A stretch of 64,000 bases of DNA from Agelas oroides (Eukaryota; Porifera; Demospongiae; Agelasida; Agelasidae). Made by a program: the position numbers and the translations under genes. This document shows, one piece after another, positions 1 to 64,000 of this stretch. The stretch is taken from positions 3,842,720-3,906,719 of the forward strand of contig OX422189.1 in NCBI GenBank assembly GCA_949130485.1, given 5' to 3'. The first letter of the stretch is position 1; every line of letters begins with the position of its first letter. Under the pieces are notes generated by a model. It had not been told where the DNA came from. It searched no databases and saw only the letters and a list, made by a program, of their open reading frames with translations.

Positions 1-1100
1 AAAATCCAACTCAGCTGTTCATACTTACCCTTCGGATTTGTGTAAATGCAGCCCTCCGCCTCACATACAACAGTGCCAAACAAGGTAGTTTGCACGCTAC
101 GTTTAGCCATGGCGTACTGCTAGAAGCACATGGCATAAATTAATAATTTTAACGTCACGGCCTCCCCCCCACCTAATGTCACAATAACGTTATCTGCGCT
201 AAAAATGGTTTGGAGATGCCCCCTTACATGCAATAGTGGACATTCACCGTTCCATTCCATATTCCAGTCCAGTGATTAGAGACACCCTAACTGTATTGTC
301 CACAATAGATCAAAGTTCAAATGATACTGTGCTCTTCTCTTTTACCTTACAGGTCCTGAAACATCATGCTATAAATATAATGAACCTGTTGTACCTTAGT
401 ATAATGTAGTTAACAGGATTGGATGTTGTGTGACTACTTTTGGTACTACTACAATCAAGTTACCTGAAAAACTTTGTTACATTTCATTCCGCCTGCTCCT
501 AAAAGTGGAAATCAAACTGGCGTGGGCGATCTGTACACGGTATACACGATAACACTCGGATGATGCAAAAATCAAATAGTATAGTTCTTCTCCGTAAACA
601 GCTGTACATGTGAACAATCTTGGCTCAATTTTTTCCTCGATCAGCTAAAATCAGTCACTGATCCCTACTGCAACTCCCTGATACAGCAATAACTTGGTAG
701 TTCGTCGAGGACAAACCAGCGGCAGCTGTTTTGCTCACACGTGGACAATTTGTACTTCCGGTAGGCGTGGCCGTTGCAAAAGAAAACGCATATTTGGAAC
801 GACTGTATAGGCGTCTACATGTAGCAAGCCAGATTGTGTATACCTTACATGTATACGTATGGTTGCCGTTTGTCACTCTCACGATGATGCAGATATCAAG
901 AAGTTGCAATTATTGTGAGTAGCTATAATCACCGATTCACCAGCATGATATGAATATAGAAAAGCTCTAATGAAATAATAGCATGAATAGCTGAAATGGT
1001 GTAAGGCATTAGTCAGTGATTACATATGAATATAAAAGCAGTATAGTTATTAATAGCATAAGACTTAGTAGAATAGAAACGGTGTAAGGCATTAGCACAG
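1..1100. other. Left-edge intergenic DNA
   Basis: I see no supportable gene here. The 63-94 codon open frames are short and show no family motif. A 15-bp word, ggtgtaaggcattag, occurs at 999-1013 and again at 1081-1095, just past the stop of the minus-strand gene. A short match to the GGACTGGA-type inverted repeats of the hAT-like elements lies near 262-277 (ccagtccagtgatta). If the divergent gene pair to the right is a transposon, its left terminus should lie here, but I could not pair any sequence with one beyond 17.6 kb. Confidence 0.4.
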
Positions 1101-4100
1101 TCAGAGTTTACATATACCCGAACCACTCGGAGGGTTGCAAATTCGGCACATCCACTTCTCATCCTGTTCAGGAAGACGAGACAACCCCACACATGTGTAG
1201 TGCCACCACCTCCAACAACGTATAGCCTCGCATCCAACCCACAGGTGACTTTCTTTTTCTTTAAATTTCCCTCCACACTCCTGACAGTGTAGCTCATCTT
1301 CCGGGATTGTCACATGATCACGATTACGGCCACTTTTACCTACAAGAGGTATGAATGCAGGCTGGGATTAGTAATCAGTAGTACCTCTGCCGTTTTGTTG
1401 CAACTGATTAGAGGCAAACTGTGCGCATGTACCATTACACTCACACAGTAATATGCATGTTAACCATGGCCTATCAGTATGCTTAAGTCACAATGGCCGG
1501 GTATCGTTTTGCACTAACCTCGGGCAGAAGTCTCCTTATTCACTGTAGTGTCAGTCCTGTTAATCTGAATTAGATTCTTGAGTGCCTTACGGAAGGGATC
1601 TCCTTCACCACTGTCACCATGAACATCTGGCCTGGTGCTGGACAGTCTCTGTTTCTTTCCTGGGGACGATTCACTTTCCTGAGTGGATTTTCCTTTAGTT
1701 CGACTTCTCTTTGATCTGCCAGCTTCCTGTAGATTGTCACCACGGCTAACATATCTCAGATTCGATAACCTCCTCTTCCTTGGAGACTCTATGCTCCCTT
1801 CAATGGCTTCTTGGTCACCTGGCTCTGCTAGGCCGGATAGTCTCCTGTTCTCGGGTGAGCGCATGGTTCCTTGAGAGGCTTCGCAATCACCTGGTTCTAC
1901 TTGTCCGGCTTCTTGTTCACTGTCACTCGGCTTCATGTGGGATAGCGTCCGGTTCTTCTCGGGTGAGCGTGTGGCTTCTTGAGTGGCTTTGCGATCACCT
2001 GGTTCACAGTGAACATCCGAACCTCTGCTGGACAGTCTCTGTTTCTTTCCTGGGGACGATTCACTTTCCTGAGTGGATTTTCTTTTATTTCGATTTCTCT
2101 TTGATCTGCCAGCTTCCTGTAGATCGTCACCATCGCTAACATGTCTCCGATTCGATAATCTCCTCCTCTTTGGAGACTCTACGGGCCCTTGAGTGGCTTC
2201 TCGATCACCTGGTTCTGCCTGGCTGGCTTCTTGTTCTGCTTGGCCGGCTTCTTGTTCACTGTCACTCGGCTTCATGTGGGATAGCGTCCGGTTCTTCTCG
2301 GGTGAGCGTGTGGCTTCTTGAGTGGCTTCACGATCACCTGGTTCACGGTGAACATCCGAACCTCTGCTGGACAGTCTCTGTTTCTTTCCTGGGGACAATT
2401 CACTTTCCTGAGTGGATTTTCTTTTATTTCGACTTCTCTTTGATCTGCCAGCTTCCTGTAGATCGTCACCACGGCTAACATGTCTCCGATTCGATAATCT
2501 CCTCCTCTTTGGAGACTCTACGTCCCCTTGAATGGCTTCTCGATCACCTGGTTCTGCCTGGCCGGCTTCTTGTTCACCGTCACTCGGCTTCATGTGGGAT
2601 ACTCTCCTGTTGTTATCGGGTGAGCGCATGGCTCCTTGAGTGGCTTCTCGATCACCTGGTTCTGCCTGGTCGGCTTCTTGTTCACCGTCACTCGGCCTCA
2701 TGTGGGATAGTCTCCTGTTCTTATCGGGTGAGCGCATGGCTCCTTGAGTGGCTTCTCGATCACCTGGTTCTGCCTGGCCGGCTTCTTGTTCACCGTCACT
2801 CGGCCTCATGTGGGATAGTCTCCTGTTCTTATCGGGTGAGCGCATGGCTCCTTGAGTGGCTTCTCGATCACCTGGTTCTGCCTGGCCGGCTTCTTGTTCA
2901 CCGTCACTCGGCCTCATGTGGGATACTCTCCTGTTCTTCTTGGGTGAGCGCATGGCTCCTTGAGTGGCTTCTCGATCACCTGGTTCTGCCTGGCCGGCTT
3001 CTTGTTCACTGTCAGTCGGCCTCATATGGGATACTCTCCTGTTCTTCTCAGGTGAGCGCATGGCCCCTTGAGTGGCTTCTCGATCACCTGGTTCTGCCTG
3101 GCCGGCTTCTTGTTCACTGTCACTCGGCCTCATGTGGGATAGTGTCCGGTTCTTCTCGGGTGAGCGTGTAGCTCCTTGAGTGGCTTCACGATCACCTGGT
3201 TCACGGTGAACATCCAAACCTCTGCTGGACAGTCTCTGTTTCTTTCCTGGGGACGATTCACTTTCCTGAGTGGATTTTCCTTTAGTTCGACTTCTCTTTG
3301 ATCTGCCAGCTTCCTGTAGATCGTCACCACGGCTAACATATCTCAGATTCGATAACCTCCTCTTCCTTGGGGACTCTATGCTCCTTTGAATGGCTTCTCG
3401 ATCACCTGGTTCTGCTAGGCCGGATAGTCTCCTGTTCTTCTCGGGTGAGCACATGGCTCCTTGAGTGGCTTCGCGATCACCCGGTTCACGGTGAACATCC
3501 GAACCTCTGCTGGACAGTCTCTGTTTCTTTCCTGGGGACGATTCACTTTCCCGAGTGGATTTTCTTTTATTTCGACTTCTCTTTGATCTGCCAGCTTCCT
3601 GTAGATCGTCACCACAGCTAACATGTCTCCGATTCAATAACCTCCTCCTCTTTGGGGACTCTATGCTCCCTTGAATGGCTTCTCGATCACCTGGTTCTGC
3701 TAGGCCGGATAGTCTCCTGTTCTTCTTGGGTGAGCACATGGCTCCTTGAGTGGTTTCTCGATCAACTGGTTCTGCCTGGCCGGCTTCTTGTTCACTGTCA
3801 CTCGGCCTCATGTGGGATACTCTCCTGTTCTTCTTGGGTGAGCACATGGCTCCTTGAGTGGCTTCTCGATCAACTGGTTCTGCCTGGCCGGCTTCTTGTT
3901 CACTGTCACTCGGCCTCATGTGGGATACTCTCCTGTTCTTCTCGGGTGAGCACATGGCTCCTTGAGTGGCTTCTTGTTCACTGTCACTCGGCCTCATGTG
4001 GGATACTCTCCTGTTCTTCTCGGGTGAGCACATGGCTCCTAGAGTGGTTTCTCGATCGACTGGTTCTGCTTGGCCGGCTTCTTGTTCACTGTCACTCAGC

Positions 4101-7100
4101 CTCATGTGGGATAGTCTCCTGTTCTTCTCGGGTGAGCACATGGCTCCTGGAGTGGCTTCGCGATCACCTGGTTCACGGTGAACATCCGAACCTCTGCTGG
4201 ACAGTCTCTGTTTCTTTCCTGGGGACGATTCACTTTCCCGAGTGGATTTTCTTTTATTTCGACTTCTCTTTGATCTGTCAGCTTCCTGTAGATCGTCACC
4301 ACAGCTAACATGTCTCCGATTCAATAACCTCCTCCTCTTTGGAGACTCTATCACTTCTCCTGCGGCTATAAATAGAATGGATATAATCACTTTTTGGGAC
4401 TGGTACAATCCACATACATCCACACAATTTACACACCACACTAGACAACTGAAGGTTATAGGGCTAAGCAAATGCACTAGGTTCACAGTAACTCTGTGGA
4501 TAAGAATATGATGTTACCTTCATCAAGAATTTGGGCTGTTCGCTTCGTGAAGAACTCCTTCTGTACCATGATTGCACGGGCATAGATAGTGCTTGGAGAC
4601 TGTCTTCCTTCCACTCCGGCTGGCACATACTGAAGGGCAGTATTGGGTGCTAGAAATAGCTGTAAAACACCTTCTCTCAAATAGCCATGGCACAACTTCT
4701 TCAATGAGCTAGTAAATGTAGCTGGTAGTGGTATACCTCGACTCTGGAGATGCTTCCTCAACTCGCAAGCCAAAATGGCATACCAATGCACATCTTGTCC
4801 TCTTAGCTTACGGTTAGTGCGGAGGAATGTGAGAACCTATAATAAAGTAGCAGATACATGATAATCGGGTAGGAGACCCTGATAGAAGTGAGCAAAGACA
4901 TATTGCTAGGGTAAGGAACATGGAATAACCTTGGAGGTTTCCTCTCCAGATACTGCTTCACATAGCAGCTCTTCGACATCTTCCTTCTTCAGTTGCTGTT
5001 GAAACTGTACGGCTCTAAGTTGATAGATATTGACTGCAGTCATCACATCCTCTGTGAAGAACTGCCACATGAGTTCTTCCATATCAGGAGTCATCTTTCC
5101 AACAGCTTCGAGCAACTACAGTTTAGAGTAAATATTACAATAACTTCTAGTTAGTTAAACTTATTGGCAGAATTACGTGAGCACTATCATTACCTTAAAG
5201 GTAGCCAGCAGAAGCCAACTGTAAGACAACACAAGCCTGTGGTTTGTGAGAACTGTCTCTACCCTTTGAACTATCACTTTTAGGCATTCGCTGCTTTCCG
5301 GAGACAGTAGCACATTCCCTAGGGCAACCATGATGCCTGCCGCCCTTCCTGCTTTCTTCATTGCCTTTAGAACGGTATCATCGGCCTCCATACGTTCTGT
5401 AGCAGACATTTCGCTGACATCTGAAAAAGGAACAAGTACTGCTCGTGTGATGTACCTGCATTTGGAGAGCATTTCCTCAGTGTAACATGTTATAAGACTT
5501 CATGCAGATCACTAGCACATCAAGCTACACACATCAGAGCTAGTTGATATACATCTCAAGAAAAACATACCTTGCATCCATTTCACCTAAACTTTCAAGA
5601 CATGTCATGTTTACAGATGTAAGGAAAGTAGTTCTAGGAGTATCTTTTGATGCACGGGTAGCCCTTACACCTCTTTCAAAATGATATAGCAATTTTTCTG
5701 CGATTTCTGAAGGTTTCGAAGGGTCATCAATGATGAAGCCAAGTGTCGTTTTGCTAGCAGACTTCATCGCCTGTGTATCGGTGATTGACTTCACCTTGTT
5801 TTTGCCCTGCACTCTGAGCAGAGAAAGGGCTGCTTCTGTAGACATGGATTTGCCGAGGGATACATTTCCATGTGCTATTGCTGCCGGTACTTTGCCTCCA
5901 TGGGCATAGATAGCCTCATAGTGCAGTGCTAACAGCTCTGCTCCTAGCATCAGGAGGGCAGCAGGAAAATTCCTTCCAAAAACTTTTTCAAGCGCATCAA
6001 TGAGGCCACGCAGAGCTTTCCTTGACATTTTATGTGGAGACACTGAAGAAGCCTCACTATCAGAAGGGAGTCCATGTTGGTGAAGAATATGTTCTGGCAC
6101 ATAGTCAGCCAACCAGATGTAGGGACTTTCCTGAGGCGGAATTAGCTGTCCATCATCTCCAATATGGACTTTTCCGTTGAACACCCACACCTTTCTCACA
6201 TCGCTAATATTCTGCAGACCCACAACAGTTACGGCTTTTTTCACAAGGTGATCAGGGTCTTCAGAGTCAGCCTTTAATCTGTAGAATTCCTCGAGTTTAC
6301 GCATGAGGTATGCATCGATCTGTGAAACACCATGATCATGTAAACAAGTAATTGTGATGCTTATTTGGGTATGTTCTTCAATTCTACAGGGTTTCATTGA
6401 GGGAGGGGCATTATCCCCCCTTAAAAACATTTTGCCCCCCCCCCCCCCAACCACCACCACCTAAAACAATACATCACAAGTGGAAGAGAGCATGGAGACA
6501 GTGATGTAATAGCATGGCATATTTGTGGTTTATTGTCTATGTATGGGCCAGCCTATTGTTTTGGGAGGCCCGCTCTACCATTAAAACGATATTATATTCA
6601 GTTGGTTTAGAGATGAGTTCTTGCATATTTGTGGTTTATTGTCCATGTATGGGCCAGCCTATTGTTTTGGGAGGCCCGCTCTACCATTAAAACGATATTA
6701 TATTCAGTTGGTTTAGAGATGAGTTCTTGCATATTTGTGGTTTATTGTCTATGTATGGGCCAGCCTATTGTTTTGGGAGGCCCGCTCTACCATTAAAACG
6801 ATATTATATTCAGTTGGTTTAGAGATGAGTTCTTGTATACCCTTGTAAATGCTGCCTTTTTAAGAATTCCCAATCCTGTGAGCTTAATCTGACAGCCCAT
6901 TACAGCCCATTTAGTTACAATGGCTGCTGTGTTGACTATTACAAGTTTTACATGTATAGTGCTATTGAAGTGAATGTTGTCAGCAGTCAGGCTAATCTTC
7001 TATCACCAATCACAATTAAATTAAAATTTTAACATTAATGAGTTACCTCCAATGAATTATAAACCAAAATGAAATTATTTAATTTGGACAAATATTTATT

Positions 7101-8741
7101 GACACAAAAACTGTCCATGGAGTTTCAATGACACAAAAAACTTTGTAATTGTTATAAATTTGAAGGCTTTTAAAATGATCTTAGACTAGCTATACTTGTC
7201 CTATAGTTTTATGTACAACACAGCATAGATGGTAGAAGGTCCTTCTACTCTACTATCTCTGAACACAGCATATTGAAATGATGGTTGTTTCTACTGAACT
7301 TGCCTGAGAGGCTGAGGCGTGAGAAGAAATTGCTGTGTTCTTCACAGATTCCCATAGGGAGTTGTTGACCCATGACTTTCTTCCTCCCTTTGACCACGTG
7401 TTGGGGTAATAACCCTCACTGTATATAAGCCAATGAAACAAGTTTGCCATAATTTGGGCCCAGCACCAGCATGCATTTGAAACCAGCCGTCTACAATCAC
7501 TGGACTGGACTGGTGGACTGGACTGGTGGACTGACACTAAAAATAATTTTTACGCTTTTTAACAAGACCTACTCGCCTGTAGAGTTATGTGGAAACCCTG
7601 CAGCCTTCTCTCTGCACACAGTCATGGAACAAATAAGAAGTAGGCCTACAGTAATAGTGAAGGGTTTCGTAGCCAGCAATGTAATCTTGCATTTGTTATA
7701 GTAGAGACAGCCTGATTTAAGTTCCTACGACTACGGATGAGGTTTGGTATCTGGTAAACTGTTATCACACCATAATAGCATACTATGCACCATAATGCTA
7801 AAGTGTATATTAGTAAGCATTCCAGTCAAGTACAATACATTTCTTTCTTCTTACAAGCCTTGTCCAAACTGCCACTCTCAGTTTTAAAAAGTTTCCTGGG
7901 ATATAAAGTGAGTTACACGCAGCCTCAAACAGCTCCAGCGCTAAAACCATTCAAAGATTGTGGTCGTGCACATGCGCACCATGCCAAAATTTGTACTTAA
8001 ACTCAGCTGAAGCTTATTTTTATCGGTACTTTGACCCATTTTTGCAAATTCTAGACAAATTTTTATGGTTGCAACTAGGTATATTTTGACTGAAACCGTC
8101 GTAAATAAGACATTTCGAACCTTGATGTAAAATAAAAAACAACGGGTAGGCACAGTATAAGCTGGTAAAAATGACAAAAATGAAAAATGAGTGTCTGCTA
8201 GTACAGTAACTAGGCTAGTTATTCGCTAAAGGAAGTTTGAGTTTGCAAATTCGGCATCGCCTTTTTTGTGATCTTTGCAGCAGTTGCCATGTCTTGTATT
8301 CCAGTTCCAGGACCTTGATTTTTGAGTAGCTCAATAAAAGTGAGTAGAACCAGTAGTAATTAGTATACGGATTGGTATACGTGTAAGATTACGTACCGTC
8401 GAGATTATTGAACCGGAAATGTCCCCCTATTTCTGGCCATTGTCCAATCCACTAGTCCAGTCCAGTGATTGTAGATGGCCGTTTGAAACCTTGGGAAATA
8501 TGCTTACTAGTTAGTCGGTATGCATAACTACTTACCCAAGATCCGTCCCATCAAACAGGGTAACAGTACACGTATACCCAGATAAGGGGCCACCGTCTTT
8601 CACTTCGCTGCTGATGTCGATCTTGAAATTGCTTAGAGCTTTGAAAGAGCCTTCTTTGAAAATTCCAAACCGATTGCCTTGTTCAACGACATCTATGAAG
8701 TATTCGACTTCTGAGTCCAAGTCTTCCGACTCTCCTTCCAT
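1101..8741 (-). CDS. P-loop NTPase / Ser-Pro repeat / PHD-finger protein (8 exons)
   Basis: Eight exons joined by splice signals and consistent phase: 8741-8536, 7418-7304, 6319-5571, 5455-5194, 5115-4930, 4836-4518, 4359-1519 and 1339-1101. They total 4917 nt, or 1638 residues plus stop. The start at 8741 sits in a good context (gccatcATGG). Residues 258-265 (GNVSLGKS) form a Walker A loop. Residues about 299-306 (TLGFIIDD) look like Walker B. Exon 7 is a disordered, basic, Ser-Pro-rich tandem repeat with KRRR clusters suggesting a nuclear protein. The last exon is a PHD finger: Cys-x2-Cys, Cys-x4-Cys, WHYTC, then WMCRIC. Exon 2 ends in a GC donor (gcaagt). The role is unknown. I infer an accessory ATPase of the divergent KDZ transposon, with the PHD finger possibly reading histone H3. 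The ATPase family is unassigned. The exon chain is well supported by phase; the function is not. Confidence 0.72.
1519..4359 (-). repeat. Coding tandem repeat (exon 7 of the PHD/P-loop gene)
   Basis: This 2.84-kb exon encodes two interleaved repeat modules. The short module is 36 residues (108 bp), seen about 12 times around SHMRPSDSEQEAGQ and GDREATQG. The long module, about 80 residues and seen six times, contains ESPKRRRLSNRRHVS, GDDLQEAGRSKRS and SSPGKKQRLS. Unit lengths are multiples of three, so expansion keeps the frame. Neighbouring units are nearly identical (for example 2620-2945), which indicates recent unequal exchange. The SPEK, SPGKK and SPKRRR motifs resemble proline-directed kinase sites and DNA-minor-groove basic tails. 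The antisense open frames across this exon are shadows. Confidence 0.85.
6517..6905. repeat. 106-bp direct tandem repeat, three units plus tail
   Basis: Units start at 6517, 6623 and 6729, exactly 106 bp apart, and are nearly identical (gcatatttgtggtttattg at the start, gtttagagatgagttctt at the end). The sequence then runs on into a tail (cttgtaaatgctgcc to acagcccattac). It lies in the intron between exons 2 and 3 of the PHD/P-loop gene. A single diverged copy with the same tail is at 9917-10095, in an intron of the divergent transposase gene. It has no coding potential. Confidence 0.9.
7476..8490. mobile_element. hAT-like non-autonomous element (about 1 kb)
   Basis: Inverted termini pair 7485-7530 (gccgtctacaatcactgg, then ggactggactggtgga) with 8440-8481 read in reverse (ggccatctacaatcactgg, then the same GGACT repeats). 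The sequence tttgaaac(c) flanks both ends (7476-7484 and 8482-8490), an 8-9 bp target duplication that fits the hAT pattern nTnnnnAn. There is no transposase frame inside. The element sits between exons 1 and 2 of the PHD/P-loop gene, so it is an intronic insertion. A relative with the same GGACTGGACTA subterminal repeats is at 52657-53710. Confidence 0.75.
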
Positions 8742-8900
8742 GATGGCTAGAGCTAGCCTTATCGGCACATGGCCACAGTAGCATATGCTGCGCATGCGCA
8801 ATCTTTGGGTCCCGACTGAAAATAATTTTGTAGCGCCGTGGCCACAAACCATGCCGTCGATAGTAACCCGCAAGGAGCACGAGGCCGCGTGGTCCCAGTA
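8742..8900. promoter_or_regulatory. Shared bidirectional promoter with NRF-1-type palindrome
   Basis: Only 159 bp separate the minus-strand ATG (8741) from the plus-strand ATG (8901). The gap contains TGCGCATGCGCA at 8789-8800, a perfect match to the palindromic NRF-1 consensus YGCGCAYGCGCR. That motif is common in TATA-less bidirectional animal promoters. I see no convincing TATA box. The layout implies co-expression of the ATPase/PHD protein and the transposase. The motif is seen directly; its use is inferred. Confidence 0.55.
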
Positions 8901-8901
8901 A
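8851..8901 (+). CDS. Upstream ORF, 16 codons, stop overlaps transposase ATG (TAATG)
   Basis: An ATG at 8851 opens a 16-codon frame whose TAA stop (8899-8901) shares its last base with the transposase ATG at 8901, giving TAATG. This arrangement is compatible with termination-reinitiation. It would throttle transposase output if the transcript starts upstream of 8851. The peptide has no recognisable features. Whether it is transcribed is unknown. Confidence 0.35.
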   Translation: MPSIVTRKEHEAAWSQ

Positions 8902-9805
8902 TGGCTTCCAAAGGGAAAGGCAAACGAATGCGTCCACGTTACGACCCTGAACTAGCTCAGGCTATGGCTAAAAGGCGGAAGAAACATGTCGGTTTGAAAG
9001 ATGAGCTGGAGGAAGTTGTTTCCAAGACCACTGATATTGCAGTCTCCTTGGTATCCTCTGATGATATTCTGCAGTGTACGTTGAGTGACAAAGCTCTTGA
9101 GGTGCTGTTGATTGCTACAGTTGGGTTGGAAGGACTGCTCAATTTACGACATGCCATGTCGATGGTTCCCCAGAACTTTCCTGATAGGTCCACTCGGATA
9201 GTTTCATTGGTGACTGAACAGGTTCAAGTCTCGCCCGATAGAATCAAGAGGTGCATTGAATTGATCGAGAAGCTACATGTAATTGAAGGCCACTACCAGC
9301 GTTCCTTGTCACCACCTGTCTCCTGCTGCATCAATGAAAAGTGCCACATGCAGGGGAAATTCGGTTCCCTTGTAAAGCACCATGATCCTACAACAGTGAC
9401 CATGTACACACTAGCTGGCCCTGAGACAGCACTGAAACAAGCCCTGAAGTGCAAAGGATGCTCCTTCATTTACAACTACTCTATGTATGGGAAGAAGCTG
9501 ACAGAGGGTGAACGCTACTACAGCACAGAACGAGACCTCCTAGAAGTTTCCGACACATCCTACTGCGAGAGGGAGCTCTTTGAATTTTTCTGCAGTTTGA
9601 GGTATGCCCTCGCTGATGTCTTTCTGATACATGTGTTATAGTAAACGAATCTTCTACAGCTTGCACTGCTGGGTGTCTTTTTCAGGCTTCACTGAAGCGT
9701 ACTATGACTACTGCAGACACTTTAAAAAGCAGAGAAGTTTTGATGACTGGTGGACTAAGCGTGAAGGTACACAAGCATACCCAAAATTTGATTAATGTAT
9801 TCACT

Positions 9806-9850
9806 CCCCCCCCCCCCCCCCCCCTCCCACACACACACACACACACACAC
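9806..9850 (+). repeat. Poly-C / CA microsatellite
   Basis: A run of about 20 C residues is followed by (CA)n in the second intron of the KDZ gene. A similar C-run followed by accacc lies at about 6434-6462 in an intron of the divergent gene. Confidence 0.9.
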
Positions 9851-9916
9851 GCACACCCTTGCCATTGCATGAAAACACATATCCAGATTGTAGTCACTAT
9901 GGACCCCTAGCTCATG

Positions 9917-10095
9917 GCATATTTGTGGTTTGTTGTCTATGTATGGGGCCAGCCTATTGTTTTGGGGGGCCCACTCTACCAATACAACAATGTTATGTTC
10001 AGTTGCTTTAGAGTTGAGTTCTTGCATACTCTTGTAAATACTGCCTATTTTTACTATTTCCCATTCCTGTGAACTTAATGTGACAAGCCCATTAC
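9917..10095. repeat. Single copy of the 106-bp intron repeat plus tail
   Basis: It starts gcatatttgtggtttgttg and ends near gacaagcccattac, matching one unit of the 6517-6834 array together with its downstream tail, at moderate divergence. It lies in the second intron of the KDZ transposase. Confidence 0.8.
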
Positions 10096-11701
10096 GTTGC
10101 AAGATAGCTATTCCAACTACTTAACCATTATCACATTTTGCTCACATGTGTGTTGTAACCTAGGACACAAGCCACAACTGACAAGGAAGATAGTGTCTGA
10201 CATGTTTTACACTGGGGAACTGGAGAAGGAGATGCGCGAACAGCCACAGCGGCTGTTGGAATGGACTTTCGAACGAAACGACGACAGAGATAAGTACCTC
10301 CAGAAGATCGTTGAGGAGCAGAGAAAACAGTTATATCCTCACACACAGGCTTCATCATGTTCCACACGAGGTACGTTATAGATGTATCGCATAGACAACA
10401 CCCGCACCTAGCCTATAACAGCTAGAGGCTCCATGAAAGGTAGTTGTGGTGTAGACATTCCTGTAAATGTTTATTTCTCTACAAGTGCTTTGCGTACACA
10501 TTAGTTGTATTACAGTGTTAATGTATAATGACTTAATATAATGTCTGCTCTAGTGTTAGATAATGCTGTAGATGATGCTAGCTACACTATATACATTGCA
10601 GTGAATGGTTACAATTGTCAATGAGAATGTCCCCTGAAAAATTTTTATGCATGACTTTAATGGTTTCACTGCTAAATGATATGTGCTAATGTTCTTAGTA
10701 CTGTGCTGTCACTCTGTACATATTCCTTGCATACTGTGCACTTGTTTTTTCACCAAATTATTCAGGTTGCGGACATTGCTGGTCCATGGATGGGAATTGG
10801 AAGTTATGTTTTCCTCATTGTATGTTCCCTGTCTCCTCGAGTGTGCCAAATCTCCCAAATGTCCGGTTCCCCAATGTATGTCCCGAGCCACTAAAGCCCA
10901 AGAGTGCCTTCTGCATACAACACTATTCAAAGGCCCAAACACTTGGTTATCCAACCGACGTGAAAGGATTTTTGTCGTACTGTGGTGCAGCAAAGACAGC
11001 AGGTATTTCACTTCTATATTGTTTTTAAGATTATGGGTTATATCCTGCCAAGAGGGATTCAAAAATCTCTCGTCCATAATGTTCAGGAAAACTAGATGAT
11101 TCAGACGGCTCCCAGGAAGAGACAGAAGTGGAGGAAGGAGAAGACATGATATTTGATGCCGCCGTAAAACAGATTGCAGCTACATCGAGTGTTACATCTG
11201 ATGCTATGTTAGTTTCTCAAGGTGTGTTTCTCGTCTACCACATGCATGCTTCCTTCAGTTTGTTTCTACATAATGTTGTGCTCAATTTTTTGCAGGTACT
11301 GCAGACTTTGTGCAGCAGTTTCCATCAGTGGTTGATAGCTGTGAGCCTGAGCCATCTAACCAAGCCCCCACTTGCAGAAAGGATTTAGGAGAAAAGCGGA
11401 AGTTACGGCTATGGAGTAGAGGACACCTATTCATTGTGCGACCTTGTGGACATGTAGACTTATGGAGGCCAATATATCGGTACAACTACATGTGTGATTT
11501 CTTTGGCAATATGTTAAGTAAAGTAGTTACTGTAGAAACTCTATCTTATGGCCTCAGAGTTACTTGCGGTCCGGCTAAATTTTATGGGGGGAGTAGGCAG
11601 GCCTACTTCAGAAGAATGTTCTGCTGTGCTGTTTTGCAGGTCTGAATCTCCTTCACAAGTCTTCCTCATAGTCATATCTTGGCTATTTGAAATACTGCAA
11701 A

Positions 11702-14700
11702 TTAATCTCCTTACTGAGCGTATACATGGCTGCTGGATGCATTATACCATACTCCTTTCTTGTGGGGGGTGAGCTGGGCCTAATGGAGGGCTAGAGCTTC
11801 TCAATAGCAGAGGCAGTTTATTAGCATTAGGCACATGCAACCAGTAATTAGCTTGCCCCCGACTATAATGACACATTGTCCGAAGCTTGGGGGTAAATCA
11901 CTGGGGGCGGAGCCTCCAGGTATTGGCCCAGCTCAGATCACGTCTAATTAAGACGGAGAAATGTAGTCTGAAGAGGGGGTTGGGTACATGGGTGGGAAAA
12001 TTTTTGAGTAGATACAGGCAAAAAAGGTAGCTGCAATGGCTAACAATGAGTGCAAAGGCGGTTGCCAAGGACAAGCGTGGACTGAGCATGCGCAAAGCCC
12101 GCCCAGTATTACGTAATTGCATGTGCTCAAGACCCGTTTGTCGATTAACCTTGTTTAACTAGCATTAAACATCATTTAATCTCCTTACTGAGCGTATACA
12201 TGGCTGCTGGATGCATTATACCATACTCCTTTCTTGTGGGGGGTGAGCTGGGCCTAATGGAGGGCTAGAGCTTCTCAATAGCAGAGGCAGTTTATTAGCA
12301 TTAGGCACATGCAACCAGTAATTAGCTTGCCCCCGACTATAATGACACATTGTCCGAAGCTTGGGGGTAAATCACTGGGGGCGGAGCCTCCAGGTATTGG
12401 CCCATGGACGAAGTCTTACCCCCAAGAGAGGAGAGGTAGGTAGGACTTTGATTAGTGTACATAATGTGACTTTATAACAATACTTGATCTCAGTGTCATG
12501 ACCAGTTAAATGGTTGCTGCCCATGATTAAGCAATGGCAGAAAATCAAGAAGAGTAACCTACCTAAGCAGTGGGATTAGTTTATCAATGAAACAGCAAAT
12601 GGAGCCTGGGCAGTGGCAATTTTTATGCTGCCATAAATGAAAGGGGGCACACTGATCATTCGCTCTCTTCAGCTTCTTAAAGTGCACTAGCTGGTACTAT
12701 GCTTAAGGGGGAAGAAACCGCTTAGCCAACTTAATATTGAAATTGCCTCCTGCAATATCCTTGCTTGTCTCGGCAACAGGCATCCTCTAATAAATGATGT
12801 GGAACAAGCACTCAACCATTAAACTCAGTGGCCAACCCACTACAGTAGATAGAGAGAGAGAGACTACATATGGAGCTGCAATCATAGACATAACCTTGTA
12901 GCTTGTCGTGGCTGAAGCAGCAAACAGAAAGACGTAGTGGTTATGGTGTGGCAAGCATTACACATAACTTAATGGTTATATAGCTCATCTTGACAGGCGT
13001 CCTTTGGGAATACTGTGGAGCAGCATTCGAGTATCTTAACTCAGTGGCCGACACACTACAACAGATGGGAAATGTTATGGCATATCATGGCTATAAGCAA
13101 CAAGCATTGGCTATAATCTTGTGGTTATGGAGCAGCAGCATTAGATATAACCTACTGGTTATGGTGTGGCAAGGATTAGACATAAACAAGTGGTTACAGA
13201 GTAGCACACATTCGGCATAGCCAAGTGGTTATGTTGCGGCAAGCATTAGGCATCACCTATGGAGCAGCAAGCGTCAGACATAACCTTGTTGTAGGGTATG
13301 TAGCAGCAATTATCTTTGTGGATATCGTACAGGGACAATCTGCTGGTTATGGTATGCCAAGCATGGTGCAGTGGCTGTATGTGTAATCCTGCGGTTACAC
13401 ATGGTTCAGGGGCAACCAATATCTTTGTTGCAGTTGGAGCCATTTGGTGCAATAAATGCGACAACTTATGTGGTCCTGAATTGTAAGCAGTGAGAAACTT
13501 GTTTGCGACAAGACCATTGGCGGAGCCTGCCAAATGGACTGCTGATAGGATCATATCAAAATTTGCCACAATGAAATACAAGCATCACATCAAGCACGTC
13601 ACTGTATAGGATCCTTACTGGTGCCGGTATTTGTAATATGAACAACAGCCCCATTATCGCATCGGCATACAACAGACTGGTTAGCCCATTGGGCACCCCA
13701 AATACCCGCAGCTATAACAATTGGTAACAGCTCTTTAACAGTTATGTGGCTGTCAATGATAGCTGCAGGCCATTGAAGCTGAAACCAAGAATTAGCATAG
13801 AAGGCACCGCAGCCCCATATGAGCCGGAGGCATCAGACGTAAGGATACATCTGGGTTACTATGGCGTGCTTTTTGCATCATGGATAGGCCAATCCATTGT
13901 GTGATGAAATGGGTCCAGCATAAAATATTGGAGCAGGCTTCGATGTTCAGCCTGATGAATCCCCTGGCTGGGCGATGGAGAGCAGACTTTAGCAAATCAA
14001 TGAGGCGGCGAATAAAATTACAGCCTGGGCGAACAACAATGCTGGCATCATGCAGTTGTCCCACCAGTGACTCTAGATCCCTTCATTTAGATGGCTCTGC
14101 TTCTGAAGTGTGGATTGAAGGCACTCAAGCTTCAACTGGCAGGGATTGATTTCTTGTCATGCATGCCTGAGCAGGTGGAGAACCCGAAGTAAAGATACAG
14201 CAGTAAATAAGCATTGTTAAGGATTTGACCACTGATATGTATGCTTCTGAATGTGAATGATTGCAAGATCGCAGGAATGGTGAGATGCTGTTAGTAATGG
14301 TAGGCAAACCAAATTAATGTAGTAGCAGAAAGCATTTTTATTTATCATTATTATTTTTTTTTCACATTACACATGCCTGCATGAGCTTGTGGAGAGCCAC
14401 TAAACAACTAAACAAGCATCGTTGTACGATTACAGATATGCCTGTCAGAGAATCGCAAATTATAACAATAATGAAGGTCGAGTAATGAAAGGCAAACTAG
14501 AAGGCAACAGCAGAAGAGCAATTATTTTATTTATTTCCACTCACCTATGTGCCATGCAAGTTGAGAACAGAAAGTACAGACACAGCAGCTAAACAAGCAT
14601 TGTTGTACTTATACCGATACATGCTTGCCATGAATGTGAACAGAGAAAGGATCATATAGCAGTGATGAGGGACTGCATGTGCATATCGATAGAATGTAAT

Positions 14701-16529
14701 AGCAGTGAGCGTCACATGCCTGGGCATGTGGAGAACAGGAACTATCACAACTTAATACACATTGCCAGCAAAAGGATGCTTTGATCACTGACATGCCTGC
14801 CATTGAATGCAAGCGTTTGCATGATCGTAGTGATGATGAGATAGGCAAACTACAATGTAATAACAGAGAGCATTCTTTTAAGAGGGGCTTTGGTCACTGA
14901 TATGCCTGCAGGTGAATGTGAACATTGCAAATCCTAAGAGTTATGAGTAATGAAAGGCAAATTAGACTGCTATGGCAGGAAGCATTTTTGGTTTGTTTGT
15001 TTGTTTGCTTGTTTTCTCTTTTCTTTTTTTTATTTTAGGAAACACAAATACAGCAACTAAACAAGCATTGTTGTACAATGAGATGAGGCTTTCATGTCAA
15101 TGATTGCTGATATTTTTGCCAGTGAGTGTGAACAATGAGTAAATCATAGCAATGAAGAGGGGTTATGGGTAATGATGGGCAAGCTAGTAATAGCGGAGAG
15201 CATGTTTCATGTCACACATGCTTGAGCATGTGGAGAACAGGAGATATAACTTAGCGGAAAATAAGCAATGTTAGAATAGATCATAAGTAAATGAGGAGCC
15301 ATAAGTAGTAATAGGCAGACAATGTAATAGCAGAGAGCATTTTCTTGTCACACATGCCTGAGCATGTGGAGAACGTGAGATATAGATACATGCAGTAAGG
15401 GAATAAGCATTGTTGTGCAATAAGAGGAGGCTTTAGCCTCAGTGATCATTGATAGGCTTACCAGTGAATGTTAACATTTGCAAAGCAACATCACAGTGAT
15501 GACGAGACACTATGATTAATGATAGACATATGTAGAAGCAGTGAGCTTTTTTTTTTTTTTTTTTCTAGTCACACGTCAGGAAAATGTGAGAATGGAGAAT
15601 GTGAAGGTTATGATGAAGCAGACACAACTTGATAGCTGCGATGAAGCAGACAATGTTCTGATTATGGAGCAGCAAGCCTTGGACAATACTTGATCAGAAG
15701 TGGGATAACCCAGCAGTTATGGTACATTGGCTGGCATGTGCATTGCTGCAGCCCTTGTAGGTACAAGTAACAGTTATGGAGTGGGAATCAGTGTAACCTG
15801 GTGGTTGCAGATCAGCAGGAAGTGGGCATGACCTGACAGTTGTGATGCAGGCATAGCCTGGCCATTGGGGATGGGCGACTATATATTTGGCAGCCAGCAG
15901 TCAGGAGCCACAGAAAGTTACCAGATTAAGGGTATTTAAAGTGTGATGTGTGACGGCACCATGCTTAGGTAGATGGAGGATGAAGATAAGGTCTGAGTGC
16001 TGGGACCAGAGTATGATACCCTGGTGAGACTGTGCATAGAGGGGTGGGAATAGTGCCACATGTTGGGTGAGAGATCGCTGGACAAAAAGGCAGAGGCATT
16101 AATTAATCCAATGGAATAGTATTTGGCATGCACTAATGGCTGAGTTGGGGCGGTTACATACGGAGTGCCAGGCGTTATGGGTAGCCTAGTAAGATAGTGT
16201 AATGTGATATGAATATGTGATAAGGTACGCAAGCCTGCTTAGCTTTGCGGCAGCAGTGCAATGAGCACCTAGAATAAACCGGTGATAATGTTAAGGTGGA
16301 CAATGTGTGCAATCTGGAACAGTGGGCATTGGGCATAGCTTGGTGATTATAGTTCATTTGAGTAGATACAGGCAAAAAAGGTAGCTGCAATGGCTAACAA
16401 TGAGTGCAAAGGCGGTTGCCAAGGACAAGCGTGGACTGAGCATGCGCAAAGCCCGCCCAGTATTACGTAATTGCATGTGCTCAAGACCCGTTTGTCGATT
16501 AACCTTGTTTAACTAGCATTAAACATCAT
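11702..16529. mobile_element. Head-to-tail dimer of a non-coding element inserted in the KDZ exon
   Basis: Unit 1 (11702-12175, 474 bp) and unit 2 (12176-16529, 4354 bp) abut with no gap. Both begin ttaatctccttactgagc and end agcattaaacatcat. They share about 230 bp at the left and about 170 bp at the right. Unit 1 keeps only about 67 bp between these ends, while unit 2 has about 3.95 kb of degenerate non-coding repeats. Removing 11702-16529 leaves caaa joined to gtgtacc and restores the conserved transposase frame, so there is no target-site duplication. Head-to-tail copies without duplication suggest rolling-circle (Helitron-like) transposition, but canonical TC and CTRR ends are not present. 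The LTR model does not fit, because unit 1 contains both ends. Confidence 0.75.
12890..15660. repeat. Degenerate tandem repeats inside the long unit
   Basis: The first part (about 12890-13470) repeats variants of agcaagcattagacataacc and gtggttatgg. The second part (about 14150-15600) repeats a block of roughly 150-200 bp built from atgcctgagcatgtggagaac, cagcagtaaataagcattgttg and gtaatagcagagagcattttt (near 14160, 14370, 14710, 15210 and 15350). No open frame of note occurs. This looks like internally amplified filler of a non-autonomous element. Confidence 0.65.
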
Positions 16530-17615
16530 GTGTACCTCAGTCAGAGTGGTCATCCATCATATTATCCTATGATAATATGTGCCACCTTGATGGCCTTCGT
16601 GCTGCAACAGCTCCTCTGCCTCTTCCACAGCCATACAACACCATGTGGAAGGCAATTACCAAGGTACAATGCAGACATTCTACCTTAATTGGTCATGCAG
16701 GGTTTTTAGTGGAGGGAATAGTTAACTGAATGGAAGTGAGGCTGAACATCAGTCTCAATTTATACCAGCCAGGCGTGTGCTTTGCACGCACCCAGCCGGT
16801 CCTAAGTTTGCTTTACATGTACGTTTTCTGAGTTTGTTTGTTTGTGCATCCATGCACACTTATCACGTGCATAATATAAACATCATACGTTACTATGCAA
16901 CTTTTATGCAGCTTTGTAGGCCAAGCTACAGCAGGTAAGTGCAGTTTTGTGTTGCTAAGGCAGCAAAAGTGGTAAGTAGTCGTGATAACATACCATACAG
17001 CTGCTAATAGGAAGTGGAGAAACTGCTGAGCCAGCACTTCTGCTATGTTGCTTATCTGTTTCTGCATGGTGTCTGTTACAGTTTACCTCAGACTGCAATT
17101 GGCTTGGCCTGACCTGTCTCTGAGATGAGCTGTGGGTGTTTCACTTGAAAGGTTCCTGGCTGTTTTTTTAGACTTAAAATGTCAGACTTGTTCTGTCTTC
17201 CACCCCTGATCTAAATAAAACGGACTTGGAGAAAACAAAGCAAATGGAGTTCTACATGCAGTGGATAATCTAAGAACGCGACTATGGTCTTGACCCATTA
17301 CTTACTTCTAACGCTTCAATTCTATAGGTCATTGATGATCTCCATATCAAGAATCACCGCGATGAACAGTGTAGAAAAAAATATCATCCAAAGAAAGTAC
17401 TGGAGGCAAATCCAAACTATAACTTTATGATTGCAGAACAAACTTTTGCTTGGCTGTCACGTTACAAGAAGATTCTTTGTAGTATGGACAAATTGCACCA
17501 CCTCTTTTTTCTTCATAGAGTTATTACCAGAAGAAATAAGTACACACACCTTTGCATCAGTACTGGGAGAAAAGTGCTGCTACCAAAGTCAAAAGACAAA
17601 ACAAAGCGATACTGA

Positions 17616-18217
17616 TTTTATTGTGACTGTATGCCATTTACTTTCTGATTGCACAACACACTTGCATAATTATATTATTTGTATGTCAATCACCATGCAC
17701 TATAACACGAGTCAAGCACAATGTTTTTGCATTGAATTGTAGCAGCAACACAACATCATACAAGCCCTACAAAATTACAAAAGATTCCATATAGGCAAGG
17801 CCTCCCTATATAGCCGTGCCTGCATAGGCATAAAGTCATGAGCCATCTTTAAAATAATACTCACTCAGTAGCACTTACAGTGTACACTATATATATTAAG
17901 CTATATAGCTTTCACTGTTAACTTTCATGCAGGCCTTGAATTGTGGTAGAAAATTCCTTCTGATATTTAAACTACTATAACACATGCACAATCATATATT
18001 ATATTCTTGCATGGTGCGTGGGAGGTTGAAAGGCACCGCCTGTGCCAATATTTGGCATATCGGCACTGTTAGCAGTGCCAACAGTGCCAATATCTGCGCC
18101 AATTAGTCACACTTAAGCTTGCCCAATTATAGTCGCAAGAGCTAGTGCACTCTTAATTCCAGGTCTGGGAGGTGCGGTTTTATCGTTTCGGTGGCAGGTC
18201 TGGGGAGAGACTAAGTT
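17616..18217. other. Non-coding flank after the KDZ gene
   Basis: This is AT-rich DNA with no gene recognised. A phrase agtgccaacagtgccaata repeats with variations at about 18040-18100. A right terminus of the putative KDZ transposon is expected in this area, but no inverted match to the left flank was found by eye. Confidence 0.4.
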
Positions 18218-18547
18218 CACCCGGTTTGAAACCGTTTACGTCATCTTACGAAATATCCATAAGAGGCTATACCGAAGCGAAGATGTTCATCATATTTTGT
18301 AAGACCACAGAAAAAAAAAAAGAAAAAAAGAAGTAGTGTATTCCCTGGCCCTAGCCCTAACCCTATATACCCCTACCCCTAACCATAACCCTTAACCATT
18401 TAGCCAACGAGCCGCTTCAGACGGCCACTATGCTGTATGGTCTAACTTACGGCAGCGCTACAGATTATAAATATTTAATAAGGTGCGCGCGACGGATTAT
18501 AAATAGTTATTACAGTGACGTAACCGGAAACGGTTTCAAACAGGGTG
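18218..18547. mobile_element. Short TIR element with CACCCGGTTTGAAACCG ends
   Basis: The left end at 18218 (cacccggtttgaaaccg, then tttacgtca) matches the right end at 18516-18547 read in reverse (caccctgtttgaaaccg, then a ttacgtca). The interior contains a short run of degenerate CCCTAA units (18345-18395) and AT-rich motifs. No protein is encoded. Target duplications are not clear. Confidence 0.55.
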
Positions 18548-18706
18548 AATTTAGACTATACCCACTTAGAAGGCGAGATCGGACAGGTGAGAGGGCCGGG
18601 CACTTGGCTATACGTATGAAGTGGAAGGGGTCTATGACATGCATTACTAAGCAACACCACGAACAGCCAATCAAATCCATGCAAGATATTAGATAATGCA
18701 TATTAT

Positions 18707-18751
18707 CACAGTGATGATGACGTAAGCCCTCAGGCTTACGTCATCACTGTG
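18707..18751. other. Perfect hairpin around GACGTAAGCC
   Basis: The arms gatgacgtaagcc and ggcttacgtcatc flank a 4-base loop (ctca) and extend outward through cacagtgat / atcactgtg with one three-base offset. This is probably the core of a tiny foldback element. The arms contain a CRE-like TGACGTAA, so protein binding is also possible. Confidence 0.6.
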
Positions 18752-18845
18752 CCAATATATATAGCCCTTGTAGCCATGCGTTACTGAAAACTTACAATGG
18801 ACACAACACTTGCACGTATCACATTCATACAACTACTTGAAATAC

Positions 18846-20270
18846 TTCAACAATGCTCAACACATTGCAACACTTGCAACACTGCAACACTGCAACACAA
18901 TAAATTGAACACTTGCAACACAACACTGTGCAACACTAGCCTCGTACCCAGGCTCCTCCCCATGCCGAAAAGCGTGGGGAGGAGGAGCCTGGGTACGAGG
19001 CTACTGCAACACATGCAACACTCAACATTGCAACACATGCAACACTGCAACACATGCAACATTGCAACCGACTGCAACACATACAACACTGCAACAGTGT
19101 AACAGTGCAATACATGTAACATTGCAACACTTGCAACACTGCAACACTGCAATACATGCATACTGCAACACTGCAACACATGCAACACTGCAACACTCAA
19201 CATTGCAACACACACATGCAACACATGCAATACATACAGCATTGCAACACTGCAATACAATGTCATGCAAAACTGCAATACATATAACACAATGTCATGC
19301 AACACTGCACTACATACAACACAATGTCATGCAACACTGCAACACATGCAACACTGCAACAGTGTAACACATATAACACAATGTCATGCAACACTGCACT
19401 ACATACAACACAATGTCATGCAACACTGCAACACATGCAACACTGCACGCAACACAGTAACACAATGTCATGCATGCAACACTGCAACACTGCAACACTG
19501 CAACACTGCAACACATGCAACACTGCAACACAGTAACACAATGTCATGCATGCAACACTGCAACACTGCAACACTGCAACACATGCAACACTGCAACAGT
19601 GTAACACAGTATAACACAATGTCATGCATGCAACACTGCAACACATGCAACACATGCAACACTGCAACACATGCAACATTGCAACAGTGTAACACTGCAA
19701 CACTTGCAACATTGCAACAGTGTAACAGTGCAATACATGCAACACATGCAACACTTGCAACACTGCAACATTGCAACCGACTGCAACACATGCAACACTG
19801 CAACAGATGCAACACTGCAACACTAGCCTCGTACCCAGGCTCTGCAACACATGCAACACTGCAACATTGCAATACATGCACACAACATTGCAACACGTGC
19901 AACACATGCAACACAACACTGTATAACACAATGTCATGCAACACTGCAACACTGCAACACTGCAACACATGCAACACTGCAACAGTGTAACACAGTATAA
20001 CACAATGTCATGCATGCAACACTGCAACACATGCAACACATGCAACACATGCAACACATGCAACACATGCAACACTGCAACACATGCAGCATTGCAACAG
20101 TGTAACACTGCAACACTTGCAACATTGCAACAGTGTAACAGTGCAATACATGCAACACATTGCAACACTTGCAACACTGCAACATTGCAACCGACTGCAA
20201 CACATGCAACACTGCAACAGATGCAACACTGCAACACTAGCCTCGTACCCAGGCTCTGCAACACATGCAT
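18846..20270. repeat. TGCAACAC satellite array
   Basis: About 1.4 kb consists almost wholly of 8-12 bp words (tgcaacac, tgcaacacatgcaacac, tgtaacacaatgtcatg), with larger blocks repeated, for example 19470-19545 and 19990-20090. Long open frames on both strands exist only because the words lack stop codons, so they are not genes. Pieces of the TAGCCTCG hairpin family are embedded at 18937-19003, 19815-19842 and 20236-20257. Confidence 0.9.
18937..19003. mobile_element. TAGCCTCG-family hairpin MITE inside the satellite
   Basis: The arms tagcctcgtacccaggctcc and its inverse surround a short centre (ccatgccgaaaagcg). The flanks are gtgcaacac and ctgcaacac, compatible with a target duplication but uninformative inside a TGCAACAC array. 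Confidence 0.75.
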
Positions 20271-20922
20271 GCATAGATGTGGCAGTATTTGGGTTAGGTT
20301 AAGATGAATTTTAAAAATGCAACGTTGCTTTCGTTGCAAATCTGCTACAGGACTTCGTAGCCTCGTTCCCAGGCTCTCCCCTCGCCCCGACAAAAAATAA
20401 AAACGGTTTTCTCTAGCATAGGAACATGAACACATTGAACAGACTGCATTTTAGATTTCAACACACAGTGTCTACAATTTCACCAATGTTTGACCCTTGC
20501 TGCATAGTTAGATTGCAGTGTACAGCAACGTAGTGCACAAATGCACACCACAGCATTGCACAGCAGGATTACTAATTGTGCACCAAACACAAGAGTGTTG
20601 ACCAGTCAAGACTCATGGATAGAAATGGAAAATATAATTCAAGCTTTTTTCTGTGCTGCTGGAGGCTGCTCTGAAATGTCAGTCTGTTTCCCCCTAGCTA
20701 CACAGCTGCCAGAAATGCATCCCTTTTCGATATTCAATACTGACTAGTTTTAATACTACACTGATACCATGCTTACTTGTTCTCTTCTCCCTCGATGTGC
20801 TGTATACTCTCTGAATGCATGCTTGTAGGCAGAAATTCGGTTAAGTTAAATCTCGTAGGGAGGGGTTAAAATCTAAATTTGGGGTAAACCCGTAATTTTT
20901 TTCTCATGAGCAAGTCTGTACA

Positions 20923-21230
20923 TAGTCTCGTGACCAGCCGGATATACCTACGGAAAGTCCGTCTGGTAACGTTGGGCTCGATTCTGGGGCTTTTCTACTT
21001 ACGACGGAGTTATTTGAACGTGCCAATGAAATTGTAGCATGTCCAATTACTGGGGCGGCCCACTAGCGCTTGTGCGGATGCTAATTGGTGATAATTGAAG
21101 CCATGCAGAGGTGAGAACGTCCAGCGCCGGCCGCGTTCAAACCCTGCTGACGTGTGCAAAAGCCCAAGAAAGGCGCGCAATGTTACCAGACGGATTTTCC
21201 GTAGGTTATTTCCGGCTGGGCACGAGACTA
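20923..21230. mobile_element. TAGTCTCG-family MITE, 308 bp, 9-bp target duplication
   Basis: The ends tagtctcgtgaccagccgg and its inverse continue through agtccgtctggtaac for roughly 47-bp arms. The direct repeat gtctgtaca flanks it exactly (20914-20922 and 21231-21239). The same insertion is present in the duplicate (54649-54964), so it predates the duplication. Confidence 0.85.
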
Positions 21231-21392
21231 GTCTGTACATACGAGATTCTGAAAGTGCGGACGGAATATCGACTTGTAAATGTGTGAATAAAGACGATAC
21301 TCTACAGTACTCTAGTCTACTACGGAGCCCTACTTCTGAGTTTTAATCCGGAGTTTTACCTTCATCATTTTAGGCTACAAGTTTTGTTGAAT

Positions 21393-21800
21393 ATGGATAC
21401 CCAGACCAGTTCTAGAAGAGCTCTCAAACTAGCGCAGGAACAAGAAGTCGCCGAAGATCGGAGACGGCCCAGAAACGAGAGAAACAGAGCTCGACGTGCT
21501 GCAGAGACTGCAGAACAAAGGAGCGAGAAAGCGAAGGGAGAGAGGTCGTGCTAGGCACGCTGCTCGAACTGCTAGTGGAAGACAAGCTAACTTTACAGCG
21601 AAAGGTACCCGTGAACGCGAAAGAACGGCAGCTGAAACCCCTGAGAGAGAAACAGGATTACAGCGGACGAGCACCAAATTTATCAATGCGAAAGGTTGAC
21701 ATTTGAAAACCCCGAGGAGACAGAAACGAGGTCACAGCGGATGAGAGATAGACTGTACACACCCCAAAACCACCCATGTGATATACTATATACCTCCCGC
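21393..21800 (+). pseudogene. Arg-rich repeat protein remnant, frameshifted
   Basis: The ATG at 21393 opens MDTQTSSRRALKLAQEQE, then an Arg-rich stretch with the motif RRAAETAEQR. Shifting frame gives RRERGRARHAARTASG and ETPERETGLQRTST, then FENPEETETRSQRMRDR. Such RRxRxRRAxETxExR repeats occur near the N-terminus of Helitron and other transposon proteins of invertebrates, as family knowledge from memory. The frame is broken near 21540. Relative to the duplicate, 5 extra bases near 21678 break it again. Confidence 0.5.
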
Positions 21801-21952
21801 TCAGGCTCGCCACATAATGCTTTGCATCTACACTAGTTAGATATAACTGGGTATACGTATAGCCTCGTTCCCAGGCCCCGCCCAGCTTTCCGTTGCTTTC
21901 AGTACGGAAAAGTATGGAGCGTTATTAGTGCCAAAATAGACGCCCGCTTATT

Positions 21953-22588
21953 TGGGTGATCACAATTGGTATTTCAGCTATGATCAGGGAGCACCCAGAT
22001 ATTCCTGCCATCATAGACTACACAGATGAAGACGATGCATCAAAGACTGAGTGCAACAAGGATACCGGCACCAGGAAGAAACTGCAGAAATGGACGAGGG
22101 GTCATCTTTTTATTGTCCGTACATTGACACTTGGCAGCCCCTCTACCAGTAAGCACCTAATCATGCACACTTGTCAGATCAGCACATGCATTCTTCCATT
22201 TATGCCCATCTAAGCGCCTTGCATAATCTTTTGTATTTGTTTCTTTTTTCAGGTCAGAAGGACCGGCACAGGTTTTCCTGATTGTGCTGGTTTGGATGCT
22301 ATCTGCATTTGCAGCATTGTCCAGGGAGTCGAGGAGAAAGATCATCTTGTCGTCATGTACCACCTAAATAATTTAAAGGTGGCCAGAAGCCCACTTCCAC
22401 TTCCGAGGGAATTCAGCCATATGCGGCTGGATGTGAAGAAAATTATTGACACACTTCATATCCAGAACCACAAAGACAAGCAGTGCAGGGAACTGTATAG
22501 TCCAGAATTGGTGAAACTTGAAAACCCGAATACCAACACAATGTGTACATTCGCTTGGTTGTCTAGGTATAAAAGGATTCTCAACTGA
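21953..22588 (+). pseudogene. KDZ transposase relic (C-terminal part)
   Basis: Motifs match the KDZ gene at 8.9-17.6 kb: WTRGHLFIVR, a frameshifted IDTWQPLY, an intron (22149-22257), then SEGPAQVFLIVLVWM, LNNLKVARSPLPLP, IIDTLHIQNHKDKQC and FAWLSRYKRIL. The region equivalent to catalytic YDNMCH and to E of EQTF is altered or deleted, and several frameshifts are present. It is a dead copy of a different KDZ lineage, because it is far from identical to the first. Confidence 0.75.
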
Positions 22589-23519
22589 GTACTGTTATGC
22601 CCATGGACGCAGACCAGTTATGCCGAATGTAAAGACTGTTACTACTAACCCTTGTACATGTTAATAATATGTGGACATGCACTTAAAATTTCTGTAATGT
22701 GTGTATAAATTGTTTCGCTGTAATGTGTACATTTGTTTCGCCGAATTCACGGTATCAGTACCTACATCTAAGTTGCAAGCACTAACCTCAACTGCTGCTG
22801 GGTAGAAGGAAATGATTACAAGTTGTTAATGTTAAGCATTCCCACACTTGAAGATTGCCAGGGGAGAAACTGAAAAGGCTCGGGATAGGTTCGGAGCGAT
22901 CGCATTCCCAGTGTCTACATTGCCTTCAAGGGTGAAGCGAGCCAGGTATTTGTGTAGCATTATCAATCTGAAGTTTAACATGAAATTTTACATGTGAGAA
23001 CCCTGGGAACCATGATAACTGGTTACCGCTGTCAACTTTATACGCATTTTGTCCTTATACCTTGCCACTACTGAAATACAGAGTATTTCCATTGGGTGCC
23101 AATGCGAATTTTGTAACCAGGATGTACTATTTTCAGAGTTGAAAGAATTCTAAATTAAAATTCCATATTTCCTAGAATAAAAAAAAAGTATGGGTGTCAT
23201 ACTTTCTGGGGTGCCAAGTAGCCTGCAGTGACACCATGCTCTTCTCCGAAGGAAAATTGATCTCCTATACAGCGCGGGTCACCCTGGGAGACAGCAAAAT
23301 GAGTTTATTACAGTAAGAGTGTGCAACTCCCATTGGTTTCTACCCGCCATCTGGATAGGCATCAGCAGTGAATATGCTTAGCTGTGAAAACGCGAGGCGG
23401 GCTTTTGCAACAGTGTTAACTCAGCTAATGATTTAATTGGAATAGTTGAACCCGTAAGGGCCATCACAGTACATGTACATGGCAGATTTTTAAGTGACAT
23501 ACTTATACAACTGTGTGAT

Positions 23520-25312
23520 ATGATAAATAAATAAATACAGCTACCATGACATGTAGTTTATTAGTGTCAGTTCACTGAGAGAGAAAAAGAGGAGGGGGCA
23601 CCGGTACCCAGGTAATCAGGGGGAGTAAGAGCTAGTTAACCCAACCTAACAACACCTTACGCCTCTGCCACCACGTCACCATCTCTTTCATTATGCACCT
23701 GTCTATGTCATCCATCACCTCCCTATTCACATCTACCCTTCTCCCCAGGAGTAAACTCACTCTACTATCATCATCACCTTCTTCATATCCCTTCACCCAC
23801 TCCTCTGCTCCCACAATTCCCTTGATCCTTTCCAGAAGCCGACATCTATCCTGGTCAAACTCCTCACACTCCAATACAAAATGCTTAACATCTTCCACCT
23901 TCCCTCCATTACACAGCACACATCTGTCCTCTTCCACCATCCCGCATCTCTTTTTATCTTCAAACAACCCTGCAGACCCTGACCTCAACCGGAACTTCAA
24001 CCGTACTGCCACATGTCCCTCCCATGAACCTACGTATTTCTCCGGCCCATACTCTTCTTTAACCTTCTTATACCATTTCAAGCTACTTTTCCTGTCCACC
24101 TCTTCTTGCCAGTCTTCCCAGTTCTGTTTTTCTATTTTCCTCTTCCAGGCTGCTGCTGACCCTGACTCTTCCTCTTCGGCTTCCTCCAAGCCATACTTTC
24201 TTAGCAACATCTCATATTCTTCCCTCCAGCCTACTCCACCTGACTCTTTCAATTTTTCTACTATCAGCTTCACCAACCTCTCTTCGCCTAGCTCCCAGAA
24301 TCTCCGCCCATACAACATCTTCTTCTCCTCTCTTCTTTCTTCTAACTTTCTCCATCCCATTTCCCCACGGATTGCCTCCCCTGCCACTGTTCTACTAGCT
24401 CCCAACAGTTTTCTTCCCAACCTATCCTGTACAGCCTCCAACCTCTTTCCTACTGTCTTCCCCCCTGGCCACCACACCTCTGCTGCATGTTCCAGGCCAG
24501 GCCTTGCTACTAGGTCCCATATCAATCGACCTCGCTCTGCCTCTAGTTCCCCATCCACCCTTGCCATCCATTCAACTTTGCCTGCCCATTCCTCAGCCTG
24601 TTCCACCACCTTCTCCAGCTGCACATTTCCCCTCATCCTCTGGTCAAACCATACACCCAGGTATTTGAAGGACTCTACTTCTTCCATCTCTTCATCACCA
24701 ATTTTCCACTTCTCACCACTGTTCTTTTTACCTACCACCATCACCTTACTCTTCCTTGCATTGAACCTGAACTTCCACATTTCTGCATATCTTCCTACCA
24801 TATCCAGCATCTTTTGCAACTCCTCACCTGACTCTGCTATCAGCACAATGTCATCAGCATATAGTAATGCTCCACACCATACCCCAGACACTTTCACCCC
24901 TAAGTTTTCTCTCTCCAACTCTTCCACCATTCCCATAATATAGACACTATACAAGAGTGGTGACAGGGGGCAGCCTTGCCGGAGTCCCTCGTCTACTCTA
25001 AACCACCTTGACTGTTGCCCATCTACTTGAACACTAGCTTGCACCCCTTCATACAGCCCCTCACACAAACTAACAAATGATTCTTCCACACCGTATTCCC
25101 GCATTTTCCTCCACAGCCCTTCCCTCCACACTGTATCATATGCTTTACTTACATCCATAAAACCCAGCCAGGTACTTTTCTTCTTTCTCTTCCTCAACTC
25201 ACATGCACCCCTCAAGATCATAATCTGGTCTGCACACCTCCGTTTTGCCCTGAAACCTCCCTGGGCATCTGTCAATATATTTTCTTCTGCATACTCTCCC
25301 AGCCGACTATCT
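23520..25312 (-). mobile_element. 5'-truncated non-LTR retrotransposon (LINE), copy A
   Basis: On the minus strand the element enters mid-RT at 25312, where similarity to a coding frame begins abruptly. Its 3' region ends in a tattt-type tail near 23520-23536. 5' truncation plus a short simple tail is the usual result of target-primed insertion. It sits inside the TIR element at 23314-25580, and both were then copied in the segmental duplication. Confidence 0.75.
23632..25275 (-). CDS. Reverse transcriptase fragment of a LINE
   Basis: A 547-codon frame lacks the RT N-terminus and any endonuclease. Visible RT blocks are GFMDVSKAYDTVW (aspartates 41 and 47), GLRQGCPLSPLLYSVY at about 98-112, and LLYADDIVL with catalytic YADD at 139-142. 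A thumb region follows, then a C-terminal CxxC, H, C knuckle (CVLCNGGKVEDVKHFVLEC). It belongs to the Jockey/CR1/I-like assemblage, not resolved further. In-frame codons continue upstream of the first ATG to about 25312. It is a dead-on-arrival copy, though the remaining frame is uninterrupted. Confidence 0.85.
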   Translation of the reverse strand: MTDAQGGFRAKRRCADQIMILRGACELRKRKKKSTWLGFMDVSKAYDTVWREGLWRKMREYGVEESFVSLCEGLYEGVQASVQVDGQQSRWFRVDEGLRQGCPLSPLLYSVYIMGMVEELERENLGVKVSGVWCGALLYADDIVLIAESGEELQKMLDMVGRYAEMWKFRFNARKSKVMVVGKKNSGEKWKIGDEEMEEVESFKYLGVWFDQRMRGNVQLEKVVEQAEEWAGKVEWMARVDGELEAERGRLIWDLVARPGLEHAAEVWWPGGKTVGKRLEAVQDRLGRKLLGASRTVAGEAIRGEMGWRKLEERREEKKMLYGRRFWELGEERLVKLIVEKLKESGGVGWREEYEMLLRKYGLEEAEEEESGSAAAWKRKIEKQNWEDWQEEVDRKSSLKWYKKVKEEYGPEKYVGSWEGHVAVRLKFRLRSGSAGLFEDKKRCGMVEEDRCVLCNGGKVEDVKHFVLECEEFDQDRCRLLERIKGIVGAEEWVKGYEEGDDDSRVSLLLGRRVDVNREVMDDIDRCIMKEMVTWWQRRKVLLGWVN

Positions 25313-25348
25313 AATTACATGCTAAAATATGAAGCTGTGGATATTAAT

Positions 25349-25454
25349 CTAATTATGTGGTTAGACCCTCCTATTCAACATGTAAAGAAGTTTACCACAT
25401 AATTATATTCATGTGCACAGCATTTTTTGGGGGTTCACATTTAGCAAGGTCAAC
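25349..25454. mobile_element. Truncated foldback MITE (ACCACATAATTATATTCAT family)
   Basis: The inner arms aattatgtggtt and accacataatta flank about 35 bp. The right arm continues through gtgcacagc and ttcacat..agcaaggtcaac. The complete member is at 50669-50809. In the duplicate, a 183-bp element has landed in the right arm. Confidence 0.65.
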
Positions 25455-25600
25455 GCAAACGGCTGCACTACTAGAATGGCTTCATGTTAAGTACCTGCTA
25501 AGCATATTCACTGCTAATTGCCTACGTCATCCTATCCAGATGGCGGTATAGAAAGCGTATGGGAGTTGCACACTCTTATTGTGAATAAACACTTGATCAT

Positions 25601-25610
25601 GGCTATATAT
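25601..25610 (+). promoter_or_regulatory. TATA-like box upstream of ASNS-1
   Basis: The word ggctatatat lies about 30 bp before the ASNS-1 ATG and just outside the right arm of the TIR element. The same sequence precedes the duplicate gene. The ASNS exon 1 relic at 42 kb has catataaagg (about 41974-41983) in the equivalent place. If transcription starts about 30 bp downstream, the 5' UTR would be almost absent, so its function is uncertain. Confidence 0.3.
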
Positions 25611-25637
25611 TGTTCAGACCTACAAATGGACTGAGCA

Positions 25638-28600
25638 ATGTGCGGGATTTGGGCGATATTCGGTGCGAAGGAAGACGTCAAGCAGCTATGCATCCAGTGC
25701 ATGAAAGTGTCCCATAGGGGACCTGATGCCTTCCGCATGGAGTCCATTCCCGCCTTCTCCCGATCGTGCCTTGGTTTCCACAGGCTGACAATCGTCGACC
25801 CGACCTTTGGGATGCAACCCATGGCGGTGTTGATATATCCTCATCTTGGACTGCTCTACAACGGCGAGATTTACAACTGCCGTGACTTGGGTCGCCAATA
25901 CGACTTCAAATACCAGACACACTGCGATGGCGAGGTCATTCTTCATCTCTACGCTCGCTTCGGAGCCAAGGTCACCGCCGAGATGCTGGATGGAGTATTT
26001 GCCTTCTGTATTGTAGACACCAGAGCGAGGAAAGTGCATTTGGGAAGAGACATTTTTGGAGTACGCCCCTTATTTACGTTCTTGGACACAGGCAAGTGAA
26101 AGGGTGCATTGACACAAGTCACTGTGAAGACTATGTACTGTAGGGTCGTGAAACAGTGCAATGCGAGGCATAACACTATGACGGGCAGAAGAAATCAGTG
26201 TTGGAGGCGTTGTTTATCTGGAAATTGAATGCCCATTGCTAGCTAACACCGAAATTTGATTTTTCCTGTGGTGAAGGCTGCTAGTAAATTGATTCTGGTG
26301 TGGATCAGTTTTAGTAGCAGATTCAGGATTGATTCTGCTAACACAGCAAATAGTTTCATTTCCAGACCCTCCTGAAAACCAGAAAGGGGGGGGTCTGAGG
26401 GCATGCTCCACCTCTAAGAAATTAGATGCTTTGAGATCACTTCTAAGGCCACTTGGGTCATAAATAGTCTCGCAAGCCAGACCCACTTCAACAAAAAAAA
26501 AGGGAAGGGTCTGGTGAACTGTGTATGCAAGCCGTGTCCCACCAGTGCGGTCCAATCACGTTACAGTATCTTGTCACATGACACATTGCATCACCGTTCA
26601 TAACCCTAACTATAGTACAGCTTTATAATGCTTTGTACATGATTGATGCCATGCAGCTACCTCTCCAAGCCTAACAGATCTTACACTAGTTTGATATTGA
26701 TATTTTAACTGGAAGCAACTGTCATTTAAATATCCATGACTTACACTAACGATGAGAACTAATTTTAATACACAACTGCATGTATGCCATGACTTCAATG
26801 AGAGCCATAGTCATACAGGTTAAACTATCTTAAACCCTGGCAGGGACATCAACACATAATTGGAAGCACGTTTGAAGCTAATATGGACAAGAATATTAGC
26901 CCTTTTCCTCAGATGTCATTGCTGATTCAGCAGTTTATTGACATTTTCTACAAGTGAGTATGTATGCTTCCACAATCTTGTGGCTTTCTAGTTGTGTAGC
27001 AGTTGTTAGATTTACCCTCAAAAGGTTACATTATCATGTGCTTACAGCTTAACATGAAACAAGACAGGTACAGTGTACATAACTCAACTTTGCCAATCAA
27101 ATTTTCATAAGATTGGAATGAGACTAGAATCTACATCACATTGCTGAGTTTGTTTCTATAGCCATTTCCACTTGACCAGTTCGGAATTTGTGCACTCTTG
27201 CACTACTTTCCCAGACTTGCTGAACAATCTATGTAGCTAGCTAGTAGAGAATGAGGCTAATAATCATGTATTCCTATTCGATGTCCATTACTTCATCTGG
27301 GCTGGGCAATTCATTTTTACATGAATACGTTTTTGCATGTTGGGAGTAGTAATGACCCTGCAATATTTGCTTTAACACAGGCACACTGGGTGTTTGCTCT
27401 GAGGCCAAGGGACTGACAGAGCTCACACAAGGCAAAGTGAAGCCTTTCCAACCAGGCTACCTGCAAACATTTGACATCACATCTGAAGGCCAAGCCATCA
27501 TGGTTGAAAAGAAACGTTTTCTGGAAATTGGAGGCTCTGATTTTACCAGTGTCCATGCAGTTCATCCCACTGACATCCATGCCAACATCCGCCTCTTGCT
27601 GAAAGAAGCAGTAAAGAAGCGTCTAATGGCTGAGAGGAGAATTGGTTGCCTTCTTTCGGGAGGCTTGGACTCAAGTTTAGTGACTGCTCTGCTTGTCCAA
27701 TCCTTAACTGAAGTGGGGTGTGATTATAAAGTCCAGACTTTCTCTATCGGGATGGAGGACAGCCCTGATCTCAAGGCAGCACGTACTCTGGCCAAGTACT
27801 TGGGGACAGAGCACCATGAAGTGAAGTTCACTCCAGAAGCGGGTTTTGCAGCAATTCGTGAAGTAATTCTTTCAATAGAGAGCTTCGATACCATCAATAT
27901 CCGGGCCTCTGTGGCAATGTACTTGATTTGCAAATATATCAAGGAGAAAACAGACACAACTGTGATTTTCTCTGGTGAAGGTTCTGATGAGCTTTGCCAA
28001 GGATACATTTACTTCCACAAGGCTCCAACAGCAGCAGATGGTGATGTAGAGTCCCGGAGACTTCTGCATGATCTCTATCTCTATGACAACCTGAGAGCTG
28101 ACCGAACAACAGCAGCTCATGGACTAGAACTTCGCCTCCCCTTCCTTGACAAGTTCTTCACCTCCTACTATCTCTCCCTCCCACCTGAGAAGCGACAGCC
28201 ACAGAATGGTGTGGAGAAACACCTCCTGAGAAGTGCCTTTGCTGATACTGGTCTTCTGCCAGATAAGATCCTGTGGAGGCCAAAGGAAGGATTCAGTGAT
28301 GGTGTGTCCTCCAAGAAACAGTCGTGGTTCAGGCTCCTGCAAGAGCACATTGAGGATAAGGTGAGCTCAGTGAGTGGGGTGGTCAAGAGTAATTTCCTTG
28401 TTTTGATTGCCTTGAAATTACATCCTAGATTTCAGATGAAGCATTGGCTGCAGCTGGTGACAGATTTGATGGGCCCATACCTAAGTCAAAGGAAGCCTAC
28501 TACTACCGGCAGATATTTGAAGAGCTGTTTCCTGGTTGTGATCACCTGATACCTTACTATTGGATGCCAAAGTGGATCAATGCCACTGATCCATCAGCCA

Positions 28601-28644
28601 GGGTCTTGTCACACTACAAATGGCATAAAATAGAGGGTTGGTAG
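25638..28644 (+). CDS. ASNS: Asparagine synthetase (glutamine-hydrolysing), copy 1
   Basis: Three exons (25638-26091, 27381-28360, 28429-28644) give 549 residues, close to the vertebrate enzyme. The enzyme makes asparagine from aspartate, glutamine and ATP in the cytosol. MCGIWAIFG supplies the N-terminal nucleophile Cys2 of the glutaminase domain, with SHRGPDAF, LYNGEIYN and FGVRPLF following. The synthetase domain has SGGLDSS (244-250, pyrophosphatase loop), FSIGMEDSPDL and SGEGSDELCQGY. The end is YYWMPKWINATDPSARVLSHYK plus a nine-residue tail. Intron 1 uses a GC donor (gcaagt). LLPDKILW has Lys where the other two intact copies have Glu. It lies in duplication copy A. Confidence 0.93.
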
Positions 28645-28714
28645 TTAGTGTCTTTCTGAAACTACAAATGACCTGAATAGGGTTCGTTAAAGCTTTCTCC
28701 AAGCTACTAGCTTA

Positions 28715-28978
28715 TTTTGTAAATACAATGTATTGTTGAAAATAATTGATTATGCCTGCTGCACTTTTTTATTGCTTACTGGTCGGTATATACTCCTACA
28801 TTTGGTTACCATATTAAGGACCCCATCTTGTAGAGCCCCCCTTTATCAAAACACCTTCCTACACGTCTGCTTTAGCATACGTATTAAGAGCAGAATGATG
28901 TTTTATCATCTCTTTGAGTGGAGTTGTAGTAACTTGCTCACAGATTTACATATTTCAGATCGGATAATTGCACGGTAT
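28715..28978. other. Non-coding spacer after ASNS-1
   Basis: This is unique AT-rich sequence beginning exactly where similarity to the duplicate ends. No gene or repeat is recognised. Confidence 0.5.
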
Positions 28979-29744
28979 CTTCCCACTTTGTCAATTCCCA
29001 CTTTGTCAATTCCCATTTGGTCAACTTCCCACTTCATCAATTCCCACGTTGTCAATTCCCATTTGGTCAATGTTGACAAAGTGGGAATTGACGAAGTGGG
29101 AAGTTGACGAACTGGGAATTGATAAAGTACATTTTTTTTAAAAATGTGATGCTGTCTATATGAACTAGATGTTGGGACACGGTCGACTGATGACTGCACT
29201 GAACTTCCTGTGCCATCCCTCCAAGTGATTATTGGTTCTGTTTCCATCCTGCTCAAAGACACTCCACATTGCAGGAAAAAAATGCCCACCATCCAAGGAC
29301 GGTGGAACCGGGGGGGCCAGGGGGGCTTTAGCCATTCTTGACCTGGAATAAATTTAATTTCGTAACATAATTTCCTGAGCCAAAAACTTACTCTCGGGTC
29401 GAAGAGTCACTCTTGCCGGTGGTGGAAAAGACTGATATTTTAGTTCTGCCGCCTCTGCCACCATCGATCCAACCAGGTGTTCTCAAGTAGCTGCTGCGAT
29501 TGAGGGATGACTTAAGGTTTTGGAATGAAGTTTTGTCATCTCCTGACAGCAGATTTGACTGATGCACTACAAAATTCACTGATCTATAACAGAGGTTAGA
29601 AGTATATAAAATGGTAAATCTTCCCACTTCGTCAATTCCCACTTCGTCAATTCCCACTCTGTCAACATTGACCAAATGGGAATTGACGAAGTGGGAAGTT
29701 GACCAAATGGGAAGTTGACCAAATGGGAATTGACGAAGTGGGAA
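28979..29744. mobile_element. Element bounded by mirrored 15-bp repeat arrays
   Basis: The left array (28980-29127) has about six forward units of TTCCCACTTCGTCAA followed by about four inverted units. The right array (29621-29743) has about three forward and five inverted units. Each array is itself palindromic around tcaatgttgac or tcaacattgac. The 490 bp between them shows no gene. I interpret this as a non-autonomous transposon with reiterated terminal and subterminal binding sites, or a self-pairing repeat. No target duplication is visible. Confidence 0.6.
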
Positions 29745-30140
29745 TAAACCGGTGTAGTGTAGCTACACGTTGCTATTGTAACATCTTGTGTTAGTATATT
29801 TTGGAACTACTCTGTGGTCAGGTGAACTATGTGAACTTTGAAGGTGGCATGTGAAGAATGGACACTAGCACTATTCCAAAGTCCTTGGACACTTAGCCCA
29901 GCAGAGTGATACGTACTATACTCACACACAGTGACCCAGTCCAGTCACTAACCATTAGTCTACCCCACATGTGACCCAGCACAGGGACTCTCATAGACAC
30001 ATACCACATGCTACACTATGCCATTCTCAGAACATCAGGACATGTGCTTTTTGCTTTAATTATAAGTGGTTACCGTAGTAAATTCAGATTGGTCATGTAA
30101 AATCTACCCTGCCTGGGAACCATAATTTCATCCATCAAGT

Positions 30141-31704
30141 ACAATATACAACTTCTTGTATGAACACAAATAGTGCACACTATAAGAACTCTGATACACA
30201 TTCACAACCTCTTGTATACACACAACTAGAGCACACTATAAGAACTCTGATACACAGTCACAACCTCTTGTATACACACAAATAGAGCACACTATAAGAA
30301 CTCTGATACACATTCACAACCTCTTGTATACACACAACTAGAGCACACTATAAGAACTCTGATACACAGTCACAACCTCTTGTATACACACAAATAGAGC
30401 ACACTATAAGAACTCTGATACACATTCACAACCTCTTGTATACACACAACTAGAGCACACTATAAGAACTCTGATACACATTCACAACCTCTTGTATACA
30501 CACAAATAGTGCACACTATAAGAACTCTGATACACAGTCACAACTTCTTGTATACACACAAATTGTGTGCACACTATAAGAACTCTGATACACAGTCACA
30601 ACTTCTTGTATACACACAAATTGTGTGCACACTATAAGAACTCTGATACACAGTCACAACTTCTTGTATACACACAAATTGTGCACACTATAAGAACTCT
30701 GATACACAGTCACAACCTCTTATATACACACAAACAGAGCACACTATAAGAACTCTGATACACAGTCACAACCTCTTGTATACACACAAATTGTGCACAC
30801 TATAAGAACTCTGATACACAGTCACAACCTCTTATATACACACAACTAGAGCACACTATAAGAACTCTGATACACAGTCACAACCTCTTGTATACACACA
30901 AATAGTGCACACTATAAGAACTCTGATACACATTCACAACTTCTTGTATACACACAACTAGAGCACACTATAAGAACTCTGATACACAGTCACAACTTCT
31001 TGTATACACAAATTGTGCACACTATAAGAACTCTGATACACAGTCACAACCTCTTGTATACACAAATTGTGCACACTATAAGAACTCTGATACACAGTCA
31101 CAACCTCTTGTATACACACAACTAGAGCACACTATAAGAACTCTGATACACATTCACAACTTCTTGTATACACACAAATAGAGCACACTATAAGAACTCT
31201 GATACACAGTCACAACTTCTTGTATACACACAACTAGAGCACACTATAAGAACTCTGATACACATTCACAACTTCTTGTATACACACAAATAGTGCACAC
31301 TATAAGAACTCTGATACACAGTCACAACCTCTTGTATACACACAAATAGTGCACACTATAAGAACTCTGATACACAGTCACAACCTCTTGTATACACACA
31401 ACTAGAGCACACTATAAGAACTCTGATACACATTCACAACTTCTTGTATACACACAAATAGTGCACACTATAAGAACTCTGATACACAGTCACAACCTCT
31501 TGTATACACACAAATAGAGCACACTATAAGAACTCTGATACACAGTCACAACCTCTTGTATACACACAAATAGTGCACACTATAAGAACTCTGATACACA
31601 GTCACAACCTCTTGTATACACAAAAATAGAGTACACTATAAGAACTCTGATACACATTCACAACTTCTTGTATACACACAAATAGAGCACACTATAAGAA
31701 CTCC
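30141..31704. repeat. 56-bp minisatellite, about 27 units
   Basis: The unit reads gcacactataagaactctg, then atacacagtcacaacctcttg, then tatacacacaa plus a variable tetranucleotide (ctag, tagt, ttgt). Main variants are cagtcac/cattcac and cctctt/cttctt, arranged in a higher-order pattern. Some units gain 2-4 bases (near 30565 and 30622) or lose 2-3 bases. The unit is not a multiple of three, so the open frames crossing it are incidental. Confidence 0.95.
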
Positions 31705-31729
31705 CATGTACCTGCAAACAAAAGCAACT

Positions 31730-31980
31730 TCAAAGCTCATCTTTGTTACTCTGGACTCTAACATTAGCCTCTTTCTTGCATTGATAAAACCTGGATTGTT
31801 CATCAAATTTTAACCCAGGTACATGACGCAATGATGGTATATAAACACCTTGAGCTGCATACTCCTCCAAGTCTTGGTCAGTTAGTCCCATTTTCTTGTA
31901 GCATTCCCTGTGGTTCGAGTACAGCAGATATGGTTTATCTTTCACGCCACATTCAATAGCTTCATGGCAATGCTCATGCT
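31730..31980 (-). CDS. Possible terminal exon, unknown protein
   Basis: A minus-strand frame preceded by an acceptor-like ccctagcag reads QHEHCHEAIECGVKDKPYLL and continues YSNHRECYKKMGLTD, QDLEEYAAQGVYIP, SRFYQCKKEAN to a stop at 31730. Codon usage looks protein-like, and several Cys/His residues could bind zinc, but I recognise no family. The upstream exons would lie to the right (32-34 kb) and were not found. It starts immediately after the minisatellite and may be a gene remnant. Confidence 0.35.
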
Positions 31981-34082
31981 GCTAGGGGTGCTGTGGCAGT
32001 TGCTCTGACAGAAGCCAGAAAAAGACTGTGTTGGTTTTAAGGTTACTTTGAAAGCCTTCCTGTAGGACAAACAGTGGTCAGCTCAATCAGGTAAGCCAGC
32101 AAGTTAGTGTATTTAATAATTAGTGTACAGCTTGGGCACAGCTGCAGCCGTGGCAGTGTGAAAACACTTCAAACTATACACAACTCCGATGAAACAGCCA
32201 TCAACTTGTGGGCCAGCCATGCTTTTGTTATAACATATAATCACATGCAATTTACAATATACATGTAAAATATTTGTATCTCTACCTATGACATTTTTTA
32301 TGTGCATGGGGTAAGCCTTAGCCTCGTTCCCAGGCCACTTCCAGATCTTAAGGATTTTTCTTCACTACTACAAGCTAAGATCTGGGAGTGTCCAGGGAAT
32401 GAGGCTAGGGAACAAGGCTTATCAAGCATTATCTTTCACTGACCTGTGATTACATGTGCGTGTTCTCTCCCACTCTCTTGCTTCTCAATACTCAGTTTGT
32501 CAGTGTTGTTTTCATAAAGAGTGTTTCAGCAAAGCCTGTCCAAGATGTATCAGAGTACAGGAAAGGTACATATGTTTTCTGAGCACCATACTAAAGCATT
32601 ATTAAGCTCATTTCACTTATAAGCGCATATTTGCTATTAGGCACAGGTTTGCATGCGGTCACTGCATAATTCTAAATAAAGCACGCACACAATGCACCTC
32701 GCAGTTAGGTGCTCACTTCCTTCCTGTGTAGATACAAGTGTATGAGCTTAACAATGCATGAGTATAGTACATGTATGTGTGATGCCAATACAGCCTATCA
32801 CCTAGGCAACACATAAGAACATTGCTCATACAAATATCTCTCCTGTATAGTGGTGATGCCTACATGTAAGTAACAAGCTACATCTTAATACATCCCGATT
32901 ATATGCAGTAGACGCCAGTTGGCGTCATACGCACATATGTCACAAGCGCAATGGACACCAATTGGCATCACGGATATGGCTATCATTATCATAAGCCAGG
33001 GCGAGCAGCTACAAGCTTTGTTTCCAGTCTGGAGTTAGCTTGGGGCTTCCCCTGCTATTACAAGTGGGTTGGTCCAGTAACCCTCAAGGGGCGGAGCATA
33101 GTGAGCAATAGCAGCTCAGGTGGTTGTCAATCTCCTCATCAAGAAAATGACTTATTAGCCACAAATATCAAGACAGATCTCGAGCTGTGCCTTGTTAATC
33201 AACAAGTAAAGCCAAAGACGGTACACACAACATGTGGCAGCTGCAGGTAAGCGTCATTCATAAACTGGTTACATATTACTTCAAGTTATCAATATATTTG
33301 CAAGTATTGCTAAATTTAGCTGCAACAGGAAGGTCAGTCCAGATGTACATGTAACTACCTGAAATGTTCAATTAAGGGGTTTTGCAATTTCAACGAATTT
33401 TTTCTTATCAGCAAAAGTTTGCAAAATTTTGAAGTATCCTCTGTTCACTGCCATCATCATTCTATATGTAACTACTGCATCAACGTTTAGTTTGTTTTGT
33501 GAACTATATGCAGGCAACGACAGAGGGTGAGTAGAATTGTGTTCAAAGTGGAGGAGGAGGACGAGGAGGAGGGGGAGGGGTCACATGATGAACAGCCCAG
33601 CTAGCGCCCTTTGCAGTCATAGTCTCTACTGCTTTGAATTGTCTATAATATGTTCAGTGCTCATTGCTGTAATCACATTCATTTATATGAACACATATCA
33701 GATTATTATTGCAAATTTATGCTATAATAATTTTCCTGGTAATTTGTGCATGGCATGAGCAGTAATTACTATGTACCCTGGCAGTCCAGGCTACTCAAAT
33801 GTACAGTGTACGGTATTATAAATTTTGTGGGGAATGCTTTGCTAGATCATGTTGACGGCTCAGACTACTGTAAGATAGTCGACTATCTCAACATATACTA
33901 GCAGCCAGACCAGCCCTTCAAGGTCATGTTCATTAAGCCAACCTTGTTCCGAGAATGCTTTGCTGCGGTTAGTTGCGGAAGTAAACATTGACACGTGTAA
34001 CCACCGTGGTGCACAAAGGTATAACTCTTGGTTGTGTTGAATAGCTTCTACAGTACCGCTGTTCTCAAGACTTACGTTGACA
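31981..34082. other. Intergenic region before ASNS-2
   Basis: No supported gene. An open frame at 32951-33250 ends in a donor-like gcaggtaagc, but it has no family signature or partner exon. A purine-rich patch (gaggaggaggacgagg) lies at about 33547-33580. One nested TAGCCTCG-family element is listed separately. Confidence 0.4.
32312..32420. mobile_element. Nested TAGCCTCG-family hairpin
   Basis: The left end taagccttagcctcgttccc and the right end (reverse of ggaatgaggctagggaacaaggctta) pair, as do inner segments around ccagatctta / taagatctgg. It looks like one hairpin inserted in, or duplicated within, another. Confidence 0.6.
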
Positions 34083-37000
34083 ATGTGTGGCATTTGGGCG
34101 ATATTCGGTGCGAAGGGAGACATCAAGCAGCTGTGCATCCAGTGCATGAAAGTGTCCCACAGGGGACCTGATGCCTTTCGCATAGAGTCCATTCCCGCCT
34201 TTCCCCGCTCATGCCTTGGTTTCCACAGGCTGGCAGTCGTCGACCCGACGTTCGGGATGCAACCCATGGCGGTGTCGACATATCCTCATCTTCGGCTGCT
34301 CTACAACGGTGAGATTTATAACTGCCGTGACTTGGGTCGCCAATACGACTTCAAATACCAGACACACTGCGATGGCGAGGTCATTCTTCATCTCTACGCT
34401 CGATTTGGAGCCGAAGTCACCGCCAAGATGCTGGATGGAGTATTTGCCTTCTGTATCGTAGACACCAGAGCGAGGAAAGTGCATTTGGGAAGAGACATTT
34501 TTGGAGTACGACCCCTCTTTACGTTCTTGGACACAGGTAAGTGACAAGGTGTACCATTGTGAATAATAAAAACGAGGCTACCGTAATAATTGTGCCATCA
34601 CAAATGCATAGTGTATAATTTGTGCAGTTGTGGTAACAGCTGATAATTTAATTACTACACTTATGTTGCCGCGTTCCCAATTCCCAATTGCAACCCAGCT
34701 TTTGGTGTCACTTGCACTGCAGAAATCTGTGTAAGAGAATAGAGCAAGTTACCTACATGACATACACGTACCATAGTCTTGGGAAAGAGTGCACACTCCC
34801 TACTTCTGGCCCCTTTTCCTGTATAGGGTCAAAGTTTACTTGAATGAGCACCCACCCTGGAGTAAGCTTCGCATGGAGTTTAGAAGCACAGCCTCGAGCA
34901 CTATGCATATCTGAGGTAAGAAACTTTATGTAATACTTCACTGAAGGCATCTGCTGGAGTAGACCGACGTAGCTAATGCAATGCGCACCACAAGCCACAC
35001 CATGCTCACGGTGACGTGGTGCTGTTCAGAGTGTTGTGTGCTGTCAAGACTCAACTTCAAAGCCGGTAATCATTCCATTGCATTGCTGTCTAATTATTTG
35101 CTTTGAGGGCATCGAGTCGCTGTAAACATGACATGGGCGCTCTTTCGTGCTTTAATGCGGAATCACTCAAAAGATCGCCCACCCCCCTCTTTGGCAGACT
35201 TGTAAAGCACTCTTTCGCAAGAGTACAGTATTAGTTTTCATGGTGCAGTGAAACAGTGGTGATGTGCAATACAAATGCACAACCAACTGTCCAGTTGTGA
35301 ATTCTACACCTGTTTTCACATTATTGTCACTTTGGTATTGATTGTTGGTGGCATGCAGTGATAAGCCACACGTTTTTAATAAACTCTCTCAAGTTTTGTG
35401 CATTGAAATTAGAGGAAGTGTTATGCTTGGATAAGACATGTACTGACCCATATCGTTTCTACATCAGCCATCTGGACTGTATTATGATGAGGCAACATGT
35501 TAGCAGCAGTGAGTATGCTTAGTAGGTACTTAACATGAAGTGTTTGTACATTAGCTATGTGCACTGCAGCCTTTTTGCTGCTGTGTTTTCACAGCTTAGC
35601 ATATTCACTGCTGGTTATCTAAAGTGGGAGTTTGTTGCACACTCTTATTTATTAAACCCTTGGTACTGACTAATGACATGCATGGGAAGTGCACAGCATG
35701 TTTTGTGATCACTGAACTGAGAAAGATTTTACGATACTATTCTAGTTGTAAATTCCCTGTCACAAATACACTTATTCAAACCTGCTGAGTATTTGATAGC
35801 AATTTGGTCAGAGCTGGATAGTAGTCTCTCTCTAATTAAATCACAGTCTTAAAGACAGGAAAAAAATTAACTTCAGGGTGCCTTGTTTTGAGAGCAGCAC
35901 TGACGTAATCTGAACTAGAATATCCCAGTACTGTATGTCAGTCTATTCATATGACTTGGTCAAGTTTACCTTAGTCCCTGGTCATTTAACTCTGAGACGA
36001 GTACTGCTTCACTTGCAAGCTCACACTGTGCAATACCTTTTGTTCACCATGCTGCTTATATTACTGTTCCTCTAATATGTGTTTCTGCCCATAATAAGGT
36101 AGGTCCACTAGTTCACCGCAAGTAAAATGCATTAGTCCTCTGGTCAGTGAGAACAAAATACAGTGCAAAAAAAGTAAAAACTTTAAAATTTGCTCCAACC
36201 CGTAATTATGTGGTACAGTGAGATTGAGAGCAAGAAATAGCATTCATGTACAATCTTTGGATGCTCTTCCAAATGATTGAGTAACCTCAGTGCATGTGTA
36301 GTGCAAGTGGAACATGGTTTATGATAGCCTCCACTCTGATTGCAGCCACAATGAAAAAACCTTCTCTGTTGCCATCTTTACACCAACAAGTAGTCCATAT
36401 ACTAGACCCTCACCATTACCTCAACAGAACATCAACACAATCGTGGTAATACAAATGCATGTGTGCAGAAAATTTCTTCTAAAAGCCTAACAGCCATTAT
36501 GCAAAAATGTGCGCCTATGAAAAGTTTAGCCTTACTCCCAGACCTTTCCACCATCCAGTTTTTGATTACTTATAGTATATGCAAAACAAAGGGGGAAGGC
36601 CTGGATGATCTCGTCACATAAGATGACGTCAGATAGACAGAAGGTATGGACACATGGGGAGCAAAAAATCCCAAAGCCCTTGTAAAATAGCTGTCCAAGA
36701 ACTGGAGGATGGAACATTCACATGGAAATGTCAATACAGCTTGATATGCTCAGGACTGATAAATGCAAGTTGTATATGGACAGTTGGACTCCCCCTCATG
36801 TGCAAACCCTATGCTCAATTGCCAAATATAATAGATGTGTATAGGGATGGCTTTTATTCTAAACTACAAACTTCAGTGTACATATAGCTACATTGATTGA
36901 GGTCTAAAATATATAACCCTTCCTAAGGGTTGGTCATTCACATTGGTGTCAGGCATAGCCCAACAATATTGTGCAAGACTCTCCCCACACATCTACGTAC

Positions 37001-38760
37001 CCAAAGGAAGGATGTTACCTAGACAACTCCACTAATATGAGGAACACTCTTATGTCTTCCCTATAGGTAAAAGTTGCATTGTTTGAGCGATGTATGCACA
37101 GATTGTTACAATAACTGGTAGTGTATTGCAGGAATTCTAATTTTTCTAAAGATAAGCATGGGAACTAGGCTAGTGGTTAAATATAACACTCAACACAATT
37201 GTCATAGTGTCCAAAATTTTGTGAATGCTAACATGCAGCATCACAGAGGCAATCTGTATTGATCCGTGAGAGTGGTTCATATAGGTGTGGTTAAGGAACA
37301 TGATGTTGAACACTAGCCAGGAGAAGCAAAAGCTAAGATAGTCATTCGCAAAAATAAGACTAAATTAGCCAAAACGATAATGGCAAAATCACAAATGCAC
37401 ATGAAACATGACGATATTCCAAGGAATCATCCAATGTGTGAGAGTAGCATCATGCATCTTTTGATATGATCTCACCATGTTTTGCTCGTGATTGTATAGG
37501 AACACTAGGTATTTGTTCTGAGGCCAAGGGGTTGACAGATTTCACACAAGGTGGAGGTATAACAGTGAAGCCCTTCGAACCAGGCTACCTGCAAACATTT
37601 GACGTCACATCTGAAGGGCAAGCCATCATGGTTGAAACCAAACGTTTCCTGGCAATTGGAGATTCCGACTTTAGCAGTGTCCGTGCATTTCATGCTACTG
37701 ACATCCATGCCAACATCCACCTCTTGCTGAAAGAAGCAGTGAAGAAGCGTCTAATGGCTGATCGGAGGATTGGCTGCCTTCTTTCAGGAGGCTTGGACTC
37801 CAGTCTAGTGACTGCCCTGCTTGTCCAATGCTTTGCCGAAGTGGGATGTGACTACAAGATCCAGACCTTCTCCATTGGGATGGAGGACAGCCCTGATGTC
37901 TTGGCAGCATGTACCGTGGCCAAGCATTTGGGGACAGAGCACCATGAAGTGCGGTTCACCCCAGAAGAGGGTATTGCAGCGATCCGTGAAGTAATACTAT
38001 CACTAGAAAGCTTTGACATCACAACCATCCGGGCCTCAGTGGGAATGTATTTGATCTCCAAATATATCAAGGAGAAAACAGACACAACTGTGATTTTCTC
38101 TGGAGAAGGTTCTGATGAGCTTTGCCAAGGATACATTTACTTCCACAAGTCTCCAACAGCAGCAGATGGTGATGTAGAGTCCCGAAGACTTCTGCATGAT
38201 CTCTATCTCTATGACAACCTGAGAGCTGACCGAACAACAGCTGCTCATGGACTAGAAGTTCGTGTTCCCTTCCTAGACAAGTTCTTCACCTCCTACTATC
38301 TCTCCATCCCACCTGAGAAGCGACAGCCACAGAATGGTGTGGAGAAATACCTCCTGAGAAGAGCCTTTGCTGACACTGGTCTTCTGCCAGATGAGATCCT
38401 GTGGAGGCCAAAAGAGGCCTTCAGCGATGGCGTGTCCTCAAAGAAACAGTCATGGTTTAGGCTCCTGCAAGAGCACATTGAGGATAAGGTGAGCTCAATG
38501 AGTGGGGTGCTAGAGAGTTGCAAATGTTCTTCTCTAGCTGTTACTGAATTTAAACTTCACTTTAGATTTCAGATGAAGCATTGGCTGCAGCTGGTGAGAG
38601 ATTTGATGAGCCAACACCTAAGACAAAGGAGGCCTACTACTACCGACAGATATTTGAAGAGCTGTTTCCTGGTTGTGGTCACCTGATACCTTACTATTGG
38701 ATGCCAAAGTGGACCAATGCCACTGATCCATCAGCCAGGGTCTTGTCACACTATAAATGA
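34083..38760 (+). CDS. ASNS: Asparagine synthetase (glutamine-hydrolysing), copy 2
   Basis: Exons 34083-34536, 37500-38488 and 38566-38760 give 545 residues. It has the same architecture as copy 1: Cys2 nucleophile in MCGIWAIFG, SHRGPDAF, LYNGEIYN, SGGLDSS, SIGMEDSPD, SGEGSDELCQGY and a WMPKW..NATDPSARVLSHYK end. It stops at HYK without the KWHKIEGW-type tail. Intron 1 has a normal GT donor (gtaagt) and is about twice as long as in copy 1. Residues such as ITTIRASVGMYLISKYI and LEVRVPFLDK are closer to the vertebrate consensus than in copies 1 and 3. This suggests it is the more constrained gene. It is outside the segmental duplication. Confidence 0.93.
34537..37499. other. Intron 1 of ASNS-2
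   Basis: A 2.96-kb intron (gtaagt to gtatag). It holds one foldback element (35468-35650) and otherwise unremarkable AT-rich sequence. Small open frames (for example 36654-36887) show no protein signature. Confidence 0.6.
35468..35650. mobile_element. Short foldback related to the TIR element upstream of ASNS-1
   Basis: The left arm (ccatctgga, then agcagtgagtatgcttag, taggtacttaacatgaag) pairs with the right arm (cttagcatattcactgct, gggagtttgttgcacactctta). It matches the arms of the 2.27-kb element at 23314-25580 but carries no cargo. Confidence 0.65.
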
Positions 38761-39559
38761 CATAAAATAGAGGGTTGTAGTTAGCGTCTTTCTGAAATTC
38801 TTTGTGCAATTGCTATAATTTATTTATTGACTGAAGATGCAGTGTTAATACAACCGGGCTAGTTGGGTGTTGATATACATAATGGTAGATTGCTGTGTGC
38901 TATATTAACTAACTGTTATAGTATGCCATAACATGCACACGCTTAAACATTGATCATTTGGCTAAATTTACACTGAGTGTTTCACTTTCAGGCCATTACT
39001 GGCTGCTCAGTTACAGCTAAAGGCCGAATTGTTACACTCACAGCTTTATGTTGAGTGTTGCAAAAAAAGCTTTTTTTTCCCTTACCTAGCTGGTCTGAAG
39101 ATTTTGGGATCCAAACTATTCACTACAGGTATATTAGCTAATGCAGCCACACTCCCAAACCTCAGTCCCAACTTTTGGGGGGTTTACCTTATAGCGGGAA
39201 ATTTTCACTGGTGCAAAATTTTCGCGGTTTTTATTTTCGCGGTTTATATTTTCGCGGAACGAATGCGTGTCGCTCTGACCACACCTCTATACCAGTTGAT
39301 GGCCACGCCCCATGCCACATGCGAACCGAACACTGAACGACGAAGCGAAGAAGCAAGCAACCTTGTGCAAAACGGCCTAGTCTTCCTTTTGTGTGGAGGC
39401 ATCGCAATTATGAAAGTATCAAGCCTGCTGCCGTAAGCGAGAAACTGGCTTGTTGAAAAAAGGATTCAGCACTGCTGATCTCAACTTCCATAACTTCGGA
39501 GAGTGGTGCAGTAATGGCTAAATTTACCCCTTAAAATCAATTTGACTTTACCAATGTCA
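38761..39559. other. Intergenic DNA with TTTTCGCGG motif
   Basis: No gene is supported. The cluster aaattttcgcggtttttatt and ttcgcggtttatattttcgcgg (39217-39256) is a repeat core I associate with dispersed elements of invertebrate genomes. Its ends cannot be set here. Confidence 0.35.
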
Positions 39560-40268
39560 AATTGCATTGTATGTTTAATGCAATTATACATGTTTTACAC
39601 CTGTTTGATTGGTATAATCATGTATAATTAGAATTTTGCCAGTATATTTTGTAAAGTTAGTGTAGTAACAATTTGACAATATACAGTCTACTTTTATGCT
39701 TGTAAAATTACTATACTTTGTTGTTTTCAGCATTGTTTGTGATGTATACAAAGTCAACTTTGTATATTTTGTATATTTTGCATAATTAGACATGTTTTAT
39801 ATGAAAATTATACAGTAATTTGATTACAGTTTGACAATATACAGTATATTTTGGTTTGTCAAATTACTATACTTTGTTGTTTTTACTAGTGTTTGTGATG
39901 TATACAAAGTCAAATTTGTATATTTTGTATAATTAGACATAAAATTATACAGTAATTTGATTACAATTTGACAATATACAGTATATTTTGGTTTGTCAAA
40001 TTACTATACTTTGTTGTTTTTACTAGTATTTGTGATGTCAAATTTGTATATTTTGTATATTTTGTATAATTAGACATATTTGACTTTCAAATTATACAGT
40101 AATTCGATTACAATTTGACAATATACAGTATATTTTGGTTTGTCAAATTACTATACTTGTTCTGTTTACCGTTGTATACAAAGTCAAACTTGTATATTTT
40201 GTATAATTAGACATATTTGAATTTCAAATTGGCAATATACAGTATATTTTTGTCAAATTACTATACTT
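39560..40268. repeat. AT-rich tandem repeat, about 110-160 bp period
   Basis: Blocks containing caatatacagtatattttgg, caaattactatactttgttg and ttgtatattttgtataattag recur at about 39673, 39833, 39967, 40109 and 40228. Similar sequence (aattatacagtacac, tatacaaattatac) reappears at 41170-41390. The telomere-like array therefore sits inside a larger AT-rich repeat. Confidence 0.75.
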
Positions 40269-41172
40269 TTCGTAACCAAGCCCTAACCCAGCCCTAACCT
40301 TTCGTAAACCCACCGCCTAACCAAGCCCTAACCTATCACAAACCCACTCCCTAACCAAGCCCTAACCCAGCCCTAACCTATCGCACAACCACTCCCTAAC
40401 CAAGCCCTAACCTAGCCTCGTCCCCAGGCTCTCTCCTCAAAAACGGGGAGGAGGAGAGAGCCTGGTAACATCCGCGGGAAAAGTTGTCGACTTCCGGCGC
40501 CTTGCTCTGGCGGTACCAATCAGATTGCAGAACGAAACCACGTATACACGTGACATTTTGTCCACTCAGCAAAAAATTGTCAACTCAAAAATGAACTTGT
40601 AAGCGTAGACTACACCTCGACGGTTTGCAGGACCGACTCGCTCACCATACTTCGCTGCTCCGAGTTTACATGTGCAAAGTGCGTGCAAGTGCGTCACGGA
40701 ACTCAACAGAGCTGCGGATGCCTCGAAGACAAGCAGCGAAATTGTAAATAGCTTGCGCTGCTACCAGGTATAGTACCGATATTGCATGGGGGGTTATTAA
40801 GTCACATGACAATTATTACTAAAGTGGGAGCGTCCTACGTTGGTCACATGAATGATGACGCGCCGGAAGTCGACAACTTTTCCCGCGGATGTTACCAGGC
40901 TCTCTCCTCCCCCCGTTTTTGAGGAGAGAGCCTGGGGACGAGGCTAGCCCTAACCCAGCCCTAACCTATCGCACAACCACTCCCTAACTAAGCCCTAACC
41001 CAGCCCTAATGCAGCCCTAATCCAGCCCTAACCCAGACCTAACCCAGCCCTAACCTATCACAAACCCATCCCCTAACTAAGCCCTAACCAAGCCCTAACC
41101 TATGCTAAACCCATTCTCTAACCAAGCCCTAACACAGCCCTAACCTATGCCAAACCCCTTCTCTAACCCAGC
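40269..41172. repeat. Degenerate telomere-like array (AAGCCCTAACCC)
   Basis: Tandem words such as aagccctaacccagccctaa, cctatcgcacaaccactcc and ctaaccaagccctaa run on both sides of a nested TIR element (40413-40945). The unit contains CCCTAA, the animal telomere complement, but in a longer, irregular period of about 12-40 bp. An interstitial satellite derived from telomere-like sequence is more likely than a true telomere. Confidence 0.75.
40413..40945. mobile_element. TAGCCTCG-family TIR element in the telomere-like array
   Basis: Arms of about 85-90 bp (tagcctcgtccccaggctct, then ggtaacatccgcgggaaaag, ttgtcgacttccggcg) are repeated inverted at the right. The flanks on both sides are gccctaacc, a 9-bp direct repeat consistent with a target duplication. 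The host array repeats that word, so the evidence is weaker. The interior of about 350 bp is non-coding. Confidence 0.8.
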
Positions 41173-41451
41173 CCTAGACACAGCAAATATACAACTTTGA
41201 CTACAAATTATACAGTACACAATGGTAAATATACAAATTATACAAATTATACACACTAACTACATGTACAAAAAAGACAAATTATACATACACCGTCTAT
41301 GTGTGTCAAAATGCATATTATACACATTGGCCTAAGACACACATCAAAATTATATATTAGCATATTATGCAATTTGACAGTCAAATTGGTGTCAAATTTG
41401 GTCTAATTTGCAACTTAGCCAATGCTGCACCCTTCTGGAGACGTCTCTTAC

Positions 41452-41499
41452 TAGTCTCGCGGAGCCAGACTCTCACACGAGTCTGGCTCCGCGAGACTA
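41452..41499. mobile_element. 48-bp perfect hairpin MITE with 9-bp target duplication
   Basis: The perfect arms tagtctcgcggagccagact and inverse have a loop of a few bases. The direct repeat gtctcttac lies at 41443-41451 and 41500-41508. The terminal word TAGTCTCG and the 9-bp duplication match the 308-bp element at 20923-21230. It is probably the shortest possible derivative of that family. Confidence 0.85.
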
Positions 41500-41636
41500 G
41501 TCTCTTACGGGTTGGCATTTTGTATAGTAGCAGGCTGATTCTGCTCTACAGCGACCATTTAGAGAGTAGACAGACTGTAGAGAACCATCTCGTTCACACA
41601 GGTACTAGTTCGCATCGACATACGCACACAATGACG

Positions 41637-42383
41637 TCACAATTTCCATGGCAATGCGAATTTTGTACCCGGGATAACTAATATTTTCTGAGTTGAAAGG
41701 GGGTTCCAAATTGGTGTGATTCCATATTTCCTAGAATAGGGTGTCATTCTTTCTGGGGTGCCAAATAGCCTGCAGTGACACCATGCTCTTCTCCGAAGGA
41801 AAATTGATCTCCGAGCATGGGTCGCCCCGGAAGATAGCAAAATGATTAATCATAGCATAGATAGTGGAGTGATCATAGCTAATCCTGAGTCCCTGGCTTG
41901 AGCTGCCAGTGCTCTGACCATTGAGCCAATGGTTGCCGGGCGACCACTAGACCTCCCAATCCTCTACACTGAGCATATAAAGGCTTTTTCAGACCTATAT
42001 ACAAACGGGCTGAGCAATGTGCGGGATTTGGGCGATATTCGGTGCGAAGGAAGACGTCGAGCAACTATGCATCCAGTGCATGAAAGTTTCTCATAGCCCG
42101 GCCTGATGCCTTTCGCATCGAGTCCATTCCCGCCTTCCCCCGCTCGTGCCTTGGTTTCCACAGGCTGACAATCGTGACCCGACGTTCGGGATGCAACCCA
42201 TGGCGGTGTTCAACAAAGCCATGGGTTGCATCCTGGATATATCCTCATCTTCGGCTGCTCTACAACGGCGAGATTTACAACTTGGGTCGCCAGTACGACT
42301 TCAAGTACCAGACACACTGCGATGGTGAGGTCATTCTTCATCTCTACGCTCGCTTCGGAGCCAAGGTCACCGCCGAGATGCTG
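41637..42383 (+). pseudogene. ASNS exon 1 relic with 5' flank
   Basis: Sequence from 41637 to 41850 matches 23105-23300, the DNA left of the TIR/LINE block in copy A. At 42017 an ATG begins MCGIWAIFGAKEDV. The exon then has base losses near 42095 and 42175, an insertion of about 30 bases near 42210, and a deletion of ctgccgtgac near 42284. Similarity stops at 42383, mid-exon. This shows the arrangement before the TIR/LINE block inserted: the shared flank lies only about 170 bp from the ATG here, against about 2.3 kb in copies 1 and 3. Confidence 0.85.
41876..41950 (-). other. tRNA-like fragment, possibly SINE-derived
   Basis: On the minus strand the sequence ttggctcaatggtcagagca resembles a tRNA D-arm and A-box (TGGCTCAGTGGTNAGAGC). 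It is followed by a potential five-base anticodon stem (ctggc / gccag). No B-box (GGTTCGANNCC) follows, and the loop lacks T33. This is not a functional tRNA. It may be the head of a degraded tRNA-derived SINE inserted between the ASNS relic and its flank. Confidence 0.35.
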
Positions 42384-43938
42384 TGTGGGACCTACCTGTT
42401 AACCGCACGCAAGCCCAGGGGGGTAGATCTCCACAACGAGGGTCGCAATCGGCTGTTTAATGGCGCGAAATTCGAATCTTGGAACGTTACTGGTGATTAC
42501 AGCATTTAACTCCGTAAAGCCCACATTTTGGACTTTGACCTATGAAACATTTTTGTGATTTTCTGACGAACGAAGCAAATTCAGTGAATCGAAAGTAGGG
42601 TCCGCTGTAGCTATCTTCTTGTGACCTTTGCTGTTGCATAAACCTGTTTCCATAAAAATAAAAATAAATTTTAAAAAAACTTTGACGCAGCGCATGCGAG
42701 TTCCAGAATACTCTTGGGTGGAAGTCTGGTTTAGGTGAATTTGGCGAATATTTGTTGAAACTTGATTTTTTCGTTGGGAGCCCTACCTCTAGCCGCTAGT
42801 GGCGGGCCGCAAGATACTGGTTCCTATTTTCACGTTGCTTATCACAGCGCGGAGCTCTATGACCACTCAGCTTCTTCGTAGCTTCAAATTCAGTGAATCG
42901 AAAGTAGGGTCCGCTGTAGCTATCTTCTTGTGACAACCCTCCTATGAACACAACTAACAAACACAAAGCATAGTTGTCAAAATGGCACAAGATGTAGGGA
43001 TGGTGTGAAATTGTTGTGGTGTCATTCCCATCTAGTTTGGTTGGTTTTTGAGGGTTCCATCCCTACGTGCACTTGTTTTCATTCAGAAAACTTTTTTGTG
43101 ACTTGTTCCTGCTCTTTTTTTTTTTGTATTGCTTTTTAGGAATGGTAAGAGAGAAGTGACATGGGAGGGTAGGCCGAGGGGAAGATGCATGGTGCGTACA
43201 GTATGATAGTATAGAAAGAGCTAAGAATTGTCATAAATTCAAACGCTTTGAAGTGAAATCATCAATCCAAACATCAAACTTCGGGGGGTTTAGAAGTACA
43301 GTCCAAGCAAAGCCTCATACAAACCAAGTAAAAAGCAGATGAGTTTAATAAGGCTTTGCATGCAAGCTTATAAATCCTGTGCTCATTTCATGTGGACTAC
43401 TAATGGGTTCACCGAAAAACTCTCCATAGACTGTCACCAGAGTATTGAGTCGTAAGACCCCATTACAGAACTGTTTGATGGTGAGTAGCTATAGTCTAAA
43501 TTGGTTTGAAACGAACGCATAGGGGTCTGTGGAGCTGAACAACCGCCAGTTCTGTGGCCACCTCTAGTGCAGAAGCTTGGAATGAAGCCATGCACTGTTG
43601 ACTCGGTGCTACTAGAGTTTGAGTATACCAAGCTACCAATAGGCTGCCACTTGCTTCGTTGGAGGAATATGAAGACTCAGGCACAACACAAAAGGAGGAT
43701 GTTAAGAAGACACCAGCCAAAGTGCTACCATCAACTCTCAGTAAACATTGTATGTGTACTATATGCATGTAAATGACTATAACAAGCAAATTTGAAATGT
43801 GAAAGTTGACAATAAAACTTGAAATTAAATATCAGTGGCTAGTGTTCTAAGTCATATGAAGTACTTGATGGTTAAAACACTAGCTGGCATAGTACCATCT
43901 ATACCACTTGAGCTTGGCTTTTGCAGCCTTCAAATTAG
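42384..43938. other. Unassigned DNA with a short direct repeat
   Basis: A stretch of about 49 bp (caaattcagtgaatcgaaag, then tagggtccgctgtagctatc) occurs at 42577-42625 and 42886-42934. No gene is recognised. Frames at 43434-43789 are short and overlap on both strands. Confidence 0.4.
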
Positions 43939-44388
43939 TCATACGAGCTGCTGCCCTTTTTTTGTCAGGGTTCCTCCAATAACTCCTATGGGAGTATACG
44001 CAGGAAGCTGCCCTTCCTTTCTCAGGGTCCTCCCAATAGCGGGTATGGGAGGATACGCGGGAAGCTGCCCTTCCTTTCTCAGGGTCCTCCTAATAACGGG
44101 TATGGGAGGATGCCCTGGAAGATGCCCTTTTGGTCTCAGGGTCCTCCCAGTAACGGGTATGGAAGGACGCCCTTTTCGTCTCAGGGTCCTTCCAATAACA
44201 GGCATGGGAGGACGCCCTTTTCGTCTCAGGGTCCTTCCAATAACAGGCATGGGAGGACGCCCGGGAAGATGCCCTGTGTTTCTCCGGGTCCTTCCAGTAA
44301 TTATTACGGGACGCTTGCCTTTTTTTCCCCCTTTGTTTCGCAGGTAGTTCTGCTTGTCCTGCGCTCGTTTCTTGCGGACATTACGCAT
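43939..44388 (-). CDS. Basic tandem-repeat ORF (possible gene, weak)
   Basis: A 149-codon minus-strand frame starts MRNVRKKRAQDKQNYLRNKG and continues with about seven repeats of the type PPIPVIGRTLRKEGQLPAY. The repeat period varies (about 36 or 54 bp), all multiples of three. That fits a coding or formerly coding minisatellite. It is extremely basic, with no known domain. The plus strand is also open across the same repeats, so coding is not proven. Confidence 0.3.
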   Translation of the reverse strand: MRNVRKKRAQDKQNYLRNKGGKKGKRPVIITGRTRRNTGHLPGRPPMPVIGRTLRRKGRPPMPVIGRTLRRKGRPSIPVTGRTLRPKGHLPGHPPIPVIRRTLRKEGQLPAYPPIPAIGRTLRKEGQLPAYTPIGVIGGTLTKKGQQLV

Positions 44389-45248
44389 ATTGCGTTCGAT
44401 GTAAAGTGCAGCACAACCACGTCAACTGATCCACGAAATCAGATTTGCAAACTGCAACGCTCAATTCTCACCTTCTCTACGAAGTACTGAACCACGTGCT
44501 CAGTTGAACCCTGGTGACGTAATTATGAGTAATATTTAATTCGAGCAAAATGGCGTGTAGCAGCTAGGGTAAGTGTGAGATTACCTGAGAATCGCCGACA
44601 AGTTTGAGTTCTTTCTTTTAGACCGATAAGTGGCAGGTGCAATACCTAGTGATTTATCCTGTTGTTTTGCGTTTGAATCGTTGTAAAAGCTCCAGCCGTT
44701 ATCGTGCTATCGCGGTGAGAGGCAGAAGAAAAGTCAGAAGATAGACGATTTGTCTGTTTTGGCGACTTGCCGGTCTGGTGCTTAGCGATACTTTCCAGCA
44801 AACTTAACAGTCTTTTTGCTCATGAAAACACTCGATAATGCCTGATATGGCTCATACAGGCCTTTGACTAATCTAACGAAGACATTTCGAGCGTGTTATT
44901 TGTGCACTTTGAATGTGGCGGCCATTTTTTTTCGGGGTCATCCCTACATATGGCGTACTACCGTACGCCATGATGTTCATATATAATCATAAAATCAAAA
45001 ATCCGCCATATTTTTTCACATAACCCTCTGTTCACTTTCTTTATTTTCGGAAGAACGAAAGTCATAGAAACTATTGCAAATGTAGTTTGCAAACAAGGTC
45101 ACTTGGTTCTTGGATTTCAGCATACTTGAGTCAAGTTCGTTCGTTCTTGGATTTTTTGTCGGGACCCCTACGGCGTAGACTTCAATACATTAGAAACCGC
45201 AGACACGGGCACCTTTCGCGCTCCCAATTGTACGCAAAAAGTATACTA
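44389..45248. other. Intergenic DNA
   Basis: No gene is supported. A perfect 9-bp-arm hairpin (atggcgtac, four bases, gtacgccat) lies at 44950-44971. Nothing else was identified. Confidence 0.4.
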
Positions 45249-45723
45249 AAGGTTACGATCAACCGGTTCGAAACCTGTGAAATGCATGCAAGGGCCAATT
45301 GTTTACGTAGGCAATTATAGCTGACGTAGTACACAATAGTTATTTATTGCGGACGCTGCACGAACGGTCGTCCCCAAACTCACTGGCGATGCTCGAGGCC
45401 TTGCCGTACTTCGAAAGCAGATCGCTTATCCTTGCGCCAAATATAAGGCAAGGAAAACGTTTCTGCAGTGTTCTGGTGTGTTGTACGGGTAGCGCATTGT
45501 ATCTAGCAGGGCGGCACTTAAAGAAATCTCGGAAATTGGACTTGAATTGAAGGTTCTACGCTCCGAAGCGCATTTTTTTCGCCTAAAGCAGTTAAATTCC
45601 TACCAATATTACTAAAAGTATACATAAAGCGCCAGATATCTTTAAGTGCTGACCTAGTAAATACCGTGAAGTAGCCCAAGAAACAATTTCAGGATCGAAC
45701 TCTTTACAGTCGCTGAGTAATTT
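45249..45723. repeat. Diverged direct repeat, copy 1 (3' side of the oxygenase gene)
   Basis: It shares with 47830-48267 a run of words including gaaacctgtgaaatgcat, gcgatgctcgaggcc, tgttctggtgtgttgtacgg and aagcgccagatatcttta, in the same order and orientation. Substitutions and indels indicate old divergence. The two copies bracket the oxygenase gene. Confidence 0.8.
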
Positions 45724-46376
45724 AGCGCAAAAGCGTTCGAGCGGGGCGGCTAATTGCTGGTTCGAATGCGTTGGGGCGTTTTTAAACAGAAGCGTATTTC
45801 TCTCCGAATAATATATTTCGTTTATGTGCTGTTGGACTGTAACTTGTTTCAGATAAATATCAGTTACAGTTTTTGAAATATTAAAGCAATAAATTTACTA
45901 TGCCAACAGCCTACGGCGCAGTTGAACGTAACCTTAACGACCCCTATTCAGTCAGCGGAACATTCGTCGATCTTTTCAGCAAGATCGTCCACCATCGCTG
46001 CTGGAGTTATATAGCAACTTGACATTATGATAGCGTTGTTATGCAGTACTACCCTCTCCTTACCCTTCCCTACCAGCATACAGCAAGGTAAAGCTCTGAA
46101 AACGTAGCTACGTTGTGATCAACAACCCGATTACGCATACCACGCCTACCGGAAATATACCGGCTATACTTAGATAATGTGTTCTGCACTTAGGTTTTCC
46201 ATTTGGAGTACAGTTACGATTTGCAAAACAAAACAAACAGACAAACAAAAACAAACTTGCAAGTCACACTTAAAATAATTGCAGTCAATATCCCCAAAGC
46301 CTAACAGCCCTTAAACAGACACCCACAGTTACATACCAGGTACACCAACAAAATAAGCTGCTACAGCAAGAAACTC
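45724..46376. other. Spacer 3' of the oxygenase gene
   Basis: It contains the 3' flank of the minus-strand oxygenase and no further gene. It includes a low-complexity caaaacaaacagacaaac stretch near 46225-46250. Confidence 0.4.
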
Positions 46377-47660
46377 CTAGTTACTCTTTCTGCTTGCAAG
46401 AACTTCCAGAGAATCAGTAGAACAACCAAACAGCCACTTGTCTGGAAGCCCAGAACGTTTTCCCAGTAGTATGCGCCATCGACTTTCCCAAATCTCTGGA
46501 GCAATAAAGGCTCCATTCATCTTTCGATAGGTTGATGAATAAATTGAACTTCTCCCATGTACCAGACGATGGTTGTCAAATACCACCATAACTCCTGGTT
46601 CCATGATGAGACTCTGATGGTACTTTGGGTCATCCAACTTCATCTGCAGAGTATTGTAGGCTTTGTAGTACTTTGTCATAAGTTCATCATCACCAGCTTC
46701 TAGAGGTACCCCTGCATGCTTGGTCCAACGAGTCTGCAGTCTTTCCAACCTTTTCCCGTCAGGACTCATCACAATTGGGGGCGTATCGAGACAGGCATCC
46801 CAAAGGTGCTTTCTTATAACTTCTGAAGGTTGAATATCGTACAGACCCATCCTACGACGACTTTGACGCAAAGGCACAGAAGTTAAAAGCGCAAACGCCT
46901 CCGGATCCTCTTTGCGTAAATCATCTACAACTCGAAAACCGTCGACGAAAAAGTTGTCCGTGTCGCCCTCCGGTGCCGAATATTCCACGACTTGAAATGC
47001 CAGTATCTTTTTGGGAACCGTGTAGTAAGATGCGTCCGTGTGCGCTCCAAAAAAAGATCGACCGTACGCAGGTGGATCCATTGCCATTGGCCTGGGCTTC
47101 TGTTCCATGACGAAGATATTAGTCGGGTGGTTTCGCTGTGCTAGTGGTCCCATAAGATACAGAAACTCCCGATAGGCTTTCTCGGTCGGTGGAACGCCGT
47201 TTATGACAACAATGCCCCACTTTTGGATGTCATTCATCCACGATTCAAAATCCTTCTCTTTGCGAGCATACTGATACTGAGGCAAATTTTGCCTACTGTC
47301 CCAGTATTGTTTATGCACTCCATACTCTGCTAGAAAATTGGAACAAGCTTTGGAGTCCTGAGCTCGTAGCCATGACGCGTTGAAGTTACTGCTAAAATCT
47401 TCCCAGTTCACAGCAACCTCGTCCTCGTTACTCTCAGCCGTCTTGTTTTCGACGCTTGCAATTACAGATGACTTTTGCAGAAAAGAGAGATGATCAAATC
47501 CGTACATAGTCGCAACATCATCAAAGTATGGTGAGTTCCGCACAGATGCTCGGAGCCATGTGCTAGGGAAGGTGCTTTCAACGCCATCAGCCCATAGGAT
47601 CCTCAGCGCTTTCCCGCATGTAGAAAGGGAATTCACTCTAAAAGCAGCGCGGAGTGACAT
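46377..47660 (-). CDS. Carnitine-biosynthesis-type 2OG/Fe(II) dioxygenase (TMLHE/BBOX1 family)
   Basis: A single 427-residue exon. Residues about 18-41 (ALRILWADGVESTFPSTWLR) resemble the N-terminal DUF971 domain typical of trimethyllysine and gamma-butyrobetaine dioxygenases. Fe ligands are visible as HTD at 207-209 and a distal His368 in VHGR; Arg379 fits the 2-oxoglutarate site. GIVVINGVP and VDGFRVVDDLRKEDPEAF are also family-like. Both enzymes hydroxylate carnitine precursors with 2-oxoglutarate, O2 and Fe(II). I cannot decide which one this is. The basic, Ser/Arg-rich first residues could be a mitochondrial presequence. The gene is intronless, unlike its neighbours, so retrocopy origin is possible. 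It lies between diverged direct repeats and ASNS relics. Confidence 0.85.
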   Translation of the reverse strand: MSLRAAFRVNSLSTCGKALRILWADGVESTFPSTWLRASVRNSPYFDDVATMYGFDHLSFLQKSSVIASVENKTAESNEDEVAVNWEDFSSNFNASWLRAQDSKACSNFLAEYGVHKQYWDSRQNLPQYQYARKEKDFESWMNDIQKWGIVVINGVPPTEKAYREFLYLMGPLAQRNHPTNIFVMEQKPRPMAMDPPAYGRSFFGAHTDASYYTVPKKILAFQVVEYSAPEGDTDNFFVDGFRVVDDLRKEDPEAFALLTSVPLRQSRRRMGLYDIQPSEVIRKHLWDACLDTPPIVMSPDGKRLERLQTRWTKHAGVPLEAGDDELMTKYYKAYNTLQMKLDDPKYHQSLIMEPGVMVVFDNHRLVHGRSSIYSSTYRKMNGAFIAPEIWESRWRILLGKRSGLPDKWLFGCSTDSLEVLASRKSN

Positions 47661-47829
47661 GACGAAGACAGTCTAACTGGTGAATAGGATAATGCTTGGG
47701 CTAATATCGCATACATTAGGCTTCTACTACGCCGGCGTTGTAATCAGTAGATGGGGACACGGAATCGCACGATATCACACCATATCGCACGATATGCTCA
47801 TGCACGAAGGTGACCTCTTCAAGCGTAGT

Positions 47830-48267
47830 TAAGGTTGTGATCAACTAGTTTGAAACCTGTGAAATGCATACAAGGGCCAATGTTTACGATAGCAATTACA
47901 GTTGATGTCGTACACAATAATTATTTATTACGGAAGCTGCACAAACGCGCGTCCCAAACTCACCGGCGATGCTCGAGGCCCTGCCGTACTTCGAAGGCAG
48001 ACTGTCGCTTATCCTTGCGCTAAATATAAGGCAAGGAAAGCGTTTTCTTCTGTGTTCTGGTGTGTTGTACGGGTAGCGCAGTGTATTTAGCAGGGCGACT
48101 GAAGATTCTACGCTCCGAAGCGCATTTCTAACGCCTAAAGCAGTTAAATTCCTACAAAAAGTATACACAAAGCGCCAGATATCTTTACGTGCCGACCTAG
48201 CAACTATACCGTGTAGTAGTGCAAGAAAAATTTCAGGATCGAACTCTTTACAGTCCCCGAGTAATTT
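47830..48267. repeat. Diverged direct repeat, copy 2 (5' side of the oxygenase gene)
   Basis: This is the partner of 45249-45723. It lies 170 bp upstream of the oxygenase start. A minus-strand frame of 90 codons (48168-47896) runs through it and is partly conserved in the other copy, which shares RYPYNTPEH. The repeat could therefore derive from a coding exon. I cannot name it. Confidence 0.7.
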
Positions 48268-48917
48268 TGACAGTTCTGTGGGTTTTCAAGGTCCTTCGTG
48301 TAACCGCCCACCACGCAAAATTCTTGCGTGGTGACTCGAAAGTTGACAGTTTGAGCTCACGTAGACTGTAGCTGCGATCATTCCGATGAGTTTCAGGCGC
48401 CACTGCAGTCCGGCAGCAAGGTTTGCACACACTGGTCGAAGCCTCGTCCGCAGCCGTCCTTCACTTGCAGTACGAAATTCGCGTACTGCAAGCGACGAAC
48501 GCTGCGAAGCCCTGGCAACGAGACTTCGGGTTGGCCCGTTTCTAGCAGGATACAGCTTTCTCTACTGCCGTCGTTTGGCTAAAAAACGAAGCACGGGCGA
48601 AGTTACGCTGCAGGTCAATTCAGTAGCGCTTGTCAGCTAACTTCGGATCCGGGGTGGGCGCTTGCACGGGGATAGTTGGACTATTCAAGCATCTCCTCCG
48701 GGTAACCACCCACCCCCAATTTTTGGTGGTTGAGCTGTGATCGCCCATGGGCGCTTGCCCGGGGCACTACGGTAGTAGATTCACTGCATGCATCCCCTCA
48801 CACAGCAAGTTATTACTACTCAGTGGTCCGACTACATCATATACGGCCGTAGAAACTTCCAGTATTTTATTTGCAACGTGAAAGTGGCAATGTCGGTGTA
48901 CATTCAATCTGCTGATG
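48268..48917. other. Unassigned DNA
   Basis: No gene is recognised. A small hairpin (cttgcagtacga / cgtactgcaag) lies near 48460-48490, and a repeat of ggcgcttgc with cgggg at 48658 and 48751. Confidence 0.35.
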
Positions 48918-50028
48918 TTAGGTACATAACTCAACTTCGCCAATCAAATTTTCATAAGTATGGGGTCTATACCTAATTAACATCACATTAATTGCTGAGT
49001 TTGTTTCTATAGCCATTTCCACTTAACCCATTTGGAATTTGTGCACTCTTGCACTACTTTCCCAGACTTGCTGAACAATCTATGTAGCTAGCTAGTAGAG
49101 AATGAGGCTAATAATCATGTATTCCTATTCGATGTCCATTACTTCATCTGGGCTGGGCAATTCATTTTTACATGAATACTTTTTTGCATGTTGGGAGTAG
49201 TAATGACCCTGCAATATTTGCTTTTACACAGGCACACTGGGTGTTTGCTCTGAGGCCAAGGGACTGACAGAGCTCACACAAGGCAAAGTCAAGCCCTTCC
49301 AACCAGGCTACCTGCAAACATTTGACATCACATCTGAAGGCCAAGCCATCATGGTTGAAAACAAACATTTTGGAGGCTCCACTGTCTGTGCAGTTCATCC
49401 CACTGACATCCATGCCAACATCCGCCTCTTGCTGAAAGAAGCAGTAAAGAAGCGTCTAATGGCTGAGAGGAGAATTGGTTGCCTTCTTTCGGGAGGCTTG
49501 GACTCAAGTTTAGTGACTGCTCTGCTTGTCCAATCCTTAACTGAAGTGGGGTGTGATTATAAATTGGGATGGAGGATAGCCCTGATCTCAAGACAGCATG
49601 TACCCTGGCCAAGTAATTGGGGACAGAGCACCACAAAGTGAAGTTCACTCCAGAAGAGGGTTTTGCAGCAATTCGTGAAGTAATTCTATCAATAGAGAGC
49701 TTCGAAACCATCGTATCCGTGGCGCTGTGGCAATTAATGTATTTGGTTTGCAAGTACATCAAGGAGAAAACCAACACAACTGTGATTTTCTCTGGTGAAG
49801 GTTCTGATGAGGTCTCCCAAGGATACATTTATTTCCACAAGGCCCCAACAGCAGCAGATGGTGATGTAGAGTCCCGGCGAATTCTGCATGATCTCTATCT
49901 CTATGACAACCTGAGAGTTGACCGAACAACAGCAGCTCGTGGTCTTGAACTTTCCCTTCCTTGACAAGTTCTTCCTACTATCTCTCCCTGAGGAGCAACA
50001 GGCACAGAATGGTGCGGAGAAACACCTC
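48918..50028 (+). pseudogene. ASNS relic: end of intron 1 plus exon 2
   Basis: From 48918 the sequence follows the 3' part of ASNS intron 1, and from 49232 exon 2 (GVCSEAKGLTELTQG, SGGLDSSLVTALL, SGEGSDEVSQGYIYF). Deletions remove part of the GGSDFTSV and VQTFSI segments. A stop (taattgggg near 49614) and later frameshifts follow. Similarity fades at 50028, before the exon 2 donor. In the intron it shares catcacattaattgctgag and acttaacccatttggaatt with ASNS-3 rather than ASNS-1. Confidence 0.9.
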
Positions 50029-50668
50029 TCATTAATTGTAAAGTGTGGTGACTTTGTAACATACTTGACCTGAGAAATACTTGACCAATAGAGCAATGAC
50101 AAGAAACAATGATTTTCATAAGGTGGAATGACTGGAAAGTGAGTTCAGATTCAGAGTTTAGTTCAGATAACAGTTTGTTTAAACTCTCAAGGGTACATGA
50201 CGGGCAGTGGTATTCCATCAGATGTTCACAGTGAGAGGTCTCACTTGATATTGTGGTGGAACACTTTGGACAGCAAAGTTCTCCGAACAGAGGGTATGTG
50301 AGAACTTTGAAGAAAGACGGAGTGATTCTACTCCAGTATGGACCTTTATCTCGGCCAGTCTCCCAGACATGGAGCCAGTTGACGTTTGAGGCGAGTTTGA
50401 CCGAGTGGAGCCTGGAGCTTGAGTCTGTTGTCTTGATCGAGGATGGTCTGTTTTGGCTTTCTGAGATGTACTTTCGGATCATCAGTATTGCTAAGGATGG
50501 AAGCAGTGGCATTGGTGCCAAGACATTCAATTTGAGTGTATATTGGTTAGTGTGATGGCGCACCTACGCACCTACCGCACCTACACCTACCGCAAGAATG
50601 AAAGGTCAGTTAATTTTACAAGATTTCTCAGATAGTGCACAACACATGGTACATGTACTGTTTTTTGT
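50029..50668. other. Unassigned DNA with a long minus-strand frame
   Basis: A 220-codon minus-strand frame (50563-49901) overlaps the decayed ASNS exon at its 3' end. It contains CCPKCSTTISSETSHCEHLM and HCPSC, a zinc-ribbon-like spacing, but no family is recognised and no splice partners are found. I treat coding as unproven. Confidence 0.25.
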
Positions 50669-50809
50669 GTTGACCTTGCAAAGTGTGAGCTACAAACTGT
50701 GCACATGAATATAATTATGTGGTAAGCTTCTTTTTAGTTACAGGCTGAATCCTAACCACATAATTATATTCATCTGTACAGCTTCTTGGTTCACATTTGC
50801 AAGGTCAAC
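50669..50809. mobile_element. Complete foldback MITE (ACCACATAATTATATTCAT family)
   Basis: Arms of about 55-60 bp (gttgaccttgcaaagtgtga, then tgcacatgaatataattatg, tggt) pair with the inverse at the right (accacataattatattcat, then ttcacatttgcaaggtcaac). The centre is about 25 bp. It matches the truncated member at 25349-25454 and its duplicate. Confidence 0.75.
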
Positions 50810-51122
50810 GCAAACAGCAGTAAGTGCTGATAGTCAGGTGACAAGAAAATCACTTTTGCACTTCAATACTGGGACAGTGAAACTGAATCACTCACCTGTA
50901 GGGTTTGCCTTCAGGATGCATTTACTCCTTAAACACATAGCATACTTTCCTCTGTACAGGTTTGAAGCAGATTACTATATACCACATATCATGGGAGGAG
51001 TAGCTACACACACTAAGCATAAAGCAGACCTTCATTATTGTTATAGCATTACATTGTCCTATAGCACCGCCACTTTCCTTCACAAGCTCATGCATAGGAG
51101 GTTGGACATGCTGCTCAAATGC

Positions 51123-51174
51123 TAGCCTTGCTCCCAGGCTCTCACCCACGCACAAGAGCTTGGAAGCAAGGCTA
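51123..51174. mobile_element. TAGCCTTG hairpin MITE, 52 bp
   Basis: The left end tagccttgctcccaggctct pairs with agagcttggaagcaaggcta, with several mismatches. It belongs to the TAGCCTCG family. Target duplications are not clear. Confidence 0.65.
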
Positions 51175-51609
51175 CATGAGCAAGAGTGTATTCATCATCG
51201 TGGTTTGAGCCTGAACATGCAGCACACTGCTGGATTCATGTTTTGTCTTGGGTTGTGCATGCATAGCAGTATAGAGTTTGTTACTGTCTGCTGTTACATG
51301 AGCATGATGAGGGCAAACTTACACATAAGTAACTAGCTAAGTCCTCACCATAGGGTAGGTGATCACACATACAGATAGTCTATCAAGCCAGACCAAATCT
51401 CTCTCACCCTCCAGAAACATGAGAGAAATTCTAGCAGATATCATTATAGTATTCATGAGTTGCTGACCAATCAGATTCTACTGTTCCATAAAAACACCTT
51501 GGCTTCAGTATGTAGCTAACACAAATACTGGTGCATTGTTGTATGGTTGCAGATTAAACAGGCTGTGAACTGTGAACACTAATAACATCTGCCAGACCTC
51601 TCACTTTTT

Positions 51610-52570
51610 GTAGTACACCCTTCCAGTTCATAACACTTTGTACATGATTGATGCCATGCAGCCGCCTCTCCAAGCCTAACAGGGACTTACACTAGTTTCA
51701 TATTCTAGCTCAAAGCAGAAATATCCGCCTAGCCTCGTTCCCAGGCCCATTTGAAAATGGGGACTTTTCTAACAGGCCTGGGAACGAGGCTATGATTTAC
51801 CCTATTGACGAGAACTAATTAGCTAACACAACTGAAAACAAGTTGGTTGTTTTAAGGTGGTGGTTCAACCTTCTGGGCTGAACAACTAGTTATAAGTTGG
51901 GCAGTTTATTCCACACCCAACTTATTAGTTTGTGGCAATATTGGCACTATTCTAAGACTGCTCTATTTGAATATCTAGTTTGTAGCTCTTCAAGAAGCAG
52001 CAGTAAGCAGAAGCAATTTTTTCAGAACTTGGCTTGTATAAGGATTCTATATTCCAAATATCTGACTTGATGATGAACTCATTATCATGCACGCACTTAA
52101 GTGACACAATGTTGTGGTTTCCTGCATGGGTGTGTAATCAAATTTGTAGTCATTAAGCACTCACGCAAGACTTCATTACTCTCACCACGAGAAAGTTGAA
52201 CTTCCACCACAGATTGGTTACCTTGGTTACGTAGAAACTGCAGAGACAGTTATGAGAGGTTTACTTTGGTATGGAAGACTAATGCGTCAGGCAACTCAAG
52301 AGGCAGCTGCTCAGTCCATCTTACAACCACAATACACTGACAACCCTCAGAACATTTCGTTACAAATGTACTTCAAAGTTGCAGTAAAGAACAAAATGCA
52401 AGATTTTACAGTGGCTAAACTGTCTTAGACTCGGGCATCAACACATAATTGGAAGCAAAATTTGAAGCTAATACGGACAAAAATATATTAGCCCTTTTCC
52501 TAGATGTCATTGCTAATTCAGTTTCCACAAATCTTGTGGATTTCTAGTCGTGCAGCTAATTATACCCTAC
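51610..52570. pseudogene. ASNS intron 1 fragments
   Basis: Two blocks match ASNS-1 intron 1. Block 51630-51700 (ctttgtacatgattgatgcc, ctctccaagcctaacag) corresponds to 26630-26690. Block 52415-52565 (catcaacacataattggaag, gaagctaatacggacaa) corresponds to 26848-27005. A TAGCCTCG hairpin and unrelated DNA separate them. They lie downstream of the exon 2 relic, so order is not that of one gene. They represent a further rearranged copy. Confidence 0.75.
51730..51792. mobile_element. TAGCCTCG hairpin MITE, 63 bp
   Basis: Near-perfect arms tagcctcgttcccaggccc and inverse have a short loop (atttgaaaatggggactttt). It is inserted in the ASNS intron fragment, since the same intron in ASNS-1 lacks it. 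Confidence 0.85.
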
Positions 52571-52656
52571 CGTTTGTATATAGTCTACTAGCATTGCTGC
52601 CATTGAGAATCACCGCTGTCCAAACGAGTTTGGTCGCAGCTATACACCCCCGTCGA

Positions 52657-53710
52657 TTTCGGAAGGCCGTCACTATTCAGTGGACTGGACTATTGGACTG
52701 GACTACTGGACTGGACTACTGGACTCAAAATGAACACAAATATACCGAGATTCAACAGCGCCCTACAGAGACGTGGTTATTTAGCGTCGCTCCCAGGCCT
52801 TCTCCACATAGTCTCGCAGGCCAGACTCTCCGCACGTGAGAGTCTGGCTCGCGAGACTATTCTCTGACAGTTCGATTATGGTGCAAGTGCGCGCTTTTGT
52901 TTTTGTCGAAAGCGATCAAAAATTGGAGCCAGTAATCCTAGTCTCGCGTAGCCAGACTCTCGCAGGGAGGAGAGTCTGGTGAACTGCCCATATAAGACTT
53001 GTTCCAACACCCACCCCAACTGGGGTGGGCGATAAGTAGCTGCGCACCATAGAGTTTACATTGCTTCGTGATAATCTAGTGTGAGTGAGGCTTCGTTTAC
53101 TTGACACGTCACTATTATAGCTGCGTAATATAAACGCTGTGGCTGTGAAGGCACTTATCGCCCACCCCAGTTGGGGTGGGTGTTGGAACAAGTCTTATAT
53201 GGGCAGTTCACCAGACTCTCCTCCCTGCGAGAGTCTGGCTACGCGAGACTAAGTAATCCTGGGAACAAGGCTAAGTAAAACTAGCCTATAGAACCCAAGC
53301 TCTCCATTCCAAAGACAAAATCCAGAACGGAAAAATCTCGGTTCAAGGCTAACAACACCAAGTCAAGCGTGCTTAGGAAATGAAGTGAAAGAAGACAGCA
53401 GTAACGACAAGTAATGAACACCCAGCCACTCTAGAATACCGCATCCTACACACACGCTCCCCACATGCAATTCATAGTGCGCATTCGCACTTGTTAGCCA
53501 CGCCCAGGTTCCCGCCCAGGTTCCCGTCCAGAAACGAAAAAAGCTGGGTGGCTGGGTACCAAGTGTGCAACTACAACACTGCTACAAGTCTTGTGGCTGG
53601 GTGTCTTAGCTCTGCGCATAGTTTGCTGTTCGTTCAGTCTCCCCTAGAGGCAGTTTCCGTGAGTCCAGTAGTCCAGTCCAGTAGTCCAGTCCAGTACGGC
53701 CATTTCGGAA
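52657..53710. mobile_element. hAT-like element, about 1.05 kb, with nested TIR elements
   Basis: The left end ggccgtcactattcagtgga runs into tandem ctggactactggactgga. The right end is the inverse (tccagtagtccagtccag, tacggcc). The sequence atttcggaa flanks both sides (52656-52664 and 53702-53710). The family matches 7476-8490. It contains a TAGCGTCG/TAGCCTTG-ended element (about 52782-53274), a TAGTCTCG hairpin (52809-52860) and a 313-bp TAGTCTCG element. No transposase frame is present. Confidence 0.75.
52939..53251. mobile_element. TAGTCTCG-family MITE, 313 bp, target duplication AGTAATCC
   Basis: Arms of about 98 bp (tagtctcgcgtagccagact, then tgaactgcccatataagac, ttgttccaacacccacccca) are perfectly or almost perfectly inverted at the right. 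The sequence agtaatcc lies on both sides (52931-52938 and 53252-53259). The long arms would form a stable hairpin RNA if transcribed. Confidence 0.88.
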
Positions 53711-55126
53711 CGCATGCGTAACCAGTTTACGCTCATGTGATGAAAGGACGCGCGTAAATGCGTGCGTAAATAAATCGCTATTTCAGGAGCTCGAGAGTTC
53801 ACCATGCAGTTGTCCTTCTAGTAAGTCACTGCCTGGTGTTCTGCCAACCGTAGTTCCTTCTCTAGTGGAAATTTGATGTCAGCTGGCTTCTCAAACGCAT
53901 TTATGGACAGCCAAAATTTGGATGCAATACTCTGCGAGCCATATAGCTACGTAATACGGCTCTGCTTCCGTCCCAAAATGGCCTCAGAAGCAATCTCAGG
54001 GCTTCTAATTTCTAAAAATTTCATGCCCCCAGACCCCCCTATATAGTCTTCCATGCTTATGCATGCATACATACAGGACTTCGTAGCCTCGTTCCCAGGC
54101 TCTCCCCTCGCCCCGACAAAAAATAAAAACGGTTTTCTCTAGCATAGGAACATGAACACATTGAACAGACTGCATTTTAGATTTCAACACACAGTGTCTA
54201 CAATTTCACCAATGTTTGACCCTTGCTGCATAGTTAGATTGCAGTGTACAGCAACGTAGTGCACAAATGCACACCACAGCATTGCACAGCAGGATTACTA
54301 ATTGTGCACCAAACACAAGAGTGTTGACCAGTCAAGACTCATGGATAGAAATGGAAAATATAATTCAAGCTTTTTTCTGTGCTGCTGGAGGCTGCTCTGA
54401 AATGTCAGTCTGTTTCCCCCTAGCTACACAGCTGCCAGAAATGCATCCCTTTTCGATATTCAATACTGACTAGTTTTAATACTACACTGATACCATGCTT
54501 ACTTGTTCTCTTCTCCCTCGATGTGCTGCATACTCTCTGAATGCATGCTTGTAGGCAGAAATTCGGTTAAGTTAAATCTCGTAGGGAGGGGTTAAAATCT
54601 AAATTTGGGGTAAACCCGTAATTTTTTTCTCATGAGCAAGTCTGTACATAGTCTCGTGACCAGCCGGATATACCTACGGAAAGTCCGTCTGGTAACGTTG
54701 GGCTCGATTCTGGGGCTTTTCTACTTACGACGGAGTTATTTGAACGTGCCAATGAAATTGTAGCATGTCCAATTACTGGGGCGGCCCACTGGCGCCCTAG
54801 CGCTTGTGCGGATGCTAATTGGTGATAATTGAAGCCATGCAGAGGTGAGAACGTCCAGCGCCGGCCGCGTTCAAACCCTGCTGACGTGTGCAAAAGCCCA
54901 AGAAAGGCGCGCAATGTTACCAGACGGATTTTCCGTAGGTTATTTCCGGCTGGGCACGAGACTAGTCTGTACATACGAGATTCTGAAAGTGCGGACGGAA
55001 TATCGACTTGTAAATGTGTGAACAAAGACGATACTCTACAGTACTCTAGTCTACTACGGAGCCCTACTTCTGAGTTTTAATCCGGAGTTTTACCTTCATC
55101 ATTTTAGGCTACAAGTTTTGTTGAAT

Positions 55127-55565
55127 ATGGATACCCAGACCAGTTCTAGAAGAGCTCTCAAACTAGCGCAGGAACAAGAAGTCTCCGAAGATCGGAGACG
55201 GCCCAGAAACGAGAGAAACAGAGCTCGACGTGCTGCAGAGACTGCAGAACAAAGGAGCGAGAAAGCGAAGGGAGAGAGGTCGTGCTAGGCACGCTGCTCG
55301 AACTGCTAGTGGAAGACAAGCTAACTTTACAGCGAAAGGTACCCGTGAACGCGAAAGAACGGCAGCTGAAACCCCTGAGAGAGAAACAGGATTACAGCGG
55401 ACGAGCACCAATCAATGCGAAAGGTTGACATTTGAAAACCCCGAGGAGACAGAAACGAGGTCACAGCGGATGAGAGATAGACTGTACACACCCCAAAACC
55501 ACCCATGTGATATACTATATACCTCCCGCTCAGGCTCGCCACATAATGCTTTGCATCTACACTAG
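55127..55565 (+). pseudogene. Arg-rich repeat protein remnant, copy B
   Basis: Counterpart of 21393-21800. Here the second frame stays open from 55230 to 55565, through RRERGRARHAARTASG, ETPERETGLQRTST and FENPEETETRSQRMRDR, because it lacks the 5 extra bases seen in copy A. The start frame is still broken near 55270. Confidence 0.5.
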
Positions 55566-55681
55566 TTAGATATAACTAGGTATACGTATAGCCTCGTTCC
55601 CAGGCCCCGCCCAGCTTTCCGTTGCTTTCAGTACGGAAAAGTATGGAGCGTTATTAGTGCCAAAATAGACGCCCGCTTATT

Positions 55682-56317
55682 TGGGTGATCACAATTGGTA
55701 TTTCAGCTATGATCAGGGAGCACCCAGATATTCCTGCCATCATAGACTACACAGATGAAGACGATGCATCAAAGACTGAGTGCAACAAGGATACCGGCAC
55801 CAGGAAGAAACTGCAGAAATGGACGAGGGGTCATCTTTTTATTGTCCGTACATTGACACTTGGCAGCCCCTCTACCAGTAAGCACCTAATCATGCACACT
55901 TGTCAGATCAGCACGTGCATTCTTCCATTTATGCCCATCTAAGCGCCTTGCATAATCTTTTGTATTTGTTTCTTTTTTCAGGTCAGAAGGACCGGCACAG
56001 GTTTTCCTGATTGTGCTGGTTTGGATGCTATCTGCATTTGCAGCATTGTCCAGGGAGTCGAGGAGAAAGATCATCTTGTCGTCATGTACCACCTAAATAA
56101 TTTAAAGGTGGCCAGAAGCCCACTTCCACTTCCGAGGGAATTCAGCCATATGCGGCTGGATGTGAAGAAAATTATTGACACACTTCATATCCAGAACCAC
56201 AAAGACAAGCAGTGCAGGGAACTGTATAGTCCAGAATTGGTGAAACTTGAAAACCCGAATACCAACACAATGTGTACATTCGCTTGGTTGTCTAGGTATA
56301 AAAGGATTCTCAACTGA
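55682..56317 (+). pseudogene. KDZ transposase relic, copy B
   Basis: Nearly identical to 21953-22588, including the same frameshifts and loss of the catalytic-region residues. It was already dead before duplication. Confidence 0.75.
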
Positions 56318-57360
56318 GTACTGTTATGCCCATGGACGCAGACCAGTTATGCCGAATGTAAAGACTGTTACTACTAACCCTTGTACATGTTAATAATATG
56401 TGGACATGCACTTAAAATTTCTGTAATGTGTGTATAAATTGTTTCGCTGTAATGTGTACATTTGTTTCGCCGAATTCACGGTATCAGTACCTACATCTAA
56501 GTTGCAAGCACTAACCTCAACTGCTGCTGGGTAGAAGGAAATGATTACAAGTTGTTAATGTTAAGCATTCCCACACTTGAAGATTGCCAGGGGAGAAACT
56601 GAAAAGGCTCGGGATAGGTTCGGAGCGATCGCATTCCCAGTGTCTACATTGCCTTCAAGGGTGAAGCGAGCCAGGTATTTGTGTAGCATTATCAATCTGA
56701 AGTTTAACATGAAATTTTACATGTGAGAACCCTGGGAACCATGATAACTGGTTACCGCTGTCAACTTTATACGCATTTTGTCCTTATACCTTGCCACTAC
56801 TGAAATACAGAGTATTTCCATTGGGTGCCAATGCGAATTTTGTAACCAGGATGTACTATTTTCAGAGTTGAAAGAATTCTAAATTAAAATTCCATATTTC
56901 CTAGAATAAAAAAAAAGTATGGGTGTCATACTTTCTGGGGTGCCAAGTAGCCTGCAGTGACACCATGCTCTTCTCCGAAGGAAAATTGATCTCCTATACA
57001 GCGCAGGTCACCCTGGGAGACAGCAAAATGAGTTTATTACAGTAAGAGTGTGCAACTCCCATTGGTTTCTACCCGCCATCTGGATAGGTATCAGCAGTGA
57101 ATATGCTTAGCTGTGAAAACGCGAGGCGGGCTTTTGCAACAGTGTTAACTCAGCTAATGATTTAATTGGAATAGTTGAACCCGTAAGGGCCATCACAGTA
57201 CATGTACATGGCAGATTTTTAAGTGACATACTTATACAACTGTGTGATATGATAAATAAATAAATACAGCTACCATGACATGTAGTTTATTAGTGTCAGT
57301 TCACTGAGAGAGAAAAAGAGGAGGGGGCACCGGTACCCAGGTAATCAGGGGGAGTAAGAG

Positions 57361-59008
57361 CTAGTTAACCCAACCTAACAACACCTTACGCCTCTGCCAC
57401 CACGTCACCATCTCTTTCATTATGCACCTGTCTATGTCATCCATCACCTCCCTATTCACATCTACCCTTCTCCCCAGGAGTAAACTCACTCACTCTACTA
57501 TCATCATCACCTTCTTCATATCCCTTCACCCACTCCTCTGCTCCCACAATTCCCTTGATCCTTTCCAGAAGCCGACATCTATCCTGGTCAAACTCCTCAC
57601 ACTCCAATACAAAATGCTTAACATCTTCCACCTTCCCTCCATTACACAGCACACATCTGTCCTCTTCCACCATCCCGCATCTCTTTTTATCTTCAAACAA
57701 CCCTGCAGACCCTGACCTCAACCGGAACTTCAACCGTACTGCCACATGTCCCTCCCATGAACCTACGTATTTCTCCGGCCCATACTCTTCTTTAACCTTC
57801 TTATACCATTTCAAGCTACTTTTCCTGTCCACCTCTTCTTGCCAGTCTTCCCAGTTCTGTTTTTCTATTTTCCTCTTCCAGGCTGCTGCTGACCCTGACT
57901 CTTCCTCTTCGGCTTCCTCCAAGCCATACTTTCTTAGCAACATCTCATATTCTTCCCTCCAGCCTACTCCACCTGACTCTTTCAATTTTTCTACTATCAG
58001 CTTCACCAACCTCTCTTCGCCTAGCTCCCAGAATCTCCGCCCATACAACATCTTCTTCTCCTCTCTTCTTTCTTCTAACTTTCTCCATCCCATTTCCCCA
58101 CGGATTGCCTCCCCTGCCACTGTTCTACTAGCTCCCAACAGTTTTCTTCCCAACCTATCCTGTACAGCCTCCAACCTCTTTCCTACTGTCTTCCCCCCTG
58201 GCCACCACACCTCTGCTGCATGTTCCAGGCCAGGCCTTGTTACTAGGTCCCATATCAATCGACCTCGCTCTGCCTCTAGTTCCCCATCCACCCTTGCCAT
58301 CCATTCAACTTTGCCTGCCCATTCCTCAGCCTGTTCCACCACCTTCTCCAGCTGCACATTTCCCCTCATCCTCTGGTCAAACCATACACCCAGGTATTTG
58401 AAGGACTCTACTTCTTCCATCTCTTCATCACCAATTTTCCACTTCTCACCACTGTTCTTTTTACCTACCACCATCACCTTACTCTTCCTTGCATTGAACC
58501 TGAACTTCCACATTTCTGCATATCTTCCTACCATATCCAGCATCTTTTGCAACTCCTCACCTGACTCTGCTATCAGCACAATGTCATCAGCATATAGTAA
58601 TGCTCCACACCATACCCCAGACACTTTCACCCCTAAGTTTTCTCTCTCCAACTCTTCCACCATTCCCATAATATAGACACTATACAAGAGTGGTGACAGG
58701 GGGCAGCCTTGCCAGAGTCCCTCGTCTACTCTAAACCACCTTGACTGTTGCCCATCTACTTGAACACTAGCTTGCACCCCTTCATACAGCCCCTCACACA
58801 AACTAACAAATGATTCTTCCACACCGTATTCCCGCATTTTCCTCCACAGCCCTTCCCTCCACACTGTATCATATGCTTTACTTACATCCATAAAACCCAG
58901 CCAGGTACTTTTCTTCTTTCTCTTCCTCAACTCACATGCACCCCTCAAGATCATAATCTGGTCTGCACACCTCCGTTTTGCCCTGAAACCTCCCTGGGCA
59001 TCTGTCAA
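57361..59008 (-). pseudogene. LINE reverse transcriptase fragment, copy B, frameshifted
   Basis: Matches 23632-25275. Four extra bases (cact) near 57487-57490 shift the frame, so the protein ends early at 57452 after DDDSRVSEF. It also has Trp in place of Arg in the conserved GLRQGCPLSP motif (GLWQGCP). The YADD core is intact. It is 5' truncated like copy A, so it is inactive. Confidence 0.85.
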
Positions 59009-59175
59009 TATATTTTCTTCTGCATACTCTCCCAGCCGACTATCTAATTACATGCTAAAATATGAAGCTGTGGACATTAATATAATTATGTGGTTAGACC
59101 CTCCTATTCAACATGTAAAGAAGTTTACCACATAATTATATTCATGTGCACAGCATTTTTTGGGGTTCATATTTA

Positions 59176-59358
59176 CAGCAGATTGCAAAAGTCTTGCAAC
59201 ACGCAAGTGGAACAGTGGAAAACCACAATTGATTTACCACTATGAATCTGATTATCTTTCCCGCCTCAGCATGCCCTTCCTCTCTGTTCAAGCACAATAA
59301 ATCAATTGTGGTTTTCCACTGTTCAGCTTGCTTGTTGCAAGACTTTTGCAATCTGCTG
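59176..59358. mobile_element. Tc1/mariner-type MITE, 183 bp, with TA duplication
   Basis: The ends cagcagattgcaaaagtctt and inverse extend into arms of about 60 bp (ggaaaaccacaattgattta). TA lies on both sides (59174-59175 and 59359-59360). Duplication copy A has a single TA at the same place (25442-25443) and no element. It is a filled/empty pair showing insertion after the segmental duplication. Confidence 0.93.
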
Positions 59359-59554
59359 TAGCAAGGTCAACGCAAACGGCTGCACTACTAGAATGGCTTC
59401 ATGTTAAGTACCTGCTAAGCATATTCACTGCTAATTGCCTACGTCATCCTATCCAGATGGCGGTATAGAAAGCGTATGGGAGTTGCACACTCTTATTGTG
59501 AATAAACACTTGATCATGGCTATATATTGTTCAGACCTACAAATGGACTGAGCA

Positions 59555-62500
59555 ATGTGCGGGATTTGGGCGATATTCGGTGCGAAGGAAGACGTCAAGC
59601 AGCTATGCATCCAGTGCATGAAAGTGTCCCATAGGGGACCTGATGCCTTCCGCATGGAGTCCATTCCCGCCTTCTCCCGATCGTGCCTTGGTTTCCACAG
59701 GCTGACAATCGTCGACCCGACCTTTGGGATGCAACCCATGGCGGTGTCGATATATCCTCATCTTGGACTGCTCTACAACGGCGAGATTTACAACTGCCGT
59801 GACTTGGGTCGCCAATACGACTTCAAATACCAGACACACTGCGATGGCGAGGTCATTCTTCATCTCTACGCTCGCTTCGGAGCCAAGGTCACCGCCGAGA
59901 TGCTGGATGGAGTATTTGCCTTCTGTATCGTAGACACCAGAGCGAGGAAAGTGCATTTGGGAAGAGACATTTTTGGAGTACGCCCCTTATTTACGTTCTT
60001 GGACACAGGCAAGTGACAGGCTCCATTGACACAAGTCACTGTGAAGACTATGTACTGTAGGGTCGTGAAACAGTGCAATGCGAGGCATAACACTATGACG
60101 GGCAGAAGAAATCAGTGTTGGAGGCCTCGTTTATCTGGAAATTGAATGCCCATTGCTAGCTAACACCGAAATTTGATTTTTCCTGTGGTGAAGGCTGCTA
60201 GTAAATTGATTCTGGTGTGGATCAGTTTTAGTAGCAGATTCAGGATTGATTCTGCTAACACAGCAAATAGTTTCATTTCCAGACCCTCCTGAAAACCAGA
60301 AAGGGAGGGGTCTGAGGGCATGCTCCACCTCTAAGAAATTAGATGCTTTGAGATCACTTCTAAGGCCACTTGGGTCATAAATAGTCTCGCAAGCCAGACC
60401 CACTTCAACAAAAAAAAAGGGAAGGGTCTGGTGAACTGTGTATGCAAGCCGTGTCCCACCAGTGCGGTCCAATCACGTTACAGTATCTTGTCACATGACA
60501 CATTGCATCACCGTTCATAACCCTAACTATAGTACAGCTTTATAATGCTTTGTACATGATTGATGCCATGCAGCTACCTCTCCAAGCCTAACAGATCTTA
60601 CACTAGTTTGATATTGATATTTTAACTGGAAGCAACTGTCATTTAAATATCCATGACTTACACTAACGATGAGAACTAATTTTAATACACAACTGCATGT
60701 ATGCCATGACTTCAATGAGAGCCATAGTCATACAGGTTAAACTATCTTAAACCCTGGCAGGGACATCAACACATAATTGGAAGCACGTTTGAAGCTAATA
60801 TGGACAAGAATATTAGCCCTTTTCCTCAGATGTCATTGCTGATTCAGCAGTTTATTGACATTTTCTACAAGTGAGTATGTATGCTTCCACAATCTTGTGG
60901 CTTTCTAGTTGTGTAGCAGTTGTTAGATTTACCCTCAAAAGGTTACATTATCATGTGCTTACAGCTTAACATGAAACAAGACAGGTACAGTGTACATAAC
61001 TCAACTTTGCCAATCAAATTTTCATAAGATTGGAATGAGACTAGAATCTACATCACATTAATTGCTGAGTTTGTTTCTATAGCCATTTCCACTTAACCCA
61101 TTTGGAATTTGTGCACTCTTGCACTACTTTCCCAGACTTGCTGAACAATCTATGTAGCTAGCTAGTAGAGAATGAGGCTAATAATCATGTATTCCTATTC
61201 GATGTCCATTACTTCATCTGGGCTGGGCAATTCATTTTTACATGAATACGTTTTTGCATGTTGGGAGTAGTAATGACCCTGCAATATTTGCTTTAACACA
61301 GGCACACTGGGTGTTTGCTCTGAGGCCAAGGGACTGACAGAGCTCACACAAGGCAAAGTGAAGCCTTTCCAACCAGGCTACCTGCAAACATTTGACATCA
61401 CATCTGAAGGCCAAGCCATCATGGTTGAAAAGAAACGTTTTCTGGAAATTGGAGGCTCTGATTTTACCAGTGTCCATGCAGTTCATCCCACTGACATCCA
61501 TGCCAACATCCGCCTCTTGCTGAAAGAAGCAGTAAAGCAGCGTCTAATGGCTGAGAGGAGAATTGGTTGCCTTCTTTCGGGAGGCTTGGACTCAAGTTTA
61601 GTGACTGCTCTGCTTGTCCAATCCTTAACTGAAGTGAGGTGTGATTATAAAGTCCAGACTTTCTCTATTGGGATGGAGGACAGCCCTGATCTCAAGGCAG
61701 CACGTACCCTGGCCAAGTATTTGGGGACAGAGCACCACGAAGTGAAGTTCACTCCAGAAGCGGGTTTTGCAGCAATTCGTGAAGTAATTCTTTCAATAGA
61801 GAGCTTCGATACCATCAATATCCGGGCCTCTGTGGCAATGTACTTGATTTGCAAATATATCAAGGAGAAAACAGACACAACTGTGATTTTCTCTGGTGAA
61901 GGCTCTGATGAGCTTTGCCAAGGATACATTTACTTCCACAAGGCTCCAACAGCAGCAGATGGTGATGCAGAGTCCCGAAGACTTCTGCATGATCTCTATC
62001 TCTATGACAACCTGAGAGCTGACCGAACAACAGCAGCTCATGGACTAGAACTTCGCCTCCCCTTCCTTGACAAGTTCTTCACCTCCTACTATCTCTCCCT
62101 CCCACCTGAGAAGCGACAGCCACAGAATGGTGTGGAGAAACACCTCCTGAGAAGTGCCTTTGCTGATACTGGTCTTCTGCCAGATGAGATCCTGTGGAGG
62201 CCAAAGGAAGGATTCAGCGATGGTGTGTCCTCCAAGAAACAGTCGTGGTTCAGGCTCCTGCAAGAGCACATTGAGGATAAGGTGAGCTCAGTGAGTGGGG
62301 TGGTCAAGAGTAATTTCCTTGTTTTGATTGCCTTGAAATTACATCCTAGATTTCAGATGAAGCATTGGCTGCAGCTGGTGACAGATTTGATGGGCCCATA
62401 CCTAAGTCAAAGGAAGCCTACTACTACCGGCAGATATTTGAAGAGCTGTTTCCTGGTTGTGATCACCTGATACCTTACTATTGGATGCCAAAGTGGATCA

Positions 62501-62565
62501 ATGCCACTGATCCATCAGCCAGGGTCTTGTCACACTACAAATGGCATAAAATAGAGGGTTGGTAG
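59555..62565 (+). CDS. ASNS: Asparagine synthetase (glutamine-hydrolysing), copy 3
   Basis: Exons 59555-60008, 61302-62281 and 62350-62565 give 549 residues. It is the duplicate of copy 1, with the same GC donor (gcaagt), Cys2 nucleophile, SGGLDSS loop and C-terminal HYKWHKIEGW. Amino-acid differences from copy 1 include Ser for Leu in AVSIYPHL, Gln for Lys in VKQRLMAERR, Arg for Gly in EVRCDYK, Ala for Val in GDAESRR, and Glu for Lys in LLPDEILW. No stop or frameshift is seen, so it is probably functional. Whether it is expressed separately from copy 1 is unknown. Confidence 0.93.
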
Positions 62566-62644
62566 TTTGTGCCTTTCTGAAACTACAAATGACCTGAATA
62601 GGGTTCGTTAAAGCTTTCTCCAAGCTACTAGCTTAGTATATGTA

Positions 62645-62778
62645 ATAGCATGGTTTGCTGTGGTATTTGGGATTAATAGCACGAGTAATGCAGAAAGTAA
62701 TTGCACGAGGCGTAGCCGAGTGCAATTTACTGCATTATGAGTGCTATTAATCCCAAATACCACAGCAAACCATGCTAT
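62645..62778. mobile_element. Hairpin MITE with GCACGAGGCGTAGCC centre
   Basis: Perfect 38-bp arms (atagcatggtttgctgtggt, atttgggattaatagcac) flank an inner inverted pair (gcacgaggcgtagccgagtgc core). It lies immediately outside the end of duplication copy B and is absent from copy A. No clear target duplication is seen. Confidence 0.8.
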
Positions 62779-62915
62779 CACTTATTAATCTTAAAGCTTT
62801 AAAGTCATGTTTACCATGTTGTATATAAAAAGCAGTTGCATGTATAGTTCAGTAAATGAATGAATGATGAATTGTTATACTTTGTGCATACATGAGTATA
62901 CATAAATGCTGTTGT

Positions 62916-64000
62916 TTAGTCCTCTTCAGAGTCAGAGTCGATAATGATTCTTCGTTTCTTGCTAGGCTGTACAGCACCCATGTTACTTACTTGAGTATTA
63001 GTCTGTGATGAACTACATGTGCTCCCAAAGTAGACACTACAATTGTAGAACCCAAACTGTGGAGCAAGGGAATGTGGTACATTCCAGGGTTGTGCATTAG
63101 CCGATATGGGTTTTTCCACCATTGGTCTTTGGTTTGATAGCAATGTACTGATGTGACGGTGATCCTCTAGATCAGTGTCCACATAGGCTTTGATGCTTTG
63201 CTCGGTTTTGTGTCCAGTGATTGCAATAATCTTGTCATTGGATACTCCTGCTTTCTGAAGTTTTCTGACGGTTGTTTTTCGAACACTGTGATTAGTGAAA
63301 TGCTTTTTGGTGATGTCAAGACCTCCCATTGTTGCAATCTTTTTCATGAAGCCATCTATTTTGTTGATACCAATTGGCTGAATGGAGTACCAGACGTCAG
63401 GCTTGGGCTTGGAGAGGGGCTGCAAGTAAAGTGGGCCTGAATTTCTGAGATGTTGTGGTCGTTTTGAGATGAGTCTCTCCAAATATCTCACTGGGCACCT
63501 CGAATCTGATGTAGCAAACATCCTCTGTGTGATCCTCCTATTGACTTTTCTAAGTCCTGCTTGCCTTGTTTTTGTAGGTCCTTCAACCCACTCAACATAC
63601 TCAGTGGTACCAGTGCAAGGGCTGTTGACAAACTTCAAGTGTTCTACCCTCAGCTGATGATGTTCTTGGCATCCCCGAGTGCCAAACTGCTGACTGATCA
63701 AGTAAAATACAGTCAGGTCGAGGTTCAGTGCAGTATCAGCACCTAGAACTTGCCGACTCCATAGCAACTCTTCTTCTTCTTCAGTCACAGGATCAGCCCT
63801 GTGCTTTCTCTTGCCCAAACCCTGCTCTTGAAGTTCAATAGCTTTGCCATTTAGAACTTTGCGACTAGCATCAAACTCTCGGTCCTTCAAAATGCTGAAT
63901 GTGCTTCCTTTTTCTCGAAGGTGTCTATCAAGTGCAGCCATCATGGTTCTTAGGCTGTCCGGTTCGTAGTTAGTTCCATCGTTTTTGCGGATTTCTGCAA
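62916..64000 (-). CDS. Crypton-like tyrosine recombinase (partial, runs off the window)
   Basis: The frame is open from the right edge (AEIRKNDGTNYEPDSLRTMM) to a stop at 62916, at least 361 residues. Numbering from the first internal Met (63944), the recombinase signatures are Arg90 in QFGTRGCQE, His219-x-x-Arg222 in NHSVRKT, GH at 244-245 in ITGHKTEQS, and the Tyr254 nucleophile in IKAYVD. The family (DUF3504/Crypton) cuts and joins DNA through a covalent Tyr intermediate. The tail is basic then acidic (KKRRIIIDSDSEED), suggesting nuclear localisation. No terminal structure is visible. It could be a live element or a domesticated gene; the 5' part is outside the window. Confidence 0.85.
   Translation of the reverse strand, partial: AEIRKNDGTNYEPDSLRTMMAALDRHLREKGSTFSILKDREFDASRKVLNGKAIELQEQGLGKRKHRADPVTEEEEELLWSRQVLGADTALNLDLTVFYLISQQFGTRGCQEHHQLRVEHLKFVNSPCTGTTEYVEWVEGPTKTRQAGLRKVNRRITQRMFATSDSRCPVRYLERLISKRPQHLRNSGPLYLQPLSKPKPDVWYSIQPIGINKIDGFMKKIATMGGLDITKKHFTNHSVRKTTVRKLQKAGVSNDKIIAITGHKTEQSIKAYVDTDLEDHRHISTLLSNQRPMVEKPISANAQPWNVPHSLAPQFGFYNCSVYFGSTCSSSQTNTQVSNMGAVQPSKKRRIIIDSDSEED

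What the first reader, a model, noticed from the sequence alone, without database searches (positions are those of the whole stretch)
1101..17615. Divergent two-gene KDZ system: transposase plus P-loop ATPase/PHD partner
Seen: two multi-exon genes start 160 bp apart on opposite strands, and every exon phase agrees in both. The plus gene has the CxC5, CxC6 and D-D-E features of KDZ transposases. The minus gene joins a P-loop NTPase, a nuclear-type repeat region and a PHD finger. Known: some cut-and-paste systems use an ATPase partner for target choice (for example Tn7 TnsC, Mu MuB). Inference: this could be a two-component animal transposon in which the ATPase partner is tethered to chromatin marks by its PHD finger. 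I know of no description of such a partner for KDZ, but I could not search.
Basis: partly seen in the sequence, partly recalled or inferred. Interest (0 to 1): 0.9.

Follow-up and report, generated by a model that had tools for sequence, protein, structure and literature searches.

The report
Sponge transposon carrying its own ATPase
In a sponge-like animal genome, a poorly known kind of jumping gene travels with a second gene for an ATP-binding protein that, in some copies, also ends in a chromatin-reading domain, a pairing that could help it choose where to land.

Summary
The divergent pair is real, and it is a repeated unit of a transposon lineage. The minus gene is a clean 8-exon, 1640-aa model: N-domain, P-loop ATPase, helical part, repeats, PHD finger. 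The plus gene is a KDZ transposase (Pfam CxC5, E 2.4e-17), but its 4.8-kb "intron" is a retroelement with split direct repeats sitting inside the catalytic exon, so this copy is broken.

In the window's own 259-Mb genome, 21 of 59 ATPase loci lie within 15 kb of a KDZ locus (19 within 6 kb; 0.27 expected). Sixteen are KDZ-then-ATPase on one strand, five head to head, none in another order. One relative (contig C17) is a 17.3-kb element holding both genes, with an 8-bp target duplication and a matching empty site; a copy on C4, about 96-99% identical by block, has the same termini. Both lie in related 144-bp satellites.

So the ATPase partner is a transposon gene. Its PHD, seen in three of the families read, most resembles H3K4-methyl readers. 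I propose that the ATPase regulates or targets KDZ insertion; this is inferred. My searches found no such partner for KDZ in print, but the founding papers were not held. It is not universal: 12 of 26 two-ended KDZ loci show no partner.

The parts
8536..8741 (-). ATPase/PHD partner, exon 1 (start codon, N-domain VEYFIDVVEQGNRFGIFKE...)
   Evidence: same exon in paralogue L038 at C2:12.24 Mb
7304..7418 (-). partner exon 2 (EGYYPNTWSKGGRKSWV...SASQ), AG acceptor, GC donor
   Evidence: same exon in paralogue L038; GRKxWV motif also in P0025 and the C17 element
5571..6319 (-). partner exon 3: P-loop ATPase core (GNVSLGKS, IIDDP, TSVN)
   Evidence: 20-row alignment, P-loop and DDP columns nearly invariant
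5194..5455 (-). partner exon 4: putative arginine-finger strand (ITRAVLVPF) and helical part
   Evidence: 51% identical to H. panicea P0002
4930..5115 (-). partner exon 5
4518..4836 (-). partner exon 6
1519..4365 (-). partner exon 7: basic, serine-rich tandem-repeat region (about 949 aa)
1101..1339 (-). partner exon 8: PHD finger and stop
   Evidence: 66% identical in P0002
8901..9601 (+). KDZ transposase exon 1; CxC5 lies at residues 133-249 of the spliced protein, so it runs on into the next exon
9660..9766 (+). KDZ exon 2 (WVSFSGFTEAYYDYC), end of CxC5
10164..10370 (+). KDZ exon 3
10766..11002 (+). KDZ exon 4 (CGHCWSMDGNWKLCFPHC cysteine cluster)
   Evidence: conserved in the C17 element
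11087..11221 (+). KDZ exon 5
11296..11479 (+). KDZ exon 6 (CGHVDLWRPIYR)
11640..11701 (+). KDZ catalytic exon, left part, cut by the retroelement
11702..16529 (-). retroelement with split direct repeats (Ngaro/PAT-like layout, recalled) inserted in the KDZ catalytic exon; not an intron
   Evidence: uninterrupted exon in relatives
16532..16663 (+). KDZ catalytic exon, right part (YDNMCHLD), out of register with the left part
17328..17615 (+). KDZ last exon (AEQTFAWLSRYKKI...FFLHR), stop
   Evidence: 88 matches in own genome
18150..18150 (.). KDZ-side end of the shared block with the C1 copy
   Evidence: no target duplication found
7476..8488 (.). region between 48-bp inverted repeats (87.5%), likely a small non-autonomous element in partner intron 1

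Best explanation
The pair is a decayed copy of a two-gene DNA transposon of the KDZ group. One gene is the transposase; the other is a P-loop, probably AAA+-type, ATPase that in this branch also carries a C-terminal PHD finger. Shown: the genes recur together, in fixed geometry, at many loci, and in one relative both lie inside one inserted element with an 8-bp duplication. Inferred: the transposase cuts and joins the ends; the ATPase assembles on DNA or on the transposase and licenses or targets strand transfer, as TnsC and MuB do; in branches with the PHD, it docks this assembly on methylated histone H3K4, as RAG2 does for RAG1. The copy in the window cannot make an intact transposase, because a retroelement sits in its catalytic exon.
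For: Own-genome search: 59 ATPase loci from three queries and 85 KDZ loci from two exons. 19 of 59 lie within 6 kb (0.27 expected, binomial 3e-30) and 21 of 59 within 15 kb; 16 KDZ-to-ATPase on one strand, 5 head to head, 0 convergent, 0 ATPase-first. C17 element 4283981-4301308: 17,328 bp, 8-bp duplication CCAACAAC, both genes inside; the joined flanks match intact satellite units 78 of 90 without a gap. C4 copy: 95.6-99.5% identical by block, same two termini. Architecture conserved in the C17 element, whose ATPase core is 44% identical to P0016 where the window's is 64%, and in Halichondria panicea P0002 (46%, with PHD). PF18758 (KDZ) gives 34 matches in the own genome and none in 14 control genomes; 4 of the 34 overlap matches to the window's last exon, and one of those four (C5:0.50 Mb) has an ATPase 5.2 kb downstream. 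The window's PHD matches ING4, ING2, BPTF and KDM7 chains best (E from 1.6e-4); that of the C17 element matches EBS, TAF3, PHF2 and PHF8 (E from 4.3e-5).
Confidence: 0.62

Rival explanations
1. Passenger reading: the ATPase/PHD gene is part of the transposon but does not act in transposition. It counters host silencing or aids replication or expression of the element, as TET/JBP genes carried by fungal KDZ transposons are thought to.
For: Fungal KDZ elements carry TET/JBP dioxygenases with a proposed anti-silencing role (PMC12730594, abstract, passages and two sections read). A PHD reader fits chromatin effects. About half of two-ended KDZ loci lack a detected partner. Two of 20 family members match DUF927 weakly (best E 0.087).
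Against: The ATPase is found with several KDZ families and, more distantly, next to a gene with a CxC4 cluster, so it seems older and steadier than the PHD. Consistent geometry suggests co-regulation.
Confidence: 0.25
2. Host-gene capture or chance: the ATPase gene is a host multigene family that KDZ elements happened to land beside or pick up once.
For: 38 of 59 ATPase loci have no KDZ detected within 15 kb. H. panicea has the gene as an annotated locus, and no KDZ relative was found with the full KDZ query (a capped candidate list).
Against: Adjacency about 70 times above expectation with fixed order and strand; both genes inside one element with target duplication; partner copies decay like transposon copies (P0001 and the C1 copy, which share an internal deletion and may be one locus).
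Confidence: 0.07
3. A known KDZ or Zisupton arrangement that is described in subscription papers or in Repbase entries, so that the partner is not new.
For: Iyer et al. 2014 is not in the held library; Boehne et al. 2012 was seen only as a reference and not looked up. Repbase is not searchable here. 65 held papers contain the word Zisupton; 20 were listed and four of them opened.
Against: In three of the opened papers the word ATPase does not occur in the main text; in the fourth both occurrences concern Polintons.
Confidence: 0.12

Closest known systems
KDZ (Kyakuja-Dileera-Zisupton) DNA transposons
   Same: CxC5 cysteine cluster and KDZ catalytic exons; 8-bp target duplication in the C17 element, the value reported for a Dileera element (PMC12730594, section 3.1.1); no clear terminal inverted repeats, as reported for Kyakuja
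   Different: Carries a second gene for a P-loop ATPase with or without a PHD finger; the reported extra gene in fungal KDZ elements is a TET/JBP dioxygenase
RAG-like (ProtoRAG/RAGL) transposons
   Same: Animal two-gene DDE transposon whose second protein ends in a PHD finger; RAG2L PHD of sea urchin binds H3K4-methylated tails (PMC7204232, passages read)
   Different: RAG2L has a kelch propeller, not an ATPase; RAG1L and RAG2L are tail to tail, whereas here the genes are in tandem or head to head; different transposase family
Tn7 TnsC and Mu MuB (target-selecting ATPases)
   Different: No sequence relation shown; eukaryotic host; PHD and repeat tail; function untested. TnsC and MuB roles are recalled
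Polintons
   Same: Large eukaryotic DNA elements that carry an ATPase (PMC5718144, passages read)
   Different: Their ATPase is described as genome-packaging and they use a retroviral-type integrase and protein-primed polymerase; none of these was seen here
DUF927 (PF06048) P-loop proteins
   Same: Weak matches by 2 of 20 family members (best E 0.087)
   Different: Below significance
Ngaro/PAT-type tyrosine-recombinase retroelements
   Same: Split direct repeat layout of 11702-16529 (the layout of the named families is recalled)
   Different: No Pfam match in the one internal ORF tested (96 aa); recombinase not shown

Membership tests
KDZ transposase (window plus gene) | KDZ-associated cysteine cluster | tested here: met
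   PF18718 CxC5 E 2.4e-17, above cut-off
KDZ transposase (window plus gene) | PF18758 KDZ catalytic domain | tested here: inconclusive
   No match in the window's separate exon pieces and no window row among the 34 own-genome matches; over cut-off at four own-genome loci that overlap matches to the window's last exon
KDZ transposase (window plus gene) | Acidic catalytic residues | tested here: inconclusive
   YDNMC[HN]LD and EQTF[AV]W conserved in three families; their catalytic role is recalled, not tested
KDZ transposon (whole element) | Target duplication of 7-8 bp | tested here: met
   8 bp CCAACAAC at the C17 relative; not found for the window element, its C1 copy, the C4 copy or the C5/C23 family
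KDZ transposon (whole element) | Uninterrupted transposase gene in the window copy | tested here: not met
   Retroelement in the catalytic exon
RAG2-like partner | Kelch propeller plus PHD | tested here: not met
   PHD present; no kelch match at E<=1 in the partner pieces scanned, which leave out exon 2 and the repeat exon
RAG2-like partner | Tail-to-tail arrangement with the transposase | tested here: not met
   0 of 21 pairs convergent
TnsC/MuB-type AAA+ regulator | Walker A, Walker B, sensor Asn, downstream Arg | tested here: met
   P-loop and IDDP columns nearly invariant in the 20-row alignment; S-x-N and the downstream Arg are kept in most rows that reach them; the names of the motifs are recalled
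TnsC/MuB-type AAA+ regulator | Common ancestry with these ATPases | tested here: inconclusive
TnsC/MuB-type AAA+ regulator | ATP-dependent control of target choice | not testable with these tools
   needs biochemistry
H3K4-methyl-reading PHD | Sequence kinship with known readers and binding | tested here: inconclusive
   Closest PDB chains of the window PHD are ING4, ING2, BPTF, KDM7 (E from 1.6e-4), of the C17 PHD EBS, TAF3, PHF2, PHF8; Pfam puts the window PHD nearest NSD-type PHDs; binding untested

The most novel reading that the evidence does not exclude
An animal cut-and-paste transposon that works like Tn7 or Mu: a dedicated AAA+-type ATPase controls where and when its DDE transposase inserts, and in one branch a fused PHD finger couples that decision to a histone mark. 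The same ATPase family accompanies at least two KDZ branches (CxC5 and, more distantly, a CxC4-bearing gene). Insertions into chromosome-internal 144-bp satellites on two contigs may be the signature of such targeting.
Probability: 0.35. Interest if true: 0.92.

Novelty: new variant of a known kind. Interest (0 to 1): 0.78.

Why it matters
Eukaryotic cut-and-paste DDE transposons are usually thought to make do with a transposase and DNA-binding helpers; target-selecting ATPases are a bacterial and phage theme, and Polinton ATPases are for packaging (first two points recalled, the last from passages). A KDZ lineage that carries its own ATPase, sometimes fused to a PHD finger, would be a second animal case, after RAG2, of a transposon-encoded chromatin reader, and the first I know of joined to an ATPase. 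It makes the question 'can a eukaryotic transposon choose its target by an ATP switch and a histone mark' directly testable with a located 17-kb element.

Tried and rejected
Rejected: that 11702-16529 is an intron (split repeats, and one exon in relatives). Rejected: that the 1640-aa gene is a lone host gene (recurs with KDZ). My early idea that a piece of the 7.5-8.5 kb region was partner exon 2 was dropped: the exon is 7418-7304, outside that region.

Led nowhere: Rfam at gathering cut-offs, 0 matches. PDB sequence search with the 505-aa ATPase part, E >= 0.43, and with the C19 ATPase, E 1.9. Full-length KDZ protein search, no hit among 7995 scored candidates. Viral contigs and prokaryote genomes: 14, 26 and 116 pattern matches, none confirmed. 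Phage records, none. First structure model pLDDT 41.8, second 51.3; only the second was compared with PDB. Target duplication at the window element and its C1 copy and at the C5/C23 family: none found. A TIR check of the C17 ends gave only an imperfect 21-nt match, about 35-40 nt in from each end. The C19 ATPase could not be searched genome-wide (tool busy). Its neighbour gene has a CxC4 match below cut-off (E 1.9e-4), and a direct alignment to the KDZ core scored 48 against a shuffle mean of 32.3, SD 5.4 (4 of 300 shuffles as high), so its KDZ nature is a lead only.

Paper searches: (listings). Read: PMC12730594 (abstract, passages, sections 3.1.1 and 3.2.1); PMC9297572, PMC7204232, PMC12062965, PMC5718144 (passages only). 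Iyer et al. 2014 is not held. 'Not in print' therefore means not in these listings and passages.

Rows left out before counting: 82 of 88 rows were used (left out: five short C22 rows and C17:5254117, all inside or next to used rows) and 39 of 40 rows (left out: C2:12243622); rows that fell on ATPase loci already listed were not typed again. C10:4603464 shares its nearest KDZ with C10:4613143, so 21 pairs involve 20 KDZ loci; the C7 KDZ locus was merged with a short fragment at C7:3865161. One search used 57 of the 88 last-exon rows and 38 of the 40 exon-1 rows.

Full report
What is there. The minus-strand gene splices cleanly from 8741 to 1101: eight exons, AG acceptors, GT donors except one GC, 1640 aa and one stop. 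Its order is: a short N-domain, a GRK-x-WV stretch, a P-loop ATPase core, a helical part, about 950 residues of basic serine-rich repeats, and a PHD finger. The plus-strand gene starts at 8901 and carries the KDZ-associated CxC5 cluster (E 2.4e-17), the CGHCW...GNWK cluster, and the catalytic stretch ending in AEQTFAWLSRYKKI...FFLHR.

A correction. Between the two halves of the catalytic exon lie 4,828 bp bounded by split direct repeats that are 100% identical (229 and 173 bp). That layout is typical of Ngaro/PAT retroelements (recalled). Three relatives show the region as one exon: C17, C22 and C5; C17 and C5 are aligned with the window. So the window's transposase is broken by a recent insertion, and the halves no longer share a register.

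Who else has it. A first protein search found a decayed 93% copy (P0001) and a 46% relative in Halichondria panicea (P0002) that also ends in basic sequence and a PHD. P0001 shares its internal deletion with the own-genome copy on C1 and may be the same locus in another assembly. A joint query then returned 27 proteins, of both kinds, at 41-96% identity, four of them standing for 20-32 member sequences. Copy number of this sort fits a mobile element.

The decisive test. The window lies in a 259-Mb, 141-contig assembly. Three ATPase queries gave 59 loci; two KDZ exons gave 85 loci. 19 of 59 ATPase loci lie within 6 kb of KDZ against 0.27 expected, and 21 of 59 within 15 kb. Geometry is fixed: 16 have the ATPase downstream of KDZ on the same strand and 5 are head to head; none is convergent or reversed. 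The head-to-head form is that of the window, C1, C2, C4:4.01 Mb and one weak case on C10. The binomial test treats loci as independent, which related copies are not; the fixed order argues against mere clustering of transposons. No other transposon family was run as a control.

An element with both genes. Two copies of one family, on C17 and C4, match in blocks at 95.6-99.5% identity; the C4 copy holds extra insertions. Homology stops at the same two points. On C17 the element is 17,328 bp (4283981-4301308), begins CACTTGAGG, ends CCTTATCTA, and is flanked by CCAACAAC on both sides (a 9-bp reading ACCAACAAC is also possible). Taking one duplicate away restores a satellite unit: the joined flanks match intact units 78 of 90 without gaps. 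Inside, KDZ comes first and the ATPase gene second, with the same order of parts and a PHD at its end (Pfam PHD 34.9 bits against a cut-off of 24). The C4 copy has the same ends but no visible duplication; it lies in an array of a related satellite, where later exchange could have removed it (inference).

Satellite. Both insertions, and one side of the C23 copy of another family, lie in or at a roughly 144-bp satellite. In the part of the list shown that satellite forms arrays on C17, C18 and C13, internal to the contigs. Survival bias could explain this as well as targeting; the satellite is not in the window.

How constant is the partner. Of 26 KDZ loci with both end exons on one strand, 14 have a detected partner within 15 kb. 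Six of the 12 without have near-equal match scores and look like one family; four of these six lie about 50-65 kb from a contig start or end (C10, C18, C20, C5), and the lengths of C12 and C13 were not seen. PF18758 gives 34 matches, 30 of them not overlapping the window's relatives; I did not check those for a partner. The partner families at C3 and C5 have the P-loop and helical part but no PHD among the ORFs listed. A still more distant ATPase on C19 lies head to head with a gene bearing a CxC4 cluster (E 1.9e-4, below cut-off). So the ATPase seems the older component and the PHD an addition in the branch of the window, C17 and Halichondria.

The PHD. The window's PHD finds ING4, ING2, BPTF, KDM7, ING3 and ING1 chains first (E from 1.6e-4); that of the C17 element finds EBS, TAF3, PHF2 and PHF8 (E from 4.3e-5); the H. 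panicea one, through the family profile, KDM7, TAF3 and ING3. Most of these read methylated H3K4 (recalled). Against this, Pfam puts the window's PHD nearest an NSD-type PHD, just below cut-off. Binding is untested.

Mechanism. Most likely KDZ performs cutting and joining and the ATPase gates or guides it, with the PHD, where present, adding chromatin preference. Steps shown: shared mobility and conserved architecture. Steps inferred: ATP-dependent control, target choice, histone reading. The main rival is an anti-silencing or helper role, as proposed for TET/JBP in fungal KDZ elements (PMC12730594, abstract, passages and two sections read). RAG-like transposons are the nearest animal parallel, with a PHD-ended partner but a kelch core and tail-to-tail genes (PMC7204232, passages).

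Novelty. No held paper in the listings or 131 was seen to describe an ATPase partner for KDZ. The one paper holding KDZ, transposase and ATPase together uses ATPase only for Polintons (passages). Most listed papers were not opened, and two founding papers and Repbase could not be or were not read.

Noticed in passing
window 20346-28714 and 54072-62635: An 8.3-kb segment is duplicated at about 99% identity. It holds ORFs that look like asparagine synthetase (recalled from MCGIWAIFG and SGGLDSS motifs, no family search run); further copies near 34.0-38.7 kb, 42.0 kb and 49.2 kb make a tandem array.
   Followed up: no
window 22442-22585 and 56171-56314: Two short 63% matches to the KDZ last exon lie inside the duplicated segment, so another KDZ relic predates the duplication.
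   Followed up: no
window 23632-25314 and 57452-59047, minus: Long ORFs that look like a non-LTR reverse transcriptase (recalled from motifs).
   Followed up: no
window 46377-47672, minus: A 431-aa ORF resembling a gamma-butyrobetaine or trimethyllysine dioxygenase (recalled).
   Followed up: no
window 30148-31703; 18830-20238: A 56-bp unit repeated 27.8 times at 94%, and a long degenerate TGCAACAC array.
   Followed up: no
window 6517-6839 and 9917-10095: The same roughly 106-bp repeat lies in introns of both genes, three times in tandem in the partner and once in KDZ.
   Followed up: no
G000 C17:4.27-4.40 Mb, C18, C13; L052, L056, L058, L067: A roughly 144-bp satellite with internal arrays on several contigs, possibly centromeric, which hosts two full KDZ-ATPase elements and borders a third.
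   Followed up: partly
G000 C10:50350, C18:50742, C20:61971, C5:11625479, C12:9424290, C13:9157015: Six KDZ loci with near-equal match scores; four lie about 50-65 kb from a contig start or end (C10, C18, C20, C5), which suggests subtelomeric duplication; no partner was detected.
   Followed up: partly
L064 and L068 (G000 C19:687000-701500): A distant 380-aa ATPase with five listed places at nearly the same score (C6, C19 twice, C7, C11) lies head to head with a multi-exon gene with a CxC4 cluster and an H-H-C...HHYFF stretch, possibly another KDZ lineage with the same kind of partner.
   Followed up: partly
L063:3031-3684 minus (G000 C5, downstream of a KDZ copy): A 218-aa ORF beside a KDZ copy without a detected partner; the best family match is weak (Transposase_20, E 0.18).
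   Followed up: no
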